A stretch of 64,000 nt of DNA, from NCBI GenBank assembly GCA_012862575.1, contig BLSF01000001.1, positions 1,116,001 to 1,180,000 on the forward strand. The letters are read 5' to 3'. This DNA is from Parietichytrium sp. I65-24A. Taxonomy: Eukaryota; Sar; Bigyra; Thraustochytrida; Thraustochytriidae. How positions within the stretch are numbered: position 1 is the first letter of the stretch; each line of letters opens with the position of its first letter. The translations under genes were made by a program, and so were the position numbers. Below are positions 1-64,000 of this stretch, piece after piece. The notes beneath the pieces are model-generated. The model saw only the letters and a list, made by a program, of their open reading frames with translations, was not told the origin of the DNA and did no database searches.

Positions 1-2182
1 CGCCTTGTCGCGAGATGTCCCGAGGAAGCTCCTATTTCGATTTTCGAGCGCACGCCGCTACTCGGTACCGACGTACTGACTGCGAATGTGAGAGAGTGAG
101 TAAATCGCCTAGTCCTGCAAGACCTCGCATTGCGTGCCCCAAGCAAGCGACCGCAATCAACTTTCACTACCGTGTCATGAATGAAGGTCAGTCACTAGGC
201 GAGCCGAGATCCCGAGTGCACTTCTCGCTGCTCACTTGCTCACTCGCTCACCGCTGTCAGTTCCACCAATGACTGCGAATGCGGGTTACAGATTCAGGTC
301 GCGAGGAGTCTGGCTTGACCGTGGCCGCTCGACCTGGAAAATATCAGCTCTTGGCGCTTTTGGCACTTGACGAGACGAGAGTTTAAAGCATGCGAAGCAG
401 GAAGGGACTCAGTGTGCACTGCTGACATCTCCAGTGTGCACACAGCAGAGTCCAAGTGACGTGTTGAGGAAGCCCAGCCTTAAATGAACCTGCTTTGTGT
501 CCTGAAACTCGCAGTCGGTAGGTAACTCACAGGCCGCATTACGCTAGCTAGCGAGTCTCGATCGAGTCTCTGCAAGCTTCTCAAAGTTAGATGCTTCGCT
601 TTGCGAACGCATGGGCGACATGAAAGAAAAGCGAATTGTAAGCGACTAAAGTTCTGAGCCTATGAGACGACCTTCCAAAACTGATCCCAGAACTTCCACG
701 TCCGTCAACTTTGCGAGGTGTGTGGTACTCGGCTATGAGATGGCCTGTCTCACAAGACATTGAGCCAAGATCAGGTGGTATGATGGAGTCTGACTCACCG
801 TCAGGACTCATAGTGGAACCTTCTATTAAAAGGTACAAACGGTGACACAAAATTCACGCGAGGTTTGTCCATCATTCGCGGAAATTCGCGGAGACGGTAT
901 GACGATCGTCACTGGTGTGCGTGCCGTGCGTGCCTCGAGTTGTCATCATGCAAGCACCGGTACAGGAAAGATACCCAGAGAAATGGAAGAGGCATGAGAT
1001 AGATATCTATCATCTGGAATTAACAGTTAGTGCTTGTTCATTAAAAGAGCCGAAGCCTTGCGTTGTTTGCTATATTTTCACAGCCAACCAAGAGAAGCTA
1101 GCTAGCTGTGTGAGCTTATTTACAGTACTGACAGTGAGCACCTCACTGATTCACCCTGCCAAGATGTTTGCGATGAGGCCGAAGTCGGACGGGGGTTGCC
1201 GAGGATTCCAAGTCCTGCGTGCTGCGTGCATCGAATTTGGACCTCGCACACCTTCATAAATTTGTGCCCTTGGAGAAGTTCTCACATTTTTGAGGTTAAG
1301 CTCGAGTTGTTGTTTTTCAACCTGAATCAAACGGGACCATCCGAGAAACTTGTTTTCCGCTCGACTCTCAAGAGATGTCCGACTGCGGACTACAAGTGAA
1401 TGGTGGAACTTTGCGATGAAATGAGGTCCGCACTGTCCGCACTCGCAGAAAATCTTGAGCACCTTCTACAATTTGGTCGCGTTCATTCGTGGGGCAGGAG
1501 CCAAGCCGTTCAAAATTCGCGTCGTGTATGTTGACTTTGCGAAACGCGTCCATGGTAATTCTTGTTCTTCTGCCTTTCCAGCAACGGTTCAACAAGCCAA
1601 AGTGCGCCAGCCTTTGCCACTCTTCTTTGTGCCTGTGCGCCTGCCGTTCGGTTAGGTTAGGCTGTATAGCGGAGTAAAAAGGGACATCCCAAGCACTATC
1701 AAGCACTATCTATCGTTTCGCAGTTCCCTAGATCTTCTTCTCACCACTTCTTCCCAAGTCACCGTCACCACGCCCCAAGCTTTTGAGCCTTCACCAACCA
1801 TTGGACCAACAACGTCCCTGGACCTCTTAACGTAGACCTTCGCTCAAGGGCCTCTCGTCTCGTGGAGAACCAAGTGTCAAGCAAGAATTATCGTTTCGGG
1901 TGTCTTCTCGGAAGCAAGTGCTCAGGACGATAAAACGAACAAAGTACAAAATTCAATTGAAATGTCTAGTCCCAGCGCTTACTGCTTCAGGCCGAATGAT
2001 TATGATACATCAAATGGACGCAACTGGCGTGTTTGCGAGTCCCGAAAGCGCGCCTGCATGGGTGCATTTCATGGCGCGAAACAAAAAAAGGCAGATCGAG
2101 CAAGCCTGCGGGCCTGAGAAAAGTGATGTGCTGCACCTCCCTGTCTCGTTCTGCTAATGTGCAAGTTCAGGAAACGAACGTC
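1..2182. other. Intergenic, no gene recognised
   Basis: Short open frames occur on both strands here, but none shows a recognisable domain, biased composition or a conserved-looking motif. I see no tRNA-like or rRNA sequence. The right part is the 3' flank of the ubiquitin-like gene on the minus strand. A gene with very short exons could be missed. Confidence 0.5.
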
Positions 2183-2680
2183 TCAGATCCTCTTATACGG
2201 GTTGCAACACGTGTCGCAAGAGTCGCAGCAGTCGCAGCACGCCTCTTTACAGGTGAAAACAGAGTCTCGCAGGCAGTGACCCAGTGGAGCGAGCGCATAG
2301 TCATAAATACAAATCAGCGGTGGAGCAAGCAAATTTCTCCAAAACCACCCCAAGCAAGAGGCAATCTTCGGTGCAATCAGCCACAGCAACCACAGCCCGA
2401 ACGCGGCTCCAACCGCAATCAGCACTACATCTAACACGCCGAGTCCGCCTCGCATTCTCCTATGCCTCTGCACTTCCGCGCCGTCGCTCACCCCTTGCTC
2501 TCGCAGGCTCAGCCCAGCCTTCAGCGGCCTGCCACACGATGTGTAAAAGCAATCCGCGCCATCGTTCGCCGCCACGTCCAAATCCATCAGCCACTTTGCA
2601 TCTTCGTCCGCGTCAATTTCGTAAGCCGCACATTCAAGGCCCGCGCCGGAAACTATCAGCCGTCTTTTGCCCATTCTCAT
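2183..2680 (-). CDS. Ubiquitin-like domain protein with membrane segments and cysteine-rich tail
   Basis: 165 residues from an ATG (a second Met is at residue 3). Residues 5-79 read as a ubiquitin-like fold: the stretch GRPLKAGLSLREQGV (50-64) parallels the ubiquitin segment around its beta3 strand and following loop, and the domain closes with RMRGG (75-79), as in ubiquitin's LRLRGG. The chain does not end there: a hydrophobic segment follows at once (about 81-103), then a second weaker one (about 114-133), then a tail with eight cysteines between residues 144 and 159. Known membrane ubiquitin-like proteins (TMUB1/2, HERP, prenylated MUBs) do not, to my knowledge, put a di-glycine immediately before the membrane. 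I infer a membrane-anchored ubiquitin-like protein, possibly processed after the di-glycine and possibly S-acylated on the tail. Divergent from the PKA regulatory subunit gene. Confidence 0.7.
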   Translation of the reverse strand: MRMGKRRLIVSGAGLECAAYEIDADEDAKWLMDLDVAANDGADCFYTSCGRPLKAGLSLREQGVSDGAEVQRHRRMRGGLGVLDVVLIAVGAAFGLWLLWLIAPKIASCLGWFWRNLLAPPLICIYDYALAPLGHCLRDSVFTCKEACCDCCDSCDTCCNPYKRI

Positions 2681-3568
2681 CCACTTCTTCCAGTAAAAAA
2701 TATTAAATACAGCCCCTCTTTCTCTAACAAAATAACAAAATCCACGAAACTAGATGATTCTCTCACTTCCCTTCCGTCTCGCTCGCTCGTACACTGCAAC
2801 CCTATTCATGCACAATGCGTACACTTATGCATACGCGTACGCCGCGTACGTCCTCAGAAGTGAGCGATGGTGTTAGAGAGAGAGTGAAGAGAGTGACAAC
2901 GACTTGCAATCTCCTCTATCTATCTACCTCTATCTCTCTATCTCCTCAAAGGAAGGCAGACTTCGCAGAGCAGGAGAACAACGAAGCAGTACTCTTTCGC
3001 TTTGCGAAGCGATTTTTAACGCTCTTTTTGGTTATTTTGGTTGTTTTGTCTCTTTTTCCTTCATCGCATTCGTCACATCCCAATGCATTTTACCTCGTTT
3101 TTGCATTAAAAACAAAAATAAACGTAAATTAAAACAAATAAAGAATTTGATTCACGTTTTAGATTGATTCTTTTTCTTGGTTTCATAACACAGCCATGCG
3201 TTTCATCACGCGAACCCTTCCTCCTCTCAAGTGAAAACAGAGCCAGACTCCACTCACACTCTACGTTGGTCACAGCCACTGTGACATACTTGTAACATAC
3301 TTTTGGCATACTTTTGACATACTCGTGACATACTGTGGGACCGACGCGCACTAACAACACTCTGCTGTTCTTGTGTGGTCGGAAGCTGAAAGTTGCGTGG
3401 CTGCCGCGCAGGTACATACAAAAGGACACGTGCGAAGCTATACAATAAGTTGGGAAGTGAAAGGTTGCGGAGAAGGAGCGTTCAACGCTGCAAAGGGTGG
3501 AGACGATAGTTGTAGTTCAGGCGAATTCGGAGGAGTGAAATGCCAAGGTAGAGAGAAGCTGGGCGAGA
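2681..3568. promoter_or_regulatory. Divergent intergenic region between the ubiquitin-like and PKA-R genes
   Basis: About 0.9 kb that must hold both 5' regions. It contains a CTATCT-rich stretch near 2913-2945 and the 11-bp tandem array at 3281-3335. No gene is seen. Confidence 0.5.
3281..3335. repeat. 11-bp tandem repeat, 5 copies
   Basis: Five successive variants of a GTGACATACTT unit, lying about 235 bp upstream of the PKA regulatory subunit ATG. The core CATACT is kept in every copy. Confidence 0.85.
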
Positions 3569-4954
3569 ATGGGATACGAGAGCGATGAGGACGAGGACTC
3601 GGTGGTGGATGCTGAGGAACAGGAGAGGCTGTTCCGAGTGCAGGAAGATGACTTGCAGCAGTACTTGACGCGGATGAGGCTGGACAAGCTCTTCGAGGAG
3701 CTCGTAGAAGAGCTGATGGTACAGGCGCCGGAGAATCCTGTCAAATTTATGATTGACTACTTGTTCATGCATTTTCCGGATCAAGCCCATCAGAGCTCGT
3801 TTGCAAGGACATTTCCAAATGCAGAGAATGCCGTCGGAGGGGGAATTCCCCTCACCGGGATTGTAGAAGGCGAGGCTCTCGCCCGAGGAGATGATAGCGA
3901 GGCAGACGATGACGAGGAGGAAGAATCGATTGGGATGAAGAGAAGCAGCAGCGGAGATCCGCGAAAAGAGAGCAAAAATGAGCGCGAATCTGCAGAGAAG
4001 AAAACGCTCTCGGGTGCAGATGACGACGATGATCCTGCAGCTGCAAAACTAGAGGAGAAGAGGCGAAAATTCAAAACCAAGATTCAGGAGCGTCGCGGGG
4101 CAGTGTCGATTACTTTTTCCGCGTCAAACTCGGTCGATGAATCTGCAAAGCAGAAACTCTCTGAATCGGAGACCGAAATATTGTTGGGCTTCCTAAAGGA
4201 GAACTTGCTTTTCCAGCAGTATGACGTGCTTACTCAGCGCAGGTTGAGTACTGTCTTCTTTAAAATTGAGCTCAATAGTGGCCAGCTATTATCCAAGCAA
4301 GGCCTTCCCTCAGAGAGATTCTATTTCGTGCAGGACGGAGAATTTGAGCTGCTTGTGGACAACACGAAGGTCTCCTTGCGCACCAGCGGAGAATCTGTTT
4401 GTGAAAGCAGTTTATTAGGCAATGTAAACGCCAGATCCACTGCGCGGTGTACAAGCGAGACCGCTACTGCATTTGCTATTGATAGAGCAGAATTTCAGGC
4501 TTGCGTGCAGCGCGGAGCGGTCGAAGAATTGAAAGTGCGACAGGAAATGCTTCGGAGACTACCTTTCTTTTCGGTTTTGACGGAGGTGGAAATGTCCATA
4601 TTAGCGGAGGACGTCGCGCTGTACGAAGAGCACTCGTCTGGAGAGTTCTTGTTTAAGCAACACTCCCCAGCGAATAAATTATACATTGTTGTTTCTGGGA
4701 CGGCGATATGCCAACAGGTGCTGTCCTCGCACGATGAACCCGAAACAATCACGACCTTTGAGGCTGGAGACTGGTTCGGCGAAGTTGCGCTTGTAACTAA
4801 CAGGCCGCGGGCTGCATCCGTAAAAGTGGACTCGACGTCGTTCGCTTGCTTAACCATAGAGCGTGATCGATTCATCTCAGTCTTTGGAACCCTTGACAAA
4901 CTGCTTCGCAGAGACGTTGCGCTGTACAAAGTATTTATAAGCGACAAGCTTTAA
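3569..4954 (+). CDS. cAMP-dependent protein kinase regulatory subunit (type I-like pseudosubstrate)
   Basis: 461 residues, ATG start. Residues about 29-72 form an RIIa-type dimerisation/docking domain, the part that in this family pairs two subunits and binds A-kinase anchoring proteins. An acidic, Ser-rich linker leads to RRGAVS (175-180), a pseudosubstrate inhibitor of the type I kind (no phosphorylatable Ser/Thr at the P-site). Two cyclic-nucleotide-binding domains follow, about 205-325 and 330-455. The second has an intact phosphate-binding cassette, FGEVALVTNRPRAA (403-416), with the Glu and Arg that contact the nucleotide. In the first the cassette reads GESVCESSLLGNVNARSTA (from 274): the FGE glycine is lost and the PRAA motif is disrupted. 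The family inhibits the PKA catalytic subunit until cAMP binds; here the first site may bind cAMP weakly or bind another ligand. No catalytic subunit is in the window. Confidence 0.93.
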   Translation: MGYESDEDEDSVVDAEEQERLFRVQEDDLQQYLTRMRLDKLFEELVEELMVQAPENPVKFMIDYLFMHFPDQAHQSSFARTFPNAENAVGGGIPLTGIVEGEALARGDDSEADDDEEEESIGMKRSSSGDPRKESKNERESAEKKTLSGADDDDDPAAAKLEEKRRKFKTKIQERRGAVSITFSASNSVDESAKQKLSESETEILLGFLKENLLFQQYDVLTQRRLSTVFFKIELNSGQLLSKQGLPSERFYFVQDGEFELLVDNTKVSLRTSGESVCESSLLGNVNARSTARCTSETATAFAIDRAEFQACVQRGAVEELKVRQEMLRRLPFFSVLTEVEMSILAEDVALYEEHSSGEFLFKQHSPANKLYIVVSGTAICQQVLSSHDEPETITTFEAGDWFGEVALVTNRPRAASVKVDSTSFACLTIERDRFISVFGTLDKLLRRDVALYKVFISDKL

Positions 4955-5825
4955 GAGAAGCACGAATGTTTGTGCCTGAGCCTTGCATCGTCACTCATCT
5001 GCTATTCACCTGGCGCTACTTCTTGTATCCGTGGCTACGATACGAATTTCGCAGACCAGACCGCCTGAACATGTTTCAAAGACGTATGTGGTGGGTGGTG
5101 AGCCAAGAATAGATAGCCCTTTCAACCAACCTCGGTGCAGTTCACACTTTTTTGCTGGCACCAAAAAAGTATTCTTGCATTATCCCACAGTCAATCATCT
5201 AAATTTCAAACGAGCACACTCCCCTACATTCTTATTATACCACAAGTTGAGAAGACTGATGTACTCAGTACTCTTCCGTGAAAGAAGGCAGCAAAAAGAT
5301 CGCGTCCCCCTGCGTGAACCAAACAACAATGCATAACCGTCGCACTTCGCAAATCGGTCCCACACAGCCTCGAGGCTAGCGTACTCACTTTCCCTGTATC
5401 AGCCACAGCTCTTGACTGTGAGGTCAATCAAGAGCGTCCCGCGAGAGGCCAAAGCTATACCTAATTAATACACAGCTCTGTCTTGGTAAGTCCTGTAAGA
5501 CTCAGCTTGCGTTCGTTCAATCGACTCCAGAGGTCCTAGTGCAGTCTCGTTGCCAGCTGCTAAGCGCGCCGAATTTTCGCGACCGCGAGACGAATGACGT
5601 ACAAAGCAAATACAACTACGATAGAATACATCGAAAGTAAGAAAGGAATCGAATGTAAGAAAAGAAAGTAAAAGAAAAAACGCGGCAGTGAGCGCCGTTC
5701 ACTTTCACTTTCACCTGCACGTTCCGGGCCGTGGCAGAAACGCCGGCATGCATGCGAAGCAGCGGGTCGCGGTCGTTGTTGTTGTCCGTAGGTTTTCATA
5801 GAGCGACCACGGGAGGTCGCCAAAA
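4955..5825. other. Intergenic, nothing recognised
   Basis: Region between two genes on the same strand. It holds A/G-rich short repeats near 5630-5680 (GAAAGTAAGAAA-like) and CACTTT repeats near 5699-5715, just upstream of the next ATG. No coding sequence is supported. Confidence 0.5.
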
Positions 5826-7406
5826 ATGGGTGCTCTTGCGCGGGTGTTGGCCCGCGGAAGACGCTGGGTGATACTTGTTGCGCTTGTGCTGAGGAGCGCG
5901 AGTTTGCAGCGCGTTCAGGGAGAGGAGAGCAAGCTCAGAGTGGCACACGTGTTTTCTGCGTTTTCAGGGACCAGTAGCAGCGAGCAGGTCGAAGCGCATA
6001 TTGTACAGAAGAGCTGGCAGATTGCGGCGGAGAGAGCTGCTGAAATCGGAATAGAGGTGGAGCTGACAAACGTGGCGCTAAGCAAGGACCTCGCATTTGA
6101 CAACCTTGATATATGGCACAAAACTCTAGAGATGGACGACAGCAACTCTGTTCGGAGTGTAAATGGCAAGCTTGTCCCAGCCATTGGAGACATTCTCTCG
6201 CGTGCCAGCTCAAGTAGTCAAGTCGACTGGATCATTTACTCAAATGCCGATATTGGGTTTGCTCCTGACTTTTACGAGAAATTTGCTAAACTTATAGGAG
6301 ATTACAAGCGAGCAAGAGAGGACCCGTCCGCGTTCTTCAAGCTCCTCAAGGCATCATTTGGAATGTTTAGGTACTGCCTCAGAAAGGAAGTCTCCTGTGG
6401 TAATTTTGGTCGCTGTTGGGGCGACGTGCAGGAGTATTTTGAAAACATTGGAGGTAGAGCTAGTAATCACCTCGAAGTCACAATTCTGGCCAAGTATCTC
6501 TGGGGTGAGGCAAACGATGAGTTGTCCCGAACGAAGGCGCGTCGAGAATCCGGCAAGACTCTCTCTTGTTGGAGGGAGCTTGAGACTGTCGACGAGTTCT
6601 TTCAAAAGGAGACCAGTCTGTCTCCAGACGAGTTGCGATTCGACGGCGACATGAACCTTCTGATGAAGTCAAACATAGAAGAGGGATACAAATGGCCGTC
6701 TGGGACAATAACCCGGATGGACATTCCAGAAAGCGAAGAGGCGTATGAGCTTGTCATGGAAGTGGCTGCTAATGACGACATCGCCGCCTTGGTAAACTTT
6801 GCGAGATTCGTAGGCAAGACGCACCCTGGAAATGATGTCTTCTTCTTTCGAAGAAGTGATCTTCCCGAAATGGTCAAGCGCTTCAAGCATCCGATGGGAC
6901 TGCGACCATGGGGTATGTGGCTCCCTTTAGCATTCCAGGAAAAGTTACCCTGGCGGAGAGAAGTTGGCACGCGAAAAAACATTTGGACCTTTCATCTCGG
7001 CGTTTCTGCAAATGTCTGGAAATCGCAACTGAAAAGCGATGGGTCTTTAATCCTCCAGCTCGCTGCGGACTGGTTCATATCAAGTGAGTACAAGTTTGGG
7101 GAGCAATTCAGCGAGGTTGACGAGAAGTGCAATTCAATACAACTTTGGCGTTCAACAAAATTTTGTGCGTCGGAACCTTCATACTGCCAAGGAACGGTGA
7201 GGCTCTCTTGCGTTAGACGCCAAACTCGCCAAACTCGAGACGTACAGTCGTATTTGTCCCTCTGCCGCAAGGAGCGTTTACAATTTCAGGTAGTCTCCCC
7301 TGAAAAGTGCAACTTTTGCAACTTTCTATTCAGTGTTTACCATGCAGAAGAGCTCCTTTCTTGCTCAATCACAGACAATCAAGAGCTTGAAAGGCTGCTG
7401 CTTTGA
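5826..7406 (+). CDS. Secreted/Golgi glycosyltransferase-like protein, family not identified
   Basis: 526 residues, ATG in a good context (AAAAATGGG). The N-terminus is Arg-rich then hydrophobic (about 14-30) and ends in RVQGEESK, which fits a signal peptide or signal anchor. Residues 135-150 read WIIYSNADIGFAPDFY; an NAD-type acidic motif after a hydrophobic beta-strand, followed by an aromatic pair, is typical of nucleotide-sugar-binding GT-A folds. A further acidic, aromatic stretch (DVFFFRRSDLPEMV, about 336-349) and many cysteines in the last 100 residues suit a lumenal enzyme. I infer a GT-A-like enzyme of the secretory pathway; donor, acceptor and CAZy family are unknown. Confidence 0.6.
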   Translation: MGALARVLARGRRWVILVALVLRSASLQRVQGEESKLRVAHVFSAFSGTSSSEQVEAHIVQKSWQIAAERAAEIGIEVELTNVALSKDLAFDNLDIWHKTLEMDDSNSVRSVNGKLVPAIGDILSRASSSSQVDWIIYSNADIGFAPDFYEKFAKLIGDYKRAREDPSAFFKLLKASFGMFRYCLRKEVSCGNFGRCWGDVQEYFENIGGRASNHLEVTILAKYLWGEANDELSRTKARRESGKTLSCWRELETVDEFFQKETSLSPDELRFDGDMNLLMKSNIEEGYKWPSGTITRMDIPESEEAYELVMEVAANDDIAALVNFARFVGKTHPGNDVFFFRRSDLPEMVKRFKHPMGLRPWGMWLPLAFQEKLPWRREVGTRKNIWTFHLGVSANVWKSQLKSDGSLILQLAADWFISSEYKFGEQFSEVDEKCNSIQLWRSTKFCASEPSYCQGTVRLSCVRRQTRQTRDVQSYLSLCRKERLQFQVVSPEKCNFCNFLFSVYHAEELLSCSITDNQELERLLL

Positions 7407-7772
7407 TTATCTGGGCAGTCGTCCACTCATATTGCGGGAATCGCTGATCATCCCCATTCCCATTCCCACCCCCTCACGTAAACTACCCTTTTTATCCGTT
7501 CACGGAGTCTTAGCGCTTACTCAAACTATAACATAGCATTCGCAATTCCAAACCCTCGCCGCTTTTTCCTTCATCCCACACCAGCAATCTTCTATCCGTC
7601 TCAGAGGCTCGTGTAAAACGCTCTTGCGCGCGAATGCCATTGCATGAAATCAGGAAAATTGTAAACGCGAGACGCGGTAGAGAAAGAGAAGAGAAGGGAG
7701 GAGGAGGAGGAGGAGCGGAGAATAAAGGGGCGATCTGGCCAGCACTGGAGCAACAGGCTTCGAAGGCTGTAA

Positions 7773-9764
7773 ATGCAGTCGCAAAGTTGCGCAAATGACC
7801 TCTTCTCGCCATGGGAAGAAGACTTGGCGGTGATTCCCAAGCGAATTGTGCTTCGAGAGGAGCCCGAGCACGACTTGGAGCAGGCGAAGGGGCTGAGCAA
7901 AGCGCGATTACAGGGAGATTCGCGGAGCACATGGTCGAGCAGCGTGGCTTCGAGGACAGTGGATCAAATTGTGCAACGCAGGCTTTCGAAAGGCTCGGAG
8001 CGAACGCCAAAAGGTGGGCTGCTCCCGTCAGTGTCTACGAATCAAGATGTTGAAGATCCTTCTGTGATGAGTTCAACAGACCTTGGCTCTGAGAACGAGA
8101 TCCTGAAGACGGAAGTACTGTCCTTGAAGAAAGCATTGGTAGCTGGTATGCGCGGCGATGGCAAGTTCATGTCCAATGGGCAATTAAAAGGGACAAGCAA
8201 AGCAAATACAACAGACATTAAACCGGTCCAGAGCGGAATGAAGCGGTCAACGTCACTGACGGGGAGCAGCATGATATCATCGAGCTCTGCCAAAAGAAGC
8301 TCAGAGAAGGTGTCTATGCACATCTTGAGAGCGCAGCGACTGGAGCAAGATCTTTCGTTCCGCTCACGAGAACTATACGCTGCTCGCGAGGAGCTCAAGA
8401 AGGCTCAAATGGAAATTGGAAACACGAATCAGCTCAAGAAACAAATCGAAAAGCTGGAGGCTCAGGTCAAAGCCCTCAAATTTGTCCGTGAGCGAGCCAA
8501 CATGCTCAAGGATGGGCCATCAGAGAATCCCGAGGTGTTAGCCTTAAGAAAGGCAATTGCGGACAAGGACAAGACGCTCTCATTTCTTATTAGTCAGGTT
8601 ACTCAAGTTCGGGAGGAGAAGGCCTTGGCCCAAGAAGAGCTCACTAGTTTGCAAGAAACCACCAACAGAGAAAAAGAAGGGCTAACTCGAGAAGTCTTGG
8701 CGCTAAGGGAAGAGTCGAGAACTTTGCGAAAGCAGATGCAGGTCATATTTGCTGAGAAGCAAAATCTTCAAGAGAAAATCAGCGCCATGCAAGCAACTAT
8801 CGTCGATCACATTGAAACACAGGAAACGCTTCAAGCCACACCTCCTGCTTCAGAGCTCCAGTCGTCCATGCAGCAGGCAGAGGTCAACGAATTGGTCAAC
8901 AAGGTTCTTGAGTCCGAGAAGCGAGCAAAGCGAGCCGAAGACAAAGCAAGAGACGATGCTTTTGAGAGTAAAAAGCTTTCTCAAGAGAAACAAGACCTGA
9001 AGGACCAGCTGGAGGAGATTAAAAATCGTGAGAAGTATTTAATGCTGATCGTGGAAAGCAAAGACGCAGAAATCGCCAACGAGAAGCAAGCCGTTCAGAA
9101 GCTAGAAGTCCTTACTGGTAATCTTCGAAAGGAGCTCTCAGAGGTACGGACCAAGCTTGGGGAGAGGGCGGCTCGAATTCAAGACCTGGAGACGCAAAGA
9201 GCAGCAGAACTTAAAGCACAGCTGCACAGCGACACGCTCATTCGGCAACTAGAGACGGCTTGCCAACGTCTTCGAGGAAGGCCCGCGAACATGGACGTCC
9301 GCTCGCCCTTGTTCGCCAATTGGGTCTCGAACGAGTACCAGGCTGGCATTGACAAGACCGAAGCTGCACTGACGGAGCTTAAAGCCAGCAATTTGTCGCT
9401 TCTTGCTGCGATCGAAAGCTTGAAAAAGGAGCTCGACAAAGAGAAGGAGCGTTCGGAGGATGGACGCAAAACCTTTTTGAGAGAGGTCGTGCGAGCATCT
9501 GTCCGTCTGTGCATCGTGACGCCGACTGTGAATTTGAATATTAGTAATGGGGGAAACCTTCGCGTACAGCAGGCCCCGTCCCAAGAGGACGTCGCAAAGA
9601 TGGTTGCCCTTGAGGTTCTCCCCAAATTCTCCAATGTATTTGTTCAAAGTGAAAAGGGACTTGGCCCTGATGGTGAGACTCCAATCGAACGATGGGTGTC
9701 TGGGTACACCACCAATTTGCAAAGCGCATTAAGCAAGGAGATCCACCAAGCGCTCTCGCGATGA
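7773..9764 (+). CDS. Long coiled-coil protein, function unknown
   Basis: 663 residues, ATG start. Residues 1-170 are low in order and Ser/Lys-rich. Heptad-like helices rich in Glu, Lys, Gln and Leu run from about 175 to 500 and again from about 520 to 570 with few breaks. The last 100 residues (from about 565) are not coiled coil and look like a small folded domain ending in a helix. Coiled-coil proteins of this type often build centrosomal, basal-body or Golgi structures, but nothing here identifies the family. Its end lies 219 bp from the convergent L7/L12 gene. Confidence 0.75.
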   Translation: MQSQSCANDLFSPWEEDLAVIPKRIVLREEPEHDLEQAKGLSKARLQGDSRSTWSSSVASRTVDQIVQRRLSKGSERTPKGGLLPSVSTNQDVEDPSVMSSTDLGSENEILKTEVLSLKKALVAGMRGDGKFMSNGQLKGTSKANTTDIKPVQSGMKRSTSLTGSSMISSSSAKRSSEKVSMHILRAQRLEQDLSFRSRELYAAREELKKAQMEIGNTNQLKKQIEKLEAQVKALKFVRERANMLKDGPSENPEVLALRKAIADKDKTLSFLISQVTQVREEKALAQEELTSLQETTNREKEGLTREVLALREESRTLRKQMQVIFAEKQNLQEKISAMQATIVDHIETQETLQATPPASELQSSMQQAEVNELVNKVLESEKRAKRAEDKARDDAFESKKLSQEKQDLKDQLEEIKNREKYLMLIVESKDAEIANEKQAVQKLEVLTGNLRKELSEVRTKLGERAARIQDLETQRAAELKAQLHSDTLIRQLETACQRLRGRPANMDVRSPLFANWVSNEYQAGIDKTEAALTELKASNLSLLAAIESLKKELDKEKERSEDGRKTFLREVVRASVRLCIVTPTVNLNISNGGNLRVQQAPSQEDVAKMVALEVLPKFSNVFVQSEKGLGPDGETPIERWVSGYTTNLQSALSKEIHQALSR

Positions 9765-9983
9765 GACATCGCGTATTTTGCATTTGTTAGTTTTCAACAT
9801 TCGGTAGCCTAGAAATTATACGAGAAGATGTCGAGCAAAACAAAGCAACAATTTTCCAGCCATAATGAAAAGGGCCCTAATCTCAAAGAGCAAGAAGTAA
9901 AAGGTTCAACAGGTCTAGAAAAATATTTATGTGTGCTGTGTGTATCAAAGGGAACGTTTTTCGATGCTGACCGGTTGGTTCTT

Positions 9984-10538
9984 TTAAACCAAGGACAGCT
10001 TTGCACCGAGCTCCTCGAGCTGTTTGACAAGCTTCTCTGCTTCCTCCCTCTTGAGGTCGTTCATGATGACCGATGGGGCGCCCTCAACAGCAGCCTTCGC
10101 CTCCTTGAGTCCTAGCCCAGTGATGTTCTTGACCTCCTTGATGAGCTTGATCTTGCCAGCAGCATCAAACGAGTCGAGCTGAAGGTTTACTATCGGCTTG
10201 GCAACCTCGGCAGGCTCCTCTGCAGCGGCTTCGGCAGGAGCAGCAGCAGCAGCAGGCATAGCGCCCATCATCGGCATCATTCCTCCTGCAGGCATGGCAG
10301 GCAAGTTGAGCTTGTCGTTCAGTGCTTCTACCAGCTCGGACACCTGCAGCAAGTTGAGTTTAATAATATCCTGGCAGATCTTCTCCACTTCTGGCGAGAG
10401 CTCCTTCTTCTTCTCCTCGGACGCCTCCACCGACAGCCATCTGCTGCTCACTCGCGGGGCAGCCACACGCTGGCTACTGACGAACGCGCTTCTGCGCATA
10501 GCAGCCAGCACGCCAACACGTCTCAGTCCCATGCTCAT
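9984..10538 (-). CDS. Mitochondrial ribosomal protein bL12 (L7/L12)
   Basis: 184 residues from the first in-frame ATG (the longer frame begins with TTG). The first 35-40 residues are rich in Arg, Ser and Ala without acidic residues, which fits a mitochondrial presequence. Then come the dimerisation helix region, with [12 protein letters not shown], an Ala/Pro/Glu hinge (about 95-120), and the C-terminal domain with the family signature [16 protein letters not shown]. In ribosomes this protein forms the stalk that recruits translation GTPases. A plastid location is less likely given the basic, short presequence, but not excluded. Confidence 0.92.
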
Positions 10539-11982
10539 TTTCACACCACAACCACGCAACTAAACCACTACGCAAATGCAAAAATGCAAACACACTCTTC
10601 ACAATCTTCGCACTCTTTCGCACTCTTCCCACTCTTCGCACTCTTTGCTCCTCCTTCCTTCCTTCCTTACTTCCTTCTCGCGCATCAACTATCTCTGCTA
10701 TTCCCCTTATTCTGTGTAACTCGCGCTACCTCGCGCTACAACTCTCTCTCTCAATCTCCCTCTCCAAGTCTCTCTCTCTGTCTCGACGTTTGGCTACAGG
10801 CAGTATGGACATGTACGGACAGCTACCCCGCCGCAGCGCTCTTGCGGCAGAGTCCGCCAAGCCCTCGGTTGACGCTCTGCCGATGATGCCCGTGCGGGCA
10901 AGCTCCATCCTGCGACCCTTGCCTTCTCCCCGAGGGCTACAGTTTGCGGTGATCAGGGCTACCGCAGGAGTATCGTGCGTCTGTAGGCCCAGATAGCAAC
11001 GACTACGATTGGAGCAGGGTAGTCTGTTAATATGTTGCGCTCTGAGTATTACATTTTATTGTAGAAGGCAGATATTGATCTGTAGCATTAATCAATTATA
11101 CGAAGTAGCGCAGTGTCGGTAGGATTAGGGCTATAGGTTCTATGGAAAAGAGTAGGGGTGCGGCCGTCTCAGCAGCCACCCGCGATGCGGCAACCCTAAC
11201 CCAGGAAAATTGAACCCTAAAGGACGGTGGCAGTAACACCGTGGAGTCTGAGGAGCGAGCCAGGTTTTATACACCCTGTTTTGCTTTCTTTTTCTTTCTT
11301 CGCAACAAGGCCTCATTGAACAGACACCTCGAGACGAAGACGACGGGGGATTCGTCTCTCTTCTTCCCATTTATTAACTGTAAGTCAAAATTAGAGTGGT
11401 AATAATTGTCTGATTTCTGAATTCTGAAAATTGACAAAATCACCTTCTGACAGAGTCCCAAACAAAGTTAAGATCTGAAAACTCCGAGAGTCCGCGACCA
11501 CCAAGACCCAAACCAAAACCACAACCAATACAAGTGCATCCGACGACCCAAGAACCCAGAAAACCAAGAACCAGGAGCCCGAGAACCCACCTCACTCAAA
11601 GTCGGCAGCAACTGCAGCAGCACATAGCACCACGTTCAATCTCATCGCGGACATTTCCCAAACACAAATTCAGTTCCACACTGCGGAACGCATGTGGCTG
11701 GCACCAACCACTTCCCCTCACAAAAATTCCACCAACCACTCCCTAGCACATCCTCACTCCATTCTACCCACACCTACCTTCCACTACCTCTTTCCTCTAG
11801 CCAGCTACCACTACCCTTCCGCGTAGCCATCCACTACGACCCCACCCCCCTCTCACAACAAACAACCCACACTCTCTCTCACAGTCGGCAGATTGGCATA
11901 CGTGCAAAGGGTACTCGGCGAGTACACACATCCGCGTGACTCTGCGGCAGTAACGGCAGTAACAGCGGGGGCGAACAAGAGA
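10539..11982. promoter_or_regulatory. Divergent intergenic region between bL12m and DDX47
   Basis: About 1.4 kb with no supported gene. Near the bL12 start (10590-10655) copies of TTCGCACTC recur; near 10740-10790 there is a CTCTCT tract. Near the helicase start (11530-11610) the sequence is built of GAACCC/AACCAA words. Confidence 0.5.
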
Positions 11983-13518
11983 ATGGCGGGGGCGTCGGAC
12001 CTTGGGGACGAGCTCATGCGAGAGCTCAAGTCCAGCTCGTTCTCCAAGAAGAAGGGCAAGAGCAAGAGCATGAGCATGAGCAAGAGTAAGAGCAGTGAAA
12101 ATAATAGCGACAAGAAACGCAAGATGGAGGAAGATGATTCCGAGGTGGAAGAAGAAGTACCCAGGTCGGAGGTTGAAGAAGACAGAGATGGAGCAGAAGA
12201 TGAGAGTGCTGAGGAGAACGAGGACGGGGATGAGGACGGGGCAAGCGTGTTTGCAGCTGATAAGAAGACTTTCGAGGAGCTGGGAGTGGATGCAGAGTTG
12301 TGCAGGGCGACTGAGCAGCTGGGATGGACGCACGCTACGAAGATTCAGGAAGAGGCGATCCCACATGCGTTGGCTGGAAGGGACATTATTGGCCTCGCCG
12401 AAACCGGGAGCGGCAAAACTGGCGCGTTCACGCTGCCGATGCTGTGCGGGCTCCTGAAAGAGCCCTCGCGGAGGCTGTATGCGCTGGTCCTCGCTCCAAC
12501 TCGCGAGCTTGCATTCCAGATCCACGAGGTGGCACAAGCTCTCGGCGGGTTCATCGGTGCCAAAAGTTGCTGTGTGGTCGGTGGTGTAGATCGCGTTGCG
12601 CAAGCGATTGCGCTAGCAAAGAAACCCCACATCGTGATCGGCACTCCTGGACGCATTGTCGACCACTTGGAGCACACCAAAGGATTCTCGCTGGACTCCA
12701 CAAAAGTGCTCGTCTTGGATGAAGCTGATCGAATGTTGTCCATGGACTTCCAGCAAGAGATTGACACTATCTTGCAGGTGATGCCCCCTCGTAGCCGCCG
12801 ACAAACCTTTCTTTTTAGTGCTACCATGACCGCAAAGGTTTCCAAGCTGAAGAGAGCCTCCCTGAATGACCCCGTCAAGGTAGAAGTGAGCCAAAGCAAA
12901 TACCAGACGGTCAAAACCTTGGTGCAACAGTACTTGCTGGTTCCCGCAAAGTACAAGGATGTATATCTGGTGTACATTCTAAATGAGCTCGCTGGCCAGA
13001 CGGGGATAATCTTTACTTCCACGGTGGCAAACGCCGATCGAATCGCATACCTTCTTAGAAATCTTGGCATCGGTTCCATCGCCCTGCACGGACAAATGGC
13101 GCAAACGAAACGTCTTGGAGCACTCAACAACTTTAAGACCAAAGGAAACAACATCTTGATTGCCACGGACGTAGCTGCAAGAGGTCTTGATATTCCATCT
13201 GTTGATCTCGTTGTGAACTACGATGTGCCGGGAAACAGCAAGGACTACGTCCATAGAGTGGGCCGTACTGCGCGTGCAGGTAAGGCCGGCCGGGCGGTGA
13301 CCATGGTCACACAGTATGATTTGGAGATTTATCAGCGGATTGAAGCGCTTCTTCAAAAGAAGTTGGACGAGTTTCCTGCAACAAAGGATATGGTGATGGT
13401 TTTGCACGATCGCGTTATGGAAGCGAATCGTCAAGCAATGAACAAAATCAAGGAGCGCGACGAATCCGGAAAAGGCAAAAGGAAGGGCGGTGCTGGAAAG
13501 CGACGCAAAACCAAGTAG
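11983..13518 (+). CDS. DDX47: DEAD-box RNA helicase DDX47/Rrp3
   Basis: 511 residues from the first ATG; the longer frame starts with TTG. Residues 1-85 are a Lys/Ser then Glu/Asp-rich nuclear tail. All helicase motifs are present in order: Q motif region, AETGSGKT (motif I), PTRELA (Ia), TPGR (Ib), DEAD (II), SAT (III), then [11 protein letters not shown] (V) and [10 protein letters not shown] (VI). The stretch [13 protein letters not shown] after motif VI and the basic tail rich in Lys and Arg match DDX47/Rrp3 rather than other DEAD-box families. In yeast and humans this helicase acts in the nucleolus in 18S rRNA processing within the small-subunit processome. No key residue is missing. Confidence 0.93.
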
Positions 13519-13834
13519 AAGTAGCCTGTATCTCTGATGCCTTCCAACTCTTTTTGTTGAACTGCAATTGTTGATGAGGCAAATGGCGTCAGCGTAATTT
13601 TCAGCTGTTGTATAAAAGGCAAAACTTTAAAACCGATTACATGCGGGTCCCTCTTCGTTCTCTGGCGCCTGCGGTGAAGCTATAGCGCTCTACCGCAAAA
13701 TTTGGGCAAATTGAGAACCAAGAGTCAAACGACCACTTTTTGAAAACTGTGTGCGGAAAGAAAAGAGAGAGTAAAAGCATGAAGAATGTCAAAAGCTTCC
13801 GTTCAAAATTATATGGTACTACGTACAGCACTTG
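13519..13834. other. Short convergent 3' spacer
   Basis: About 316 bp between the convergent DDX47 and kinesin genes; nothing but the two 3' ends is expected or seen. Confidence 0.5.
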
Positions 13835-16015
13835 TCAGTCAAATAAAAATTTTTGTTCTTCCTCCTCAGCTTCTGTAGATTGCGAACCATTGTAGCGAGT
13901 AGCATTTCCTTGGCCGTACAGCTTTTCTCGCCCTGTACCCTTCTGTCGAATCGGAGACGTTTGTTGCGGCCTCGTCAGCCCTGGCGGCTCATCCAAGTCA
14001 ACTTGAGGCGCAGTTCGAGAAGTCGGGCCCGATTGCCCGTTCAGAGCAGGCGGGGCCGGATAACCGAGTGCGCTAGCAGTAATGCCAGCCATCCGAAGTT
14101 GGTTGAGAAGAAAAGCCTCCTTATGGCGGAGCTCTTGAACAGTTCCATGAAGTCTGTGATTCTCTTCTTCGATGGCTTGAATTCCCTGATCCTCCGCATC
14201 TTGCGCAGAACGCCTCTGGAAATCCCAGCGCTCTTTCATGCGATCGAGTTGCTGGCGCAGGTGCTCATTTTCGCCCCGCAGCTTATCGACTGCGACTGCG
14301 TCCTTCTGACCATTGTCGGTGTGCACAAACACTTCCTCCAAATTTTCTAGCTTTCGCTGGAGCGCTTCGTTCTCCATCATGGCCGTGCGAAAGTTCCGCT
14401 CTGCGCTGACTTCTCGATACCTCATCGCGCCGTTCTCTGCTCGCAAAACCTCAATTTCCTTCGCATATCCAGCCAGCACGACTTCAATGCTTGGTCCGGC
14501 GCGATTTGTTGGCGAAGCAACCGAGGGAATACGTTGAGCAACGCCTGCTTTTGGGGAAGTGGGACCAGTCCTTTGTCCCATCGGGGCGTTGGGGGAAAAT
14601 GTGTTGATACCCGGAGGGAATAAGTTCCCTGTTTTGCCCCCGATGCCATCTACAATTGGTGGTAGCATGAGGCCCTCAGAGTCCTCATCATCCCTCCTGC
14701 CGCCTTGGGTTCCTCCATTCTGTCGTAAATACTCGTTTTCGGCTTTTAAAAGACGTATTTCCTCTTTCAAACGGGCGATGAGCTTTTCTTTTGGGTCCAT
14801 GTTGAGCGTGGGCGTGTTCTTGATCCTGCTAGCTCGTGACCCGTACTTGAGTGTGTTCAATGTTTCTTCTAGATAAGAAGCCGCGGGGCTGATACAGCAG
14901 GTCATTAACGCCAGTGAGTTGCCACCCAGACAATCGTTTAGTAGCTTTGTCAGCTTTGAATCGCGGATTGGTATGTGCGCAGAGGCGCTTAACTGGCTCT
15001 GGGTACCCGAGAGAGCACTAATACACTTTGAAAGGACGAATAGAGACTTGTTGATGGAAGTGGTTTCAGTCAGAGTAACACCTTCTGAATTGGTTTGTTT
15101 GAGTCTCTCGCTCCCTGCAAGATCGACAAACCTTGTAATTCCCTCTCGTTTCACTTGGTGGCCGTCCTCATCGATAGTGGTGGCCTCAAGGTGCAGAGTG
15201 AGGATGCTGTGTGAACGGGACGAGTCCTTGTTCAATGAGTGCGAGCCCACGCGCCTGTTACGATGGCCTTCACTCACCACCTCGAATACCTCGTCGACGC
15301 TGTTGCACAACACCACGCAAAGATCCTCCACAAAGAAACCCATCCTGGACGACCATCGAACGGGCAACGAGTTATTGCTCATGTTGAGAAGATCGAAGAC
15401 CTGTTCGTTGTAGATCTCGCAATAGCTCGCTTTGATAGAATACTCTGTGTTGGTTCTCTGCTGCGCCTCGTCAAAGATGTAGTTGACGCTCCGAATAATC
15501 AGCCCGTCAGCATCTGAACCCCCGCGATAGCTTTCGGCGGCAATTTGCTCCTCGTAGCCGCTCATCGTGAATGTTTTACCGGAACCTGTTTGTCCGTAGG
15601 CAAAAACGCACGATTTGTATCCATTCAAAGAGGAGTCCAACAATTTTCGGATACCGCATTCCTCAAAAAACTGCGCTTGAGTCGTACTTTCGTCAAAACA
15701 TCGGTTGAAATTGAACGACTTTTCAGTCTTCCCCGCGCCTGGCACTCTTTGCGCCAGTCGTATAGTTTGACCGTTCTCGGTCTCAACAATATTTGGGTCA
15801 TTGCGCTGCAGCTCTGACGACGAAAGCGGTCTTACACGAACGACCACTTTGATGTTGGTGTCTCCGCTCGTCGAAGGCGTACTGTCCACCGTCCCCTTGC
15901 TCGAAACACTGCTCCGAGTGTTCGGCCGGGAACTCTGATTCGGTGTGCTCCCACCGCTGGGGCCCGAGCTCGGCGTCGTTGTCGTTCGCACCGGGCTGCG
16001 CATTCTACGGTCCAT
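13835..16015 (-). CDS. Kinesin with N-terminal motor, KIF12/kinesin-16-like
   Basis: 726 residues, ATG start. A Ser/Thr/Pro-rich head (1-50) leads to a complete motor domain (about 53-405): P-loop GQTGSGKT (141-148), switch I SSRSH (265-269), switch II DLAGSE (298-303). The stretch GFFVEDLCVVLCNSVDEV and the following GHRNRRVGSHSLN resemble KIF12 (kinesin-16) more than conventional kinesins; I rate the subfamily as probable only. A coiled-coil neck follows (about 405-440), then a Pro/Gly-rich hinge and a second coiled coil (about 510-660). It should be a plus-end microtubule motor. Its cargo is unknown; the nearby axonemal genes make a ciliary role possible but do not prove it. Confidence 0.93.
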   Translation of the reverse strand: MDRRMRSPVRTTTTPSSGPSGGSTPNQSSRPNTRSSVSSKGTVDSTPSTSGDTNIKVVVRVRPLSSSELQRNDPNIVETENGQTIRLAQRVPGAGKTEKSFNFNRCFDESTTQAQFFEECGIRKLLDSSLNGYKSCVFAYGQTGSGKTFTMSGYEEQIAAESYRGGSDADGLIIRSVNYIFDEAQQRTNTEYSIKASYCEIYNEQVFDLLNMSNNSLPVRWSSRMGFFVEDLCVVLCNSVDEVFEVVSEGHRNRRVGSHSLNKDSSRSHSILTLHLEATTIDEDGHQVKREGITRFVDLAGSERLKQTNSEGVTLTETTSINKSLFVLSKCISALSGTQSQLSASAHIPIRDSKLTKLLNDCLGGNSLALMTCCISPAASYLEETLNTLKYGSRASRIKNTPTLNMDPKEKLIARLKEEIRLLKAENEYLRQNGGTQGGRRDDEDSEGLMLPPIVDGIGGKTGNLFPPGINTFSPNAPMGQRTGPTSPKAGVAQRIPSVASPTNRAGPSIEVVLAGYAKEIEVLRAENGAMRYREVSAERNFRTAMMENEALQRKLENLEEVFVHTDNGQKDAVAVDKLRGENEHLRQQLDRMKERWDFQRRSAQDAEDQGIQAIEEENHRLHGTVQELRHKEAFLLNQLRMAGITASALGYPAPPALNGQSGPTSRTAPQVDLDEPPGLTRPQQTSPIRQKGTGREKLYGQGNATRYNGSQSTEAEEEEQKFLFD

Positions 16016-16050
16016 GGTCCTCGCTCCTCCGGCTGCAAGGAAGGCCGCCT

Positions 16051-16077
16051 GGTGCTCCAGGTGCTCCAGGTGCTCCG
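16051..16077. repeat. 9-bp tandem repeat, 3 copies
   Basis: GGTGCTCCA three times (the last copy differs at its final base), about 35 bp upstream of the kinesin ATG on the minus strand, so probably in its 5' leader. Confidence 0.85.
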
Positions 16078-17060
16078 GCCTTCGCGCGCTTTCGGCGGAC
16101 GATGGTACCCCTCGGGAGATAGGCTAAAATGACCCACGATGCCTATCTATACGCTACACGGAGCGGGTTGTGTTGCTTGAAGGTGGGAATGCATAGGAGC
16201 TAGCAGACTGTAAGCTCAAATTCTGCTCGCGAATGGGGATCCCGGCAGCCATCTCTAGACCAGGAGCAGTAAAGAAAGTAAGAAAGACAGGTCATGCAAA
16301 ATACTCGTTGTCAATGCTCAATGCATTAATAATGCATCGAGGAGGCGGTCGCGAGCAATAGTATGAATACTCTTGTTCACCTTCAAGCCAAAGAAAAAAG
16401 CACGTCAACCAGCACCCAACACTTAAAAAGTTTTGAGCTACTACAACACAACGTCGTTGTGTGCTTTCTCATTTCGACGAAGATGCTCATGAACAGTGAA
16501 TACGAATAACAATAACAGCAACAACTGAACGCTCATGCGCTCGACTTTGCTGCATCATGATGATCGTGGAGCTGATGCTCTGTACTGGTCTGTTCACTGC
16601 CGCTTTGCAGGTGCAATAATAGGTGCAGCGCTAGTGTGAACATGTGACAATTCTGAAATCTACAGTAAATTAGCAATGTAATTTCTGGATTCTGGATTCT
16701 GAATTCTTTTGACAAGTGAATTCTGAAACTCAACAGCTCAACTCAAGGCTCAGGCTCAGCTCAGCTCATAAATTGGTAAACGGACAAATTTTTGAGTTCA
16801 GCGCTATCGTTATTTACGACATAGAGTAGAACTCGGAAATCAGGAAACGCCAGTACCAGCACTACCCTTCGGGAACGAGCAGCTCATTGTTCCTCGGCGT
16901 GCGATGGTACCGTTATGAGAAACTTCACCGTGACCGCGAGTGAAAAGTTGAACTGGAGCTTTGAGCTGAATTCTGAATTTGCGACGATTGATGTCACTCT
17001 GGTGCAGGTCAATCCTTGGACTTGAAGCCACGTTTGGACCACGGCTGCCGCAGAATGCAG

Positions 17061-17095
17061 ATTGCAGATTGCAGATTGCGAATTGCAGATTGCAG
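17061..17095. repeat. 7-bp tandem repeat, 5 copies
   Basis: ATTGCAG repeated five times, one copy reading ATTGCGA. It lies about 620 bp upstream of the K+ channel ATG. Confidence 0.85.
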
Positions 17096-17714
17096 ATGAT
17101 GTCGAGTGCTGCCCTGCCCGATGATTGAAGCTGCACTGATTTGTCAGCCGTTGCACGTTCGCAAAGTGGTGTTCTCAATTTCCCGAGGCGGCTAGATTGC
17201 AACGCCTTTCGACAGAGTGTGAGTGCTCAGATGCTTCCTCTTCCACTCCGTAGCCTTCGTGCGTTGCGATTTCAAGAACAGAATTCAGATCAATTAACTT
17301 TATTCACTGTCAGAACGACACGATTGAGCCGTCGATTGCCCCATGCTCTTCTGGCTTGTGGCAGAGGGTAAGGAAGGAGGGAAGGAAAGAAGTTGCCAAC
17401 GTTACCTTTGTTACAATAGCAGGTAGGCTTGCCTGCTGCCCCGGCCTTCCATCGCCATAGGAGACATAAAAGGCTGGTTGCTAGCAAGTTGAAAGCGTGG
17501 CACCATTACACTGGCGCGGCAGAGGCAGGGAGCGCAAGTATCCAATGCGATCGGGCGTCTGAACTGTCCAAGTCTCAAAGTACGCAGGCGAGCAACGCCT
17601 GCAAGAAGAGCCGGCTGTGGTTGTAGCCCTGCGTTTGTTTAGAAAACGGCGAACGTCACGCGCCGAGAAAGTGAAGGCCTGGCAGGCGTGCTGGAGGCAA
17701 CGGTGCCGGGAGAA

Positions 17715-19538
17715 ATGCAGGCAGCCTCGGCGTCCATACAGATTACCGCTGGCAATGTCAGGAACGCGGAGCGACCACAGGCAAATGGGTTGAGCAGCAA
17801 GGCTTCGGGCGACGAGAAGAATGGCAGACAGAACAGGAAGGTGGCACCCAGTGCACCAGACAACTTTGCAACAGGGAAACAAGAGCCCGCCTTGACAAAA
17901 AATTTGAGTGAAAAGGCGATCACCAAAGTCGTCGAGGAAGCAGAGCGCATGGTCGTAAGCCCGGGGGCGCCTGGACCATCGAGGTTTTCCAAGTACCTCA
18001 TCAACCCAAATTCTCCAAGGCGAAATATATGGGATTTGGTTGTGATATTTGCCCTCTTGTACGTCGCGAGCGTCACACCATTTGAAACTGCATTTCTGAC
18101 GGAATCCGGCCTGGCCCTGACGATCTCGAATCGCGTCATTGATGTCACATTCGGAATTGACATCATCATGAATTTTCTTACCCCTTTTCAAACGTCGCAT
18201 GGGGTTTGGGTTTCGGACCACAAATCTATTGCACTGAGCTATTTGTCAAGTTGGTTTTTGTTGGACTTTGTCAGCGTTCTGCCCTTCGAGATGGTCAAGC
18301 TGGTTCGTCTTCTTCGCTTAGCCAAGCTCCTTCGTATTTTTCGCGCGAGTCGAGTTTTGAAGAGATGGGAGAGTAGGATTTCTATTTCGTTTGGAGTGAT
18401 CACCTTGGCCAAGTTCGTCCTGTACATGCTCATGCTTGCGCACTGGCTAGCTTGTTTGATCAAACTGGTTGAGGGCTACGAGGTGGACAGCGACGAAGGC
18501 GTCAACACGTGGCTCATAAACTACTTGGGGGACTCTGATGAACTCACGCCCTTCCAAAAATACAATGTAGCACTGTACTGGTCCACAATGACTGTCACCA
18601 CGATCGGCTATGGAGACGTGATCCCGAAAACCGACGCAGAGAGATGGGTTGTAACTTTTGCCATGTTTTTAGGTGGGAGTGCTTACGCATACATTGTCGG
18701 AAGCGTGTGTGGCTTGGTTGCGAGCATGGGCGAGATGCAAGCTCGGCTGCATCGAAAGATCGACGATCTCAACATTTTCATGGAAGAGAAAAAGCTTCCG
18801 CGATCTCTTCGCATTTCCCTTCGAGAGTACTTTCTTTATTCTGCAAAGAAAGCTAGGTTTGAGAGCTACGAGGCTCTTCTCAGTGAAATGTCGCCCGGCA
18901 TGCGCGATGACATCTTTTTTCGCACCCGCGCAGTCTGGGTGGCTTGCATTCCTTTCACACACTGTGCATCGCAATTCGAGAAGAAGCACTTTATCACGGC
19001 TTTGGCATCCAAGCTCGAGCAGGTGATTTATCCGCCTCAGGAGCGAATGATTCGGCCCGGTGTAGTGGCGCGCCAAATGTACATCATTGAGCGGGGAGTG
19101 GTGATGCTCAACAAGACGTATTTTGTTCCAGCGGAGCAGCCTGGCTTTGAGGAAACGCCTGTGATCAACCTCTCGAACACCATTGGTGCTGCAGAGAAGC
19201 TCATTCTTGTGCGCGGCAAAACCTTTGGGGACGACTTTGTTTTAGCAAACCATCGGCGCCGTTACCATTGTGTCTCGCTGACTTATGTGGAGCTCTATTT
19301 GCTGACTCGAGATGCGCTCCTGAGTATTTTTGAGGACGAGACCTTTCCGGAAACATGGAGAAATTTTAGAAAGTACGTCATTAAATTGGCTTTCCGCACG
19401 AAGTTTGTGCGCGCTGCAAAGATATATCAGGCCAAGCGAAGGCAAATGGAGAGACTCTCCATCTCGCTGCCACCCGAAGAGCGTGACAAGATTTTGAAGC
19501 AGGTCTTCCACGGCGATGGCGCCGACCAAAGCTCTTAG
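17715..19538 (+). CDS. Voltage-gated K+ channel with cyclic-nucleotide-binding-like domain (EAG/KAT type)
   Basis: 607 residues from the first ATG (the longer frame starts at GTG). Six membrane segments lie between about residues 105 and 340. S4 carries a row of basic residues every third position (VKLVRLLRLAKLLRIFRASR). The pore has the K+ filter TTIGYGD (about 295-301). A C-linker follows, then a cyclic-nucleotide-binding-type domain (about 440-560) in which the nucleotide-contacting FGE...RxA cassette reads GKTFGDDFVLANHRRR: FGE has become FGD and the PRAA motif is absent. As in EAG/ERG and plant KAT channels, the domain may therefore not bind cyclic nucleotide. Expected in the plasma membrane or another cellular membrane. 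Confidence 0.93.
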   Translation: MQAASASIQITAGNVRNAERPQANGLSSKASGDEKNGRQNRKVAPSAPDNFATGKQEPALTKNLSEKAITKVVEEAERMVVSPGAPGPSRFSKYLINPNSPRRNIWDLVVIFALLYVASVTPFETAFLTESGLALTISNRVIDVTFGIDIIMNFLTPFQTSHGVWVSDHKSIALSYLSSWFLLDFVSVLPFEMVKLVRLLRLAKLLRIFRASRVLKRWESRISISFGVITLAKFVLYMLMLAHWLACLIKLVEGYEVDSDEGVNTWLINYLGDSDELTPFQKYNVALYWSTMTVTTIGYGDVIPKTDAERWVVTFAMFLGGSAYAYIVGSVCGLVASMGEMQARLHRKIDDLNIFMEEKKLPRSLRISLREYFLYSAKKARFESYEALLSEMSPGMRDDIFFRTRAVWVACIPFTHCASQFEKKHFITALASKLEQVIYPPQERMIRPGVVARQMYIIERGVVMLNKTYFVPAEQPGFEETPVINLSNTIGAAEKLILVRGKTFGDDFVLANHRRRYHCVSLTYVELYLLTRDALLSIFEDETFPETWRNFRKYVIKLAFRTKFVRAAKIYQAKRRQMERLSISLPPEERDKILKQVFHGDGADQSS

Positions 19539-20401
19539 AAATATGTAGATCATCGTCACGAAAAGAAGCTGCCATCTCGCCGTCTACTCGTTCCCCAAAT
19601 ATCGATCGAGAGGAAGACCTGCTGCGTCTCTTTTTCGGTGAAAGTGATAATTGTCTCCACGTGATTTTGAAAGCAAACTTCGTGGAAACTCGTCCCTACT
19701 GTTAGTTTGAATTCGGGACAAATTCCTTAGTGATCATAAGCAACCAACAAAAATTCTGATTCACATGTTTTCTCAATCTCTTGCAAGAGAGATTCATTCT
19801 CTTGTTTGCACTGCGGTTGTCGCGACGAAGACCTCAAGTGCCGCAGTCAAAATTCCTGCTCAAGCAAGACACCGGGTTCTCACTGTCATGCTTGGTGCAT
19901 GAAATCGGTGTCTCAAGAGCACACGTAAAATCAAGAAGCTTCTATAAAGCAAAGAATCGTCGTCTCGCTCGTGCAAATACGCACACAACGTCTTGAACGT
20001 TGACTTGTCAGCCCACTGCTACAAGGCTTGAACGACTTTCAGATTTTCTTCGAATCACACAAACGAAAACGAACGCACTGATCGTCCATCCTTTTCAAAA
20101 CTTTGACTTGATTCATTTTCGAACCAACTTTTGTCAATCCCGTCACCCTACTCCCACTACTGCTAAATTCTAAATTCCGCAAATCATTTCAAACGAACAC
20201 CACTGCTATCCACCGCCCTAGGTACCCATACGCCACACCGAACAAAATCTGTTCCAAGTTCTCCAGAACAGCTCGTTGATCCTCAGATCCAGAGGGAAAA
20301 AAGCCCAGCCCACCGACCGGCAGGGTGTCCGCGAGCGGGGAGGAGGAAGGGGAAAACGCCGAGCCGAAAGTCTGTACTCAGGCGAAACGCTTTCGCGGTC
20401 G

Positions 20402-20433
20402 CGCCAGTGCGCCAGTGCGTCAGTGCGTCAGTG
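20402..20433. repeat. 8-bp tandem repeat, 4 copies
   Basis: CGCCAGTG twice followed by CGTCAGTG twice, about 410 bp upstream of the EP400-like ATG. Confidence 0.85.
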
Positions 20434-20699
20434 CGGCGAAGAAACACATACCCGTATACACGCATACACCTTTAAACGCGTAAACGCGGCACCTTCGCCA
20501 GGCTTTTGGGATTTGCAATTGGTTTCCGAACTTACCGGAAAGAGTGTCCTCGGAGAGAGAGAGAGCGAGGACCCTTCCCCCCACACCTGGAGGTAGAAAG
20601 AGTAAAGAAAGAAAGAAAGGAAGAAAGAGGAAGTGTCGAGAGCTGAGAAGGAGAACGTTGGAGCTGGGCTTTGTGGAAGTGCCAAGTGCCTCAGTGTGT

Positions 20700-20733
20700 A
20701 TATACATATATATATATATTTATATATATATAT
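20700..20733. repeat. TA dinucleotide microsatellite
   Basis: A run of TA/ATA broken by a few other bases, about 110 bp upstream of the EP400-like ATG. Confidence 0.85.
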
Positions 20734-20845
20734 AACTTCGCATGCGAGCGGCTGGTGCGGGACAAATTAGTTTGTATTGGAAGGAGATCTCTGATAGTGG
20801 GAGGGAGCAGGTCCACTTGCGCGCGTTGCGCGAAGCTGGGCAACG

Positions 20846-23800
20846 ATGAACTCGAACGCAACAAATGCCAACAGCGCCGCGGCTGCCGCCAAGCTGAAGC
20901 GCATGATATCTGAGGGCAGCGGGCCTGGCAGCAGTGACTCTACGAATGCTGCAATAATGCAAGTTGGCACAAAGGTGTTCATACCCAAGGTGAAAGCGCG
21001 CTCAGGCTCGGTTGCATCTGGCAAGCTGGGAGCCAGCAATGGGCAAGGTACGAAACGAAAGTTGAGCAGCAGTAGCTCCGCTGGGTTCACGGCGGAGCAG
21101 CCCCAGCCGTACAACCCCGCAGGCAAGTTGCCGAAAAAGAAAGCAAAAAAGCAAAGCGTTCCGCCGTCAACGATGGTTCAGCAACTTGGCCCCCCTGGGC
21201 AAAGCGCCCCGCTTCTCGCAAAGAACACGTCCACCCTTAAACCTCCCTCGCAGCCCAAACCTGCAAAGCGCACAACTACCAAAGAGACGAAACAGCAGCG
21301 TAAACAGAACGCCAAGATTTTGGAGTTCTTAAACACCAAAAAGGCATTGGAGAAGAAACGCGCTCAGATAGTGCAAAAGATCCGAGAAGCGAGAAGCCCG
21401 ATCGGAGCTCCTATGCCTTTTACTGCAGAGGTAGTACACACAAAGTCGCACTGGGATACAGTCTTGGAGGAGATGCTCTGGATGGCGACTGATTTTATTG
21501 AGGAGAAAAAGTTTAAACAAGCAGTTGCCATAAAGCTTTCTCACGAAGCCAAAGTTAGATGCGATGAGAAGACGGCAGTGAAAATTAGGTCCGCTAAACA
21601 ACTCGAGGATCACAACAGACAACTTTGCGGCAGAGTGTCGGAGGAGGTTCGGCGATTTTGGGATCGCGTCCTTCGCAAGGGTGCGGAGCAGAGAACTACG
21701 GATACGGTCCAAAGCTTTCGTAAAGGGGTATCCTCCTTTTCGGCGGACGAGGGGAGAGCCGAATTGGAAACCCTTGAAAAGGAGGCAGAGCTTCCATTAG
21801 AGGAAGTGTGCACGGATTTTGACCTTGCTGCTGAACAATCAAATATTGAAAACGAATCATATGGAAGGCGATCACATATGGCTGCTGCTGTGGCACCACT
21901 GGAGGGCAATCTCGGCCCATGGCGAAGTATTTGGTCCGGAGGGGCGGCCGTGCCTGCTGACATTGAAGACATTGATCCAGAGGCTCCATTAGCATCGTCG
22001 GCACCGAGCAGTACCCCGCAAAACACTGGAATGGCAACGCGTACTAGGCGGAAGAGCACAGTGTCTCTACCTCCTGCCGAAGTTCAGCAATCCACGCCAC
22101 AGCCCAAAACCTCAAGCGAGACCATAGACGAAGAGCAATGCGACCCAAATTTTGAGTATGTCTCCGAAGGCGCTGACGAGGACGACGAGTCAACTATTTC
22201 TGAGGAAGAGAGAGTTGGTTTTGCTGCGAACATGGGGGCATTATCGGAGCTCATGCAGCTCCGTCAAGATTTAGACTTTTCTCCAGAAGCAGTCGCGGAA
22301 AGTATCATGCTCCGATGCCCTGCCCTCTTGGAGCTCGAGTCCCTCGATTCTGACGTCGCCAACGAGGAGGCAGCCAGCGAGAAAGCAGAAAGTACAGACT
22401 CGGCTGTTGCGGGCGAGGATTCGACGGCAATGGTAGAGGACTCCAATGAAGAGCAAGTCAGAGAGGAAGGCAGCTCCAAGCAAGACACTGAGGAGCCTAC
22501 TTCAAAAGAAGATTCGAAAGAAAGCGATGAGGTCGAGGATGAGGAGAAAGAAGAGGAGCCCGCCAGTCCAGGGGCGGGGGATAATGGTTCAGAAGAAGGT
22601 GACTCAGAAAGTGACCCGTCGGACGAATCACACGGCACTGCAGAACTATCGACGGATATGGAGGTTGTAGGTCTAAGCTATACTCCTGCACTGCAGCTTT
22701 ATTGCAAAATGGCGGGAGATCTGTTGGACGCCTATGTCGACGAAACTGAGGGTCAGGAGTCTTCCGAGGAAGAAGGCAGCAAAAACGCGGAGAACACAGA
22801 AGAAGAGCCCACAGGCAAGGAGAGTAAGTCAAAGCCTTGCCACTGGCTCGTCCCTCGGCTTCTCTCCCGAGACAAGTGTGCGGAGCTGGTAGACCATCAT
22901 TTTGTCGCGCTTCGCTGGCTAGTCGACATGTATAGACGCAGGCTAAGCGCTGTGCTCGCAGACGAACGCGGCCTTGGGAAGGAGACTACGATAGTCGCGT
23001 TCTTCGCGTCTCTCGCTGGGGAGCGAGGGATCTGGGGACCGCACCTTATCTTGACATCTAAAGAAAAGAGTCTTGCATGGGAGCTCGAGCTGCTGACTTG
23101 GTGCCCGTCGCTTTCCGTTTCTAGAGGCTCTGTGTCTGAGACATCGTCCGTTTGCATTGTCACATTTGAGGATGTATGCGCCGACATGGCGCTTTTTCAG
23201 CGCATACCGTGGCATGTAGCAATCTGGGATCTCACCGCAGACAATGTTCTCGACCAGGAGGCAGAGAGGAGGGTCCCGCTCATGCGCAGCCAATTCCGCA
23301 TCGTAGTCTGCGAAAACGAGAAGGAAGCGCAAAGTCATGCCACGCTCTTGTGCTTTGCACTTCTTCCGCAAGTTTTCATCAGTACGGAGGTGACGAAGGA
23401 ATGGGCCAAACGAAAAGGCAATAGCGCTTGGAAAGGATGTGTGAAGAATTTTTGTCTAGCACGCTCTGCCAACGACATCACCGAGATCGAAGATGCGAAT
23501 GTCAAGACAGTAGAGCACGAGTGCGAACCAACTCACAGACAAAAGTTGCTGTTTGAGATGATTTGGAATGCGTTCAAGTTTGCGCGTGAGCAAGAGGCCT
23601 TAGAGGCGGCGAATGCACCCGCGACAAAGACCAAGTCGCGCGCTAAACCCAAAAATCCCATGGAAGCCGCTTGCTCGGTTGCTTTTGAGAAAGTCGGAAT
23701 ATCTTCTGATCTTTTCTTTCCAAATCAGGTTCAGGACGCTTTCGAAGTGGATTCAGTGCCGAAAGCTTTCATGGAGCAGATCTGTGCCGGGCTTGATTTT

Positions 23801-26800
23801 TTGAAACAAAGAGACGAGCCTCTTTGCAACCTCATTTCCCATGACCTTGAGCCCTCACTTGAAATTGAACTGCGGTTGCCCGATGGGAGCTCCCTGCAAT
23901 CAGAATCTGAACTGCACGGAAGAAGGCAAACGACCGTCCATGCGCCATCTCAAGACGGAAAGCTTGTTGCTGTGGAGAGCATCGAGCCTACCGAGAGCCT
24001 CAAAGCTGCAATGAACCTGGAAGCTGTGCGCACGAAGCCTCAGACTCCCATTTCTGTATTTGCTCGGAGAGCAGTACAAGTCGATCTGCGGCCTAAATTC
24101 GGGAGTCAAAAGTATTTGGTGGAGTCGTCCGGGGAATTTCAAGATCAACTTCGCCTGTGCTCCAATCATGTTTCTAGCCGAGCGGTGGCCAGCCTATTTG
24201 CCCCTTTTGCCGATTCGGCTTCAGACACATCTGCTATTGTCACCAGGCGATTTCAAAATGGTGCGAGATCCTCCGCAGTCCTGCAAAAGGCTGCCTCCAT
24301 CGCCAAAGTCTATGCGTCACAAAGACCTTGCGCAAGAGAGCGAAAGCTCTTAGTGATTGCTCACAGCGCAAGGCTGCTTAATACTGCTGAGTCTACCTTT
24401 GCCACTCTTGGCATCCCGTCTGCAAGACTGGACGAAGAAGGAGACGAGGTCCGTACAGCACGCATTGCCTTTCTTGCTCGCTCAGAGTCTGTGCACGTGG
24501 GTTTGTGCGTGGCTAGCGAGCTTGAGGGTGTTATGGGTGTAGGGACAGACTTGGAGTCTGGCCTCGGCGTGTGCTGTGCGGCGATAGTCTTGGACAGGGA
24601 TTTAGACCCCGAGAGTGAATTTGAAGCGGTTGATAAACAACTCGAAGCAATTGCGCTTGCGAATCAGCGAAGAGCCTCCCTGCGTGGCTGGGATGCCAAA
24701 GAATTTGAGATGCACACTTTTACGATTTCGTGGGCTCACGAACTCGAGAAGCTCGCGATCCCAGCTGCAGAGCAGCAAGTTTTCAAGCCCCTTGAGTTAA
24801 GCGAGTTGAAATCTGCCATGCGGGCGAGAACCCGCAAAAAGTTGTACTCTTCCGTGGACGAGATGGTCGAGATGAACCTCTCTAAGGTTTTGGGTCTTCA
24901 ACTGGGCAAACGCACTGCTGGCCGGATTCTTGTTTGTGAACAGAACGACAGTGTGGAGGAAGAGGACGAGGAGGATGTGGCGGAAGCCGAAGCGGCCGAG
25001 GAGGGAGATGGTGTCATCGAAGTTCGTAAAAACGAGGCCTTGAAACAGGGTTTGATGCCGTGTATTGTTCCACTCGAAGAAAGAACGCTTTTCTCAACTG
25101 ACTATACCTACGTCGGGTCCGAGGACCAAATTATCATTGCTAGCTGTAGGCGCCCGCTTGAAGCCCTCTTTGCAAAGGACGGGGATTTGCCCGAAAGCGA
25201 AGAGGCTGCTGACAGCGGTAGCGAGGATCTGCAAGAAACGGCGGTGGAGAAACAGACATTTGTCTTACGCAAGCGCGATTTCAATTTTAGCCTCGACGAC
25301 GACGAGGAGTGGTCAGACTCGTCTGAAGAGGACGAAGAGAATCATGCTGCATCAAACGTGACAAAAATTCTGAGAAAGCCTCCGTTGCGGTCTGAGGCCA
25401 CCCGCTCGTTAGTCGGGTTTCCGGACTTCTCGTGCCCAAGCTTTGGAGTCAAAAGTTTGGCTCACTTCGCAACCAGGTTCGCCTTTCATGGTGGCGGAGA
25501 GCTGATAGTCATTGACCAAAAGCGTATCCCGGATGTGTATAAGGAGGATATCCCAAAGGAAAACGCCACGGCCCAAATCATGGACTTGGACTCCGACCAT
25601 TGCCAAGGCTTGGAGGGCTGGCCTGCCGAGGAGCAGGCGCAATATTGGTCAGTCGCTGACCCTGAGAGTGGCTGGTTTGAAGATGAGTTGTTCCAGGAGG
25701 TTGCTACAGGAAACAAGTCTCTGTTTTACGAGCTCGGACTAGACTCTGGTGAGCGGGAGAAGAATTTTCGCGCATTTTTGAAGGAGATAGATGATGACCC
25801 ATTATCAGCTGGTCGGACATACCACGTTTTTGGGCCCCCCATCTTGGCAGCAGACGAAGGCGAAATCTTAGATGCGGCAGGTGTGGCGGCTCCAAGTCAG
25901 CCTAATAGCTTTGGTGCTGGGAGCGTGCCAAATTTTCATCAGCCAAAGCTCGTTGTGAGCTTTATGCGCGACCGACAAGTCGAAATTGTCAACGACTTCA
26001 ACATGTTCAATGCCGGATTCGAAGAAACAGTCTCAAATGCGTTGCAAAACGTGCTGGGAATTCCAAAGCCAACGGTGGAGAGCGCGCCTTCAGTTGCTGC
26101 AGTCCAGCAGCAGAGCAAGAAACGGAGCGCTTCGGTGGATGCGGAAGATGAAACCAAAAAGAAGCAAAAGTTGGAGAAGAAGAAATCCTCTTCTATTGTA
26201 GGCGCCGCGCCACAAGCGGAGGATCTCTTCGGTGTGCTTGATGAGGAGACAGTCGCCAAACCGTCGCAAGGAGCTGGAGGAAAGGATATCGATTGGCGTA
26301 TTCAGGTCCCAAAGTTGAAAAAAATCAGCACCAAGAAGGACAAAGCAGGAGGCGACAGTACTGTTTGGAGTGCCTGGGAGGATGCTGCGATCCTTCGCGC
26401 GGTCGAAGTATTTGGGCCCAATTGGGGTCTCGTGGCAAGTCTTGTGTCCAAGCCATTTGGTGTTCCAAGAACCGTCTCCCAGGTTACCGAAAGATACCAT
26501 AAAGTTCGTTCGGAGCACAAATCGGCCAGCACATGTCCATGGGTGCTGGATAAGGGCGCTCAGGTAAAGGACATCGCGGACTGGGCCAGCCCGCCGCTCC
26601 ATGTCGCCGACCTTCTGCTTGGCTTTCCCTCTGATCCTAGCGCCCCAGGCACATCTTTTCAGCGATTTTCTCTCGCTGGCCGCGCATCTCTCGGGCCTGT
26701 CGGCGATGGTCACCTGCTTGCTAAGAAGCTGGGGCTTCCGACGTTACCCGAAGCTGAGCGCGAGTCCGTGACATCTGATTTTTCACTGATCTTGTCGTCT

Positions 26801-27763
26801 TCTCGGAGATCTATGAAGTATCCCCTTCCAGAGGACGATTATGCACAGCAACAGTCTCGAAAAGTTCACGCGTCGCAAGCCTTGCACAATTCCTCCGTCA
26901 ACTTCGTCAAATTTGTAAAGGAGCAAATTGAAAAGCAAGCTCCAGAACCGGTCTTACACCGTGTCCGTAGCTCTGCATCAGCCGCGAGGCCGGGAATGTC
27001 TCGCGCTGTATCATCCGCTTCCTCGATCCCGTCTTCAACGCAATCGAGCCAATCGTCTTCGCCCTCTGTGCCGCCAGGAGCTGCTGCTGCTGCCATGCGC
27101 GGAGCGAGGCGCCCACCTCCTCAATCAGCATCAGTGGCTGGACGGCCAGGCTACCACGCGGGTAGCTCAGGATCTCGCCCGACATATTCGCCTCCTTCAG
27201 GATATTCGTCTGGTCCTCCTCGCGGTCCGCCCGGAGCACCACGCTCGAGCTCTTATCCTTCGCATTCCCACGTGCATCCGCCACCTTCTTCTGGACAGTA
27301 TCACGGGCACTATGCTGGGCCAGCGCACCCTTCGTCTTCCACCTCACCACATAAACTACATGCGCCATACGCCTCCCAGCAAGGCTCAGGGGCTTATGCG
27401 TCGGGAACTATGGTTCACGGAAGAAACGCGTCGTCATCCGACCCGCGTATGTATCCGTCGCATCCACAGTCGGCCAGCGCCCCTTACTCTCCATCCGGGC
27501 AACGCCCTCCTTACTCGACTTCCTATCCTTCGCAGCCTCAGCACCAGGTCCAGTCGTCTGGATACCACGGTCACCACTCGCAACCACCTGCGCACCATCA
27601 AATGGGTTCTCAACCTGTGCATCACGGTAGACACATGCCGTATCCAGCTTCCCGCGATTCACAGCAACCAGCGCAACATCCCCAACAACATCAGCATCCG
27701 CACCACCCGCCGCCTCCGCGCCAAGGCGGTCACCACTCACAACACCAGCATCACCAACCTTGA
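20846..27763 (+). CDS. EP400/SWR1-like HSA-SANT protein with inactivated SNF2 ATPase
   Basis: 2305 residues, ATG start, uninterrupted. An HSA domain lies at about 195-265 (KSHWDTVLEEMLWMATDF), the actin/Arp-binding helix of SWR1, EP400, INO80 and Eaf1. After an acidic linker comes an SNF2 ATPase lobe clearly alignable to SWR1 (HFVALRWLVDMY, LADERGLGK at 705-712, GIWGPHLIL). Key residues are changed: motif I GLGKT is GLGKE, the DEAH box is DLTA (795-798), and the LTGTPLQN motif is not found. The second lobe (about 1165-1300) keeps its start but lacks the QxxxRxHRIGQ arginine-finger motif. A SANT/Myb domain follows (about 1838-1895), and the last 270 residues are Pro/His/Ser/Tyr-rich. HSA plus SANT is the layout of EP400 and of yeast Eaf1/Vid21, the NuA4 acetyltransferase scaffold. 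I infer a chromatin scaffold without ATPase activity. Confidence 0.88.
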   Translation: MNSNATNANSAAAAAKLKRMISEGSGPGSSDSTNAAIMQVGTKVFIPKVKARSGSVASGKLGASNGQGTKRKLSSSSSAGFTAEQPQPYNPAGKLPKKKAKKQSVPPSTMVQQLGPPGQSAPLLAKNTSTLKPPSQPKPAKRTTTKETKQQRKQNAKILEFLNTKKALEKKRAQIVQKIREARSPIGAPMPFTAEVVHTKSHWDTVLEEMLWMATDFIEEKKFKQAVAIKLSHEAKVRCDEKTAVKIRSAKQLEDHNRQLCGRVSEEVRRFWDRVLRKGAEQRTTDTVQSFRKGVSSFSADEGRAELETLEKEAELPLEEVCTDFDLAAEQSNIENESYGRRSHMAAAVAPLEGNLGPWRSIWSGGAAVPADIEDIDPEAPLASSAPSSTPQNTGMATRTRRKSTVSLPPAEVQQSTPQPKTSSETIDEEQCDPNFEYVSEGADEDDESTISEEERVGFAANMGALSELMQLRQDLDFSPEAVAESIMLRCPALLELESLDSDVANEEAASEKAESTDSAVAGEDSTAMVEDSNEEQVREEGSSKQDTEEPTSKEDSKESDEVEDEEKEEEPASPGAGDNGSEEGDSESDPSDESHGTAELSTDMEVVGLSYTPALQLYCKMAGDLLDAYVDETEGQESSEEEGSKNAENTEEEPTGKESKSKPCHWLVPRLLSRDKCAELVDHHFVALRWLVDMYRRRLSAVLADERGLGKETTIVAFFASLAGERGIWGPHLILTSKEKSLAWELELLTWCPSLSVSRGSVSETSSVCIVTFEDVCADMALFQRIPWHVAIWDLTADNVLDQEAERRVPLMRSQFRIVVCENEKEAQSHATLLCFALLPQVFISTEVTKEWAKRKGNSAWKGCVKNFCLARSANDITEIEDANVKTVEHECEPTHRQKLLFEMIWNAFKFAREQEALEAANAPATKTKSRAKPKNPMEAACSVAFEKVGISSDLFFPNQVQDAFEVDSVPKAFMEQICAGLDFLKQRDEPLCNLISHDLEPSLEIELRLPDGSSLQSESELHGRRQTTVHAPSQDGKLVAVESIEPTESLKAAMNLEAVRTKPQTPISVFARRAVQVDLRPKFGSQKYLVESSGEFQDQLRLCSNHVSSRAVASLFAPFADSASDTSAIVTRRFQNGARSSAVLQKAASIAKVYASQRPCARERKLLVIAHSARLLNTAESTFATLGIPSARLDEEGDEVRTARIAFLARSESVHVGLCVASELEGVMGVGTDLESGLGVCCAAIVLDRDLDPESEFEAVDKQLEAIALANQRRASLRGWDAKEFEMHTFTISWAHELEKLAIPAAEQQVFKPLELSELKSAMRARTRKKLYSSVDEMVEMNLSKVLGLQLGKRTAGRILVCEQNDSVEEEDEEDVAEAEAAEEGDGVIEVRKNEALKQGLMPCIVPLEERTLFSTDYTYVGSEDQIIIASCRRPLEALFAKDGDLPESEEAADSGSEDLQETAVEKQTFVLRKRDFNFSLDDDEEWSDSSEEDEENHAASNVTKILRKPPLRSEATRSLVGFPDFSCPSFGVKSLAHFATRFAFHGGGELIVIDQKRIPDVYKEDIPKENATAQIMDLDSDHCQGLEGWPAEEQAQYWSVADPESGWFEDELFQEVATGNKSLFYELGLDSGEREKNFRAFLKEIDDDPLSAGRTYHVFGPPILAADEGEILDAAGVAAPSQPNSFGAGSVPNFHQPKLVVSFMRDRQVEIVNDFNMFNAGFEETVSNALQNVLGIPKPTVESAPSVAAVQQQSKKRSASVDAEDETKKKQKLEKKKSSSIVGAAPQAEDLFGVLDEETVAKPSQGAGGKDIDWRIQVPKLKKISTKKDKAGGDSTVWSAWEDAAILRAVEVFGPNWGLVASLVSKPFGVPRTVSQVTERYHKVRSEHKSASTCPWVLDKGAQVKDIADWASPPLHVADLLLGFPSDPSAPGTSFQRFSLAGRASLGPVGDGHLLAKKLGLPTLPEAERESVTSDFSLILSSSRRSMKYPLPEDDYAQQQSRKVHASQALHNSSVNFVKFVKEQIEKQAPEPVLHRVRSSASAARPGMSRAVSSASSIPSSTQSSQSSSPSVPPGAAAAAMRGARRPPPQSASVAGRPGYHAGSSGSRPTYSPPSGYSSGPPRGPPGAPRSSSYPSHSHVHPPPSSGQYHGHYAGPAHPSSSTSPHKLHAPYASQQGSGAYASGTMVHGRNASSSDPRMYPSHPQSASAPYSPSGQRPPYSTSYPSQPQHQVQSSGYHGHHSQPPAHHQMGSQPVHHGRHMPYPASRDSQQPAQHPQQHQHPHHPPPPRQGGHHSQHQHHQP

Positions 27764-27961
27764 ACCGGATTATTGCACCTTCTGTACCCTGGAAAACCGT
27801 ACAAACATTTTTCTCTCTGTCTTTGTGAATTTTGCAAAACGCGCCAATTGGAAAAAAGGAAAGGTGCCCTGGACATGAACATCAGATTTTCAGAGACGAA
27901 ACTAACATGAGAAGTGCAAGATATAAATTCGACACGAAAAGGTGTTTTGATTTGGGCATCT
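27764..27961. other. Convergent 3' spacer, 198 bp
   Basis: Shared 3' flank of the EP400-like gene and the FAD oxidoreductase; no other feature seen. Confidence 0.5.
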
Positions 27962-29678
27962 TTACGAGGCAAATATTGATGCGCCGTCGGAAATTTCGTC
28001 TTTCGATGCGAGGCGAACGCAGTTGGCCCGGGACGGAGAGAAGACTGAAAACATAGTCTTGGCAAGACTGTTCTCGCTCAAAATCTTCCGGTGCTCTGGG
28101 GATGAGTCTTTATTCGCTATTGCCTCAGCGACAAGCTTAGATATTGCTGGAGACTCCATCACTCCGTGCGGGCCCATGCCGCTCACAACCCACAAGTTGG
28201 GCAATCCAAAGTCAGCGAGCTCCCCGACAATAGGTAACCCGTCTTGTGAAAATGGCACTTTCATTTCGGTCGAGTTAGGAAAGACTCAGTCGTTCCAGCA
28301 TTCCCTCCAAAAACAAACAAAACAAAACAACACAGCTCTTATTGTTCAACTTACTCGGCCCAGCCCATGCTCCTTCAACCTCGTATTCCTTCAGAATCGG
28401 GCTGAGTTCGTACACGTGGCGCTGGTTCTCGCCGACTTGGTCCATGTCCACGCCGTACAGCTCTTCGTGCGAAAGGCGGTGCGTGCCGCTGTAGACTCGA
28501 TCACCTCCGAAAATGACCCTCCCATCAGCAAGACGGCGTCCGTAGGCGTGGCGCACGTGTCGGACGTTGTTCAGATCGTGCGTACAGTACTTTGGCACGC
28601 TGAGCAAAGCGGGCGGGAGCTGCTTGGAGAACGCGAGCCCGCTCTCAGCAATAAAAATTACATTCTTGAAAAGCTGGTCAGAAACTGGCTCAGAGACCCA
28701 TATCTGGCCTTTAACCGGGTATATGGGGATGTGAACGCCGAGACGCAGCCCCATCTGCCTGGTCCACGCCCCTGTGCAGAGCACTACAGTTTCGGCGATC
28801 ACCACGAGCCCGCCACGGGTTTCCAGCCGGTATGGGCCGTCATGCAATTTGTCAATAGAAACTACGTCCGCACTCTCGTGTATCTCGAGGCGAACGTTCT
28901 CGCGCGCAGCAGCCTCAAGAAACGCGTTCGTGGCCGTCATCGGGTCCACGTAGCCGCTCTCCGGCGAGTAAAGCGCACCGATGACTTTGCCGCCGGCGAG
29001 CGCGGGCTCCAGCGCCACAGCTTCCGACTTTGATAGCAGTTGGAGATTCGCGTGGTTTCCTCTCGCGCTCTTCTCCATCTCTGCTCTCAAGAAAGCAACC
29101 TCCTCCTCTGTGCACGCCACGGTCAGCGCCCCGCTGCGTACGTACCCGCATGGGAACCCATTCTCCTGAACTTGCCGGTAGATCCGCGACGTTGACGAGC
29201 GAAGTCTGTGGAAGATTCCTGCAGCTGCACCGCGAGCGCCGGATGAGTGAATCGTCCCCGCGGACAGCCCAGTGGCTTCACCGCCAACGGTCCTGCGCTC
29301 CAGCAGCACCACATCGACTGCGTCCACGGCGTCTTTGCAGGTGTCCGCACAGCCACGTTCGCATTCGTGAGTGGCGTCGCAGACGCGCCTGTCCGGGCGG
29401 GGACAGCGGGCTGCAAAGAGTGCTGCAGAGGCGCCGGCGATGCCTCCCCCGACGACGGCCACTCTGGCCTTCAGCGTCCCCATCGAGGACCTGGCTAATG
29501 CGCCGGAAACGTTGGCATTTGCGACGGACTGTTGGCTTTCTTCTTCTCGTCCTGATACGACGTCGACCCCAGCACCTGCCCGCAGACCTTGCTCTGACCG
29601 AGAAAAGAATGCGCTGTTGCCCGCAGCTAGCCACGCAGCGAGGACACCCGCAGCAAGCCGCGGTTTAGCGCGCCACAT
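27962..29678 (-). CDS. FAD-dependent oxidoreductase, DAO (D-amino-acid/glycine oxidase) superfamily, two exons
   Basis: Joined from exon 1 (29678-28355) and exon 2 (28257-27962), 539 residues, ATG start. The N-terminus is hydrophobic and basic (signal or transit peptide). The FAD-binding motif VAVVGGGIAGASAALFAAR begins near residue 73, but about 30 Cys-rich residues are inserted between it and the acidic end of the second strand (VVLLERR). The DAO-fold features follow: GLSAGTIHSSG, SGYVDPMTATNAFLEAAA, VVLCTGAWTRQMG, then after the splice MPFSQDGLPIVGE and GMGPHGVMESPA, which bind the flavin in this superfamily. The intron removal restores exactly the family's AG-x-MPF-x-x-DG motif. Substrate is not predictable; D-amino acids, sarcosine/glycine or similar amines are usual. 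Confidence 0.9.
28258..28354 (-). other. Intron of the FAD oxidoreductase gene (97 bp, phase 1)
   Basis: Donor GTAAGT, acceptor ending AAAG, with a consensus-like CTAAC branch site about 16 bases before the acceptor. Without removal the frame ends soon after the donor in sequence with no homology. Confidence 0.88.
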
Positions 29679-30221
29679 TCGCAGAGGGGTTGCACTTTCA
29701 CAAGACGAACGGACTCAGCTTTCTTAGGGTGTTCACCAGTCTCTGTCCGTTCCAGCTTGAGGGTAGGACGTATGCGTCGACGGCGGGCATATACGAGTCG
29801 GGACTCGAGTTTATCGCCGCGCGAGAAAAGGTGCGATGAGGCTGTCGTTGTAGTGAGAGCGCCTTCGCAACTGCGATGCGCGTATCAGCTCAGCTCAGGT
29901 TGCGTTGCGGTTCGAGTCACCCACTGTCAAAGTGTCTGTCTGTCTGTCTGTCATAAAACACCGGACGCCAGGACACTTTGCTCGCAGTATACAAGCGACC
30001 CCGTTCCCCCTTTCGGCCTTTCGCCCGTGGAGCTCAGCGAGTCGCTGTACCTTGCGACAGATGGCTCGTCATTGACTCTTTTCAATAGCGCAAGAGCAGC
30101 TCGACATCTTCCACGTCCAACTCTTTTTCCACAGATTCCACAAATCACAGAGATCCACAGAGTCCACACTCCACAATACAATAAGCAAGTAGATCTTTTT
30201 GTCGCACGATCATGATGATCT

Positions 30222-30243
30222 TATACCGGTACCGGTACCGGTA
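30222..30243. repeat. ACCGGT tandem repeat
   Basis: Successive ACCGGT hexamers, each a palindrome, in the divergent promoter region. Confidence 0.8.
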
Positions 30244-30327
30244 CCCTTCGGTTGGGTTCTCTTCCGACAATGAACTCTGGGAATACTCTGGGCCACTTGG
30301 ACACGCTCTGTGCAAGCTCTCTTTTGA

Positions 30328-30427
30328 GATTGATTGATTAATTGACAGTGAACGAATGATTGAATGATTGATTGACAGTGAATTCAGTGAATGATTGATT
30401 GATTTTGATAGATTGATTGACAGTGAA
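30328..30427. repeat. Three irregular units ending in ATTGACAGTGAA
   Basis: About 30-36 bp units built of ATTGATTG words, each ending in the same ATTGACAGTGAA. A related sequence, forming a hairpin, occurs at 49472-49511. Confidence 0.7.
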
Positions 30428-30793
30428 AACGCTCGCTGGCAAGTCAACATGTATTATCCGTACCGGGACTAGTACACAGATGTACACAGACAGTGTCAGT
30501 GTGCGCAGTGCGGTCCTTGGGGACTCACTGTCAGTACGCCACTCTCTGCGAGGACGCTTGATCAAACTGATCAAACAGTCAAACCGGATGCTATGAAAGT
30601 GTCTCGTTCGACAACGTTGATGTGAATCCTTTCGAGTGACTGGAACTCGAGAGCGGAGAGCAAGGTGTTGTTGGAAAGAGCCACTGACAGATACTGACAG
30701 AGACAAAGCGACGGAGGAGACCAGGTGACTGAGAGTCCTTGCTTCGTGCCCTGGTTCACTGGTTCACTGGTTTCCTAGTTTCTTGGTTTCCTG

Positions 30794-33700
30794 ATGGAGA
30801 TGGCGGCGAAGGACGGCGATCTGGCAGCGGAGACCGAGTTAGGGATGGAGACGACGGCGCTGGAGCAGCTGGAGAGGACGTTGGGGTCGGCGCTCGGGGG
30901 CGTGCTGGGCAACTCGGCGCTTGTGGAATGCGCTGAGGACGTCGGCGCCGCGGCGAGTGCGTTCGATGCGGCGACGCAGTGCGCCAAGCTCATCGTGCTG
31001 CCCGTGAAGGCCGGGATACAGTGCCGTGATGGGCGTGCTGACGCGCAAGAAGCGCAGAGAACAGAAACATTACCAGAGGCTCGGCAGCAGAAGACGGTGG
31101 CCAGCAGACGTGCACACGACCGCGACAGCGACATCGAGAACTTTTTGAATCAAGTGGTGGAGGAATGGGCAGGATGTGCTGGCGACGCAGAGGAAAAAGG
31201 CAGGCAAGATAACGATGAGGCCACAAGAAGAGCGAGAATACGAGATAGGCTGGAGGACTTGGAGTTGTTGTATCTTGATTTGCAAGCTCGGGACGCCAAG
31301 GAGTCGGATCTAGGTAAACTCGTCGCCGGACCGCCGTGCGCGCAAGCACACCAGAACTTTATGTTTGCGCATGCAGTGTTGAATGATAATCAGCAGACCT
31401 ATCTTTTTCTCGCAGCTGCGCCGCACACCCTGGACTCTTTGCTGAAGTTCAACTACCAGATGCTTCGACCTGCAGCACTTCGGAAAAATCACCCATCAAG
31501 GATCGGAGAAGTCGTGCTGGGGGACTGTGACGCTGCAATGGACAGACCACTTCTGTTTATCATTTACCAGCTCTTGCAAGCGATGGACTTTCTGCACCGA
31601 AAAGGTATTCAGCATAAAAGTATTGCTCCGAATCAGATTTATCTTGAGGACGATCTTTGGGTCCGCGTTTGCCCCCCTGCTCGCTCGCCGAGAGTCATAG
31701 GACAGCCCCGATCCGGACCTAGTCTTCTTGACGGTATGACCTTAAAATGGCGCCGCGGGGAAATTTCCAACTTTGAGTACCTGCTGGCGATCAACGCAGC
31801 TGCGGGAAGGACGATGTCGGACGCCACCTTTCACCCGGTCATACCCTGGGTCACTGATTTCTCGAGCGAGGACCTGAGCGATCCCGACGCCGCTCATTGG
31901 CGCGACCTCACAAAAACCAAGTATCGCCTTGTGAAAGGTGACGACCAGCTGGACATTACCTACGCCAACTCACCAGCTCCGCACCACATAACTGAATCGC
32001 TTTCCGAAATCACCGTGTACATATATTTGGCAAGGGTTACTCCGCTTTCCACATTGAAAAGTGTCGTCCGCAGCAACTTCGAGGCAAAGGAGTACCCAGC
32101 TTCTATGGCGCGAATGTTTGAGTGGACTCCCGACGAATGCATTCCTGAGTTTTTTACGAAGCCAACAGTGTTTGCTTCGCAACATAAGGTTATGGATATG
32201 CCTGATATTCAGCTGCCTCCGTGGTGCGACACCCCCGAAGATTTCATCGAGTGGCACAAGCGAGCACTCGAGTCCCCGTCTGTGTCACAGCAGTTGCACC
32301 ACTGGATCGACTTGAACTTTGGGTACCGCTTGTCAGGCACAGCGGCGATTGAGAGCAAAAACGTGACTTTGCCTCTTCCGTCGCAGCCCCTGCATAGAAT
32401 GCAAAAGAGTCCTGGTTTCGCACAAATATTTACAGAACCGCATCCTCCGAAGCACGAGCTGTCAGGTGCGGATCGCAATCATCAGACAAAGGTGGACCTG
32501 TTCCAGCAATCGTATGCTTTCTCAGCCAAGTACAATCACTATTTGGACCCGGTATATTATCCTGCTTTAGGAACAAATGCTGATCCGGACGTTTTTGCTA
32601 TTGCAAACGTGATTGCAGAATTGTATCTTCGGGGGCCAATTTTCTCGAACGAGAGACTACATGCACTTCGAAAGTGCGATTCGGATCTTTACACTGACGT
32701 CCCGGAGCTTACCCGACTCCCAAAACGCATCCGGATGTTGGTTATGGATCTTCTAGGGATTCAGACCTCTCAAATGTCGTTGCGCGACACCCTCAACTCA
32801 ACCAAGTACGCAGACTTGTTTCCTTCTTTTTTCCAGGTTGTGCATGGGTTCCTATCCGAGTACCACTCTCAATACGAGTGGGCCGGGAGGCTAAAACTAG
32901 TTGAACAGCGACTTTCGAATGTGATCCGAAGCATTGACTGCACTCAACGTCAAGACGCTGTGGAGCTCTTAATGCCATCAATGCTGGAGCTCATTACCCG
33001 AGCGTGCTGCGAACAGACCCGTGCCAGAGCCCCGGCAGTGGTGACTGGAATTCTAGGCGAGTTCACCGACGTTGCCACGACGTTGATCCCGATTATCAGT
33101 GAAAAGTATGAGACGATGCAGAATCGAAATCAGTGGAACCTCGTGGCCTCGGCTGTGGAAAGCAAGACCGTCGCGGCGATTCTATTTTCTTGCGGCCCAA
33201 GGTCGTTCCTCGAGCACTATGTAGATATCTTAGTTAGCACATGTACATGTGTCAGGGCGCCAGCGGGGGCTCGGCAGGAAGCTTCCCGCAGTCTCATAAT
33301 GTTGGCCGAGGACAAACACCTTGGTCTGGGAGTGTCCATTCGAGCAATTTTAGATCCCGTGACCAAACGCTGGGGGAGTACAAAGAGTAAGGGATATACA
33401 AGTACCGAGGACGAAGCGAGCTCTGCGCACTTTATCTCCTTCTACTCGAACGCTTCGGGACAACCGAAGATATTGCTTCATCGCCTGGACAGGTTGATGC
33501 AAGCCATGCGTAGCTACATTCGAAGCTCCACCCCGATGCAGAGCTCGGACATACTCGCAGTGGAAAGTCCCTCCGTTGTGGTCCTTCGGCACATGGCAGT
33601 GCATGCAGGGCCATCGGTGATAGCATCCTGCGTATTGCCGCGAGTGATGACTGTACTTCGGACTTGTTGGCCATCTATGCCAAACAGCCTTTCAGACCAA

Positions 33701-36304
33701 ATCGTGGTGTTGGATTGCCTCGGGATCTTGTTTGCGGTTGTGCCACTACTGACTCAGGAAATCATTGTCGAGTACTTTTTTACGAGGGAGCAATCAATTG
33801 GCGGGTATATGTTGCATGACATGCTCCCGATAGCAATAAATCAGGCGGAAATGCTAAACAGCGGGCCGCTTGTGAAACTTATGCAGCTCTATCTTTCGTG
33901 TGTCCTTGCGTTGATTGCAAACAAGTTGCCACAGAGCAAGAACGGCGTCATCCTGGAACGGGCGTCGCCCATGTATGCTTCCCTCGCAATAGCTCCTGAA
34001 CCCACGCCGCTCGCGTTGTACTCATGTAAACTGCTGTTCATACCGTTTCAAAAACAATGGGGCCTCGAGCGAATCAGATCAGTGTTTCCAAATATCCTTC
34101 CTCCTGCACTTGAGAACATATTACTCGCACCAGTCGGCAAGCCGGAAGTATGCCAAAGCGAGAGTTTAGAAGACGTGGAAACCATGGACTGGCCCAAGTT
34201 TCACGTACCAGCGACGTCTTTTGCAGCAAAAGACATTGGCCGCCCTACGCTTTCATCAAGCAGTGGAGCCGTAACAGAAGGAAATGGCACGGAAAAGGAA
34301 GACCTTGACTTTTACCTGGAAGCACAGCAGAAAAATCCCACTGCAGCTCATACTGGGATCATTGGTAGCACTACTGCCAATGCTGCCAACAATTTGAGCG
34401 TGGGGAGTAACGCGAGCACAAAGCCTGTCGGCTCAGTGGAGCCTGATATACAAACTGGCGGTCGCAAAGACCAACCAAGTTTGCTTTCCCTTGAGAAACG
34501 CTCATTTGATTCGTCACAGCAGGCGTCTGAATCAGCTTGGCTACTTGGCGGGTCGGAAGAAGAAGGTCCGTCTGAGAACATTAAAGGACGATTGCTGCAC
34601 AGCATCAAGGCGCACTCCGGGTCCATTGTGACGATGGGTGTGTCTCGTGATGAGAAAGTCTTGGCGACATCTTGTCGTTCGAATATTGTGCGCTTGTGGA
34701 ATATTGCAGGTGCCGGCCCGAGGTCAATCGGAGAGCTGAATAATAAAAACCGCCATGTCGTTGGCCTCTCTCTAGTGAATGGCGGAACGAAGTGTATTTT
34801 GCTTGACGGGGGTCTGCGACTTTGGGACTGCCAAGGAGGTCAGACAACCGTGCTACCTATTGATGTTGCCCATCGTCCAGTGTTGGCTCTTGAAGCTGCA
34901 GGAGACATTCCAAACGGCGGAGAAGTCGTATTCTATGCAAGTACTGTCGCTGGAACGATCGACGTTCTCGACCTGAGAGTTCCAACTGCAATTGTTGCCT
35001 CCCACCAACTTCCATATTCTCCAGTTTCAAAAGCCCCCAGCAAAGGGTTTGATCCCCGAGGACTTTCTGCTGGCTCGCTTGCTTCGGGTGGTGCATACAA
35101 CCAGGGTTGGATCGCTGGTGCCCGAGGGTCCGGCTTTGTGTCCGTTCTGGACAGTAGAACTGGCGGGATACTGTCGAACTGGAAGGCCCATGAAGGCGCT
35201 GTGATGAGTCTCTTCTCCGTGCAAAAAACTCAGCTTTTCGGCGCGCAAGCCGACAAGTCCAATTCGCAGAGGTTTGGCATGGATCCAAGCTCTGCGCTAT
35301 TGACGATATCTGCCGAGGGCTCGGCTCGGGTCTGGGATTTGGGAACAACTTCCTCCTCGCAGAATTCGGCGTCGTATTACCGTCCTGTGTGTAAGCTCCG
35401 CATTCTTGGTTTCCCGCACGTATCTCGGTTCTCGAAAGTGCCGGCTCCAGAATTGGAGCCTAGCCCGCTCATCCGAAGCTGGGTTGAAGAGTCGGCTGCG
35501 CATAATGCGGTGGGGCAAGATCGATTCTTAAGGCCCGCTAATCTTGCTCTTGGTGGTGGAATCAGTCGCCAGCGATCGCTCTCTGCCGATGAGCCGCTAT
35601 GGATGGATGGCGAGGCTGGGTTCGCAGGGGGGTTGTCACGCAGAACCGAGAGTATCGGTTTCGACCACGAAAGGTCGCCTGCATACAATGAGAACGGAGT
35701 GTCGGAGAGTTTGTTCTCACCGATTTCTCCGGTTTCGCTGCCGCCAGATTCGGACAATCAAACCGGTGTGGAGGAGATTTCGCGAAGCTGGTCAACAGAG
35801 AGCAGAGGTGTGACGGGCTCGGCCGGAGCCAGTGCGCAAGGCGCTTCCGCTAGCCTTCTCGACACTGTTGTTGCAACCAGCGCGGCGGCAGCTCGAAGCG
35901 CAAGCGCCTCCATATCATCAGTAGCACCGACATTTTCGGAGCTCAGCTCGATGTCTTCTGGGGCACCGAAGCCTTCTGCCGCAATCAGGAAGAACTTGCA
36001 AAAGTTTGGTCGAACACAGGTGTCCATCCCGTACTGTGGGGTTGCGGCAGTGTATCAAGACCAGAAATCAGCCGGCTCTCTAACCTTGGCGATGGGCTCA
36101 GAAAACCGCCTTTGCGTTGGGTACTTCACTCACGACCAAAGTCCAAAGCCTATGGACGTCCAAGCGCGCTATATCCCTATTGTCGAGCGCGACGGTGCGG
36201 AGGTTAGCGCAGACCGTCTTCGCATCAGTGTCGTTCGAAATCTGTCCCTCCGTAGGCTTCTCCTTGTGGGCTCTGACTCGGGCCACCTGCATGTGGTTCA
36301 CTGA
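30794..36304 (+). CDS. WDR81: WDR81-like protein: kinase-like, BEACH and WD40 domains
   Basis: 1836 residues, ATG start, no intron. The order is that of WDR81: a protein-kinase-like region (about 190-300, with FLHRKGIQHKSIAPNQIYLEDDLWVRV in place of the catalytic loop, HRD and metal-binding motif missing), then a BEACH domain (about 315-540: SNFEYLLAINAAAGR, HHITESLSEI, WTPDECIPEFF), a long helical middle (540-1200) and a WD40 propeller (about 1265 to the end). In animals WDR81 with WDR91 restrains the class III PI3-kinase complex on endosomes and works in endosome maturation and autophagy. The kinase-like part should be inactive. A Ser-rich insert (about 1590-1720) interrupts the propeller. 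Confidence 0.88.
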   Translation: MEMAAKDGDLAAETELGMETTALEQLERTLGSALGGVLGNSALVECAEDVGAAASAFDAATQCAKLIVLPVKAGIQCRDGRADAQEAQRTETLPEARQQKTVASRRAHDRDSDIENFLNQVVEEWAGCAGDAEEKGRQDNDEATRRARIRDRLEDLELLYLDLQARDAKESDLGKLVAGPPCAQAHQNFMFAHAVLNDNQQTYLFLAAAPHTLDSLLKFNYQMLRPAALRKNHPSRIGEVVLGDCDAAMDRPLLFIIYQLLQAMDFLHRKGIQHKSIAPNQIYLEDDLWVRVCPPARSPRVIGQPRSGPSLLDGMTLKWRRGEISNFEYLLAINAAAGRTMSDATFHPVIPWVTDFSSEDLSDPDAAHWRDLTKTKYRLVKGDDQLDITYANSPAPHHITESLSEITVYIYLARVTPLSTLKSVVRSNFEAKEYPASMARMFEWTPDECIPEFFTKPTVFASQHKVMDMPDIQLPPWCDTPEDFIEWHKRALESPSVSQQLHHWIDLNFGYRLSGTAAIESKNVTLPLPSQPLHRMQKSPGFAQIFTEPHPPKHELSGADRNHQTKVDLFQQSYAFSAKYNHYLDPVYYPALGTNADPDVFAIANVIAELYLRGPIFSNERLHALRKCDSDLYTDVPELTRLPKRIRMLVMDLLGIQTSQMSLRDTLNSTKYADLFPSFFQVVHGFLSEYHSQYEWAGRLKLVEQRLSNVIRSIDCTQRQDAVELLMPSMLELITRACCEQTRARAPAVVTGILGEFTDVATTLIPIISEKYETMQNRNQWNLVASAVESKTVAAILFSCGPRSFLEHYVDILVSTCTCVRAPAGARQEASRSLIMLAEDKHLGLGVSIRAILDPVTKRWGSTKSKGYTSTEDEASSAHFISFYSNASGQPKILLHRLDRLMQAMRSYIRSSTPMQSSDILAVESPSVVVLRHMAVHAGPSVIASCVLPRVMTVLRTCWPSMPNSLSDQIVVLDCLGILFAVVPLLTQEIIVEYFFTREQSIGGYMLHDMLPIAINQAEMLNSGPLVKLMQLYLSCVLALIANKLPQSKNGVILERASPMYASLAIAPEPTPLALYSCKLLFIPFQKQWGLERIRSVFPNILPPALENILLAPVGKPEVCQSESLEDVETMDWPKFHVPATSFAAKDIGRPTLSSSSGAVTEGNGTEKEDLDFYLEAQQKNPTAAHTGIIGSTTANAANNLSVGSNASTKPVGSVEPDIQTGGRKDQPSLLSLEKRSFDSSQQASESAWLLGGSEEEGPSENIKGRLLHSIKAHSGSIVTMGVSRDEKVLATSCRSNIVRLWNIAGAGPRSIGELNNKNRHVVGLSLVNGGTKCILLDGGLRLWDCQGGQTTVLPIDVAHRPVLALEAAGDIPNGGEVVFYASTVAGTIDVLDLRVPTAIVASHQLPYSPVSKAPSKGFDPRGLSAGSLASGGAYNQGWIAGARGSGFVSVLDSRTGGILSNWKAHEGAVMSLFSVQKTQLFGAQADKSNSQRFGMDPSSALLTISAEGSARVWDLGTTSSSQNSASYYRPVCKLRILGFPHVSRFSKVPAPELEPSPLIRSWVEESAAHNAVGQDRFLRPANLALGGGISRQRSLSADEPLWMDGEAGFAGGLSRRTESIGFDHERSPAYNENGVSESLFSPISPVSLPPDSDNQTGVEEISRSWSTESRGVTGSAGASAQGASASLLDTVVATSAAAARSASASISSVAPTFSELSSMSSGAPKPSAAIRKNLQKFGRTQVSIPYCGVAAVYQDQKSAGSLTLAMGSENRLCVGYFTHDQSPKPMDVQARYIPIVERDGAEVSADRLRISVVRNLSLRRLLLVGSDSGHLHVVH

Positions 36305-36436
36305 ACAACTCAGCTTTCCGCTGTGCTACCCTGGCGCGTTTTTAACGGGATACAAACATACTATTTGGATTCAAGATTCGGTGAACATTATTTTCCACAG
36401 TTTGTACAAATTTCCAAGTTCTAGTTTTCAAGCATT
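36305..36436. other. Convergent 3' spacer, 132 bp
   Basis: Very short tail-to-tail gap; 3' untranslated regions of the two genes probably overlap. Confidence 0.5.
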
Positions 36437-37807
36437 TCATGTAGTGCTCTCCTTTCTCAGGTCGGCCAGCGTTGCTTCCAGCCTGGCTAGGCGGGTTTTG
36501 AGTTTGTTCGCCTCTCGTTCGTTTGCGTCAGCTTGATCGACAAGAAGCTTCTTGTATGTATCGTTCAAATATTTGTACGTCTCCAAACAGGGGACAACAG
36601 TGCCTGACATGTAGTCGATAGCTGTCTGCGAGAGGTGCAGCTTGCTAATCTTATCCATATACTCTTTCTTTGCTTTCCACGCATCGCGTTTCCAGTGCTC
36701 TGAGAGAAATTCGGCCTCGAGAGGTGCGATAACACGGGCAGCGTAGTTTTCGCGTACGTTTTTCCACGACGCTTTATAGTAATCTTGAACTTCTCTCCCG
36801 TCCAAAAGCTCACGAAACTCGAAGTCTTCACCGGCTTTTTCCTTTGAGAAATCAAAATTGGGCGACCCAATGGCACGATTTGCAGATGACGGCGACCGTA
36901 CCGGGGACACGAGATCAGCAACGCTAGAGTTGAGTGCGCCTTCCCTTTTCTGCGCATTTTCGCCGTTCCCGTTTGGAGATTCCGCAGAAGATTTTGAAGC
37001 CGGGGCGGGCTCCGCAGGTGGCGAGGAGGTAATCGTGTGTTCCTTTTCTTTACTGCCACTGCCCGGCTCAAATGCCGCATCCGCCAAACCGCCGTTCGGG
37101 CTTTTGTACATCTTGTTCAAATCGAAACCTTGAAAAGGCGACGAGCCCCCTGCCTCCTTTGCTTCGTTTATCTTTGCTTCTTCTGCAGCTCCACTCTGAG
37201 ACGAGACTGGACTGTCTACTTGCGGCTTGTTGTCTTTTCCTGGCGGCCGAGTCGTTCGCTCTTCCTTGCGATCGACGGTGGAGATCAAAATCTCGCCGGA
37301 AGCAGTCCCGAGCCTCCTTCGCTCCACCTCATTTTTCACGAGTTCGTCCAGTTTGAGGCGATTTACTTTTCCTTGCTCCTTCACCATTTGATCCCAAATT
37401 TCAGCGTACACCTCCTTCCTTAGCTGCTCATCGTTTTTGCAGATGATGTCTTGCATGAACTGCTCTAACAGCTCTTTGTGCCGCTCGTGAAAATGCTTCG
37501 CCGCGAGCACTGCGAACACCATCTCATTCCTTCGCTCAACTTCTGATTTGACCTTTTTCTTTTTCTTATTATTCGTTCTCCTGTGAAATAACCTCCAAGC
37601 TTTCAAGGCCCATCTTCCGCGCTTACTCGACTGAATCTTCCCACTTGGCGGTAATTTCTCGACTGAGTCGCGTGGCGCAGATGTTGCATCTTCGCGAGCA
37701 GTACTTTCGTGGGCAACCGCAAGTTTCCTCTCCGGGGGCGTCCAGCCAGCTCCCAATCCTTCCGGATCAAATGGCTCCAGCCGCCTCAGAACAGGTCTGC
37801 GCGGCAT
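36437..37807 (-). CDS. Unknown protein with basic, acidic-linker and coiled-coil parts
   Basis: 456 residues from the first ATG (the longer frame starts with GTG). Residues 50-85 are strongly basic (KRGRWALKAWRLFHRR then KKKKK). A helical region follows (about 90-165), then a Pro/Ser/Gly-rich, low-order middle (170-320). The C-terminal 130 residues are helical and Trp/Tyr-containing, ending in a coiled coil (about 405-452). The even composition of the two helical ends suggests folded domains, but I recognise no family. A structural or scaffold role is possible. The 8-bp array lies about 175 bp upstream of the ATG. Confidence 0.7.
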   Translation of the reverse strand: MPRRPVLRRLEPFDPEGLGAGWTPPERKLAVAHESTAREDATSAPRDSVEKLPPSGKIQSSKRGRWALKAWRLFHRRTNNKKKKKVKSEVERRNEMVFAVLAAKHFHERHKELLEQFMQDIICKNDEQLRKEVYAEIWDQMVKEQGKVNRLKLDELVKNEVERRRLGTASGEILISTVDRKEERTTRPPGKDNKPQVDSPVSSQSGAAEEAKINEAKEAGGSSPFQGFDLNKMYKSPNGGLADAAFEPGSGSKEKEHTITSSPPAEPAPASKSSAESPNGNGENAQKREGALNSSVADLVSPVRSPSSANRAIGSPNFDFSKEKAGEDFEFRELLDGREVQDYYKASWKNVRENYAARVIAPLEAEFLSEHWKRDAWKAKKEYMDKISKLHLSQTAIDYMSGTVVPCLETYKYLNDTYKKLLVDQADANEREANKLKTRLARLEATLADLRKESTT

Positions 37808-39794
37808 GCTCGCTCTGCCTTCACCGTTCACGCGTCCCGCCGCTCCGCTTTCCCACGAGTTTCCGACGCTTCGCTGCCAAGTCCAGATGCTTTCGAGTTC
37901 TTATCTTCCCGCCCGGATGCCTCGAAACGGCTTGGCATGTCGGCAATCCTGGCGACTCGCAACGCAACAAGGAGCGCGATGCTCAAACGCTCGAACGCTC
38001 GAACGCTCAAAAGCTCAAAAGCTCAAACGCTCGAAAGCTCAAACGCTAAAATGCTCAAACGCTCGAACGCTCGAACGCTCAAACGCTCAAGCGCTCGAAC
38101 GCTCAAAAGCTCAAACGATCAAAAGCTCAAACGCTCAAACGCTCAAACGCTCAAACGCTAAAATGCTCAAACGCTCGAACGCTCGAATGCTCAAACGCTC
38201 GAACGCTCGACGTAGTGGGTTTGATCGTCCCGTGTTGGTCCTTGCCAGCTGTAGTTTTCTTGATGCTCGCTCGATCCACTCAATTCCACTGCAACGCGAG
38301 AGACCGGTTGGCAGCCACTCTTTCCCTTCTCTCTCTCTCTCTCTCCGCACGCTCTCTCTCCCTGCGTACTTGCGTACTTGCGCACTCCTTCCCTCACTAA
38401 ACTTGGCTTGGCGCGTACACTTTCAACGGATTCATGGTGCTCCTACCTCCACTGGTAAATGACCGTTAGCAGCCTATTCAAGAGTTGAGAATGGCAAGGA
38501 GACGGATGCGAGAATGTATGGATGGATACATGCATACATGAAAAATGAAAGATGAAAGATGAAAGATGAGAGAAAGAGTGAACGAGTGCGTGGACGTTTG
38601 AGTCGCCGTGGATGGAAAGTGGAGTTGGTCCCGCTGGCCCAGCTGAGCGACGATGTAGCACTGGGGATGGATGGACTCGGCATCTCTTTGGTTTGGACAC
38701 AGAGGTGAATGAATGGAATCGAGGACATGGACGAGTCATCAGTTTCGCAGTTCTATTTGTGTCTCAGCTCGCTTCTCGACCATCCCCGAAGCGCGGGGCC
38801 TGTGGACTGAAAACTCCAAGAGTGGGGCGGCGGCACATCAGCGACATGGATTTAATCGCAAGAGAGACAAGACAGTTCATCCGAAAACGCTTCTGTTCTA
38901 TCTACTCAAAACGACGCAGAGACCACGGGCCGCACAAATGACGAGAACCCACAAGCTACAAAGCAGCTCCTCAACGAGAGAGAGAGGCTCCAAAGACAAC
39001 CACGTTAATCCTCTGGCAACGAAAACGAACGTGCCCACGCGAAAAAGCGAGAGCATATGACCAACTAGAGCTCGCTCCAAGACATCACGACCATGCACTC
39101 GGCCAGAACGAGGAGCTTGAGTGCTTTGCTGTCAGCGACGACGCGAAGGCATTTCAACACAGCCGAAGCAATCTGTCTTCATCCATCGCCGCGTCGCTCA
39201 GTCAATCAATGCGAGAAAGAGAAAGACTGACATCACAATAAACGCATCGCCACCGCCGGCTCCCTCTCGCCTGATCGGCAGACTTTAATCTTCTGCTATC
39301 TTTACTACATAAACCATTACAATAATTTAAACATTGACAGATTCTAAAGTCCAGACTCGGCGAAAGTGTACGAATGGCCAAGGAGTAACTTCGCAGAATA
39401 AGACGTACGATTGGTAAACACCGAGACTTGAGAAGTGTCCTCGCTCGGGAAAATATAGTGTCCCGAGCGTCGTCACTTGGTGGGACTCGTTAGAAAAGGG
39501 CGGCCGATCCGCGGACTGCTGGGCAGGCAAAGGTGCGCTGGTGTGTACGCGTTAGGAGTTCGGTGACGCGCAGGCGGTGGCTTCGGACGGCCGACTTTTG
39601 TATTGTGTTTGGAAGCAATTGGAGGACGCATTTGGGGGAAAGTTGTGTGGCTTGGCTTGGCTTGGTAGGTAGGTAGTTGCCTTTGCCCTGCGAATCCAAA
39701 TTCTGCCAAGGAGAGCTGGCCTCGTGTATTCATTCGTTCATTCATATCCTTGCAGAGAGTCAGGTCAAGACAATATAGAAATAGAAAAGGAGCG
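37808..39794. promoter_or_regulatory. Divergent intergenic region with minisatellite
   Basis: About 2 kb. Open frames over 37981-38212 are produced by the octamer array and are not genes. GATGAAA repeats (38540-38575) and GGCTT/GGTA repeats (39650-39677) are also present. No gene is supported. Confidence 0.5.
37981..38212. repeat. 8-bp minisatellite, about 29 copies
   Basis: Unit GCTCRAAM, copies mostly GCTCAAAC and GCTCGAAC, with GCTCAAAA and GCTAAAAT variants. The variants are arranged in higher-order blocks (GCTAAAAT followed by GCTCAAAC and GCTCGAAC occurs twice), which points to expansion by unequal exchange or slippage. Confidence 0.92.
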
Positions 39795-41165
39795 ATGGCG
39801 GGGATCGGGCCGCCGAGGAAGGCCATGAATTTCTTTTGTCTGATGAACAGTATGGTGCTCCTCACATTTGCTTCCACGTTAGTTTTCCTGAGCATGGGAA
39901 GCGGATCTACGCCGCGAGAGGGTCTGACTTCTTTCGATGGGTCGGCATTCACGAAGCTGATACACGTCGACCAGGTGCCGATGCCACAAGATGGGGACCA
40001 AGCAGAGGAAGTCGCGGGGGACTTTGACATTGAGGTGGACAGAATAGATGTGGCAGAGGATACTCGCGATGAAGAAGTTTTGGAACCTGCGAACGGCGAA
40101 ACTGGAATCCCCGCGAGGGAAGGAAGTGTGCGGGTGGCCCTGTTCGCAGACTCTTCAATAAGCGATGCCACCCAGGAAGTTCTAAAGCTCGTCAAAAGGG
40201 AACAAGCGGATATGGTGTTTCATCCGGGCGACTTGGATTACACGGGTGTTTTGAGCAACTGGCGGAACCAGACACAGAAAGTGCTTGGAGAAGGGTTCCC
40301 TTACTTTTACGCGCCAGGAAACTATGAGATCAAAGAGATGCCTAAAAGCGGTAAGCAGCCATGGGCTTCGTACCTCCAATATAGGGTGGATCTAATGAAC
40401 ACTCTGGGGGTGAAGTGCGTGCGAGTTTCGCCCCACACTGGTCAAATGGCGTGCCATTATCGAGGAGTTTCGTTTGTTTTGTCCGCAATATCGAACACGC
40501 GAGCCAGAATCGAGCAGGACTATACTTTTCTGGAAGACTCCTTGTCAAGTTTGCGGGACAGTTTCCCAGACGCTAAGTGGACATTTTGTGTGTGGCACGC
40601 CCCTTTCCACAATTTACAAGTCGGATTTCGCGAGCCGCCTTTAGTGACGAAGAAGAAATTGCTGCAAAAATCGTACGAGTTGTGCCGTAAACATGGTGCA
40701 ATCATTGTCACTGGGCATGAGCACTACTACGTACGAACCCACACGATGACCTCATTCATGGACCCATACAGGTATATCAAAACACCTCGGAGACAAAATT
40801 CCCTTCCAGTCCTCAAGGCGAAGCCAGGTTCCACGTTTGCTGTCGTCGTTGGCCTAGGCGGTCATTCGGTTAGCGTTCCTTCGAAAAAACTCTTTGAAAC
40901 CTATAAGCACCTCGCGGTGGTGCACCCTCGCGAATATCTCTTTAAGGACGACCTTGGTGGAAAAATTATCTATCCCGAGTTGAACGGTCACCCAATTACC
41001 TCCTCGCAGCTTTTGGAGCGAGAGAGGCCTAGTTTCGGATACCCATTCGGCGCCCTGTTTTGCGACCTCCCATTGCTTCCAGGCGCTGGGGAAAAAGGTC
41101 ATTGCTACTTCAAGACGATCGAAGGCGTCGTCGTTGATGAATTTTACGTTGAGGGTGTGCCTTGA
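39795..41165 (+). CDS. Membrane-anchored metallophosphatase (purple acid phosphatase-like)
   Basis: 456 residues from the first ATG (longer frame starts with TTG). A hydrophobic stretch at about 12-36 is a signal anchor; an acidic stem (60-105) follows. The calcineurin-like phosphoesterase motifs appear in order: FADSS (117-121) for the first metal ligand, GDLDY (145-149) as in purple acid phosphatases, GNYE (175-178), VWHAPFHN, and VTGHEHYYVRTH. GNYE replaces the usual GNHE; that histidine assists catalysis in the family, while the metal-binding Asn remains. It should face the lumen or cell exterior and hydrolyse phosphoesters, if active. Confidence 0.85.
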   Translation: MAGIGPPRKAMNFFCLMNSMVLLTFASTLVFLSMGSGSTPREGLTSFDGSAFTKLIHVDQVPMPQDGDQAEEVAGDFDIEVDRIDVAEDTRDEEVLEPANGETGIPAREGSVRVALFADSSISDATQEVLKLVKREQADMVFHPGDLDYTGVLSNWRNQTQKVLGEGFPYFYAPGNYEIKEMPKSGKQPWASYLQYRVDLMNTLGVKCVRVSPHTGQMACHYRGVSFVLSAISNTRARIEQDYTFLEDSLSSLRDSFPDAKWTFCVWHAPFHNLQVGFREPPLVTKKKLLQKSYELCRKHGAIIVTGHEHYYVRTHTMTSFMDPYRYIKTPRRQNSLPVLKAKPGSTFAVVVGLGGHSVSVPSKKLFETYKHLAVVHPREYLFKDDLGGKIIYPELNGHPITSSQLLERERPSFGYPFGALFCDLPLLPGAGEKGHCYFKTIEGVVVDEFYVEGVP

Positions 41166-41511
41166 TGGCTCAAGCACTTGTGCAAGCGGAAAAATGTACG
41201 GACAACTCAAAATTACTCTGAAGCTCTCTGACTCTGAGCGTGTGACCAAAACTGCTTAAAAACTATAAACATTAGTATTTCTTGACATTCCTCCCCTCTT
41301 AGGAAAAAAGAGAAAAAAAGAGAAAAAGCATCGTCAGCATTTTTAAAATCCACACTCGTGAAGCGTAATTTTCGGGGTACCCGTACCGTCAGCACGTCTG
41401 CAAGCGCAGATACAGTTGGGTGAAAAAGGAAAAGAAAAAGCGCTACGGAAGCAAAATGGTGACGGCTGTTCGTCGTGGTTGTTTTAGAGATGTTGATGCG
41501 TATTCTAAAAA
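41166..41511. other. Convergent 3' spacer
   Basis: About 346 bp between the phosphatase and hslU 3' ends; an AAAAAGAGAAAAA stretch is the only notable element. Confidence 0.5.
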
Positions 41512-43178
41512 TCACAAAATAAACCTCTCCAGGTCAGAACGCTGAAGGAGGTCGCCAATCTTGTCCTGGACGTTCTTCTTGCTGATAATCAAGCTCGGCA
41601 CATCGCAGTCATCCTTCTGCACAATGTTATACTTTGAACCAAGCTTTTCTGGAAATTGAATGCCAGACTTAAAAGCATCCAAAAGCTCTGGGGTGTGAAA
41701 CGAAATGTCCTCGATAACGCGCTCCATGATGGTGTGTAGCCTGCGCGCGCCGATGTTTTCAACGGTAGAGTTCATTTCTGCGGCGATGCGGGCCATCTCG
41801 CGGACTGCCTGATCTTCGAACTCAACAAGAATGCCTTCCGTGCGCAAGAGGTCGCGTTGCTGTACAATCAGGTTAGCTTCTGGCTCGGTGAGGATTCGGT
41901 AAAAGTCAGCTTCTGAGAGAGGATCGAGCTCCACACGGATCGGGAGTCGACCTTGGAGTTCCGGCAACAGGTCAGCAGGCGAAACTGTGTGAAAAGCGCC
42001 ACTTGTGATGAACAGGATGTGATTTGTGTTCACGTTTCCGTGCTTTGTGTTGACAACGGATCCCTCAATCAAAGGCAGCAGATCGCGCTGCACGCCTTCC
42101 GCGGAAGCGTCGGCAGAACTCCTGGATTCACCGTTGCTGCAAATCTTGTCAATTTCATCGATAAAAACAATCCCGTGTTGTTCTGCGAGATGAATCGCCT
42201 CGCGAGTGAGGTCGGAAGACTCCATGCGGGTTTCCAACTCCATGTCTGCAAGCACTTTGCGCGCCTCGCTGATTGGCATCTTCTTCTTCTCCTTCTTCTG
42301 TCCTCCAATCATCTTTCCGATTTGAGCGATTACCTGGTTCATGTGAACTATGGGCGAGACGACAAAACGGTCAGAGAACGGTCACACTCTCCGCTCCGCG
42401 ACAAGGTTGCAACAGTAAACTTACTAGGATTGGCCGCGCCACCACCGTCAATGGCTATCGGGATTGGCGAGCCTGGAGCAGTTGCTGGGGCATCAATAGT
42501 GATGTGATGTTTGTCCAATTCTCCGTTCTTGAGCAGATCCTGGAACGATTTTCGGGTCTCTGGGCTGCTCTTCCCAGTCAAAATGTCCAAGATCTGAGCT
42601 TCTACGACCGATTCGATGCTTGCCATTTCCTCTTCCATCTTTAGTTTCGTAGTCAACTTGATGGAGGTCTCCACGAGGTCCTGAATGATCTTGTCCACGT
42701 CGCGTCCGTGAAATCCGACTTCAGTGAATTTCGTGGCCTCCACTTTAACAAACGGCGCTTGGGAGAGCTTCGCTAGCCTTCGGCCGATCTCAGTCTTGCC
42801 GACTCCAGTGCTCCCAATCATCAAGATGTTCTTTGGGTAAACCTCTTCCCTCATTTTGTCGTCCAGCTGCAGCCTGCGCCACCTATTGCGCAGCGCGACA
42901 GCCACCGACCGCTTGGCCGATTTCTGCCCTACGATATGCTTGTCCAGCTCCGCGACGATTTCGCTCGGCTTGAGCGGGGTCTGCTTGACCTCCACTTTGA
43001 GCGGGACCTTGCTCAAAATCTTTTCCACTGCACCCATTGCCGCTCCGCCCGTGCTGTCCCCGCCTTCTCCACCGGTCTTTTCAGGCTCTTTATCCGTGGA
43101 GCTGGTACCATTCGTCGCTCCCAAAACCACTTCCAAGCGCTGCCCAGCAGCTCGAGCCGCTAATCTCCGCGTCAACAT
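41512..43178 (-). CDS. hslU: HslU (ClpY) ATPase of the HslVU protease, mitochondrial, two exons
   Basis: Joined from exon 1 (43178-42425) and exon 2 (42347-41512), 529 residues, from the first ATG (longer frame starts with TTG). The N-terminus [14 protein letters not shown] is a typical mitochondrial presequence. Then [16 protein letters not shown], Walker [10 protein letters not shown] (122-130; bacteria usually have GPTGVGKTE), [16 protein letters not shown] with the pore loop (bacterial GYVGRDVD, here GFHGRDVD), the I domain spanning the splice site, Walker [10 protein letters not shown] (313-321), sensor and GRLPIRVEL motifs, and the C-terminal ERFIL that docks into HslV. HslU unfolds proteins for the HslV peptidase. 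HslV is not in this window. Eukaryotic HslVU is known from mitochondria of several protist groups and is absent from animals and fungi as far as I know. Confidence 0.95.
42348..42424 (-). other. Intron of hslU (77 bp, phase 1)
   Basis: Donor GTAAGT, acceptor CCCATAG, possible branch site CTGAC. Splicing joins GGGAANP to [11 protein letters not shown] and keeps the HslU frame; both flanks are HslU sequence. Confidence 0.9.
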
Positions 43179-43195
43179 CTTTTCCACCAAGCTCC

Positions 43196-43256
43196 TCTCT
43201 GTTCCCTGTTTCTGTTCTCTGTTCTCTGTTCTCTGCTATCTCCTCTCTGTTCTCCC
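43196..43256. repeat. Irregular TTCTCTG repeats
   Basis: Seven-base TTCTCTG words, some perfect in tandem, starting about 20 bp upstream of the hslU ATG. Confidence 0.7.
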
Positions 43257-44602
43257 AAATTTAGCTCACGTAACGTACCGTAGCCGCCTCGTTCCGCGTA
43301 CACGAAAAGGTGTCCTCGGAGATTACGCACTTTGTTTTTTGGTCTTGTTTGCTTCTTAAGAATTCCATTTCTTTCTGGTTTTCGCGAGCCTGGCCTACAT
43401 TTGTCGGTAACTAAACTCTTAAGCATTGCATGGAGCCTAGCGGGAGCGTGGGGGTTGCTACACTGCATTGGGAAAGCACGGACGAAAGGGAGAAAAGATA
43501 AGAACGAAGGAACGAAAAAGAAGTGTGAACGGAGGGTATGTGTGTTATGGTAGTCAGAATAGAAGTGCGCAGTCGGGTTCTTCGGAAGAACCCGCCATCT
43601 TCAGAAGCCACGTGATACGTCAGGACGATTGTGGTCAGCATTGAGTAAACTTGATGGACAATAAGTGTCTAAAACCACCAGATGAGGTTCATTTGAAGCA
43701 TAAATAGTTAGGAGAACCCCGAAAAGAGAACTCCGGAGCTAGCAGAGCCAGGTCTCCCAAACTCTAGAGAGTGGGCTTATCACGAAGGTGGCTTCGTTAC
43801 TTTCAGCAATAACAGAGACGTTTGTGTGGCGGGAGGGAGTTTGTCCTCATCTTACGGAGTGCTAATCGCCGGTTATTAGCTGCGGTTGCTTGATTGATTT
43901 CGACATAGGCACAGTAAGACTTTCGAACGTTTCATTTCTTTCATTTCTTTCTCGTTTCGTAAGTTTCGTACTCAGTACCACTGTTTTCTGCTCGTCAAAA
44001 GGGGAAAATGAGCCAATTGTCGAACTTGCGAACTTGCTTTTGGTGCTTTTGGTCAGCACAGAATTCTGAACTGAAATAGTACGCAGTTATCAGTGTACTA
44101 CGTAGCACGCCGACCACTCCGACTGTCCCGGCTGCAATGCAGCCAGAGTGTTAACAGTGCCTACCGCTCGCTACAGCCTACGCACTTGCGGAACGTTTCC
44201 CAACGACCAGTTCACTGCTCCTTCGCATCATTTCGCATCTGTGAAACGCTTTTACAACGAACGCCTCTTTGTTCGCTGGTCGGAGCCGTTGCGAAGGCTA
44301 CGCGTCGCTATCTCACTCCTAACCCTTCCTTGAGACGCTGCCAGCTACTGCGAACTCTAAGAGAGCACGCTATCACTCCAGCTGAGTGAGACGAAGTGTC
44401 CTCGCTGCCGTCCAAAACTGGTACTCTTAACGTACGCCCCAAGTGCCCTCGCAATAGGCGCGAATTAAGATCGGCGCTAGCTGTACGGGTAGAAAGGGGA
44501 CGGGAGTCTTGAAAAGAAGGAAAGTGAGGAGCAACACGAGCAACAGTACAGTGGACGAGAACGGACGAAATTGAAAGCAAGGAACAAACTCCCCATACTA
44601 AA

Positions 44603-44648
44603 TACTCCATACTCCATACTCCATACTCCATACTCCATACTCCATACT
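44603..44648. repeat. 7-bp tandem repeat, 6.5 copies
   Basis: TACTCCA perfectly repeated, about 130 bp upstream of the ODA1-like ATG. Confidence 0.92.
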
Positions 44649-44779
44649 GAGAAATCTTTGGGCGATTGACGATCGTCAATTGTAGCAACTTTCGGGACAA
44701 GAGTGTGGATAGCAAGGTCGTTGTTGCCTTTTTTGTTGAGCTTTTTTATATAGATATAGTTGGAGCGGAGACCTTGAAA

Positions 44780-46708
44780 ATGAAACGCCCCAAGACGGCA
44801 GGTGCGGGAACCACTATGTGGGACCTTTCATTTCTGACGGAAGGCGCACCAGGCGTCAAGAAACAAGGCAAGTCGAAGAAGCAGAATGGCAAAGGCCAGA
44901 AACCCAGCAAGAACAACAACTCATCAAAGAATCTACCGGCAGCAATGGGGCAATCTTCAGTCGTTAAAAGGGCCACTTCCGCGAGAGCATCGGCAAAGCA
45001 GCCGGAGCGGACGCTGGAGGATAGGCAATCGGTGGTGGAAAAGCTAGCCCGGGAAGCTGACAAGTTAGAGATTCGGCTGATCAGGCAGAATCAGCAGGTG
45101 GAGGAGATTCGTGTCAAGATGGTGGAGGAGAAAAGGCAGAGAAAGCAGATGGGCGGCGTGAAAGCTCTCAAAATCTTTGAGAACAGCATTGCCAAGCAGG
45201 TGCGCATCCTTGAGAACAGACTCAACAAGCTCAACATCCGCATATGCGAGCTGGACGGGCAGAACCAGAACTACGTGGTCAAGATCAACAATCTGCGCAG
45301 GGAGCGGGTGACGTTTGAGCGGAGCTTCAAAAAACTACAAAAGGAGTTCAAGACCAAGCAAAAACAGATGGCCGAGATGCTGGAGCAGAGCAACTATTTT
45401 TACCTGGAGCGCCAGACTGCATTGCTCGAGTTGGAAAAAATCGAAGCTCAGGAGGGCCTGGAGCTCGAGGAGTATTCCAAAGAGTATTCGCATCTGGACA
45501 GTCTCGTCGCAGAGCAAGCTCAGATGTCAAGTTACGTGCAACAGTCCGCTCTTAAGAAACGAGAAAAGGATATCGTAGAGCAACTCGCAAGCGGCAAATT
45601 AGACCGCGTGGAGGAAGAAAGGCTTAAACAAAAGCTAAATCAGCTGACGGAAGGGCTACATAAGCAAGAGCAGACCATCTTCAAAACAGAAAAAAATATG
45701 CAGTCATACGAAGAAGCGTTCTCGAAGCTGTATGAGAGCGCTGGAATTCACGACATCAACGAAATAGTGCAGAGGTTCGTACGGAACGAGGACCACAATT
45801 TTGCTCTTTTTAACCATATTCAGCACATCAACAAGGACATTGAGAAAGACGAAGAACAGCTCCGCAACCTACAAGAGGAAATGTCAAAGTACAAAAAGGA
45901 GCTCTCCCGGCACGAGGGAAACAGAGAGCGGATTGTGAACGAGTTGGAAACAAAGCTGGACAGGTTGAACCAGCAGATACTCGACATTGATCACAAGGCC
46001 AGATCGAACAGTGATCAGCTGGACGCTGTGTCTCAGGGAACGGAAAATCTTTTTTTCCGTATCAACTGCGAAACTATGCAAGGTTTAGAAGGGTTCCGTC
46101 AGTTTGACAGTTTGGTAAACGGAGATGCTCAAAGCCCTTTTGGCACAAGTGGGGCAAGCCCCAAGTCCCCAATGCTATCTCCGGGGCCAAGCTCGCCACA
46201 CCTCAAGTCGCAGGGCAAGTCCACGCGGTCCTTAGCAACGAAACCTAGCTTTTCTATGGGCTCCCCCTCGAGTAAAGCTGCCCCCCGAACATCTATTACC
46301 CCGCTTGCGGTGGGTCTCGGAAACCAGGTTACCGAGCAAAATATTATGCTTTACTTGGGCGTCGTAGAGCAAAGAACAAATGAAATCATTCATATGTACC
46401 GTCAGCACTGCTCTAAGATGAGTGGCACGCTATCGTTCAAGGGCTCTGAGAAGATCTCGGCAGTGGGCCTGCCCGTCCCATCTGTGCCAATGGGCAGCAG
46501 TCAAGTGAAGGTTCACGCTCCGGCATGTCGGCCTAATGCTAAGCCTTCCAAAAAGGGAACCACTCGAAACCATATGTGGGGCGGCGAGGACGAGGATGAA
46601 GATGAGGGTGAGGTCGAGCGTCCTCTTTCCTCGCAGCAGTTGCGCGAGATGACAATGCGTGAAAATCAACCTGTGTTGCCTTCACAAGGGTCCACAAACC
46701 TCTTTTGA
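44780..46708 (+). CDS. Outer dynein arm docking complex protein, CCDC63/ODA1-like
   Basis: 642 residues from the first ATG (the longer frame starts with TTG). A Lys/Ser/Asn-rich head (1-80) is followed by long coiled coil (about 85-430). The start of the coiled coil contains GGVKALKIFENSIAKQVRILENRLNKLNIRICELDGQN, split here by family-typical spacing, and then LEQSNYFYLERQTALLELEKIEAQ; both resemble the CCDC63/CCDC114 (ODAD1)/Chlamydomonas DC2 (ODA1) family. The tail is Ser/Pro-rich with an acidic patch near residue 600. The family anchors outer dynein arms to doublet microtubules. The gene is tail-to-tail with the dynein intermediate chain DNAI2. Family assignment is from pattern recall. Confidence 0.82.
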   Translation: MKRPKTAGAGTTMWDLSFLTEGAPGVKKQGKSKKQNGKGQKPSKNNNSSKNLPAAMGQSSVVKRATSARASAKQPERTLEDRQSVVEKLAREADKLEIRLIRQNQQVEEIRVKMVEEKRQRKQMGGVKALKIFENSIAKQVRILENRLNKLNIRICELDGQNQNYVVKINNLRRERVTFERSFKKLQKEFKTKQKQMAEMLEQSNYFYLERQTALLELEKIEAQEGLELEEYSKEYSHLDSLVAEQAQMSSYVQQSALKKREKDIVEQLASGKLDRVEEERLKQKLNQLTEGLHKQEQTIFKTEKNMQSYEEAFSKLYESAGIHDINEIVQRFVRNEDHNFALFNHIQHINKDIEKDEEQLRNLQEEMSKYKKELSRHEGNRERIVNELETKLDRLNQQILDIDHKARSNSDQLDAVSQGTENLFFRINCETMQGLEGFRQFDSLVNGDAQSPFGTSGASPKSPMLSPGPSSPHLKSQGKSTRSLATKPSFSMGSPSSKAAPRTSITPLAVGLGNQVTEQNIMLYLGVVEQRTNEIIHMYRQHCSKMSGTLSFKGSEKISAVGLPVPSVPMGSSQVKVHAPACRPNAKPSKKGTTRNHMWGGEDEDEDEGEVERPLSSQQLREMTMRENQPVLPSQGSTNLF

Positions 46709-47041
46709 GGGGCTGGCATTTTCGTCTCGGCTGCAAGGCTTGGGTACTCGTGCTTATTTCTTTTTTAGTCTTTGTTCAATGAATGAAATGAAAATGAATG
46801 TGTGACACTATCTCCATACATCTCTTTTGTGTATTTACTTGCTTTCGTTACATGCCACGATTTCATATTAATAAATGATAAAACATCGCACGTGATTAGT
46901 TGCGAGCCAGATCGACAATTTCATTTTGCTGTCAAGATTGTTTTGAGAAGGAAGATGAAGATTCAAAGGGGGAAAAGAAAATGGTGGTTGAGACACAAAC
47001 TGCCGGTTATATTTTGCAACATAATGAAACTGAGGCGATCC
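46709..47041. other. Convergent 3' spacer between the two axonemal genes
   Basis: About 333 bp; nothing other than 3' flanks seen. Confidence 0.5.
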
Positions 47042-48784
47042 TTATGCCTCTTTGCGCTCTTGCACGCCGCTATCCGTCCCATTTTTTTGCACAATGTCGA
47101 GAAAGTCTTCGTCAAGCTTTTGAAGAAGCTTGGACATATCTGCGGCAGCTTGTTCGTCTGTCTCTACGGATTTCTGGGCGACCATTTGCTTGGCTTTCTG
47201 CTGTTTGCGTACTATCTCTTTGGACCTGGTCTCCAAGTTCTTTTCGCGCTTCGTTTCCCGCTCAAACATCCCCGAGATAGCCAGCTTCTCGTTACTCTGC
47301 TGGACCGCGAGCGAGTCACACACTTGCAAAAGGGACACAGTTCCGTTCTGATCTCCAACCGCCACCAGCTTGCCATTGGAGTGCACCGAGATAGAAGACA
47401 GCGGTGCATCGGAAACTTTGTGACTGTATGCAAGGTCAGATTGGCGGTAAAAGTAATCCCATACATCGACGACACCGTCGGCTCTAGTAACAAAGAATAC
47501 CCCTGGCCGGGTTGGGCTCCAGCATCCAGAAGTCAAGTATGCTGGGTGGTATTTGGTGGTGAGAATTGGGGTCTTGAGGTCTTCCATCCAGATCCTCGCG
47601 GTCCAGTCGCCAACAGTCATAAAGAACTTTGAGTGGACAGGGTTGCGCTTGATCGAATAGATCGGTCCATGGTGGCGCCCAGCCATTGTATCGTACACAG
47701 TAATACCATTGTTTGTTTTCTTGTTGCGCAGATTTACAGAGAGCACAATACCTTGCTCTGTGCCGATCAGGTACTTGCTTGGCCCAGACTCCTGCGAATA
47801 CTCCATCGAGCTTCCACCGAGCGTTACGTCTGGCACATGCGAGTGTTTCCCGGTGTTGAGCTCAATGCGGTCGAGCGGTTCGCGGAGGCGCCTGGTGTCC
47901 CACCACAGCATCTGGCCATCTGTTGAGACCGAGGCGCATAGGTTTCCGGTTTTAGAGGAGATCCAGTAGGCGTCGTACACAGGGTCGTGGTGGGAGTTTT
48001 CGATGACTGAAGTTTCACACGGCTTCGACCCGCTTCTTCGCAAGTCGAAGAAGGTAATGAGGCCGTTGTAGCAGCCCCCGACCAACTGCTCGGGGACCTT
48101 TGGGTTGTAGCGCAGGCAGCACAGTGGCGAGCTTGGCAATAGTTCCATCTCTGGGGTGTTTGGGTTGGTGACATCCCAAATATACGACTGCATCGGGAGG
48201 ACCGTGTAATCGCCCACAAAACGGGGGTCCTGAAAACTCATCACACTATACGTGACGGCGAGGCGGTTGCTGTCGGGCTGCCAGTCAATGCTCGAGGCAG
48301 TGCGGCGAATCTCACTAGGGTCTCTGAACACGGCGAGGCCCTTGGCAGATGGAGGCTCGCTGCTGTGATCTATCCAAGTGCCCTCAAAATATTCCTCGTA
48401 GATGTCGATGGTGTTGTTCTGCATGGCGGCTCGCTCGATTACTGGACCAAGGCCTTTCACGGTCTGCTTAAAGTCGTCTGTCTTTTCTACCTTTTTGCGA
48501 TACCTCGCGACGTCAGCCTTCTCCGACGGGTCAATATCTTTGGGCCAGCCCCCTTCCCGATGGGTCACGTTCATCACCTGGCTTTTGCTGACCATGGTGG
48601 CCACGGAGCTCAGCGAGATCTCGCATGTCGTGTCCAGCTCGATCGTGCACGGATTCTCGTCCACATAGGTTTCTTCCGCGGACTTGTCGCTGCCAAAGTA
48701 CTCGAGCTCATTCACGAACGTCTCCTTAAAGTACCCCGTATCGCGGCCGAACTTCTTCCGCAGCTCAATCACACTCGCCTCCAT
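47042..48784 (-). CDS. DNAI2: Axonemal outer-arm dynein intermediate chain DNAI2 (IC2/IC69)
   Basis: 580 residues, ATG start. The N-terminal part has the DNAI2 signature: HREGGWPKDIDPSE, RYRKKVEKTDDF and NNTIDIYEEYFEG, which in the family bind dynein light chains and the partner intermediate chain. A WD40 propeller covers about 165-500 (SSIDWQPDSNRLAVTY, YIWDVTNPNTPEMELLP, GLITFFDLR, MLWWDTRRL, TARIWMEDL, VVDVWDYF). A helical, Lys/Glu-rich tail closes the protein. It is a structural part of outer dynein arms, so the organism makes a motile cilium at some stage. Confidence 0.95.
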   Translation of the reverse strand: MEASVIELRKKFGRDTGYFKETFVNELEYFGSDKSAEETYVDENPCTIELDTTCEISLSSVATMVSKSQVMNVTHREGGWPKDIDPSEKADVARYRKKVEKTDDFKQTVKGLGPVIERAAMQNNTIDIYEEYFEGTWIDHSSEPPSAKGLAVFRDPSEIRRTASSIDWQPDSNRLAVTYSVMSFQDPRFVGDYTVLPMQSYIWDVTNPNTPEMELLPSSPLCCLRYNPKVPEQLVGGCYNGLITFFDLRRSGSKPCETSVIENSHHDPVYDAYWISSKTGNLCASVSTDGQMLWWDTRRLREPLDRIELNTGKHSHVPDVTLGGSSMEYSQESGPSKYLIGTEQGIVLSVNLRNKKTNNGITVYDTMAGRHHGPIYSIKRNPVHSKFFMTVGDWTARIWMEDLKTPILTTKYHPAYLTSGCWSPTRPGVFFVTRADGVVDVWDYFYRQSDLAYSHKVSDAPLSSISVHSNGKLVAVGDQNGTVSLLQVCDSLAVQQSNEKLAISGMFERETKREKNLETRSKEIVRKQQKAKQMVAQKSVETDEQAAADMSKLLQKLDEDFLDIVQKNGTDSGVQERKEA

Positions 48785-48860
48785 CTTGCCGCCGCCCGAC
48801 TTTTCGCCTCCTCAATCGCCAAATCAATCCCCACCAGCTCACGCTTCCACCACTTCGAGC

Positions 48861-48945
48861 CCAATCTCCAATCTCCAATCTCCAATCTCTAATCCCCAAT
48901 CTCCAATCTCCAGACTGCAAACTCCAAACTGCAAAATCCCGACGT
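48861..48945. repeat. 7-bp tandem repeat, about 11 degenerating copies
   Basis: CCAATCT repeats, perfect at first and drifting into GCAAACT/CCAAACT variants; about 75 bp upstream of the DNAI2 ATG. Confidence 0.85.
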
Positions 48946-49059
48946 CACTTGGCCTTTACGAAACCTGCGCTGCTCCCATCAAACACCCTTTCGCACTTGC
49001 GCACTTGCGCGCGATATGTACAGGTGTATCTATCAATTCATGCACAGAGTACGTTGCTC

Positions 49060-49060
<1 letters not shown>

Positions 49061-49110
<50 letters not shown>

Positions 49111-49125
49111 CTTTCTCTTTCTCTG
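49061..49125. repeat. CT / CTTT microsatellite
   Basis: A CTCTCT tract running into CTTT repeats. Open frames across it are low complexity and not treated as genes. Confidence 0.9.
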
Positions 49126-49471
49126 TGTGTCTTTGTCTTTTGTCGTCTTTGTCTTTGTTGGTCGGCAACGCCAATTGCTGCACTCGAAAAAGCTGTTAGT
49201 TGCCTCCTAAAGGCGCCCCGTGGCCCCTGCGACGAGGGACTTCTACCGAAGGGTGATGGAACTGGGGGTAGTGGATGCGGGCGGAGGGGGAGAGAGGGCG
49301 GATGTGGTGCGGGTGTGGGACATCGCAGATCAACCGTCGCAGGGAACGCGCTCGTTGTTCTCGTAACGGATGTTGCGGGGAAGCCGCTAGGAGCGGATAG
49401 ATGATGACGTAGTAGTAGACCTTGGGCGGGTATATAGAACTCGCAGACAGAGTTGTAGATGTGATTCTTGA

Positions 49472-49511
49472 GATTGATTGAAATCACAGTCTGATTGACT
49501 GTGAATCAATC
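49472..49511. repeat. Imperfect hairpin
   Basis: GATTGATT, five unpaired bases, CACAGTC, loop TGATT, GACTGTG, AATCAATC: two perfect arms of 7 and 8 bp with a one-sided bulge. Confidence 0.7.
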
Positions 49512-50050
49512 GATCTTGATCATTCAATCAACCAAACAATCAATCAATCAATCATTCAAAAGCTTCTAAATGTCCATCGCTTTCAATTCAAGCCGATTGA
49601 CAAAAATCGAGACCACCATTGCTTGGCTTTCCATCACCAGAAACTGAATGCAAAGGTTTCTCGACGATCCATCTCCCAATAATTACATCATCGCACAACC
49701 CAAATCAACTCATCGTGCATTCATTCATTCATTCATTCATTTACAACCATAATTCATTCTACATAAGTGGAGCTCCTGCTAAAGGGACTACGAGTAGTGC
49801 GCATCGCGTACCGCGTACCTAGTCCCGCGTACGTTTCTGCGTCCCCGAGAATACGGCCAGATATTAGCTAGCCACGTTGTCGTTGCGTTGTGTCAGGCTC
49901 GCATCGAGTCAAAAGAGAAGCGCAGGAGGCGCGAGTTGATGCGCCAGCCAGAAGGGCAGCTCCACGAAAGAAGCGCAAGGGTAGGCCTTGTCGTAGAGCC
50001 CGTGTTTACGCTCGGGCGCGGGCGACGTGGGAGCTGGACGCGAGGGAGAC

Positions 50051-50374
50051 ATGGATAGTAACGGTGGGGTGAAAGATGTCTTGATACAACGTATTGGGTT
50101 TCACCCGGCTGGGCCGGTGGCGTGGCTTTTTGCGGCGAGAGGGCTGTACAAGCTGGGAGAGTATCACTTGTGCATCGAGGCACTGTCGAACTGCCTGCGG
50201 AGCCAGAAGACTTTGAAAGAGGCGCAACACTTGCTGGGATTTTGTTTGATGCACACTGGTCAAAAGGCCGCGGCGGCTGCGGCGTTTTTAAAATCTGTCA
50301 AAATGGGAAACGAGACAGACATGCAGCCTCTGATTGAGCTTCACCTTGAGAACCCTTCGCTGAGTAGCGTCTAG
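50051..50374 (+). CDS. Small tetratricopeptide-like protein
   Basis: 107 residues from the first ATG (the longer frame starts with GTG). Two helix pairs with TPR spacing are visible: AWLFAARGLYKLGEYHLCIEALSNCL and, about 34 residues later, AQHLLGFCLMHTGQKAAAAAAFLKSV; the Gly, Ala and Tyr/Cys positions fit TPR consensus. It would be a small adaptor. I cannot name a family; it might also be the remaining exon of a longer gene, though its upstream and downstream flanks show no matching frame. Confidence 0.65.
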   Translation: MDSNGGVKDVLIQRIGFHPAGPVAWLFAARGLYKLGEYHLCIEALSNCLRSQKTLKEAQHLLGFCLMHTGQKAAAAAAFLKSVKMGNETDMQPLIELHLENPSLSSV

Positions 50375-50921
50375 CGCAAGTTCCCGCTTATCCGTTCGCC
50401 TGTCCCATACTGCCTTGTGAGATATAAACGTAAATATTGCAATTAGTTCGGATTGTCTTGCTCTCTTGTCGTTCTTGCAACCGCTCGCAACGTGCAGAAA
50501 TCGGAAGTAAAAGGAAGAGTAGAGAAAGAAAAAATAGAGCTCGAACAAGCATAATCCTCAGGGACGGGATCGTGGATGCCGGAGAGGGAAGGAGTGATTT
50601 GTGTTTGCACTTCGGGTACTGCTTTCACAAAGTCGATGAATTTCTTCCCACTTCCTCCAATTGTGGATGCCCAGAGCATTGCCGCTCTGGTCAATAAGGT
50701 TTCTGATCAAATCACCGAAACCAAACAACGGAATTTAGAAGAGGCGAAGAGTGGCAGAAGAAGAGAATGGATGGGGTGATGAATAAACATATCCTCTATG
50801 ATTGGAATTCATTTGTTTACCTCTTTGAGTATTCATGCGAACGAAAGGAACAGCCACGCACCCAGCCCGCTAGGGGCACTGCGACGACATTATACTACAG
50901 GAGTCAAGCGACGTCCACCTA
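50375..50921. other. Intergenic with a possible 67-residue open frame
   Basis: An ATG frame at 50576-50779 encodes 67 residues with a Pro-rich middle and a charged helix (LVNKVSDQITETKQRNLEEA) at the end. It could be a real small protein or exon, but no family is recognised and the opposite strand is open too. Confidence 0.3.
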
Positions 50922-51119
50922 CTAAGAAATAACGCAGCAGCCACCGCCACTGCTTGGCGCCTGATGGTATGGGTTCTCTTTGGATGGGTTCACAAGCAAG
51001 TCGCCGTCCTGGTTGTCGGTGACATATTTGACGATCCCTGCGCAAGCCTCTGAAGTTGTGCAAGCTGTCTTCTGCTTCTCTACCTCGATCTTAAACTTCT
51101 CAATGTCCTGCTCGCTCAT
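50922..51119 (-). CDS. Heterotrimeric G-protein gamma subunit
   Basis: 65 residues, ATG start. The helical N-terminus (IEKFKIEVEKQKTACTTSEAC) and the closing segment DGDLLVNPSKENPYHQ match the Ggamma-like layout, in which the xENPF motif (here KENPY) contacts Gbeta. The C-terminus GGGCCVIS is a CaaX box; Ser at the last position predicts farnesylation on the Cys of CVIS, and the preceding Cys could be palmitoylated. It should work with a Gbeta subunit at a membrane. None of the WD40 proteins in the window is a Gbeta. Length is normal for the family. Confidence 0.82.
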   Translation of the reverse strand: MSEQDIEKFKIEVEKQKTACTTSEACAGIVKYVTDNQDGDLLVNPSKENPYHQAPSSGGGCCVIS

Positions 51120-51301
51120 TTTCTCCTCCTAACGCACTCCAAAACAAATATCGTCGCGGCAAACTCGAGCAAAGCGTCCTGTCCATCGCGCACATCAACC
51201 AACAAACACCTCAACACTGTCAGAATCCGCCGCATGCCATCAACCCTCCACCTCCCCAGCCCATTTCACCCCATTCACCGCCTTTTGCTCCATTCCACAA
51301 C

Positions 51302-51336
51302 CCCCAAACCCCAAACCTCAAATCCCAAATCCCACA
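51302..51336. repeat. 7-bp tandem repeat, 5 copies
   Basis: CCCCAAA-type units (CCCCAAA, CCTCAAA, TCCCAAA), about 180 bp upstream of the Ggamma ATG. Confidence 0.8.
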
Positions 51337-51519
51337 CCCGCTCGCGGCCCTCTTCGCACCGCACACAAAAACACACACACAAACAAACACACACACCGCG
51401 CACGTGCGCGCACGTGTCCCTCCCGCATCGAGCACTTACCTTCGCGCGAACTACTGAGCTACTGCCGCTTCTCTTCTCCTCTCCTTCGCAGACTGCCAGT
51501 GGGTGAATGAAAAATGCTT

Positions 51520-51552
<33 letters not shown>

Positions 51553-52967
51553 GTGTCAGAATGTGTCAGAGATTATCAGAGATTGCTTTGGTGCGCTGCT
51601 TAAGGAGGACTAGTCTACTCGTTAGCCGCCGCGGAGGGAGGGTTGTGAGGGGGGATCGATGGGAGGAGAGTGAGTGGTAGGAGGTGTCAGGCGTTGGGGG
51701 TAGGAGTGTGAGGTTTGTGAGGGAGGCGAGCTTGGCACTCTTTTCTCTCTTTCCTCTCTTCTCTCTCGCTCTCTCTCTCTCTCTCGCTCTGGCGAGATCG
51801 GAGGAGTATTGTTACTGGTAGATGAGCTCACTCTGGAGGGCTAGGCTTCCGCTTGCTACCGTAAGTGGTAGCATTTGCCGTATCAGAGCGAGGGGATTTT
51901 TGAAAGGGAAAGTCTTGAGGCTCCGCATTTCTACGGTTAAATATAGACGCGGTTAACACGCACACCGCGGGGGGTTACGCGCAAAGTTCGCGAAGTTTGT
52001 GAGAGGCGAGCGGAGCTAGTAGTACCGGTAACTAAGCAAACCAACCCACTTTTCCGGACCTATGGTACGGTAGCCAACTGCTATCAGCATGGCGTTGGCG
52101 CGGCGAAAAGTATTACAATGGCATTTGTTTGTTTTTGGGAACCATCGTTGCTTCTGATTTTCTAAACCAACTTTTCAAAAACGTTGTTTGCTCATCGATG
52201 TTTGATTGATGGTTTCTTAAAAAATTGACCTAATAGTTGAAAAAAAATGCAACTTTTATAGAAAGAGGAAGTTAGAATTCCCTTTGTCAGAAACCAGAAA
52301 GTCAGAAATCAGAAATCAAAAACTAGAATTGAGAGTTGAGAATAATTGAGAATTGAAAGTTGAAAATGAATTTCAACGCACAAGTGATTATGGTTCAAGC
52401 TACAAGGACGATCGCCCATTGCTAATTCCTAAGACGTGCACGTCTATCGATCGGCCCATGCGTCCAGGTTGTGTTTTACATGTGTCCAGGACGTTTCCGG
52501 CGCGGAATGGCTTGGAGAATGGTTGGCTTCGCTCATTTTCACACGTCGCGTGAAGAATGTCGTGAGTCGTGTGACTTTCTTTTTCGATTTATTATCTCAA
52601 GGAAGCGATTGGACATGGCATATGTGATGATGGCTGTTTCATTTGACTCATGCGCAAGAATATTCAGACCAATTTCGCGTTGCAGTTGCCCGACCGTGGC
52701 GCGTCGCAGCTGTACACGAGGGCTGTAGACGGCCTGGGCTCGAGCCTGTATGCGTTTCCAAAAGTTCCGCTGCGAGTAGTGTTCCCAGGTGAGTGAAGAA
52801 ACGCTGGACTTTCAATTGAAAACTTTGTAGCGCCAGAGATGTAGAGTGTTGCGAAGACCCAGTATTGGATCGTGTTACCGCAACGCAGAATCGAAAGCTA
52901 CTTGATGAACATCGAGAGAGGCGTTGAATTTGCTCGCGAGTCTGTGGTTAATTAAAACCATCGTGAC

Positions 52968-53232
52968 CGGCCTGCAAGACTCCGAGTCGAGACCAAGGTC
53001 AACCGACATATTGCTTTCGCCTTCCTTTTACGGATTCCAGCCCAAGGGCTCACCGCTGGCTGGTGCTCTCAACGAACTTTTTGCGTTGGCAGGAGGGCCG
53101 AGCTATGCCTGGCACAACCGTTATGGCTCCGGCTGCACACACCTCCATCCCTCTCGAAATGCAGGGAGGCGCCATCTTAGCCGCAATTTGGTACTTGTTT
53201 CCTCGTCCTTTTCACGATTGCAGAACACAAGT
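52968..53232 (+). pseudogene. Possible relic of a GH31-type alpha-glucosidase
   Basis: Two overlapping frames carry pieces that match consecutive parts of family GH31 after its catalytic core: DILLSP in one frame (compare DILVSP/DLLVAP), then, in the next frame, PGTTVMAPAAHTSIPLEMQG and GAIL (compare the family's TVTLPAPLDTIPLFVRGGSI). The pieces are in the right order and about the right distance apart, but a frameshift separates them and no intact catalytic region is visible. A decayed gene copy would explain this. It could also be chance similarity. Confidence 0.3.
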
Positions 53233-54345
53233 TTCTCCTTAACGCTCCTTTGCACTCATTCATTCAGACGCTGCATTGCACTGCATTGCTGCATTGCACT
53301 TGGCGCTGCTGTTGCCGCACTGGCACTGGCACTGCAGAGAAGGAAAAAAACGGACAAATGCAATATCATCCATCATGAAGATACTCTATAGTAATGTCTA
53401 CCCACTGCTACTTTAGAGAGTCAGTAAGGGGGAGAGCTCGTATCGATAATCGTATTCGAATAATTTAGACTATGAAGTATAGTTCGCTTGTTCTTTTTAT
53501 TTCTCCGGGCCCGAAAGCGCTGATAAACGCGGAGAAACTCTCTTTCGCCGCTCCTTCCGCCTTTGCGAAAAGCTAATTGCTATTTCGCTTCTTTCGGTCA
53601 TACAATTATTTTACGAGTTCTCATGCACAGCAGTAGCACTCAGCACTCCACCCTATGGGAGCTTTCTGGAAGGGTTCTCTTGGTGCGTGCGGGAAGCAAG
53701 GCAAACGTTTGCCAATCATTCGTAGCCATTTCCTTAGCGCTGACCTCCCACTTCGACATAGGCCCCTGATAGCAGTCCTTGAGGGTCCCGGATGAACTCT
53801 AATTCTCCGTCCCGGCCTTCCCGCCACGCCGCCGCCTCTTACGCTTTTAAGCTAATCACTCCTATCGGAAACGCAAACCTCTGCTCTCGAGGTTCTCACA
53901 TCTCTCATAAGCAACATAGTCCACTGCTACGGTCATTCTACCTGGAGAATCAGTGAGCTCTACTCCCATTTAGGCTTTTGCCGTAGGAAGCGTTCAAGCA
54001 AGTTTTAGTACACTTTGCAGCAAACCACAGCAAACCCCAAACAAATATTTGCCCAAGCTTTACACTGTCTCTGTAGTCGTTAGCTATCAGCAACGGTAGG
54101 AGTCTGGGAAAAAGTGGATTGGAAACAGCAAGGTAGGTGAGGGGCGCAGCATTGCAAGCATCGCAAGCATCCAGAGTGAGAGAGAGAGAAAGGGAAAGAA
54201 GGAAAGAGGAGCGTTGTGCGGGGAGTGTACATCGCAGAGGTTATTAGTGTGTGGAGTGTGAAGAGATCGTGTGCGAGCACGCGCACGCGGTGTGAGTGAG
54301 AAGATTAGTTGGCTGTTTCGTCGCGCGTTTCACGCGGTCCGAAGG

Positions 54346-54639
54346 ATGGATCTCGACACAGCTCTGGCCGAGCACAAAGTGGTGGTGGTGTCCAAGACGT
54401 ACTGCCCGTACTGCCACAGGGTGAAAGCGCTTTTGGGAGGCTACAAGCTCAACGATGTGGTGTATTTGGAGGCTGACAAGACGCCGGCGTACCAGCAGCG
54501 CGCCTTGGAGCTGACCGGGCAACGCACCGTGCCGAACGTCTTCATCGCGGGCAAGTCCGTGGGAGGCTGCGACGATACCACTGCTCTGCACAAGAATGGT
54601 AAATTGAAGCAATTGCTCGAAGCCGCTGGCGCAATATAG
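54346..54639 (+). CDS. Glutaredoxin, dithiol class (CPYC)
   Basis: 97 residues from the first ATG; the longer frame starts with GTG. The active site is CPYC (residues 21-24 in KTYCPYCHRVK). The glutathione-binding TVPNVFI and GGCDD motifs are both present, and length is normal for a cytosolic glutaredoxin. It reduces protein-glutathione mixed disulfides using GSH. No targeting peptide is visible with this start, so cytosolic location is expected. Confidence 0.95.
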   Translation: MDLDTALAEHKVVVVSKTYCPYCHRVKALLGGYKLNDVVYLEADKTPAYQQRALELTGQRTVPNVFIAGKSVGGCDDTTALHKNGKLKQLLEAAGAI

Positions 54640-57600
54640 ACTGCTTTGTGGTTGCACATTGATGATAGTGATCTATATTTCGCAGCTTTCGAACCCAACA
54701 ATGGCTACGATTTTGGTGTCCTCATTCATTTTAAATCAATCAAAAAATTATAGAAGAGATTCCATATTACATTTGGCTTGTGATGCTTCATGCGTGCTAA
54801 TCCATGTGTTTTGGTTTTTAAAATTCAACATTGCTCTGCACGCACCCTTGGCAGCTTGTTTGTACCCGGCGCCACAAAATCAACTGTGAGGCCTAAGAAG
54901 GAAGTTTTCTTTAATGCTAATAATTTTAAAAAGAGAGAAAACAATTCTCGCAGCAGGCTTGGAGTTCTTTAAACTCCCTGTCAGATCAAGAAGTCGGGCA
55001 GCCGTTTACCATCTTTAAGCCTCGTCAAAACTTCACCATTTAGAAGCTGTGAAAATCTGTGAAACCTTCAGTTAAGACATGCTGTACAATGGTATCTCAA
55101 GCTCTCAACAGGATTCTTCAGCTTCCACAATGTTGCCTGTTCCTCTCTGGTGTAAGGCTTTTGGAGTCTCAGGCTCCAAGCTCAGACCAAAAATAACCTC
55201 GTCCATCGAAGGCCATGCATTGAGATATAAATTTCTCAGCCGCGCCATCTGACAATTTTAAACTAGTCTGAATGGTTTTCCGCCAACGTTTTTCGACCTC
55301 AACAACTCGCACCCTGCTTTCGTCATCCTGTCTGGTTCTCAGTGCAAAGGGTTGTGCAGTAGAGAATGCATACTGGCGATATCTCTCTTTCCACGCTCAG
55401 AGAGCGTCTTTGTGGGCCCAGAGCACTTTTGATCGTAATGCAGCCCAACATCCACTTCAAATACGACGCAAGAGATGGCATTACACTCCACGCTCAACTC
55501 TCGTATCGAACCCCTCGGCCGGCGACATGTCCTAGGATGTTGTTCTCGAGATTGCTTTGCTCATGCGAGGATGGCTCAACGCTTCAGTCTGGCGACGACC
55601 CGCCATGGAGATTTTAGTCACGAATTTTATTCGACCGGTACCGGAAACTTCACGACGTTCCGAAATTAAAGAATCTTAAAAGAAAAATGCATTCTTCGAC
55701 GCGTGCAGGGGATATCCGGGCCATCTTTCCTTGCTCTCAACCTTACCGGTCTTTCGTTCGCGATGGAAAAAAACTGCCAACATGGGCTCGCTACCAGGCA
55801 GGTATCCTGGCGCCTTCCTGGCCATTGCAGTTTCGCAGCTGTCGAGTACTCAGTACTCCCTGCCAGTCTCGGTACTGCCAGGTGCACGCAATAATCTCGG
55901 AGACATTTCTCCAGTCCCACATCTCCCCCATACGAAAGCAAGTATCTATAACTGACTCATAGTCTTCTCGTTAGGACCACTTCGTTGAAAAGTGCGAGCA
56001 ACGATGAGCATCGCCCCATTTGGCCGTCTCTGCAGCACTCGATCGAATGAGACATCATGAGACACCTGACCTTTCCGGCGCAAGTGCCATCCAAGGCCTT
56101 TCGACTCAGTCCCAGACTCAGGCTCAGCGGCGCGGTCTGCGAACGGCTCCTTCAAGGTTTCGCTCCAGTGGCCTCCCGCGCAATCGACTCTATTGAGACA
56201 ATCAAGGCTCTCTCGCTTCATTCGAAATGCACAGTCAATCGGCCTGAATTCGCAAAGATGTGCCTATGCACTGTTCAGTGAAAGCAGTTCATGGGGGCCA
56301 AGCCGCGGCCGCGGCCGCTTCCAACTTGATCATTCTTCACTCGCGCCAATACTGTCGCCTTCCCCGGCTAATGCATGCACGTGACGCCAACGCTCGCATG
56401 CTCCAAAGCTCCCGAGTTCGCAAGCTCGGAGACCTGGACCCTCACTCATACCAGAAGAGATGGAAGAACAAAATTCAAAACAACAATCAAAATTTATCTG
56501 CGTCGGTCCGTCAGTCCGTGGGCTCAAGGTCGCCGTCGTCACTTATCTGTGCTTACTTTTTCGCACTTTCTCGCACTTTCTCAATCAAAAATTTAATTTG
56601 TTTATTTGTTTTGATGATAATTCATGTGATTCCACTGCCCTTCATTATTCTCTTTTTCCTCGCATTTCTTTTTCTTCTTGTTTTTCCTGCTTTTCCTTCG
56701 TCTTTGTCTCTGCTTTTTGTTTTTTTGCGATCGGTGGCACTCTTACTGTCTTCAGTATACACATATAGTGATGCACCGTCTCCTTCGACGCATGAAAGTG
56801 AGTGCTGAAGGAGACCCAGGAGACCACAAAAAACAGAATCAGAATTCACTGTCAGAACTTATTTACTGTAAATAAAGTAAAAAGAATGAAAATAAAAATA
56901 AAAAGGAGTGGAGAAAAAAGAGTGGAGACGCAAGAGCGAGAACGAATTACTGTCATGTGAAATGAGAAGGAGAGAAGAAGGGAGGAAGAGGAAGGAAGGA
57001 GATCTTGCACTGTTGGATCTGGGATTGGTTTGTTGTGTTGGAGACGAGGACGCGTAAGATACAAATGTGATTATCGTATATCGTAGACACTCGATTAGGA
57101 GCTCCTCCGGGCTACTGAAACTCGTTCCGGGCCTTGCGGTTAGAAGAAAGGTTGGGACTCTGCTAGAACAACGTCGCTTCCAGTATCGAGTAACCGGCCC
57201 AAAGTTCCGATATAGCGATAAAGGTGGTGTCGGATAGCACCCGGAAAGAGAGTGAGAGCCCTCAAGGCGTCACCCACAAAAACCTTACCAGTGTGATGTG
57301 AGGCGCAACCGCTTTCCTACGCGACTAGCTAACTACCGATAGTGGCCATTTGGAGTTGGTGAAACCGGCCCTTCCTCTTCCCGAGCCCCATCTTACTCTA
57401 CCTAATAGTGTAGTTACTAAGTGCACGGGTCTGAATTCCTGCATCTCATGATTCTTGTGATACACCGAGTTCGCTACCGTTTGAAGTATCAGCTTGGTAG
57501 GGTTGCTTCTGAGTGTTACCGATGCCAATATGTTCTCCTACGATGGAATTCAGTCTCTCTTTGTTGGTTGACGAGTTCTTGAGAGCTCGGATTCCGCAAA

Positions 57601-59623
57601 AAGTACTGCTAGTATCATTTACGAGGAAACTTCTCTTGAGATAAGCTTGAGCTTTTCATTCCTGTGCGTACGAGAACATCATCACAGGCTGGATACAGCT
57701 TTAGTTCTATAGCTACTAGCTCTAGAGAGAAGAAAAAGAAAAGAAAAAGGAGTTCTGGCCACTTACTCTGCTCTCTAGCAGTGGCAATCCGTTCGATGTT
57801 CAGGCTAAGCACTCGTAAGGATACGGGTATAAACGCTCGTTGCTTCTCTAACGCACCAGAAAAAAAAAAAAATTACCTATTTCCTTCGAACGAATTTCCA
57901 TTCCTGATATCCGCAACAAGTCGAGCTTTCGCAAGATTATTCCTAATCGTTTCGTTCTGAACTGAAAATTCTGTTCTGTACGACTGCACGCTGTGAAGCT
58001 TTTGTGAAGACTTTCGACTGCAAAAATATATGCGCAATGCATTGCCTGTTAGTGTCTCAACTGTCTCGACAGGACCCGAATCGAACTCGGCCAAGCTAGG
58101 ACAGAAACACAAAACGTTGTCGATTTCTTATCGCATCCAGAACTCTGTTCTGTATACAGAATTCAAAATTCAGAAGAACTCTAGGTTCCGGTTCTGAATT
58201 CCGCTCTCAGAATCAAATGACCAGAATATACAATTTATTCTGAATTCTGAATTCTACCCTCTATTTTCCAAAAGGAGTTGTCAGAGAAAAAAAGAAAGAG
58301 TTGTTCAACCCTATTGATTTAAAAACTTTTTAAAATAGACAGTGCGAAAGAATCAACATTTAGATTTCAGAATTCAGGTCAATGGATGACAGAGAGAGAA
58401 GAGAACCGTCTCTCTCATATCTCTCAAATCTCATTCCGCCACTCTCCGTTCCATCCAATATGATACCCCGGTAATTACCGGATTCATTAAGTGATCGCTA
58501 GCCTCTTCCCATCTCCTCCACTTCTCGCACTGGCCCTCCGGGAGCAAGACTGCAGAATTCAGTAGCACACTATTACCCGATCCGATAGCTGCGAAGCTAA
58601 GTATGTCCCGTTAATGACATGTAAGCGCCTCAATATACCTTCATAGATATAAGTTTAGTATGAGAGGAGGTAGACTTTAATTCAGTGCCAGTCGCCTCGC
58701 CATGCCTCGCCTCCGGCTGCTTCGTAATGGTAGCAAGAAGATAGGAAACTGTTAGTTGGTGTGAGTGATTCGGAGTTGTTGTGAGTATTAACCATTGAGG
58801 TAGGAAGATCTTCAAGAAAAGGAAGACAACATTGAGATTCAGACGGTCAGTCTCTGCCCTCACAAATCCTCCCATCCCCTCACAACAAGCCACCCCAATC
58901 TGTGTTCCGCAGTCCTCCCAGGCCCCTCACAATCTCGCTTCTCCTCACACCGCCTCCTCTGCATGCGGCATCACACAAAGGCGAGAGGACTCAAAAAGAC
59001 TGTGAGGGGCGAGAGCCGAAAAGAAGAGAAACGAAGAAGAAAACAAGACAACAAACTCAGAGTGACAAAGTGACAAAGTGACAGACACAGAAAGAAGAGA
59101 AAGAAAGAAAGAGAGAGAGAGACGAACTTGTCAAAAACCACACAATCCCACATACGCCCCGCGTACCCCACATCACACCTGCCGCGTACACCCGCGAAAG
59201 ACCGACCGACCGACCTGCACAGTTGCGAAACAGTGGCGGAGGAGAGCGAGTTGGAGAAGGTGAAGGAAAGGATCGGATCAGATCAGATCACAGATCAGAT
59301 CAGTTCAGATCGGATCAGATCCCCAACGCGACATCTCTGTTTCCAAATAGAGCGCAGCAGGACGCCAGACTGGGAACGGGGAAAGATAATATCAGTCTTG
59401 TGTTGGCCTACTTCCCACGTGCCAGGGAAAGTGCAGCATTATAGAGGTTCGGAAAGGGGAACAAAATTTAAAGAACAGTGACCTGGGAATTTGGTGAAAT
59501 TTGGTGAAATTTTGGTGGAATTTGGTGCTGTGGCCGGCGGAAGAGTGGAGCAATATAACCTTCGTAGCGTTGTAGCTCCTTGCAAGAAAGGGAAAGCAAG
59601 AAGGGACGTGCAAGGGGCGGAAG
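54640..59623. other. Five-kilobase gene-poor stretch
   Basis: Only short, unbiased open frames. AATTCTGA-type words cluster at 58150-58260, GTGACAAA repeats lie at 59064-59083, and GATCA repeats at 59276-59322. A frame at 55366-55617 has a faint peptidase-like phrase but is too weak to call. No RNA gene recognised. Confidence 0.5.
59488..59530. repeat. GGTGAAATTT-type repeat, about 4 copies
   Basis: Units of GGAATTT/GGTGAAATTT about 95 bp upstream of the polyQ protein ATG. Confidence 0.7.
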
Positions 59624-60406
59624 ATGGGACTGGTGCCCACAAAGGAGAAAGATAGGTCTTTCGAGGCGAGCTTCGGGCCTTCTCCGGAAATGGTGTTTGG
59701 CAGGACAAAAGGCAAGGGTAAAAGTGCGCAGCTGGAGAAGAAGGAGGCCTGGGAGTCTCCCGAGGCGGGAAAAAGTGCGAAGAAGAGCCGAGGGTTCATC
59801 AGGCGAAGGGTGTTTGGCACAGTGTCGAAAAGAAGCGGGCACAAAAAGAGACATGGTGACGCGCCCGCTCGGGAGCAGCAGCAGCAGCAACAGCAGCAGC
59901 CGTACTTGGTGACACTGCCGGTGAGCAAGTCGAGCAGCGTGCCGCAGAACCTTGATCAATTCGGGAAGGACGATTATTTTAGCAAAGAACACGAGTTCGC
60001 GGCTGTGGAGGTGCCGCAGAAGGAGCGCTTTATATTCACGCACCATGCGGTTGTCGACCAAGATGTTATTCGACACAGCCTGTCCAGTAAGACTTCTCTA
60101 TTCTTGCGAAGGGATAGCAACGGAAGCCAGGACAGCTACTCGAGCAATCACAGCTCGAGGAGCGAACAGCCCTCGTCAACTTTATCATGGGTGGAAATGA
60201 AGTGCGCCCCGGAGCCAGACCTCCCTTGCCCAATGACCCCGCAAACGCCCCCAATTCCCTCGAAAGAATTCCTCTTTGCGATATCTTCCATGCCTTCTGG
60301 CAGGACGTTCTCCCAATCCGAGCAACAACCTGCTCGGCGAACTGTTCACCGTCGTAAGACGGCTCCCACAGATCTCGGTGTCTGTATGCCAGCCCTTGAG
60401 TTGTAA
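59624..60406 (+). CDS. Unknown basic protein with polyglutamine run
   Basis: 260 residues, ATG start. The N-terminus MGLVPT could be N-myristoylated (Gly2, Thr6). Residues 1-80 are Lys/Arg-rich, followed by a run of eight Gln (about 85-92), a stretch with mixed hydrophobic and acidic residues (95-145) that may fold, and a Ser/Pro-rich tail with MTPQTPPIP-like phosphorylation motifs. Little regular structure is expected. I recognise no family. The 5' flank has the same repeat style as the confirmed genes, which mildly supports it. Confidence 0.55.
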   Translation: MGLVPTKEKDRSFEASFGPSPEMVFGRTKGKGKSAQLEKKEAWESPEAGKSAKKSRGFIRRRVFGTVSKRSGHKKRHGDAPAREQQQQQQQQPYLVTLPVSKSSSVPQNLDQFGKDDYFSKEHEFAAVEVPQKERFIFTHHAVVDQDVIRHSLSSKTSLFLRRDSNGSQDSYSSNHSSRSEQPSSTLSWVEMKCAPEPDLPCPMTPQTPPIPSKEFLFAISSMPSGRTFSQSEQQPARRTVHRRKTAPTDLGVCMPALEL

Positions 60407-61024
60407 TTTAGTATTTTCTCTGCTCATGGTGGGGCGGCAAGGTGCATACCGGACATTGAAATTGTATCATTAGAAACCCAACCTTTTCGCGCACAGACAC
60501 CTAGGAGATGCGATGGCGCAGCGAGCCACGATTCACCCCCCATCGGCTTCAACTCGGTCGGTTGCTCTCACAAGAGTCTTTCACGTGGGCATCAGCTTCC
60601 GTTGAGACGAGCCTCACTCTCGGGGAATCTATCTATAAGTTGTTTCTCTTCCTGACTGTCAATCAACAGTTTATTTGTACTAGTAAAATTTAGAACTTTT
60701 GATTAACTGTAAAAGAAAGAAGAAAGTATTCCAAGCGCAAGCGTGTTCTTCATTGACAACGTCTGCTTACTGAATGACTGTGACCGCTATTGCGCCGATA
60801 CCTCTTGTTTCCAGTGAGATGTTTGACATCGAAAACTCAAGTTTGTGGACACTGCTCGCCAGACATTTGCCGCTCAGGGACTGAAGGACTCGCGATCAAG
60901 AAACAACGAAAACAAACTATCACGCTCTCCTTCCTTCCAACATAGCCACGAAAAGGGAGGGGGGTGCAAGTCCTTGAACTTTGGATCGGCAGACACAACT
61001 GGAGAACAAACAACTTGTCATAAT
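60407..61024. other. Convergent spacer, nothing recognised
   Basis: About 620 bp between the polyQ protein and the convergent WDR18 gene. Confidence 0.5.
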
Positions 61025-62659
61025 CTACTCTGGATATCTGGAGAGGAACTTGTCTACTGCGATCGAATACAGCTTAGAATTGACCCGCTTCCAGCGCTCA
61101 TTTTCCTCGCGAAGCTCTGACATTTCGGCAGGGTCGCTCGCGGATGAGCCTTTCGTGGAGCGAAGAGAAATCATTGTTTCTTGTTCTCTCTCCTCTCCGT
61201 CAGCACCGGCAAATGCGATTGCCCGCGGCGCATCAGACTCCTCCAGCTCGCTTGCAGAGACAAACTGCTGCATAGACGCCATATTAAAGTCATGCGCTGG
61301 ACCATTGGCAGCGGGTCGAAGGCGAGCGACTGGTCCTGTGTTCTCCGCGGAGGCACTCTTGCCCTCTGGAGCAGACTGGTATCTGTTTAGAGGCTTGATT
61401 GGTGGCACTGTGACGCCCTTTTCTATCATTCTAATCTTGTTCACCCCATGCCCGTGGGCTAGCTCACGAGGCATAGGTAGTACTTTGAGAGCCACGACAG
61501 GGCGGACTCCGCCATTCACGCTAACAACCTTGAGCACCATGGCACTCTCGGTGTCCCAGAGTCGGCAAGTCCCATCCAAAGACCCAGAAACCAGGATCGA
61601 GTTAATAGTATTCATCCCAAAGCAGGTGATGGCGGCCTTGTGCCCTTCCAAAACCCGAGAGTAAGGTGTGCTCGCCAGCATCTTCTTCTTCCTTGTGGTC
61701 AACGTTGCTGCCAATTCAGCCGCAGATTGGTGCTCGAGGCCCTCCCGCAAAGGACACTCATAAATCTTTCCGTCGTTTCCGCCGACATAAGCAAACGTCT
61801 CCAGGGAGTCAGCAATACAGCAGTTTAGAGGGACTGCAAATGTCATCGAGCGAAGCAAGAAAGACTTTTCAGGCCCTTGACCATCATCGTTGTTGTGCAA
61901 ATACCAAAGCTTTACTGTGTGGTCCAGCGAGCTGCTGAGTAATCTGCTGTTGAACCCAAAGCCTCCAAACCATACCTGAGTTACAGCGAGTGTATGTTCC
62001 GCCAGAGTTGCGATTGGCTTGACTGCTGAGATACCGGTGGAATCTGCAAGGTCGCCCACAGACCACGCCTTGATCTGACCGTCTTCTCCAGCCGTCACTA
62101 CCAGCGAGCCGTCTGCGCTGAACTCGACTGCAGAAACTGCCAAGTAGTGCGCTTTCCAAACTCGAAGGAGCTGACCCGTTGCGCAGTCCCAAAGGTACGC
62201 CTTGCCAGATGCCCCGCCAGCAGCCATAAAGGTCTCACTGCCCGAGAGCGCACACAACTTTTCAGGTGACGAGCTCGACTGCTGCGACCGCTCTTTTCCC
62301 CAAACCCAAAACTTGACACTCGACTTGCCTCCCGAGCCCTCGTTAGCAGACGCGGCCAATGGCCTCTGGATCGCAGCCAAAAGATCTCCCGCGCCGCCCC
62401 CCGTGGCAGCCGCCGCTCTGGCGCCAACTGTAGCTAGCCCATTTCTCACGCATGAACTCTCAGCCAAGGTCCCGACCGACCCTGCAGCTGCCGACATGTG
62501 GAAGATGCCAAGTCCGCCGAGCCCATCTGCGCCACTAGCCGAGGAAGAAGAAGAAGAGTGCGGTTGCGATCTCTTGCGGCCACCGCCCTGCAGGGCAGAC
62601 GCCTTGGTCGCATTACTTGCTCGCCCTGCTCCAAGAGCTGCAACAAACACTTCGTCCAT
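61025..62659 (-). CDS. WDR18: WDR18/Ipi3-like WD40 protein (Rix1 complex)
   Basis: 544 residues from the first ATG (the longer frame starts with TTG). After a low-order head (1-105) come WD40 repeats over about 120-430: AAGGASGKAYLWDCATGQLLRV..., SAVEFSADGSLVVTAGEDGQ, TQVWFGGFGFNSRLLSSSLDHT..., and VSGSLDGTCRLWDTES near 380. The HTLAVTQVWFGGFG segment and the order of repeats match WDR18/Ipi3. A helical C-terminal segment (about 500-540) fits the Ipi3 tail. The Rix1 complex (Ipi1-Rix1-Ipi3) acts in 60S pre-ribosome maturation and rRNA ITS2 processing. A different nucleolar WD40 protein is the main alternative. Confidence 0.8.
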   Translation of the reverse strand: MDEVFVAALGAGRASNATKASALQGGGRKRSQPHSSSSSSASGADGLGGLGIFHMSAAAGSVGTLAESSCVRNGLATVGARAAAATGGGAGDLLAAIQRPLAASANEGSGGKSSVKFWVWGKERSQQSSSSPEKLCALSGSETFMAAGGASGKAYLWDCATGQLLRVWKAHYLAVSAVEFSADGSLVVTAGEDGQIKAWSVGDLADSTGISAVKPIATLAEHTLAVTQVWFGGFGFNSRLLSSSLDHTVKLWYLHNNDDGQGPEKSFLLRSMTFAVPLNCCIADSLETFAYVGGNDGKIYECPLREGLEHQSAAELAATLTTRKKKMLASTPYSRVLEGHKAAITCFGMNTINSILVSGSLDGTCRLWDTESAMVLKVVSVNGGVRPVVALKVLPMPRELAHGHGVNKIRMIEKGVTVPPIKPLNRYQSAPEGKSASAENTGPVARLRPAANGPAHDFNMASMQQFVSASELEESDAPRAIAFAGADGEEREQETMISLRSTKGSSASDPAEMSELREENERWKRVNSKLYSIAVDKFLSRYPE

Positions 62660-64000
62660 TTCTTTCTCCGTCCACCGACAAGCCGACAAACCGAGACAAA
62701 ACCAACCCAGCTCTCGACCAGGGAAGTTGACGCACGCTGGTGATGTTTAAACTTAAACTTTTGCAAGTCGAAAAGAAAAAGAATCAATCTCACTTTCCAA
62801 TGCCGAGCAACAAACGATCTATGACAAAACAACAGAACACAAGCCAGCTATTCTGTTATTCTCCTATTCTCCAATGCAATTCCACAGCCCAAAAGGAAAA
62901 CCACAGCGCCTCTCTCCTTGAGTCCTAGTCCTTGAGTTAGCTGTCCTCGCGTACACACAAAATCTGTCCTCGCGTACTCTTTCTCCTTCCTTTTGCGCTC
63001 CTCAACATCCTCTTTGACGCTCTTTCATCTCTCTCATCGCCTTCCAACCTGCCCTCCAACCAGTCACACTCCTATTTCGAACATCTAATTGTCAGGTAAG
63101 ACCTCGACGGTAAGCCAGGCGTGGATGATCGTAAAAGTGAATCGGTGTCTATGGTTTAGGGTGGGCGATGTTATGGAACAGAGAACAATTCGAAGAACTG
63201 CGCCGAGCTCTTTGCGGGTTGGCTTGGGTGGAAAGTTGGGGCAAATTTCGGTTGTTCGTGTTAAGAGTGGAGAAGCTCGAAGGCGAAGGTGTCTTTAGTT
63301 CCATGAGCTGAGAAATGCGGACTCTTTCTTGAGCGAATTGGTCTCAACTTGGCCATGAGATCAGAGAACGCTTTTGAAGAGTAGCTTCAATGTGGATGTG
63401 GACGCGGCGATACATTGCTTTTCACATGGAGAAGTTCGTTCATTCATGGGAGAACTCCACAGCCGCGACGCTATAACTATAGCTCTCTCTCTCTCTCGCG
63501 TTCGTTCTTTCTTTCTTTGCCTCAAACCTTTTTCCACCAAAGATAGCTTGGTCTAACTTCTGCATCAACAACAGCGGCAGCCCAATCAAGACCAAGACCA
63601 AAAGACCCAACGGAGATAGTTGCAACAGCGTCCTCGACAACTTTTTGTATCAACAGCAATGTCATTGCTGATCGGCATGCAGCACTTTTTTCCCCTCGGA
63701 ATAGGAAGGAGAGCCAAGCGCGCATGAATAAAAAGAGTCACGAGAAACGTTTCCAGCGTTTTCGAAGAAAGAAAAGTTATAGTACTTGGTACCCTTCCAA
63801 ATTTGAACGAAGCTTCAACTTCACCTGCACAACGCTGGTCCTGATCGCTATCAATCCCGAAACTTACTCTAAACCATAGTAGTGAGGAGGGGAAAAAAAG
63901 AGGCACGAGGTTTTGAGCACATACGGGACTAGACCATCGGTACTCGCGAGTACATTTAGCCTTCTTTAGGGAACGTCTAAACCTCTGCGAGGACACTTGG
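62660..64000. other. Intergenic to window end, no gene recognised
   Basis: The 5' flank of the WDR18-like gene, with TGTCCTCGCGTAC twice (62941 and 62967). Open frames near the end lack recognisable domains; a gene beginning beyond the window could extend in. Confidence 0.45.

Follow-up and report, generated by a model that had tools for sequence, protein, structure and literature searches.

A candidate membrane-tethered ubiquitin-like domain with an internal RGG end and a cysteine-rich tail in a thraustochytrid-like eukaryote

Membrane-bound ubiquitin-like proteins are well known, with TMUB1, Dsc3, MUB/UBL3 and EccD as examples. EccD is a bacterial multi-span protein whose ubiquitin-like domain precedes the membrane helices and which, to our knowledge, has neither an RGG nor a cysteine tail; nor do we know of an RGG end abutting the helix, or of a cysteine tail, in TMUB1, which is set apart from the protein analysed here by description only. 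In the excerpts of the sources cited, TMUB1 carries a ubiquitin-like domain together with membrane segments and is grouped with ubiquitin-like-domain proteins that are not conjugated (PMC2474703), and EccD of mycobacterial type VII secretion has a cytoplasmic domain with a ubiquitin-like fold (PMC4769845). MUB/UBL3 is described, in the excerpted part of its source, as a ubiquitin fold that lacks terminal glycines and is attached to the membrane at its C-terminal side through prenylation of a CAAX box, and the C-terminal cysteine of UBL3 as being used for redox-sensitive links (PMC10511055). Searches of a library of papers returned nothing linking thraustochytrids with ubiquitin-like proteins and, at the level of titles and abstract openings, nothing of the present kind on membrane-bound di-glycine or protist ubiquitin-like proteins.

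The open reading frame (ORF) described here lies in a 64-kb window (the whole stretch of DNA analysed), which belongs to an assembly of 42.5 Mb in 172 contigs. An earlier sequence-only reading had placed it at 2183..2680 with the strand unstated, and had described the order ubiquitin-like domain, RGG, membrane segment and cysteine tail; the frame is found there, on the minus strand, and its translation has the parts in this order. We tentatively read the product as a lineage-restricted membrane protein of a thraustochytrid-like eukaryote, in which an uncut, membrane-tethered ubiquitin-like domain would face the cytosol and act as a docking surface. If the fold holds, this would be a ubiquitin-like domain tied to the membrane, linker-free, at its own conjugation end and followed by a cysteine-rich tail; if the protein were cut after the GG, a ubiquitin-like modifier would be released from the membrane. 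Being a single-copy orphan known from one fungus-like protist, it counts so far as a candidate rather than a discovery.

The reading frame and its surroundings

Read on the minus strand from 2680 to 2183, the frame encodes 165 residues, and its sole stop codon is terminal (2183..2680 including the stop). Judged by eye, the better start context (A at -3, G at +4) is that of the second ATG, at residue 3 and base 2674, so that it is the probable start and the protein may comprise 163 residues. N-myristoylation at the MG start was considered and rejected, since MGKRRL departs from the consensus. The neighbouring gene at 3569-4954 is divergent to the ORF, and its product has two cyclic-nucleotide-binding stretches. 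Elsewhere in the window, a KIF12-like kinesin (13835-16015, minus strand) has its best named match in Hondaea fermentalgiana (identity 55%, query coverage 56%), which ranks fourth among the 120 matches listed, with oomycetes, ciliates and green algae lower among them. On the strength of this one protein, the host is a eukaryote that probably stands close to the thraustochytrids and, at 55% identity, is probably a different organism from Hondaea. Two long plus-strand ORFs, 5826-7406 (526 aa) and 7773-9764 (663 aa), have no Pfam family at E ≤ 0.001.

Chance expectations were derived from 1000 first-order Markov simulations of window positions 1-3568. An ATG-initiated ORF of at least 163 aa was present in 73 of the 1000 simulated 3568-base stretches, and the length of the frame is weak evidence for a gene. 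No simulation of the 1000 gave an ORF of at least 163 aa that held a membrane segment with a Kyte-Doolittle mean of at least 2.5, none gave one that held eight cysteines in 16 residues, and in 300 simulations the latter did not occur in any ATG ORF of at least 60 aa; these zeros overstate the case, since the membrane and cysteine features were picked after the ORF had been seen. Three other six-frame stretches of the real window also hold eight cysteines in 16 residues, one of them interrupted by a stop. The synonymous codon score of the ORF (+4.2 over 165 codons; -7.8 to +22.7 in 16 large ORFs and -3.3 to +8.8 in 13 other ORFs) gives no verdict, because synonymous use is near neutral in this genome. 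Scored by whole codons, the ORF reaches -0.010 per codon versus +0.019 to +0.134 in the 16 large ORFs, which are the training set as well. By blocks of 33 codons, the first two (residues 1-66) score +0.09 and +0.10 and the last two -0.07 and -0.18: residues 1-66 resemble the large neighbouring ORFs in their codon statistics, whereas the remainder, being cysteine- and tryptophan-rich, differs.

A putative ubiquitin-like domain

Residues 3-79 (2444..2674, minus strand) are assigned to a putative ubiquitin-like domain by their register to ubiquitin, a core pattern and a low-confidence model with weak structural matches. Gly50-Gly79 aligns without gaps to ubiquitin Gly47-Gly76, with 8 of 30 residues identical as counted by eye, and in a hand-placed alignment 12 of the 14 ubiquitin core positions are hydrophobic, compared with 20 of 60 positions elsewhere (Fisher p 0.0005). 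When the sequence was shuffled with RMRGG kept and one free indel allowed, the alignment score was reached in 16 of 2000 shuffles, the core pattern in 55 of 2000 and both together in none of 2000, under a rough scoring in which residues flanking the indel may count twice, equally for target and shuffles; overall, the shuffle tests give p of about 0.008-0.04. According to the alignment, the Leu8-Ile44-Val70 patch of ubiquitin is Ala-Thr-His in the ORF protein. Arginine and histidine also take the place of the alternating hydrophobic residues in the last strand of ubiquitin.

A Pfam search of the ORF protein gave no family at E ≤ 10, with no match to the general PF00240 profile or to the Dsc3_N and Dsc3_C profiles, and a list of 33 PF00240 matches from its own genome does not include the protein. 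Its sole PDB sequence match, which covers residues 12-59 and is to a chain of malate dehydrogenase (E 0.045), was rejected as a chance likeness because 77 residues are too few for that fold. The low-confidence model of residues 3-79 shows strands at 5-10 and 18-23 and a helix at 28-31 in full-length numbering (3-8, 16-21 and 26-29 in that of the domain model). Among the weak Foldseek matches of this model (E ≤ 10), 16 of 18 are ubiquitin-like folds, as are 17 of 17 rows in VIA-align, which re-examines Foldseek's own list and is not independent of it; the calls were made by title for 9 rows in the Foldseek list and 9 in the VIA list, and we took chains of the ESX-5 complex to be EccD and talin heads to be FERM ubiquitin-like subdomains. 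The six top Foldseek rows are EccD or ESX-5 complex chains (E 0.79-4.3). The full-length model, also of low confidence, gave no such matches. The proposed ubiquitin-like fold is thus indicated weakly but fairly consistently by register, core and structural matches, and has no profile match; structure prediction of the N-terminal domain, which the sequence-only reading had named as a check, yielded mostly ubiquitin-like weak matches from a model of low confidence. We regard the ubiquitin-like reading of residues 3-79 as plausible, not proven.

Relatives were sought with the full-length protein and with residues 38-80 among 5.8 billion proteins, including eukaryotic sets (eukprot, mmetsp, nr). 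This search, which may let distant relatives escape because it depends on identical words of 5 residues and on comparable length, gave 87 candidates, none at E ≤ 0.01, and no candidate with three words in common. Scans that reach close relatives only gave 9 pattern matches in viral contigs and 125 in prokaryotic genome contigs, with no relatives in either. Within the own genome, the full length, residues 1-80 and residues 80-165 each returned a single match, the ORF itself, and the Sde2 profile returned one match, below cut-off (E 0.377). The homologue search that had been called for therefore found none in the own genome, the 5.8 billion proteins or the viral and prokaryotic contigs, within the limited reach of these searches. 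We found no family with the order domain, RGG, helix, cysteines, and the earlier statement that no named family has it agrees with the profile and protein searches made.

The same genome holds further ubiquitin loci. At L002 (G000:C82:133420-133635, minus strand, and downstream), ribosomal protein S30 is fused to a near-standard ubiquitin, with PF00240 and PF04758 in one frame; in animals, S30 is fused to a diverged FUBI-type domain. L009/L011 (G000:C16:76150-76572, minus strand) encodes ubiquitin and then, in frame, a diverged ubiquitin/NEDD8-like unit ending in RGGGSV, whose best single-domain PDB matches are RUB1/NEDD8 (65.9 bits) and ubiquitin (63.8 bits). Two ubiquitin copies, L007 and L008 (G000:C149 and C146), have a stop directly after RLR and no GG, which perhaps reflects an intron or pseudogenes.

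Membrane span, cysteine tail and fate of the di-glycine

The RMRGG claimed for the end of the domain is found at residues 75-79 (2444..2458, minus strand), before the hydrophobic segment. By itself the pentapeptide is unremarkable, since R[LMIV]RGG occurs twice in the six frames of the window; here it stands in ubiquitin register yet is internal, ahead of a membrane helix that begins at most three residues after the GG. Hydropathy and the model helix place the membrane segment at about residues 82-104 (2369..2437, minus strand). The Kyte-Doolittle 19-residue mean, a simple sum without positional weighting, has its maximum of 2.53 at residues 85-103, and the full-length model, of low confidence overall, has a helix at 82-133, with mean pLDDT of 84-96 in three blocks of residues 81-110. 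Residues 106-136 (2273..2365, minus strand) are a semi-hydrophobic stretch with no clear second span, the 19-residue means not exceeding 1.13 when every third window from a start at residue 103 onwards is considered. Of the membrane segments described earlier in the plural, one clear span stands and the second stretch is semi-hydrophobic only. The residue count bears out the eight cysteines reported for residues 144-159 (2204..2251, minus strand), at positions 144, 148, 149, 151, 152, 155, 158 and 159.

Four arginines immediately precede the membrane helix (residues 65-79: four basic and two acidic residues), and residues 104-120 carry two basic and no acidic ones. Under the positive-inside rule these arginines favour an N-in topology; with the domain in the cytosol and one span, the cysteine tail would lie outside the cytosol. 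Palmitoylation of a tail so placed is therefore doubtful, and disulfides or metal are favoured. Geometry and charge speak rather against cleavage after the GG and against palmitoylation.

In the tentatively favoured reading, the ubiquitin-like domain would lie in the cytosol, anchored by one signal-anchor helix that starts right after its di-glycine end. It would remain uncut and offer a docking surface at the membrane for partners such as E2s, E3s or proteins of the proteasome type, analogous to TMUB1, Dsc3 and MUB, which use other anchors, while the cysteine tail on the far side would form disulfides or bind metal. The tail would be cytosolic and open to S-acylation only if residues 106-136 dipped back as a hairpin. 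An uncut tether is preferred over a released modifier because the helix starts at most three residues past the GG, which we infer leaves little room for a protease, and because the Ile44-type patch is missing. The frame, the succession of its parts and the one strong hydrophobic span are shown by the sequence; fold, topology, lack of cleavage, docking role and the fate of the cysteines are inferred.

Among the alternatives, the one to be taken most seriously, though unlikely, is that the N-terminal part is not ubiquitin-like and belongs to a lineage-specific membrane protein resembling ubiquitin by chance. Matchless profile searches, borderline shuffle tests, low-confidence models and a malate dehydrogenase chain as the only PDB sequence match would fit this, but the weak signals agree with one another (register to the GG, core pattern, order of secondary structure, and the 16/18 and 17/17 structural matches), and a malate dehydrogenase fold would not fit into 77 residues. 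We consider the ORF a probable gene; that it is a non-gene, or an exon belonging to another gene, is improbable given its well-placed start context, the divergent neighbour at 3569 and the absence, in the 1000 simulations, of the membrane segment and of the cysteine cluster from ORFs of that length, even though 73 of 1000 simulations give an ORF this long, its whole-codon score is lower than in all 16 large ORFs and the homologue searches found no match.

Slightly more doubtful still is a free-modifier precursor, in which a deubiquitinase would cut after Gly79, perhaps co-translationally before insertion, and so yield a conjugatable ubiquitin-like protein that ends in RMRGG, together with a short peptide that stays in the membrane and carries the cysteine tail. 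The helix would lie at most three residues from that cut, whereas the fusions in this genome have soluble partners; moreover, the Ile44-type patch is lacking, the last strand has arginine and histidine where that of ubiquitin alternates with hydrophobic residues, and searches of the own genome gave no paralogue as a stand-alone modifier. What recommends this precursor is an R-x-R-G-G tail of ubiquitin type at the correct distance, in a genome that encodes ubiquitin fusions (S30 by Pfam; L40, S27a-like and a second ubiquitin/NEDD8-like unit by eye) and ThiF/E1-type proteins (20 rows, some being pieces of one protein). Ubiquitin fusions of such kinds are cut after the GG, and by analogy this genome presumably does so elsewhere. 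Very unlikely is a ubiquitin-like modifier kept in store at the membrane, with its GG joined to a signal-anchor helix: proteolytic release, either at the membrane or ahead of insertion, would be the switch that frees it for conjugation, and the cysteine tail across the membrane would sense redox state or metal. The tether itself has a variant, partly contained in the favoured reading and of low probability, in which two passes or a hairpin would keep the tail on the cytosolic side; its acylation by DHHC enzymes would then direct the protein to a membrane domain. The semi-hydrophobic stretch 106-136, the long predicted helix 82-133 and the DHHC proteins of the genome (17 rows, of which 16 pass the cut-off by themselves and one together with its neighbour) are in its favour; yet that stretch stays at Kyte-Doolittle means of at most 1.13 (every third window) and holds Arg115, prolines and Asp127, and the cysteines, set amid aspartate and glutamate, rather resemble a metal or disulfide cluster.

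Comparison with known membrane-bound and fused ubiquitin-like proteins

With TMUB1, as far as the excerpted source describes it, the uncut tether would share a ubiquitin-like domain, predicted in the ORF protein, and a membrane segment. Dsc3 likewise has its ubiquitin-like domain first and then a membrane part. The genome's own Dsc3 candidate, L025, reaches 22.6 bits with PF00240 (cut-off 25.4) and 20.1 bits with Dsc3_C, PF13373 (cut-off 25), and has, by eye, a linker and no GG, whereas the ORF protein has the RGG and matches neither profile. L013 and L025 both have a ubiquitin-like domain with a hydrophobic stretch further on, as judged by eye, and no GG. Anchoring on the C-terminal side is shared with MUB/UBL3, again as excerpted, but the ORF protein has an RGG and a membrane helix instead; it ends in PYKRI and has no CAAX box of the MUB/UBL3 type. 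With the ubiquitin fusion precursors (ubiquitin-S30, -L40, -S27a and -NEDD8), the ORF protein has in common an R-x-R-G-G followed directly by another protein; those precursors have soluble partners and a near-standard first ubiquitin, whereas the ORF protein shares 9 of 74 residues with near-standard ubiquitin and continues into a membrane helix.

Follow-up and report, generated by a model that had tools for sequence, protein, structure and literature searches.

A thraustochytrid HSA-SANT protein with a degenerate SWR1/EP400-type motor, a probable scaffold of NuA4 type

The locus and its domain layout

The window considered here is a stretch of 64,000 nucleotides from Parietichytrium sp. I65-24A (contig BLSF01000001.1, positions 1,116,001 to 1,180,000 of the forward strand), and all window positions given below are counted from its first letter. 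Its central feature is one frame on the + strand, 20846..27763, which starts with ATG and runs for 2305 codons without a stop. The 2305-aa product (hereafter the window protein) consists of an HSA domain, an acidic linker, a degenerate SNF2 motor, a SANT domain and a tail rich in S, P, H and Q, in that order, as delimited by the frame itself, by Pfam, and by stop and codon statistics. A sequence-only reading of this DNA had claimed that HSA, ATPase and SANT are all present in one protein, and this was borne out by Pfam, with lobe 1 standing for the motor. Neighbouring stretches of the window, at 13838-16015 on the - strand and at 30794-36301 and 44666-46705 on the + strand, match the kinesin, BEACH and ODAD1 (outer dynein arm docking) families, which suggests a flagellated eukaryote.

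The HSA domain occupies residues 199-259 (21440..21622, +; Pfam 2.5e-7) and would be expected to form the actin/Arp4 helix. Its best PDB matches are EP400 (1.9e-11), then SRCAP (2e-7) and then EAF1 (3.3e-5), and yeast SWR1 is not among the 8 PDB matches of this domain at E<=10. The acidic linker (residues 420-664, 22103..22837, +) contains 31% D+E. The phmmer alignment of the protein to SRCAP also covers this linker, and its composition-bias term is high. No EAF1 or EP400 chain was matched when the segment containing the SANT/Myb domain (residues 1840-1887, 26363..26506, +; Pfam 2e-6) was compared to PDB with phmmer at E<=10, and the kinship of this domain therefore rests on its position and on Pfam. 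The tail, defined by composition, spans residues 2061-2305 (27026..27760, +) and is made up of 20% S, 19% P, 12% H and 10% Q. When the whole protein was used in a phmmer search, SRCAP (2.6e-26) and EP400 (7.5e-26) were equally good matches, and beyond the HSA region and lobe 1 no EP400 stretch passed.

The motor and its altered motifs

Lobe 1 of the SNF2 motor spans residues 681-856 (22886..23413, +) and, aligned by phmmer to human SRCAP, EP400, SWR1 and many SNF2 proteins, is secure beyond doubt. The Pfam SNF2-rel_dom match is confined to residues 688-795 (7.6e-9; positions 5-132 of the 290 in the profile), and Pfam did not find Helicase_C in the protein. Walker A has changed from GLGKT to GLGKE at residues 709-713 (22970..22984, +), with the P-loop Lys (K712) kept and the Thr/Ser replaced by E713, and Walker B from DEAH to DLTA at residues 795-798 (23228..23239, +), with the first Asp (D795) kept and the catalytic Glu lost. 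In the place of motif III the alignment puts CENEKEAQ for TGTPLQN (residues 822-829, 23309..23332, +); motif Ia is also lost, and a motif scan found neither LTGTPLQN nor the HRIGQ of motif VI in the protein. The coordinates of both altered motifs and the two absences are exactly as the sequence-only reading had given them, and its broader statement that the ATPase is altered at catalytic points holds for the Thr/Ser and the catalytic Glu but not for the Lys and Asp that are retained.

The extent of the divergence was measured on an alignment (A2) of 30 homologues, against which the window protein keeps 35 of 103 near-invariant columns and has 8 gaps. These homologues comprise 29 SNF2 proteins taken from prokaryote records and a single eukaryotic SWR1 encoded on a MAG contig. 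They come from 34 loci tried out of 80, of which three whose frame, as read, showed no motif VI pattern and one with a frame of 63 aa were excluded, so that the rows lean to intact proteins. None of the marks of an active SNF2 ATPase (GK[T/S], the Glu of DExx, TGTP and HRIGQ) is found in the window protein, nor is the H2A.Z exchange motor with intact motifs that defines SWR1/SRCAP. Judged by its motifs, the motor is of the SWR1/EP400 type and catalytically dead; nucleotide binding without hydrolysis may be possible, because K712 and D795 survive.

Lobe 2 appears as a weak, marginal remnant at residues 1162-1263 (24329..24634, +), without motif VI, its match falling in the right place and order. 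The lobe-2 segment matched no Pfam family, and residues 919-1341 gave no SNF2 match when compared to PDB by phmmer. A test segment chosen by eye, residues 1100-1340, scored 7.3 bits against an HMM of nine lobe-2 sequences from the same genome (reached by 0/2000 shuffles, best 5.5) and 7.6 bits against a 42-sequence lobe-2 HMM (0/5000 shuffles, best 7.0), in both cases by a small margin. Scored within the whole protein, lobe 2 reached only 2.7 and 3.0 bits, under some of the shuffles, and hhalign gave it a probability of 24% with an E of 8e-4. The earlier statement that the fold remains alignable is thus solid for lobe 1 and weak for lobe 2.

Between the lobes lies a stretch without established homology (residues 857-1140, 23414..24265, +). 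The spacing from motif III to motif IV is ~346 aa, compared to 465 in the intact SWR1 on contig C30 of the same genome (see below) and 377 in a MAG-borne SWR1 (L018). It ranges over 175-328 in the seven further paralogues that allowed measurement, and over 159-169 in 13 bacterial rows of A2, the measurable ones among the other 29. The gap in the window protein is consistent with a reduced INO80-family insertion, of which it is no proof. A structure predicted by AlphaFold2 from the motor as a single sequence had a pLDDT of 32.9 and was discarded. With A2 as input, and hence with a model steered by an alignment of intact homologues, the mean pLDDT was 63.4 and the pTM 0.55. Taken in blocks of ten residues, the two lobes mostly score 76-92, with some blocks at 50-72 (lobe 1 mostly 79-92, with some blocks at 55-72; lobe 2 mostly 76-91, with some blocks lower). 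Among the matches of this model, Foldseek ranks human EP400 from the TIP60 complex first by E-value (9cac_A, 2.7e-22, TMq 0.44, rmsd 28.7), followed by SRCAP. Comparison to the same EP400 chain by VIA gave a Z of 22.6 and an rmsd of 4.8 over 385 residues; other SNF2 proteins outscore EP400 in this comparison, one of them with the top Z of 24.1.

That the window protein remodels nucleosomes with an unorthodox but still active ATPase is very unlikely. The retained K712 and D795 would suit such an activity, as would the example of human EP400, whose solved chain aligns with DEMQ at motif II and IDSPLHN at motif III, even though H2A.Z incorporation by recombinant EP400 has been reported (PMC7239659). 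Motif change alone is therefore no proof of inactivity, and the sequence-only reading, which took the ATPase of EP400 to be active, passed over these altered motifs of the solved chain. In the window protein, however, motif VI is missing altogether in the alignment, as are the Thr/Ser of Walker A and the catalytic Glu, in addition to the losses at motifs Ia and III and in the near-invariant columns. Intact motifs in another register, which would have told against the earlier reading, were also sought: a whole-protein scan in any register found no GK[ST], TGTP, R[IVL]GQ or STRSGG, and the only DE[AGCST][HDQNR] strings, DEGR at 301 and DESH at 593, both lie outside the motor, which led us to reject an active ATPase hidden in a different register. 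A decaying pseudogene or an assembly artefact, to which the fast divergence might point (a terminal branch of ~1.5-1.7 substitutions per site in the trees), is extremely improbable. At residues 1-165 and 2061-2305 a shifted frame does beat the open frame in codon usage score, but in both lobes the codon usage is somewhat closer to that of the C30 SWR1 in frame than in the shifted frames (0.784 versus 0.724/0.765, and 0.794 versus 0.761/0.760). Under the base composition of the frame, the chance of meeting no stop is ~1e-44 for all 2305 codons and 7e-13 for residues 665-1300, and the other five frames across 20846-27763 contain 61-101 stops. The pseudogene was rejected on these stop and codon statistics, which uphold the earlier claim of a 6.9-kb open frame that is not a pseudogene; furthermore, HSA and SANT are still recognisable, and the gene sits on a 1.29-Mb contig.

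An intact SWR1, NuA4 families and a proposed scaffold role

A search of the 42.5-Mb, 172-contig assembly found two HSA matches at E<=0.001, the window gene and a SWR1 on contig C30 (locus L003, G000:C30:361000-370000, ORF 76-7056, -). The latter provides the second, intact SWR1 that had been sought as a check on the sequence-only reading: it has SNF2-rel_dom (9.2e-82), Helicase_C (5.9e-26) and HSA, with GLGKT, DEAH, TGTPLQN and HRIGQ all intact. Its best PDB match is SRCAP, and Pfam did not match SANT in it. Searched against the genome, the window protein gave no full-length match except itself. Walker A GK[T/S] is kept in 14/14 SNF2 loci read, a selection from 30 match rows that includes the C30 SWR1, and its loss in the window protein is therefore no habit of this genome. 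Families of NuA4 or shared subunits were also matched in the genome, namely Tra1_central, MOZ_SAS (MYST) at three places, MRG, a DMAP1-like SANT and YL1, together with a weak match to EPL1 (4.8e-5).

The C30 SWR1 carries four acidic modules before its motor, at frame residues ~277-640, which end in EL..LK/R.EAEMS.EEL at frame residues 305, 407, 496 and 608. The single acidic stretch ahead of the SRCAP motor looks like one of these modules, which are possibly multiplied histone-chaperone segments. Residues 1720-2240 of the C30 protein contain a C-terminal WW domain and sub-threshold matches to F-box-like and right-handed beta-helix families, features that seem unusual for SWR1. Elsewhere in the genome, at G000:C57:241444-244434, an SNF2 match has its lobe 1 split by ~2 kb; this is probably one gene with a large insertion, because each piece lies in a 1722-aa open frame.

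Searches for relatives of the window protein yielded 65 pattern stretches in viral_contigs and 593 in genome_contigs, none of which was confirmed, and the same is true of 3 pattern stretches found with the C30 motor in viral_contigs. Five weak loci in viral_contigs (20-30% identity) from another alignment, A1, were set aside. Two MAG contigs are worth recording. L018 (PBRS01000004.1, labelled Rhodobiaceae MAG) carries, in separate frames and so with likely introns, a SWR1 of eukaryotic type that includes HSA and is 72% identical to C30 in lobe 1; the contig is probably eukaryotic contamination in a bacterial MAG. L019 (DYPS01000006.1, labelled Desulfosporosinus MAG) has an INO80-like SNF2 frame in which stop codons break up conserved sequence, as would be seen in those ciliates where TAA/TAG encode Gln, and is possibly ciliate contamination.

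The window protein is probably the scaffold of a NuA4-type histone acetyltransferase; in function it would correspond to Eaf1 and to EP400 on its NuA4 side, with a dead motor retained. The HSA domain would bind actin/Arp4, with DMAP1/Swc4, the SANT domain would bind Tra1/TRRAP, and EPL1 would bring the MYST acetyltransferase into the complex. The motor between HSA and SANT would no longer hydrolyse ATP and might be retained as a folded spacer or docking surface, and H2A.Z exchange would fall to the separate intact SWR1 on C30. We infer both the membership and partners of such a complex and, for the motor, the absent ATPase activity and the scaffold role. In published structures Eaf1 is the hub of NuA4, with its HSA on actin/Arp4 and its SANT on Tra1 (PMC9643008), and EP400 is described in a similar scaffold role in TIP60, where its SANT binds TRRAP (PMC11995519). 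Fly DOM-A is reported to promote H4K12 acetylation independently of its ATPase activity, and the function of yeast Eaf1 to be unaffected by an inserted Domino ATPase domain (both PMC7239659). It therefore makes functional sense for a scaffold to give up catalysis and retain HSA and SANT.

Kinship and comparison with known systems

Trees of lobe 1 and of HSA lean in different directions. Maximum-likelihood trees of lobe 1 join the window protein and human EP400 with a UFBoot of 66, or 75 when L018 is added; lobe-1 identity is higher to SRCAP (67/182) than to the C30 SWR1 (61/187) or EP400 (54/168), and the AU test rejects no arrangement at 0.05 (lowest 0.066). The HSA tree places human EP400 and SRCAP together, apart from the window protein (UFBoot 98), and an HSA quartet prefers the window protein with C30 by 6.2 lnL. 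With HSA and lobe 1 taken together, the same quartet has this pair ahead by 1.9 lnL. In larger combined sets, the union of the window protein with EP400 falls below the best tree by 5.2 lnL with 5 taxa (AU 0.23) and by 7.3 lnL with 13 taxa (AU 0.17), in neither case being rejected, and a combined 12-taxon tree joins the two at a UFBoot of only 34. The SWR1 group in these trees consists of human, yeast, C30 and one MAG-borne sequence only, and with these sequences the trees do not separate EP400-like descent, a lineage-specific SWR1 duplication and an earlier split. A further candidate link between the window protein and EP400, P-x-L after WELEL, was dropped when paralogues C24 and C7 were also seen to carry it.

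Two histories can be weighed, either of which is compatible with the NuA4 scaffold explanation. In the first, which is the model of the sequence-only reading that Eaf1 arose by loss, the protein is a relic of an early EP400-type ancestor with HSA, ATPase and SANT, its ATPase being lost as in Eaf1 lineages. This is possible but rather doubtful: the lobe-1 trees, the AFFA and WELEL residues common to the window protein and EP400, the alterations of human EP400 itself at motifs II and III and the best Foldseek match all point to it, but the HSA tree, the two quartets and the combined sets go against it, the SWR1 group is small, and long-branch attraction between the two may play a part. The alternative is that a SWR1/PIE1-like gene was duplicated locally, or that an Eaf1 gene took up SWR1 sequence, and that one motor then decayed, so that the window protein would be convergent with Eaf1 and no intermediate. 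Such a history is plausible, though short of probable. The HSA quartet favours it, trees with the window protein next to C30 or outside are about as good as the best combined tree, and ERGIWGPHL in lobe 1 is common to the window protein and C30; yet the lobe-1 trees point towards EP400, no arrangement is rejected by the AU test, and the C30 SWR1 lacks a SANT match, so that in this history SANT was either lost in C30 or gained in the window gene. The earlier reading saw the protein as a possible intermediate and as support for the derivation of Eaf1 from an EP400-like ATPase through loss. Of this, what stands is the combination of HSA, altered motor and SANT in a maintained frame with an intact SWR1 apart from it, but the history is not established by the trees.

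It can be proposed, tentatively and with the balance somewhat against it, that an EP400-like HSA-ATPase-SANT scaffold was ancestral in eukaryotes and gave rise to Eaf1 by repeated motor decay, the window gene being part way along and its dead motor a docking platform for NuA4. SWR1, EP400, the window protein and Eaf1 can in any case be drawn as graded forms, with no demonstrated line of descent. In the published fusion model, which PMC4358907 and PMC6089883 cite from Auger et al. 2008, Eaf1 and SWR1 were combined into EP400/p400, merging NuA4 and SWR1; if the ancestral reading is true, this model is reversed. The coexistence of the two kinds of protein is as such less novel, because PMC6089883 records a p400-like protein as predicted in Acanthamoeba, and in fungus-like moulds an orthologue of p400 together with a Swr1-like protein. 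No dead-motor Eaf1/EP400 was found in the open-licence literature, in the titles and abstract openings among the matches listed. The two domains of Eaf1 flanking a dead SWR1-type motor, in a genome with an intact SWR1 as well, suggest that a scaffold can persist while its motor is lost in situ, and the direction of change becomes testable through relatives. In the window protein, the engineered Eaf1-ATPase chimera and the ATPase-independent Domino-A would have their counterpart in nature.

Comparison with known systems places the window protein between familiar types. EP400 and, by description, Domino-A resemble it in having HSA, SNF2 motor and SANT in the same order, followed by a low-complexity tail containing P and Q, and EP400 in particular provides the best PDB match of the HSA domain and the best Foldseek match of the modelled motor. 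EP400 nevertheless keeps GLGKT and the Glu of motif II (DEMQ), where the window protein has GLGKE and DLTA and is without motif VI. With regard to the PMD, HD and RUVBL-binding insertion of EP400, the phmmer matches of the window protein extend to no further EP400 stretch, and its motif III-IV gap is enlarged. Yeast Eaf1/Vid21 and AtEAF1 share HSA and SANT and the lack of a catalytic motor, and in these cases too the genome encodes an intact SWR1 apart from the scaffold, along with families of NuA4 subunits. As described in the sources cited, however, Eaf1 has no motor between HSA and SANT, whereas the window protein retains a decayed one. SWR1/SRCAP resembles it in HSA, acidic stretch, lobe-1 similarity and enlarged motif III-IV gap, but the window protein lacks the catalytic motifs, has SANT, and belongs to a genome that holds another, intact SWR1. 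PIE1, the Arabidopsis SWR1, is likened here by description only, as having a p400-like architecture, and differs in being required for H2A.Z incorporation (PMC4358907). With the domain order of EP400/Domino-A but not its motif-competent motor, and with a motor where Eaf1 has none, the window protein is neither a plain EP400 nor a plain Eaf1, but a variant of the Eaf1/EP400 scaffold.
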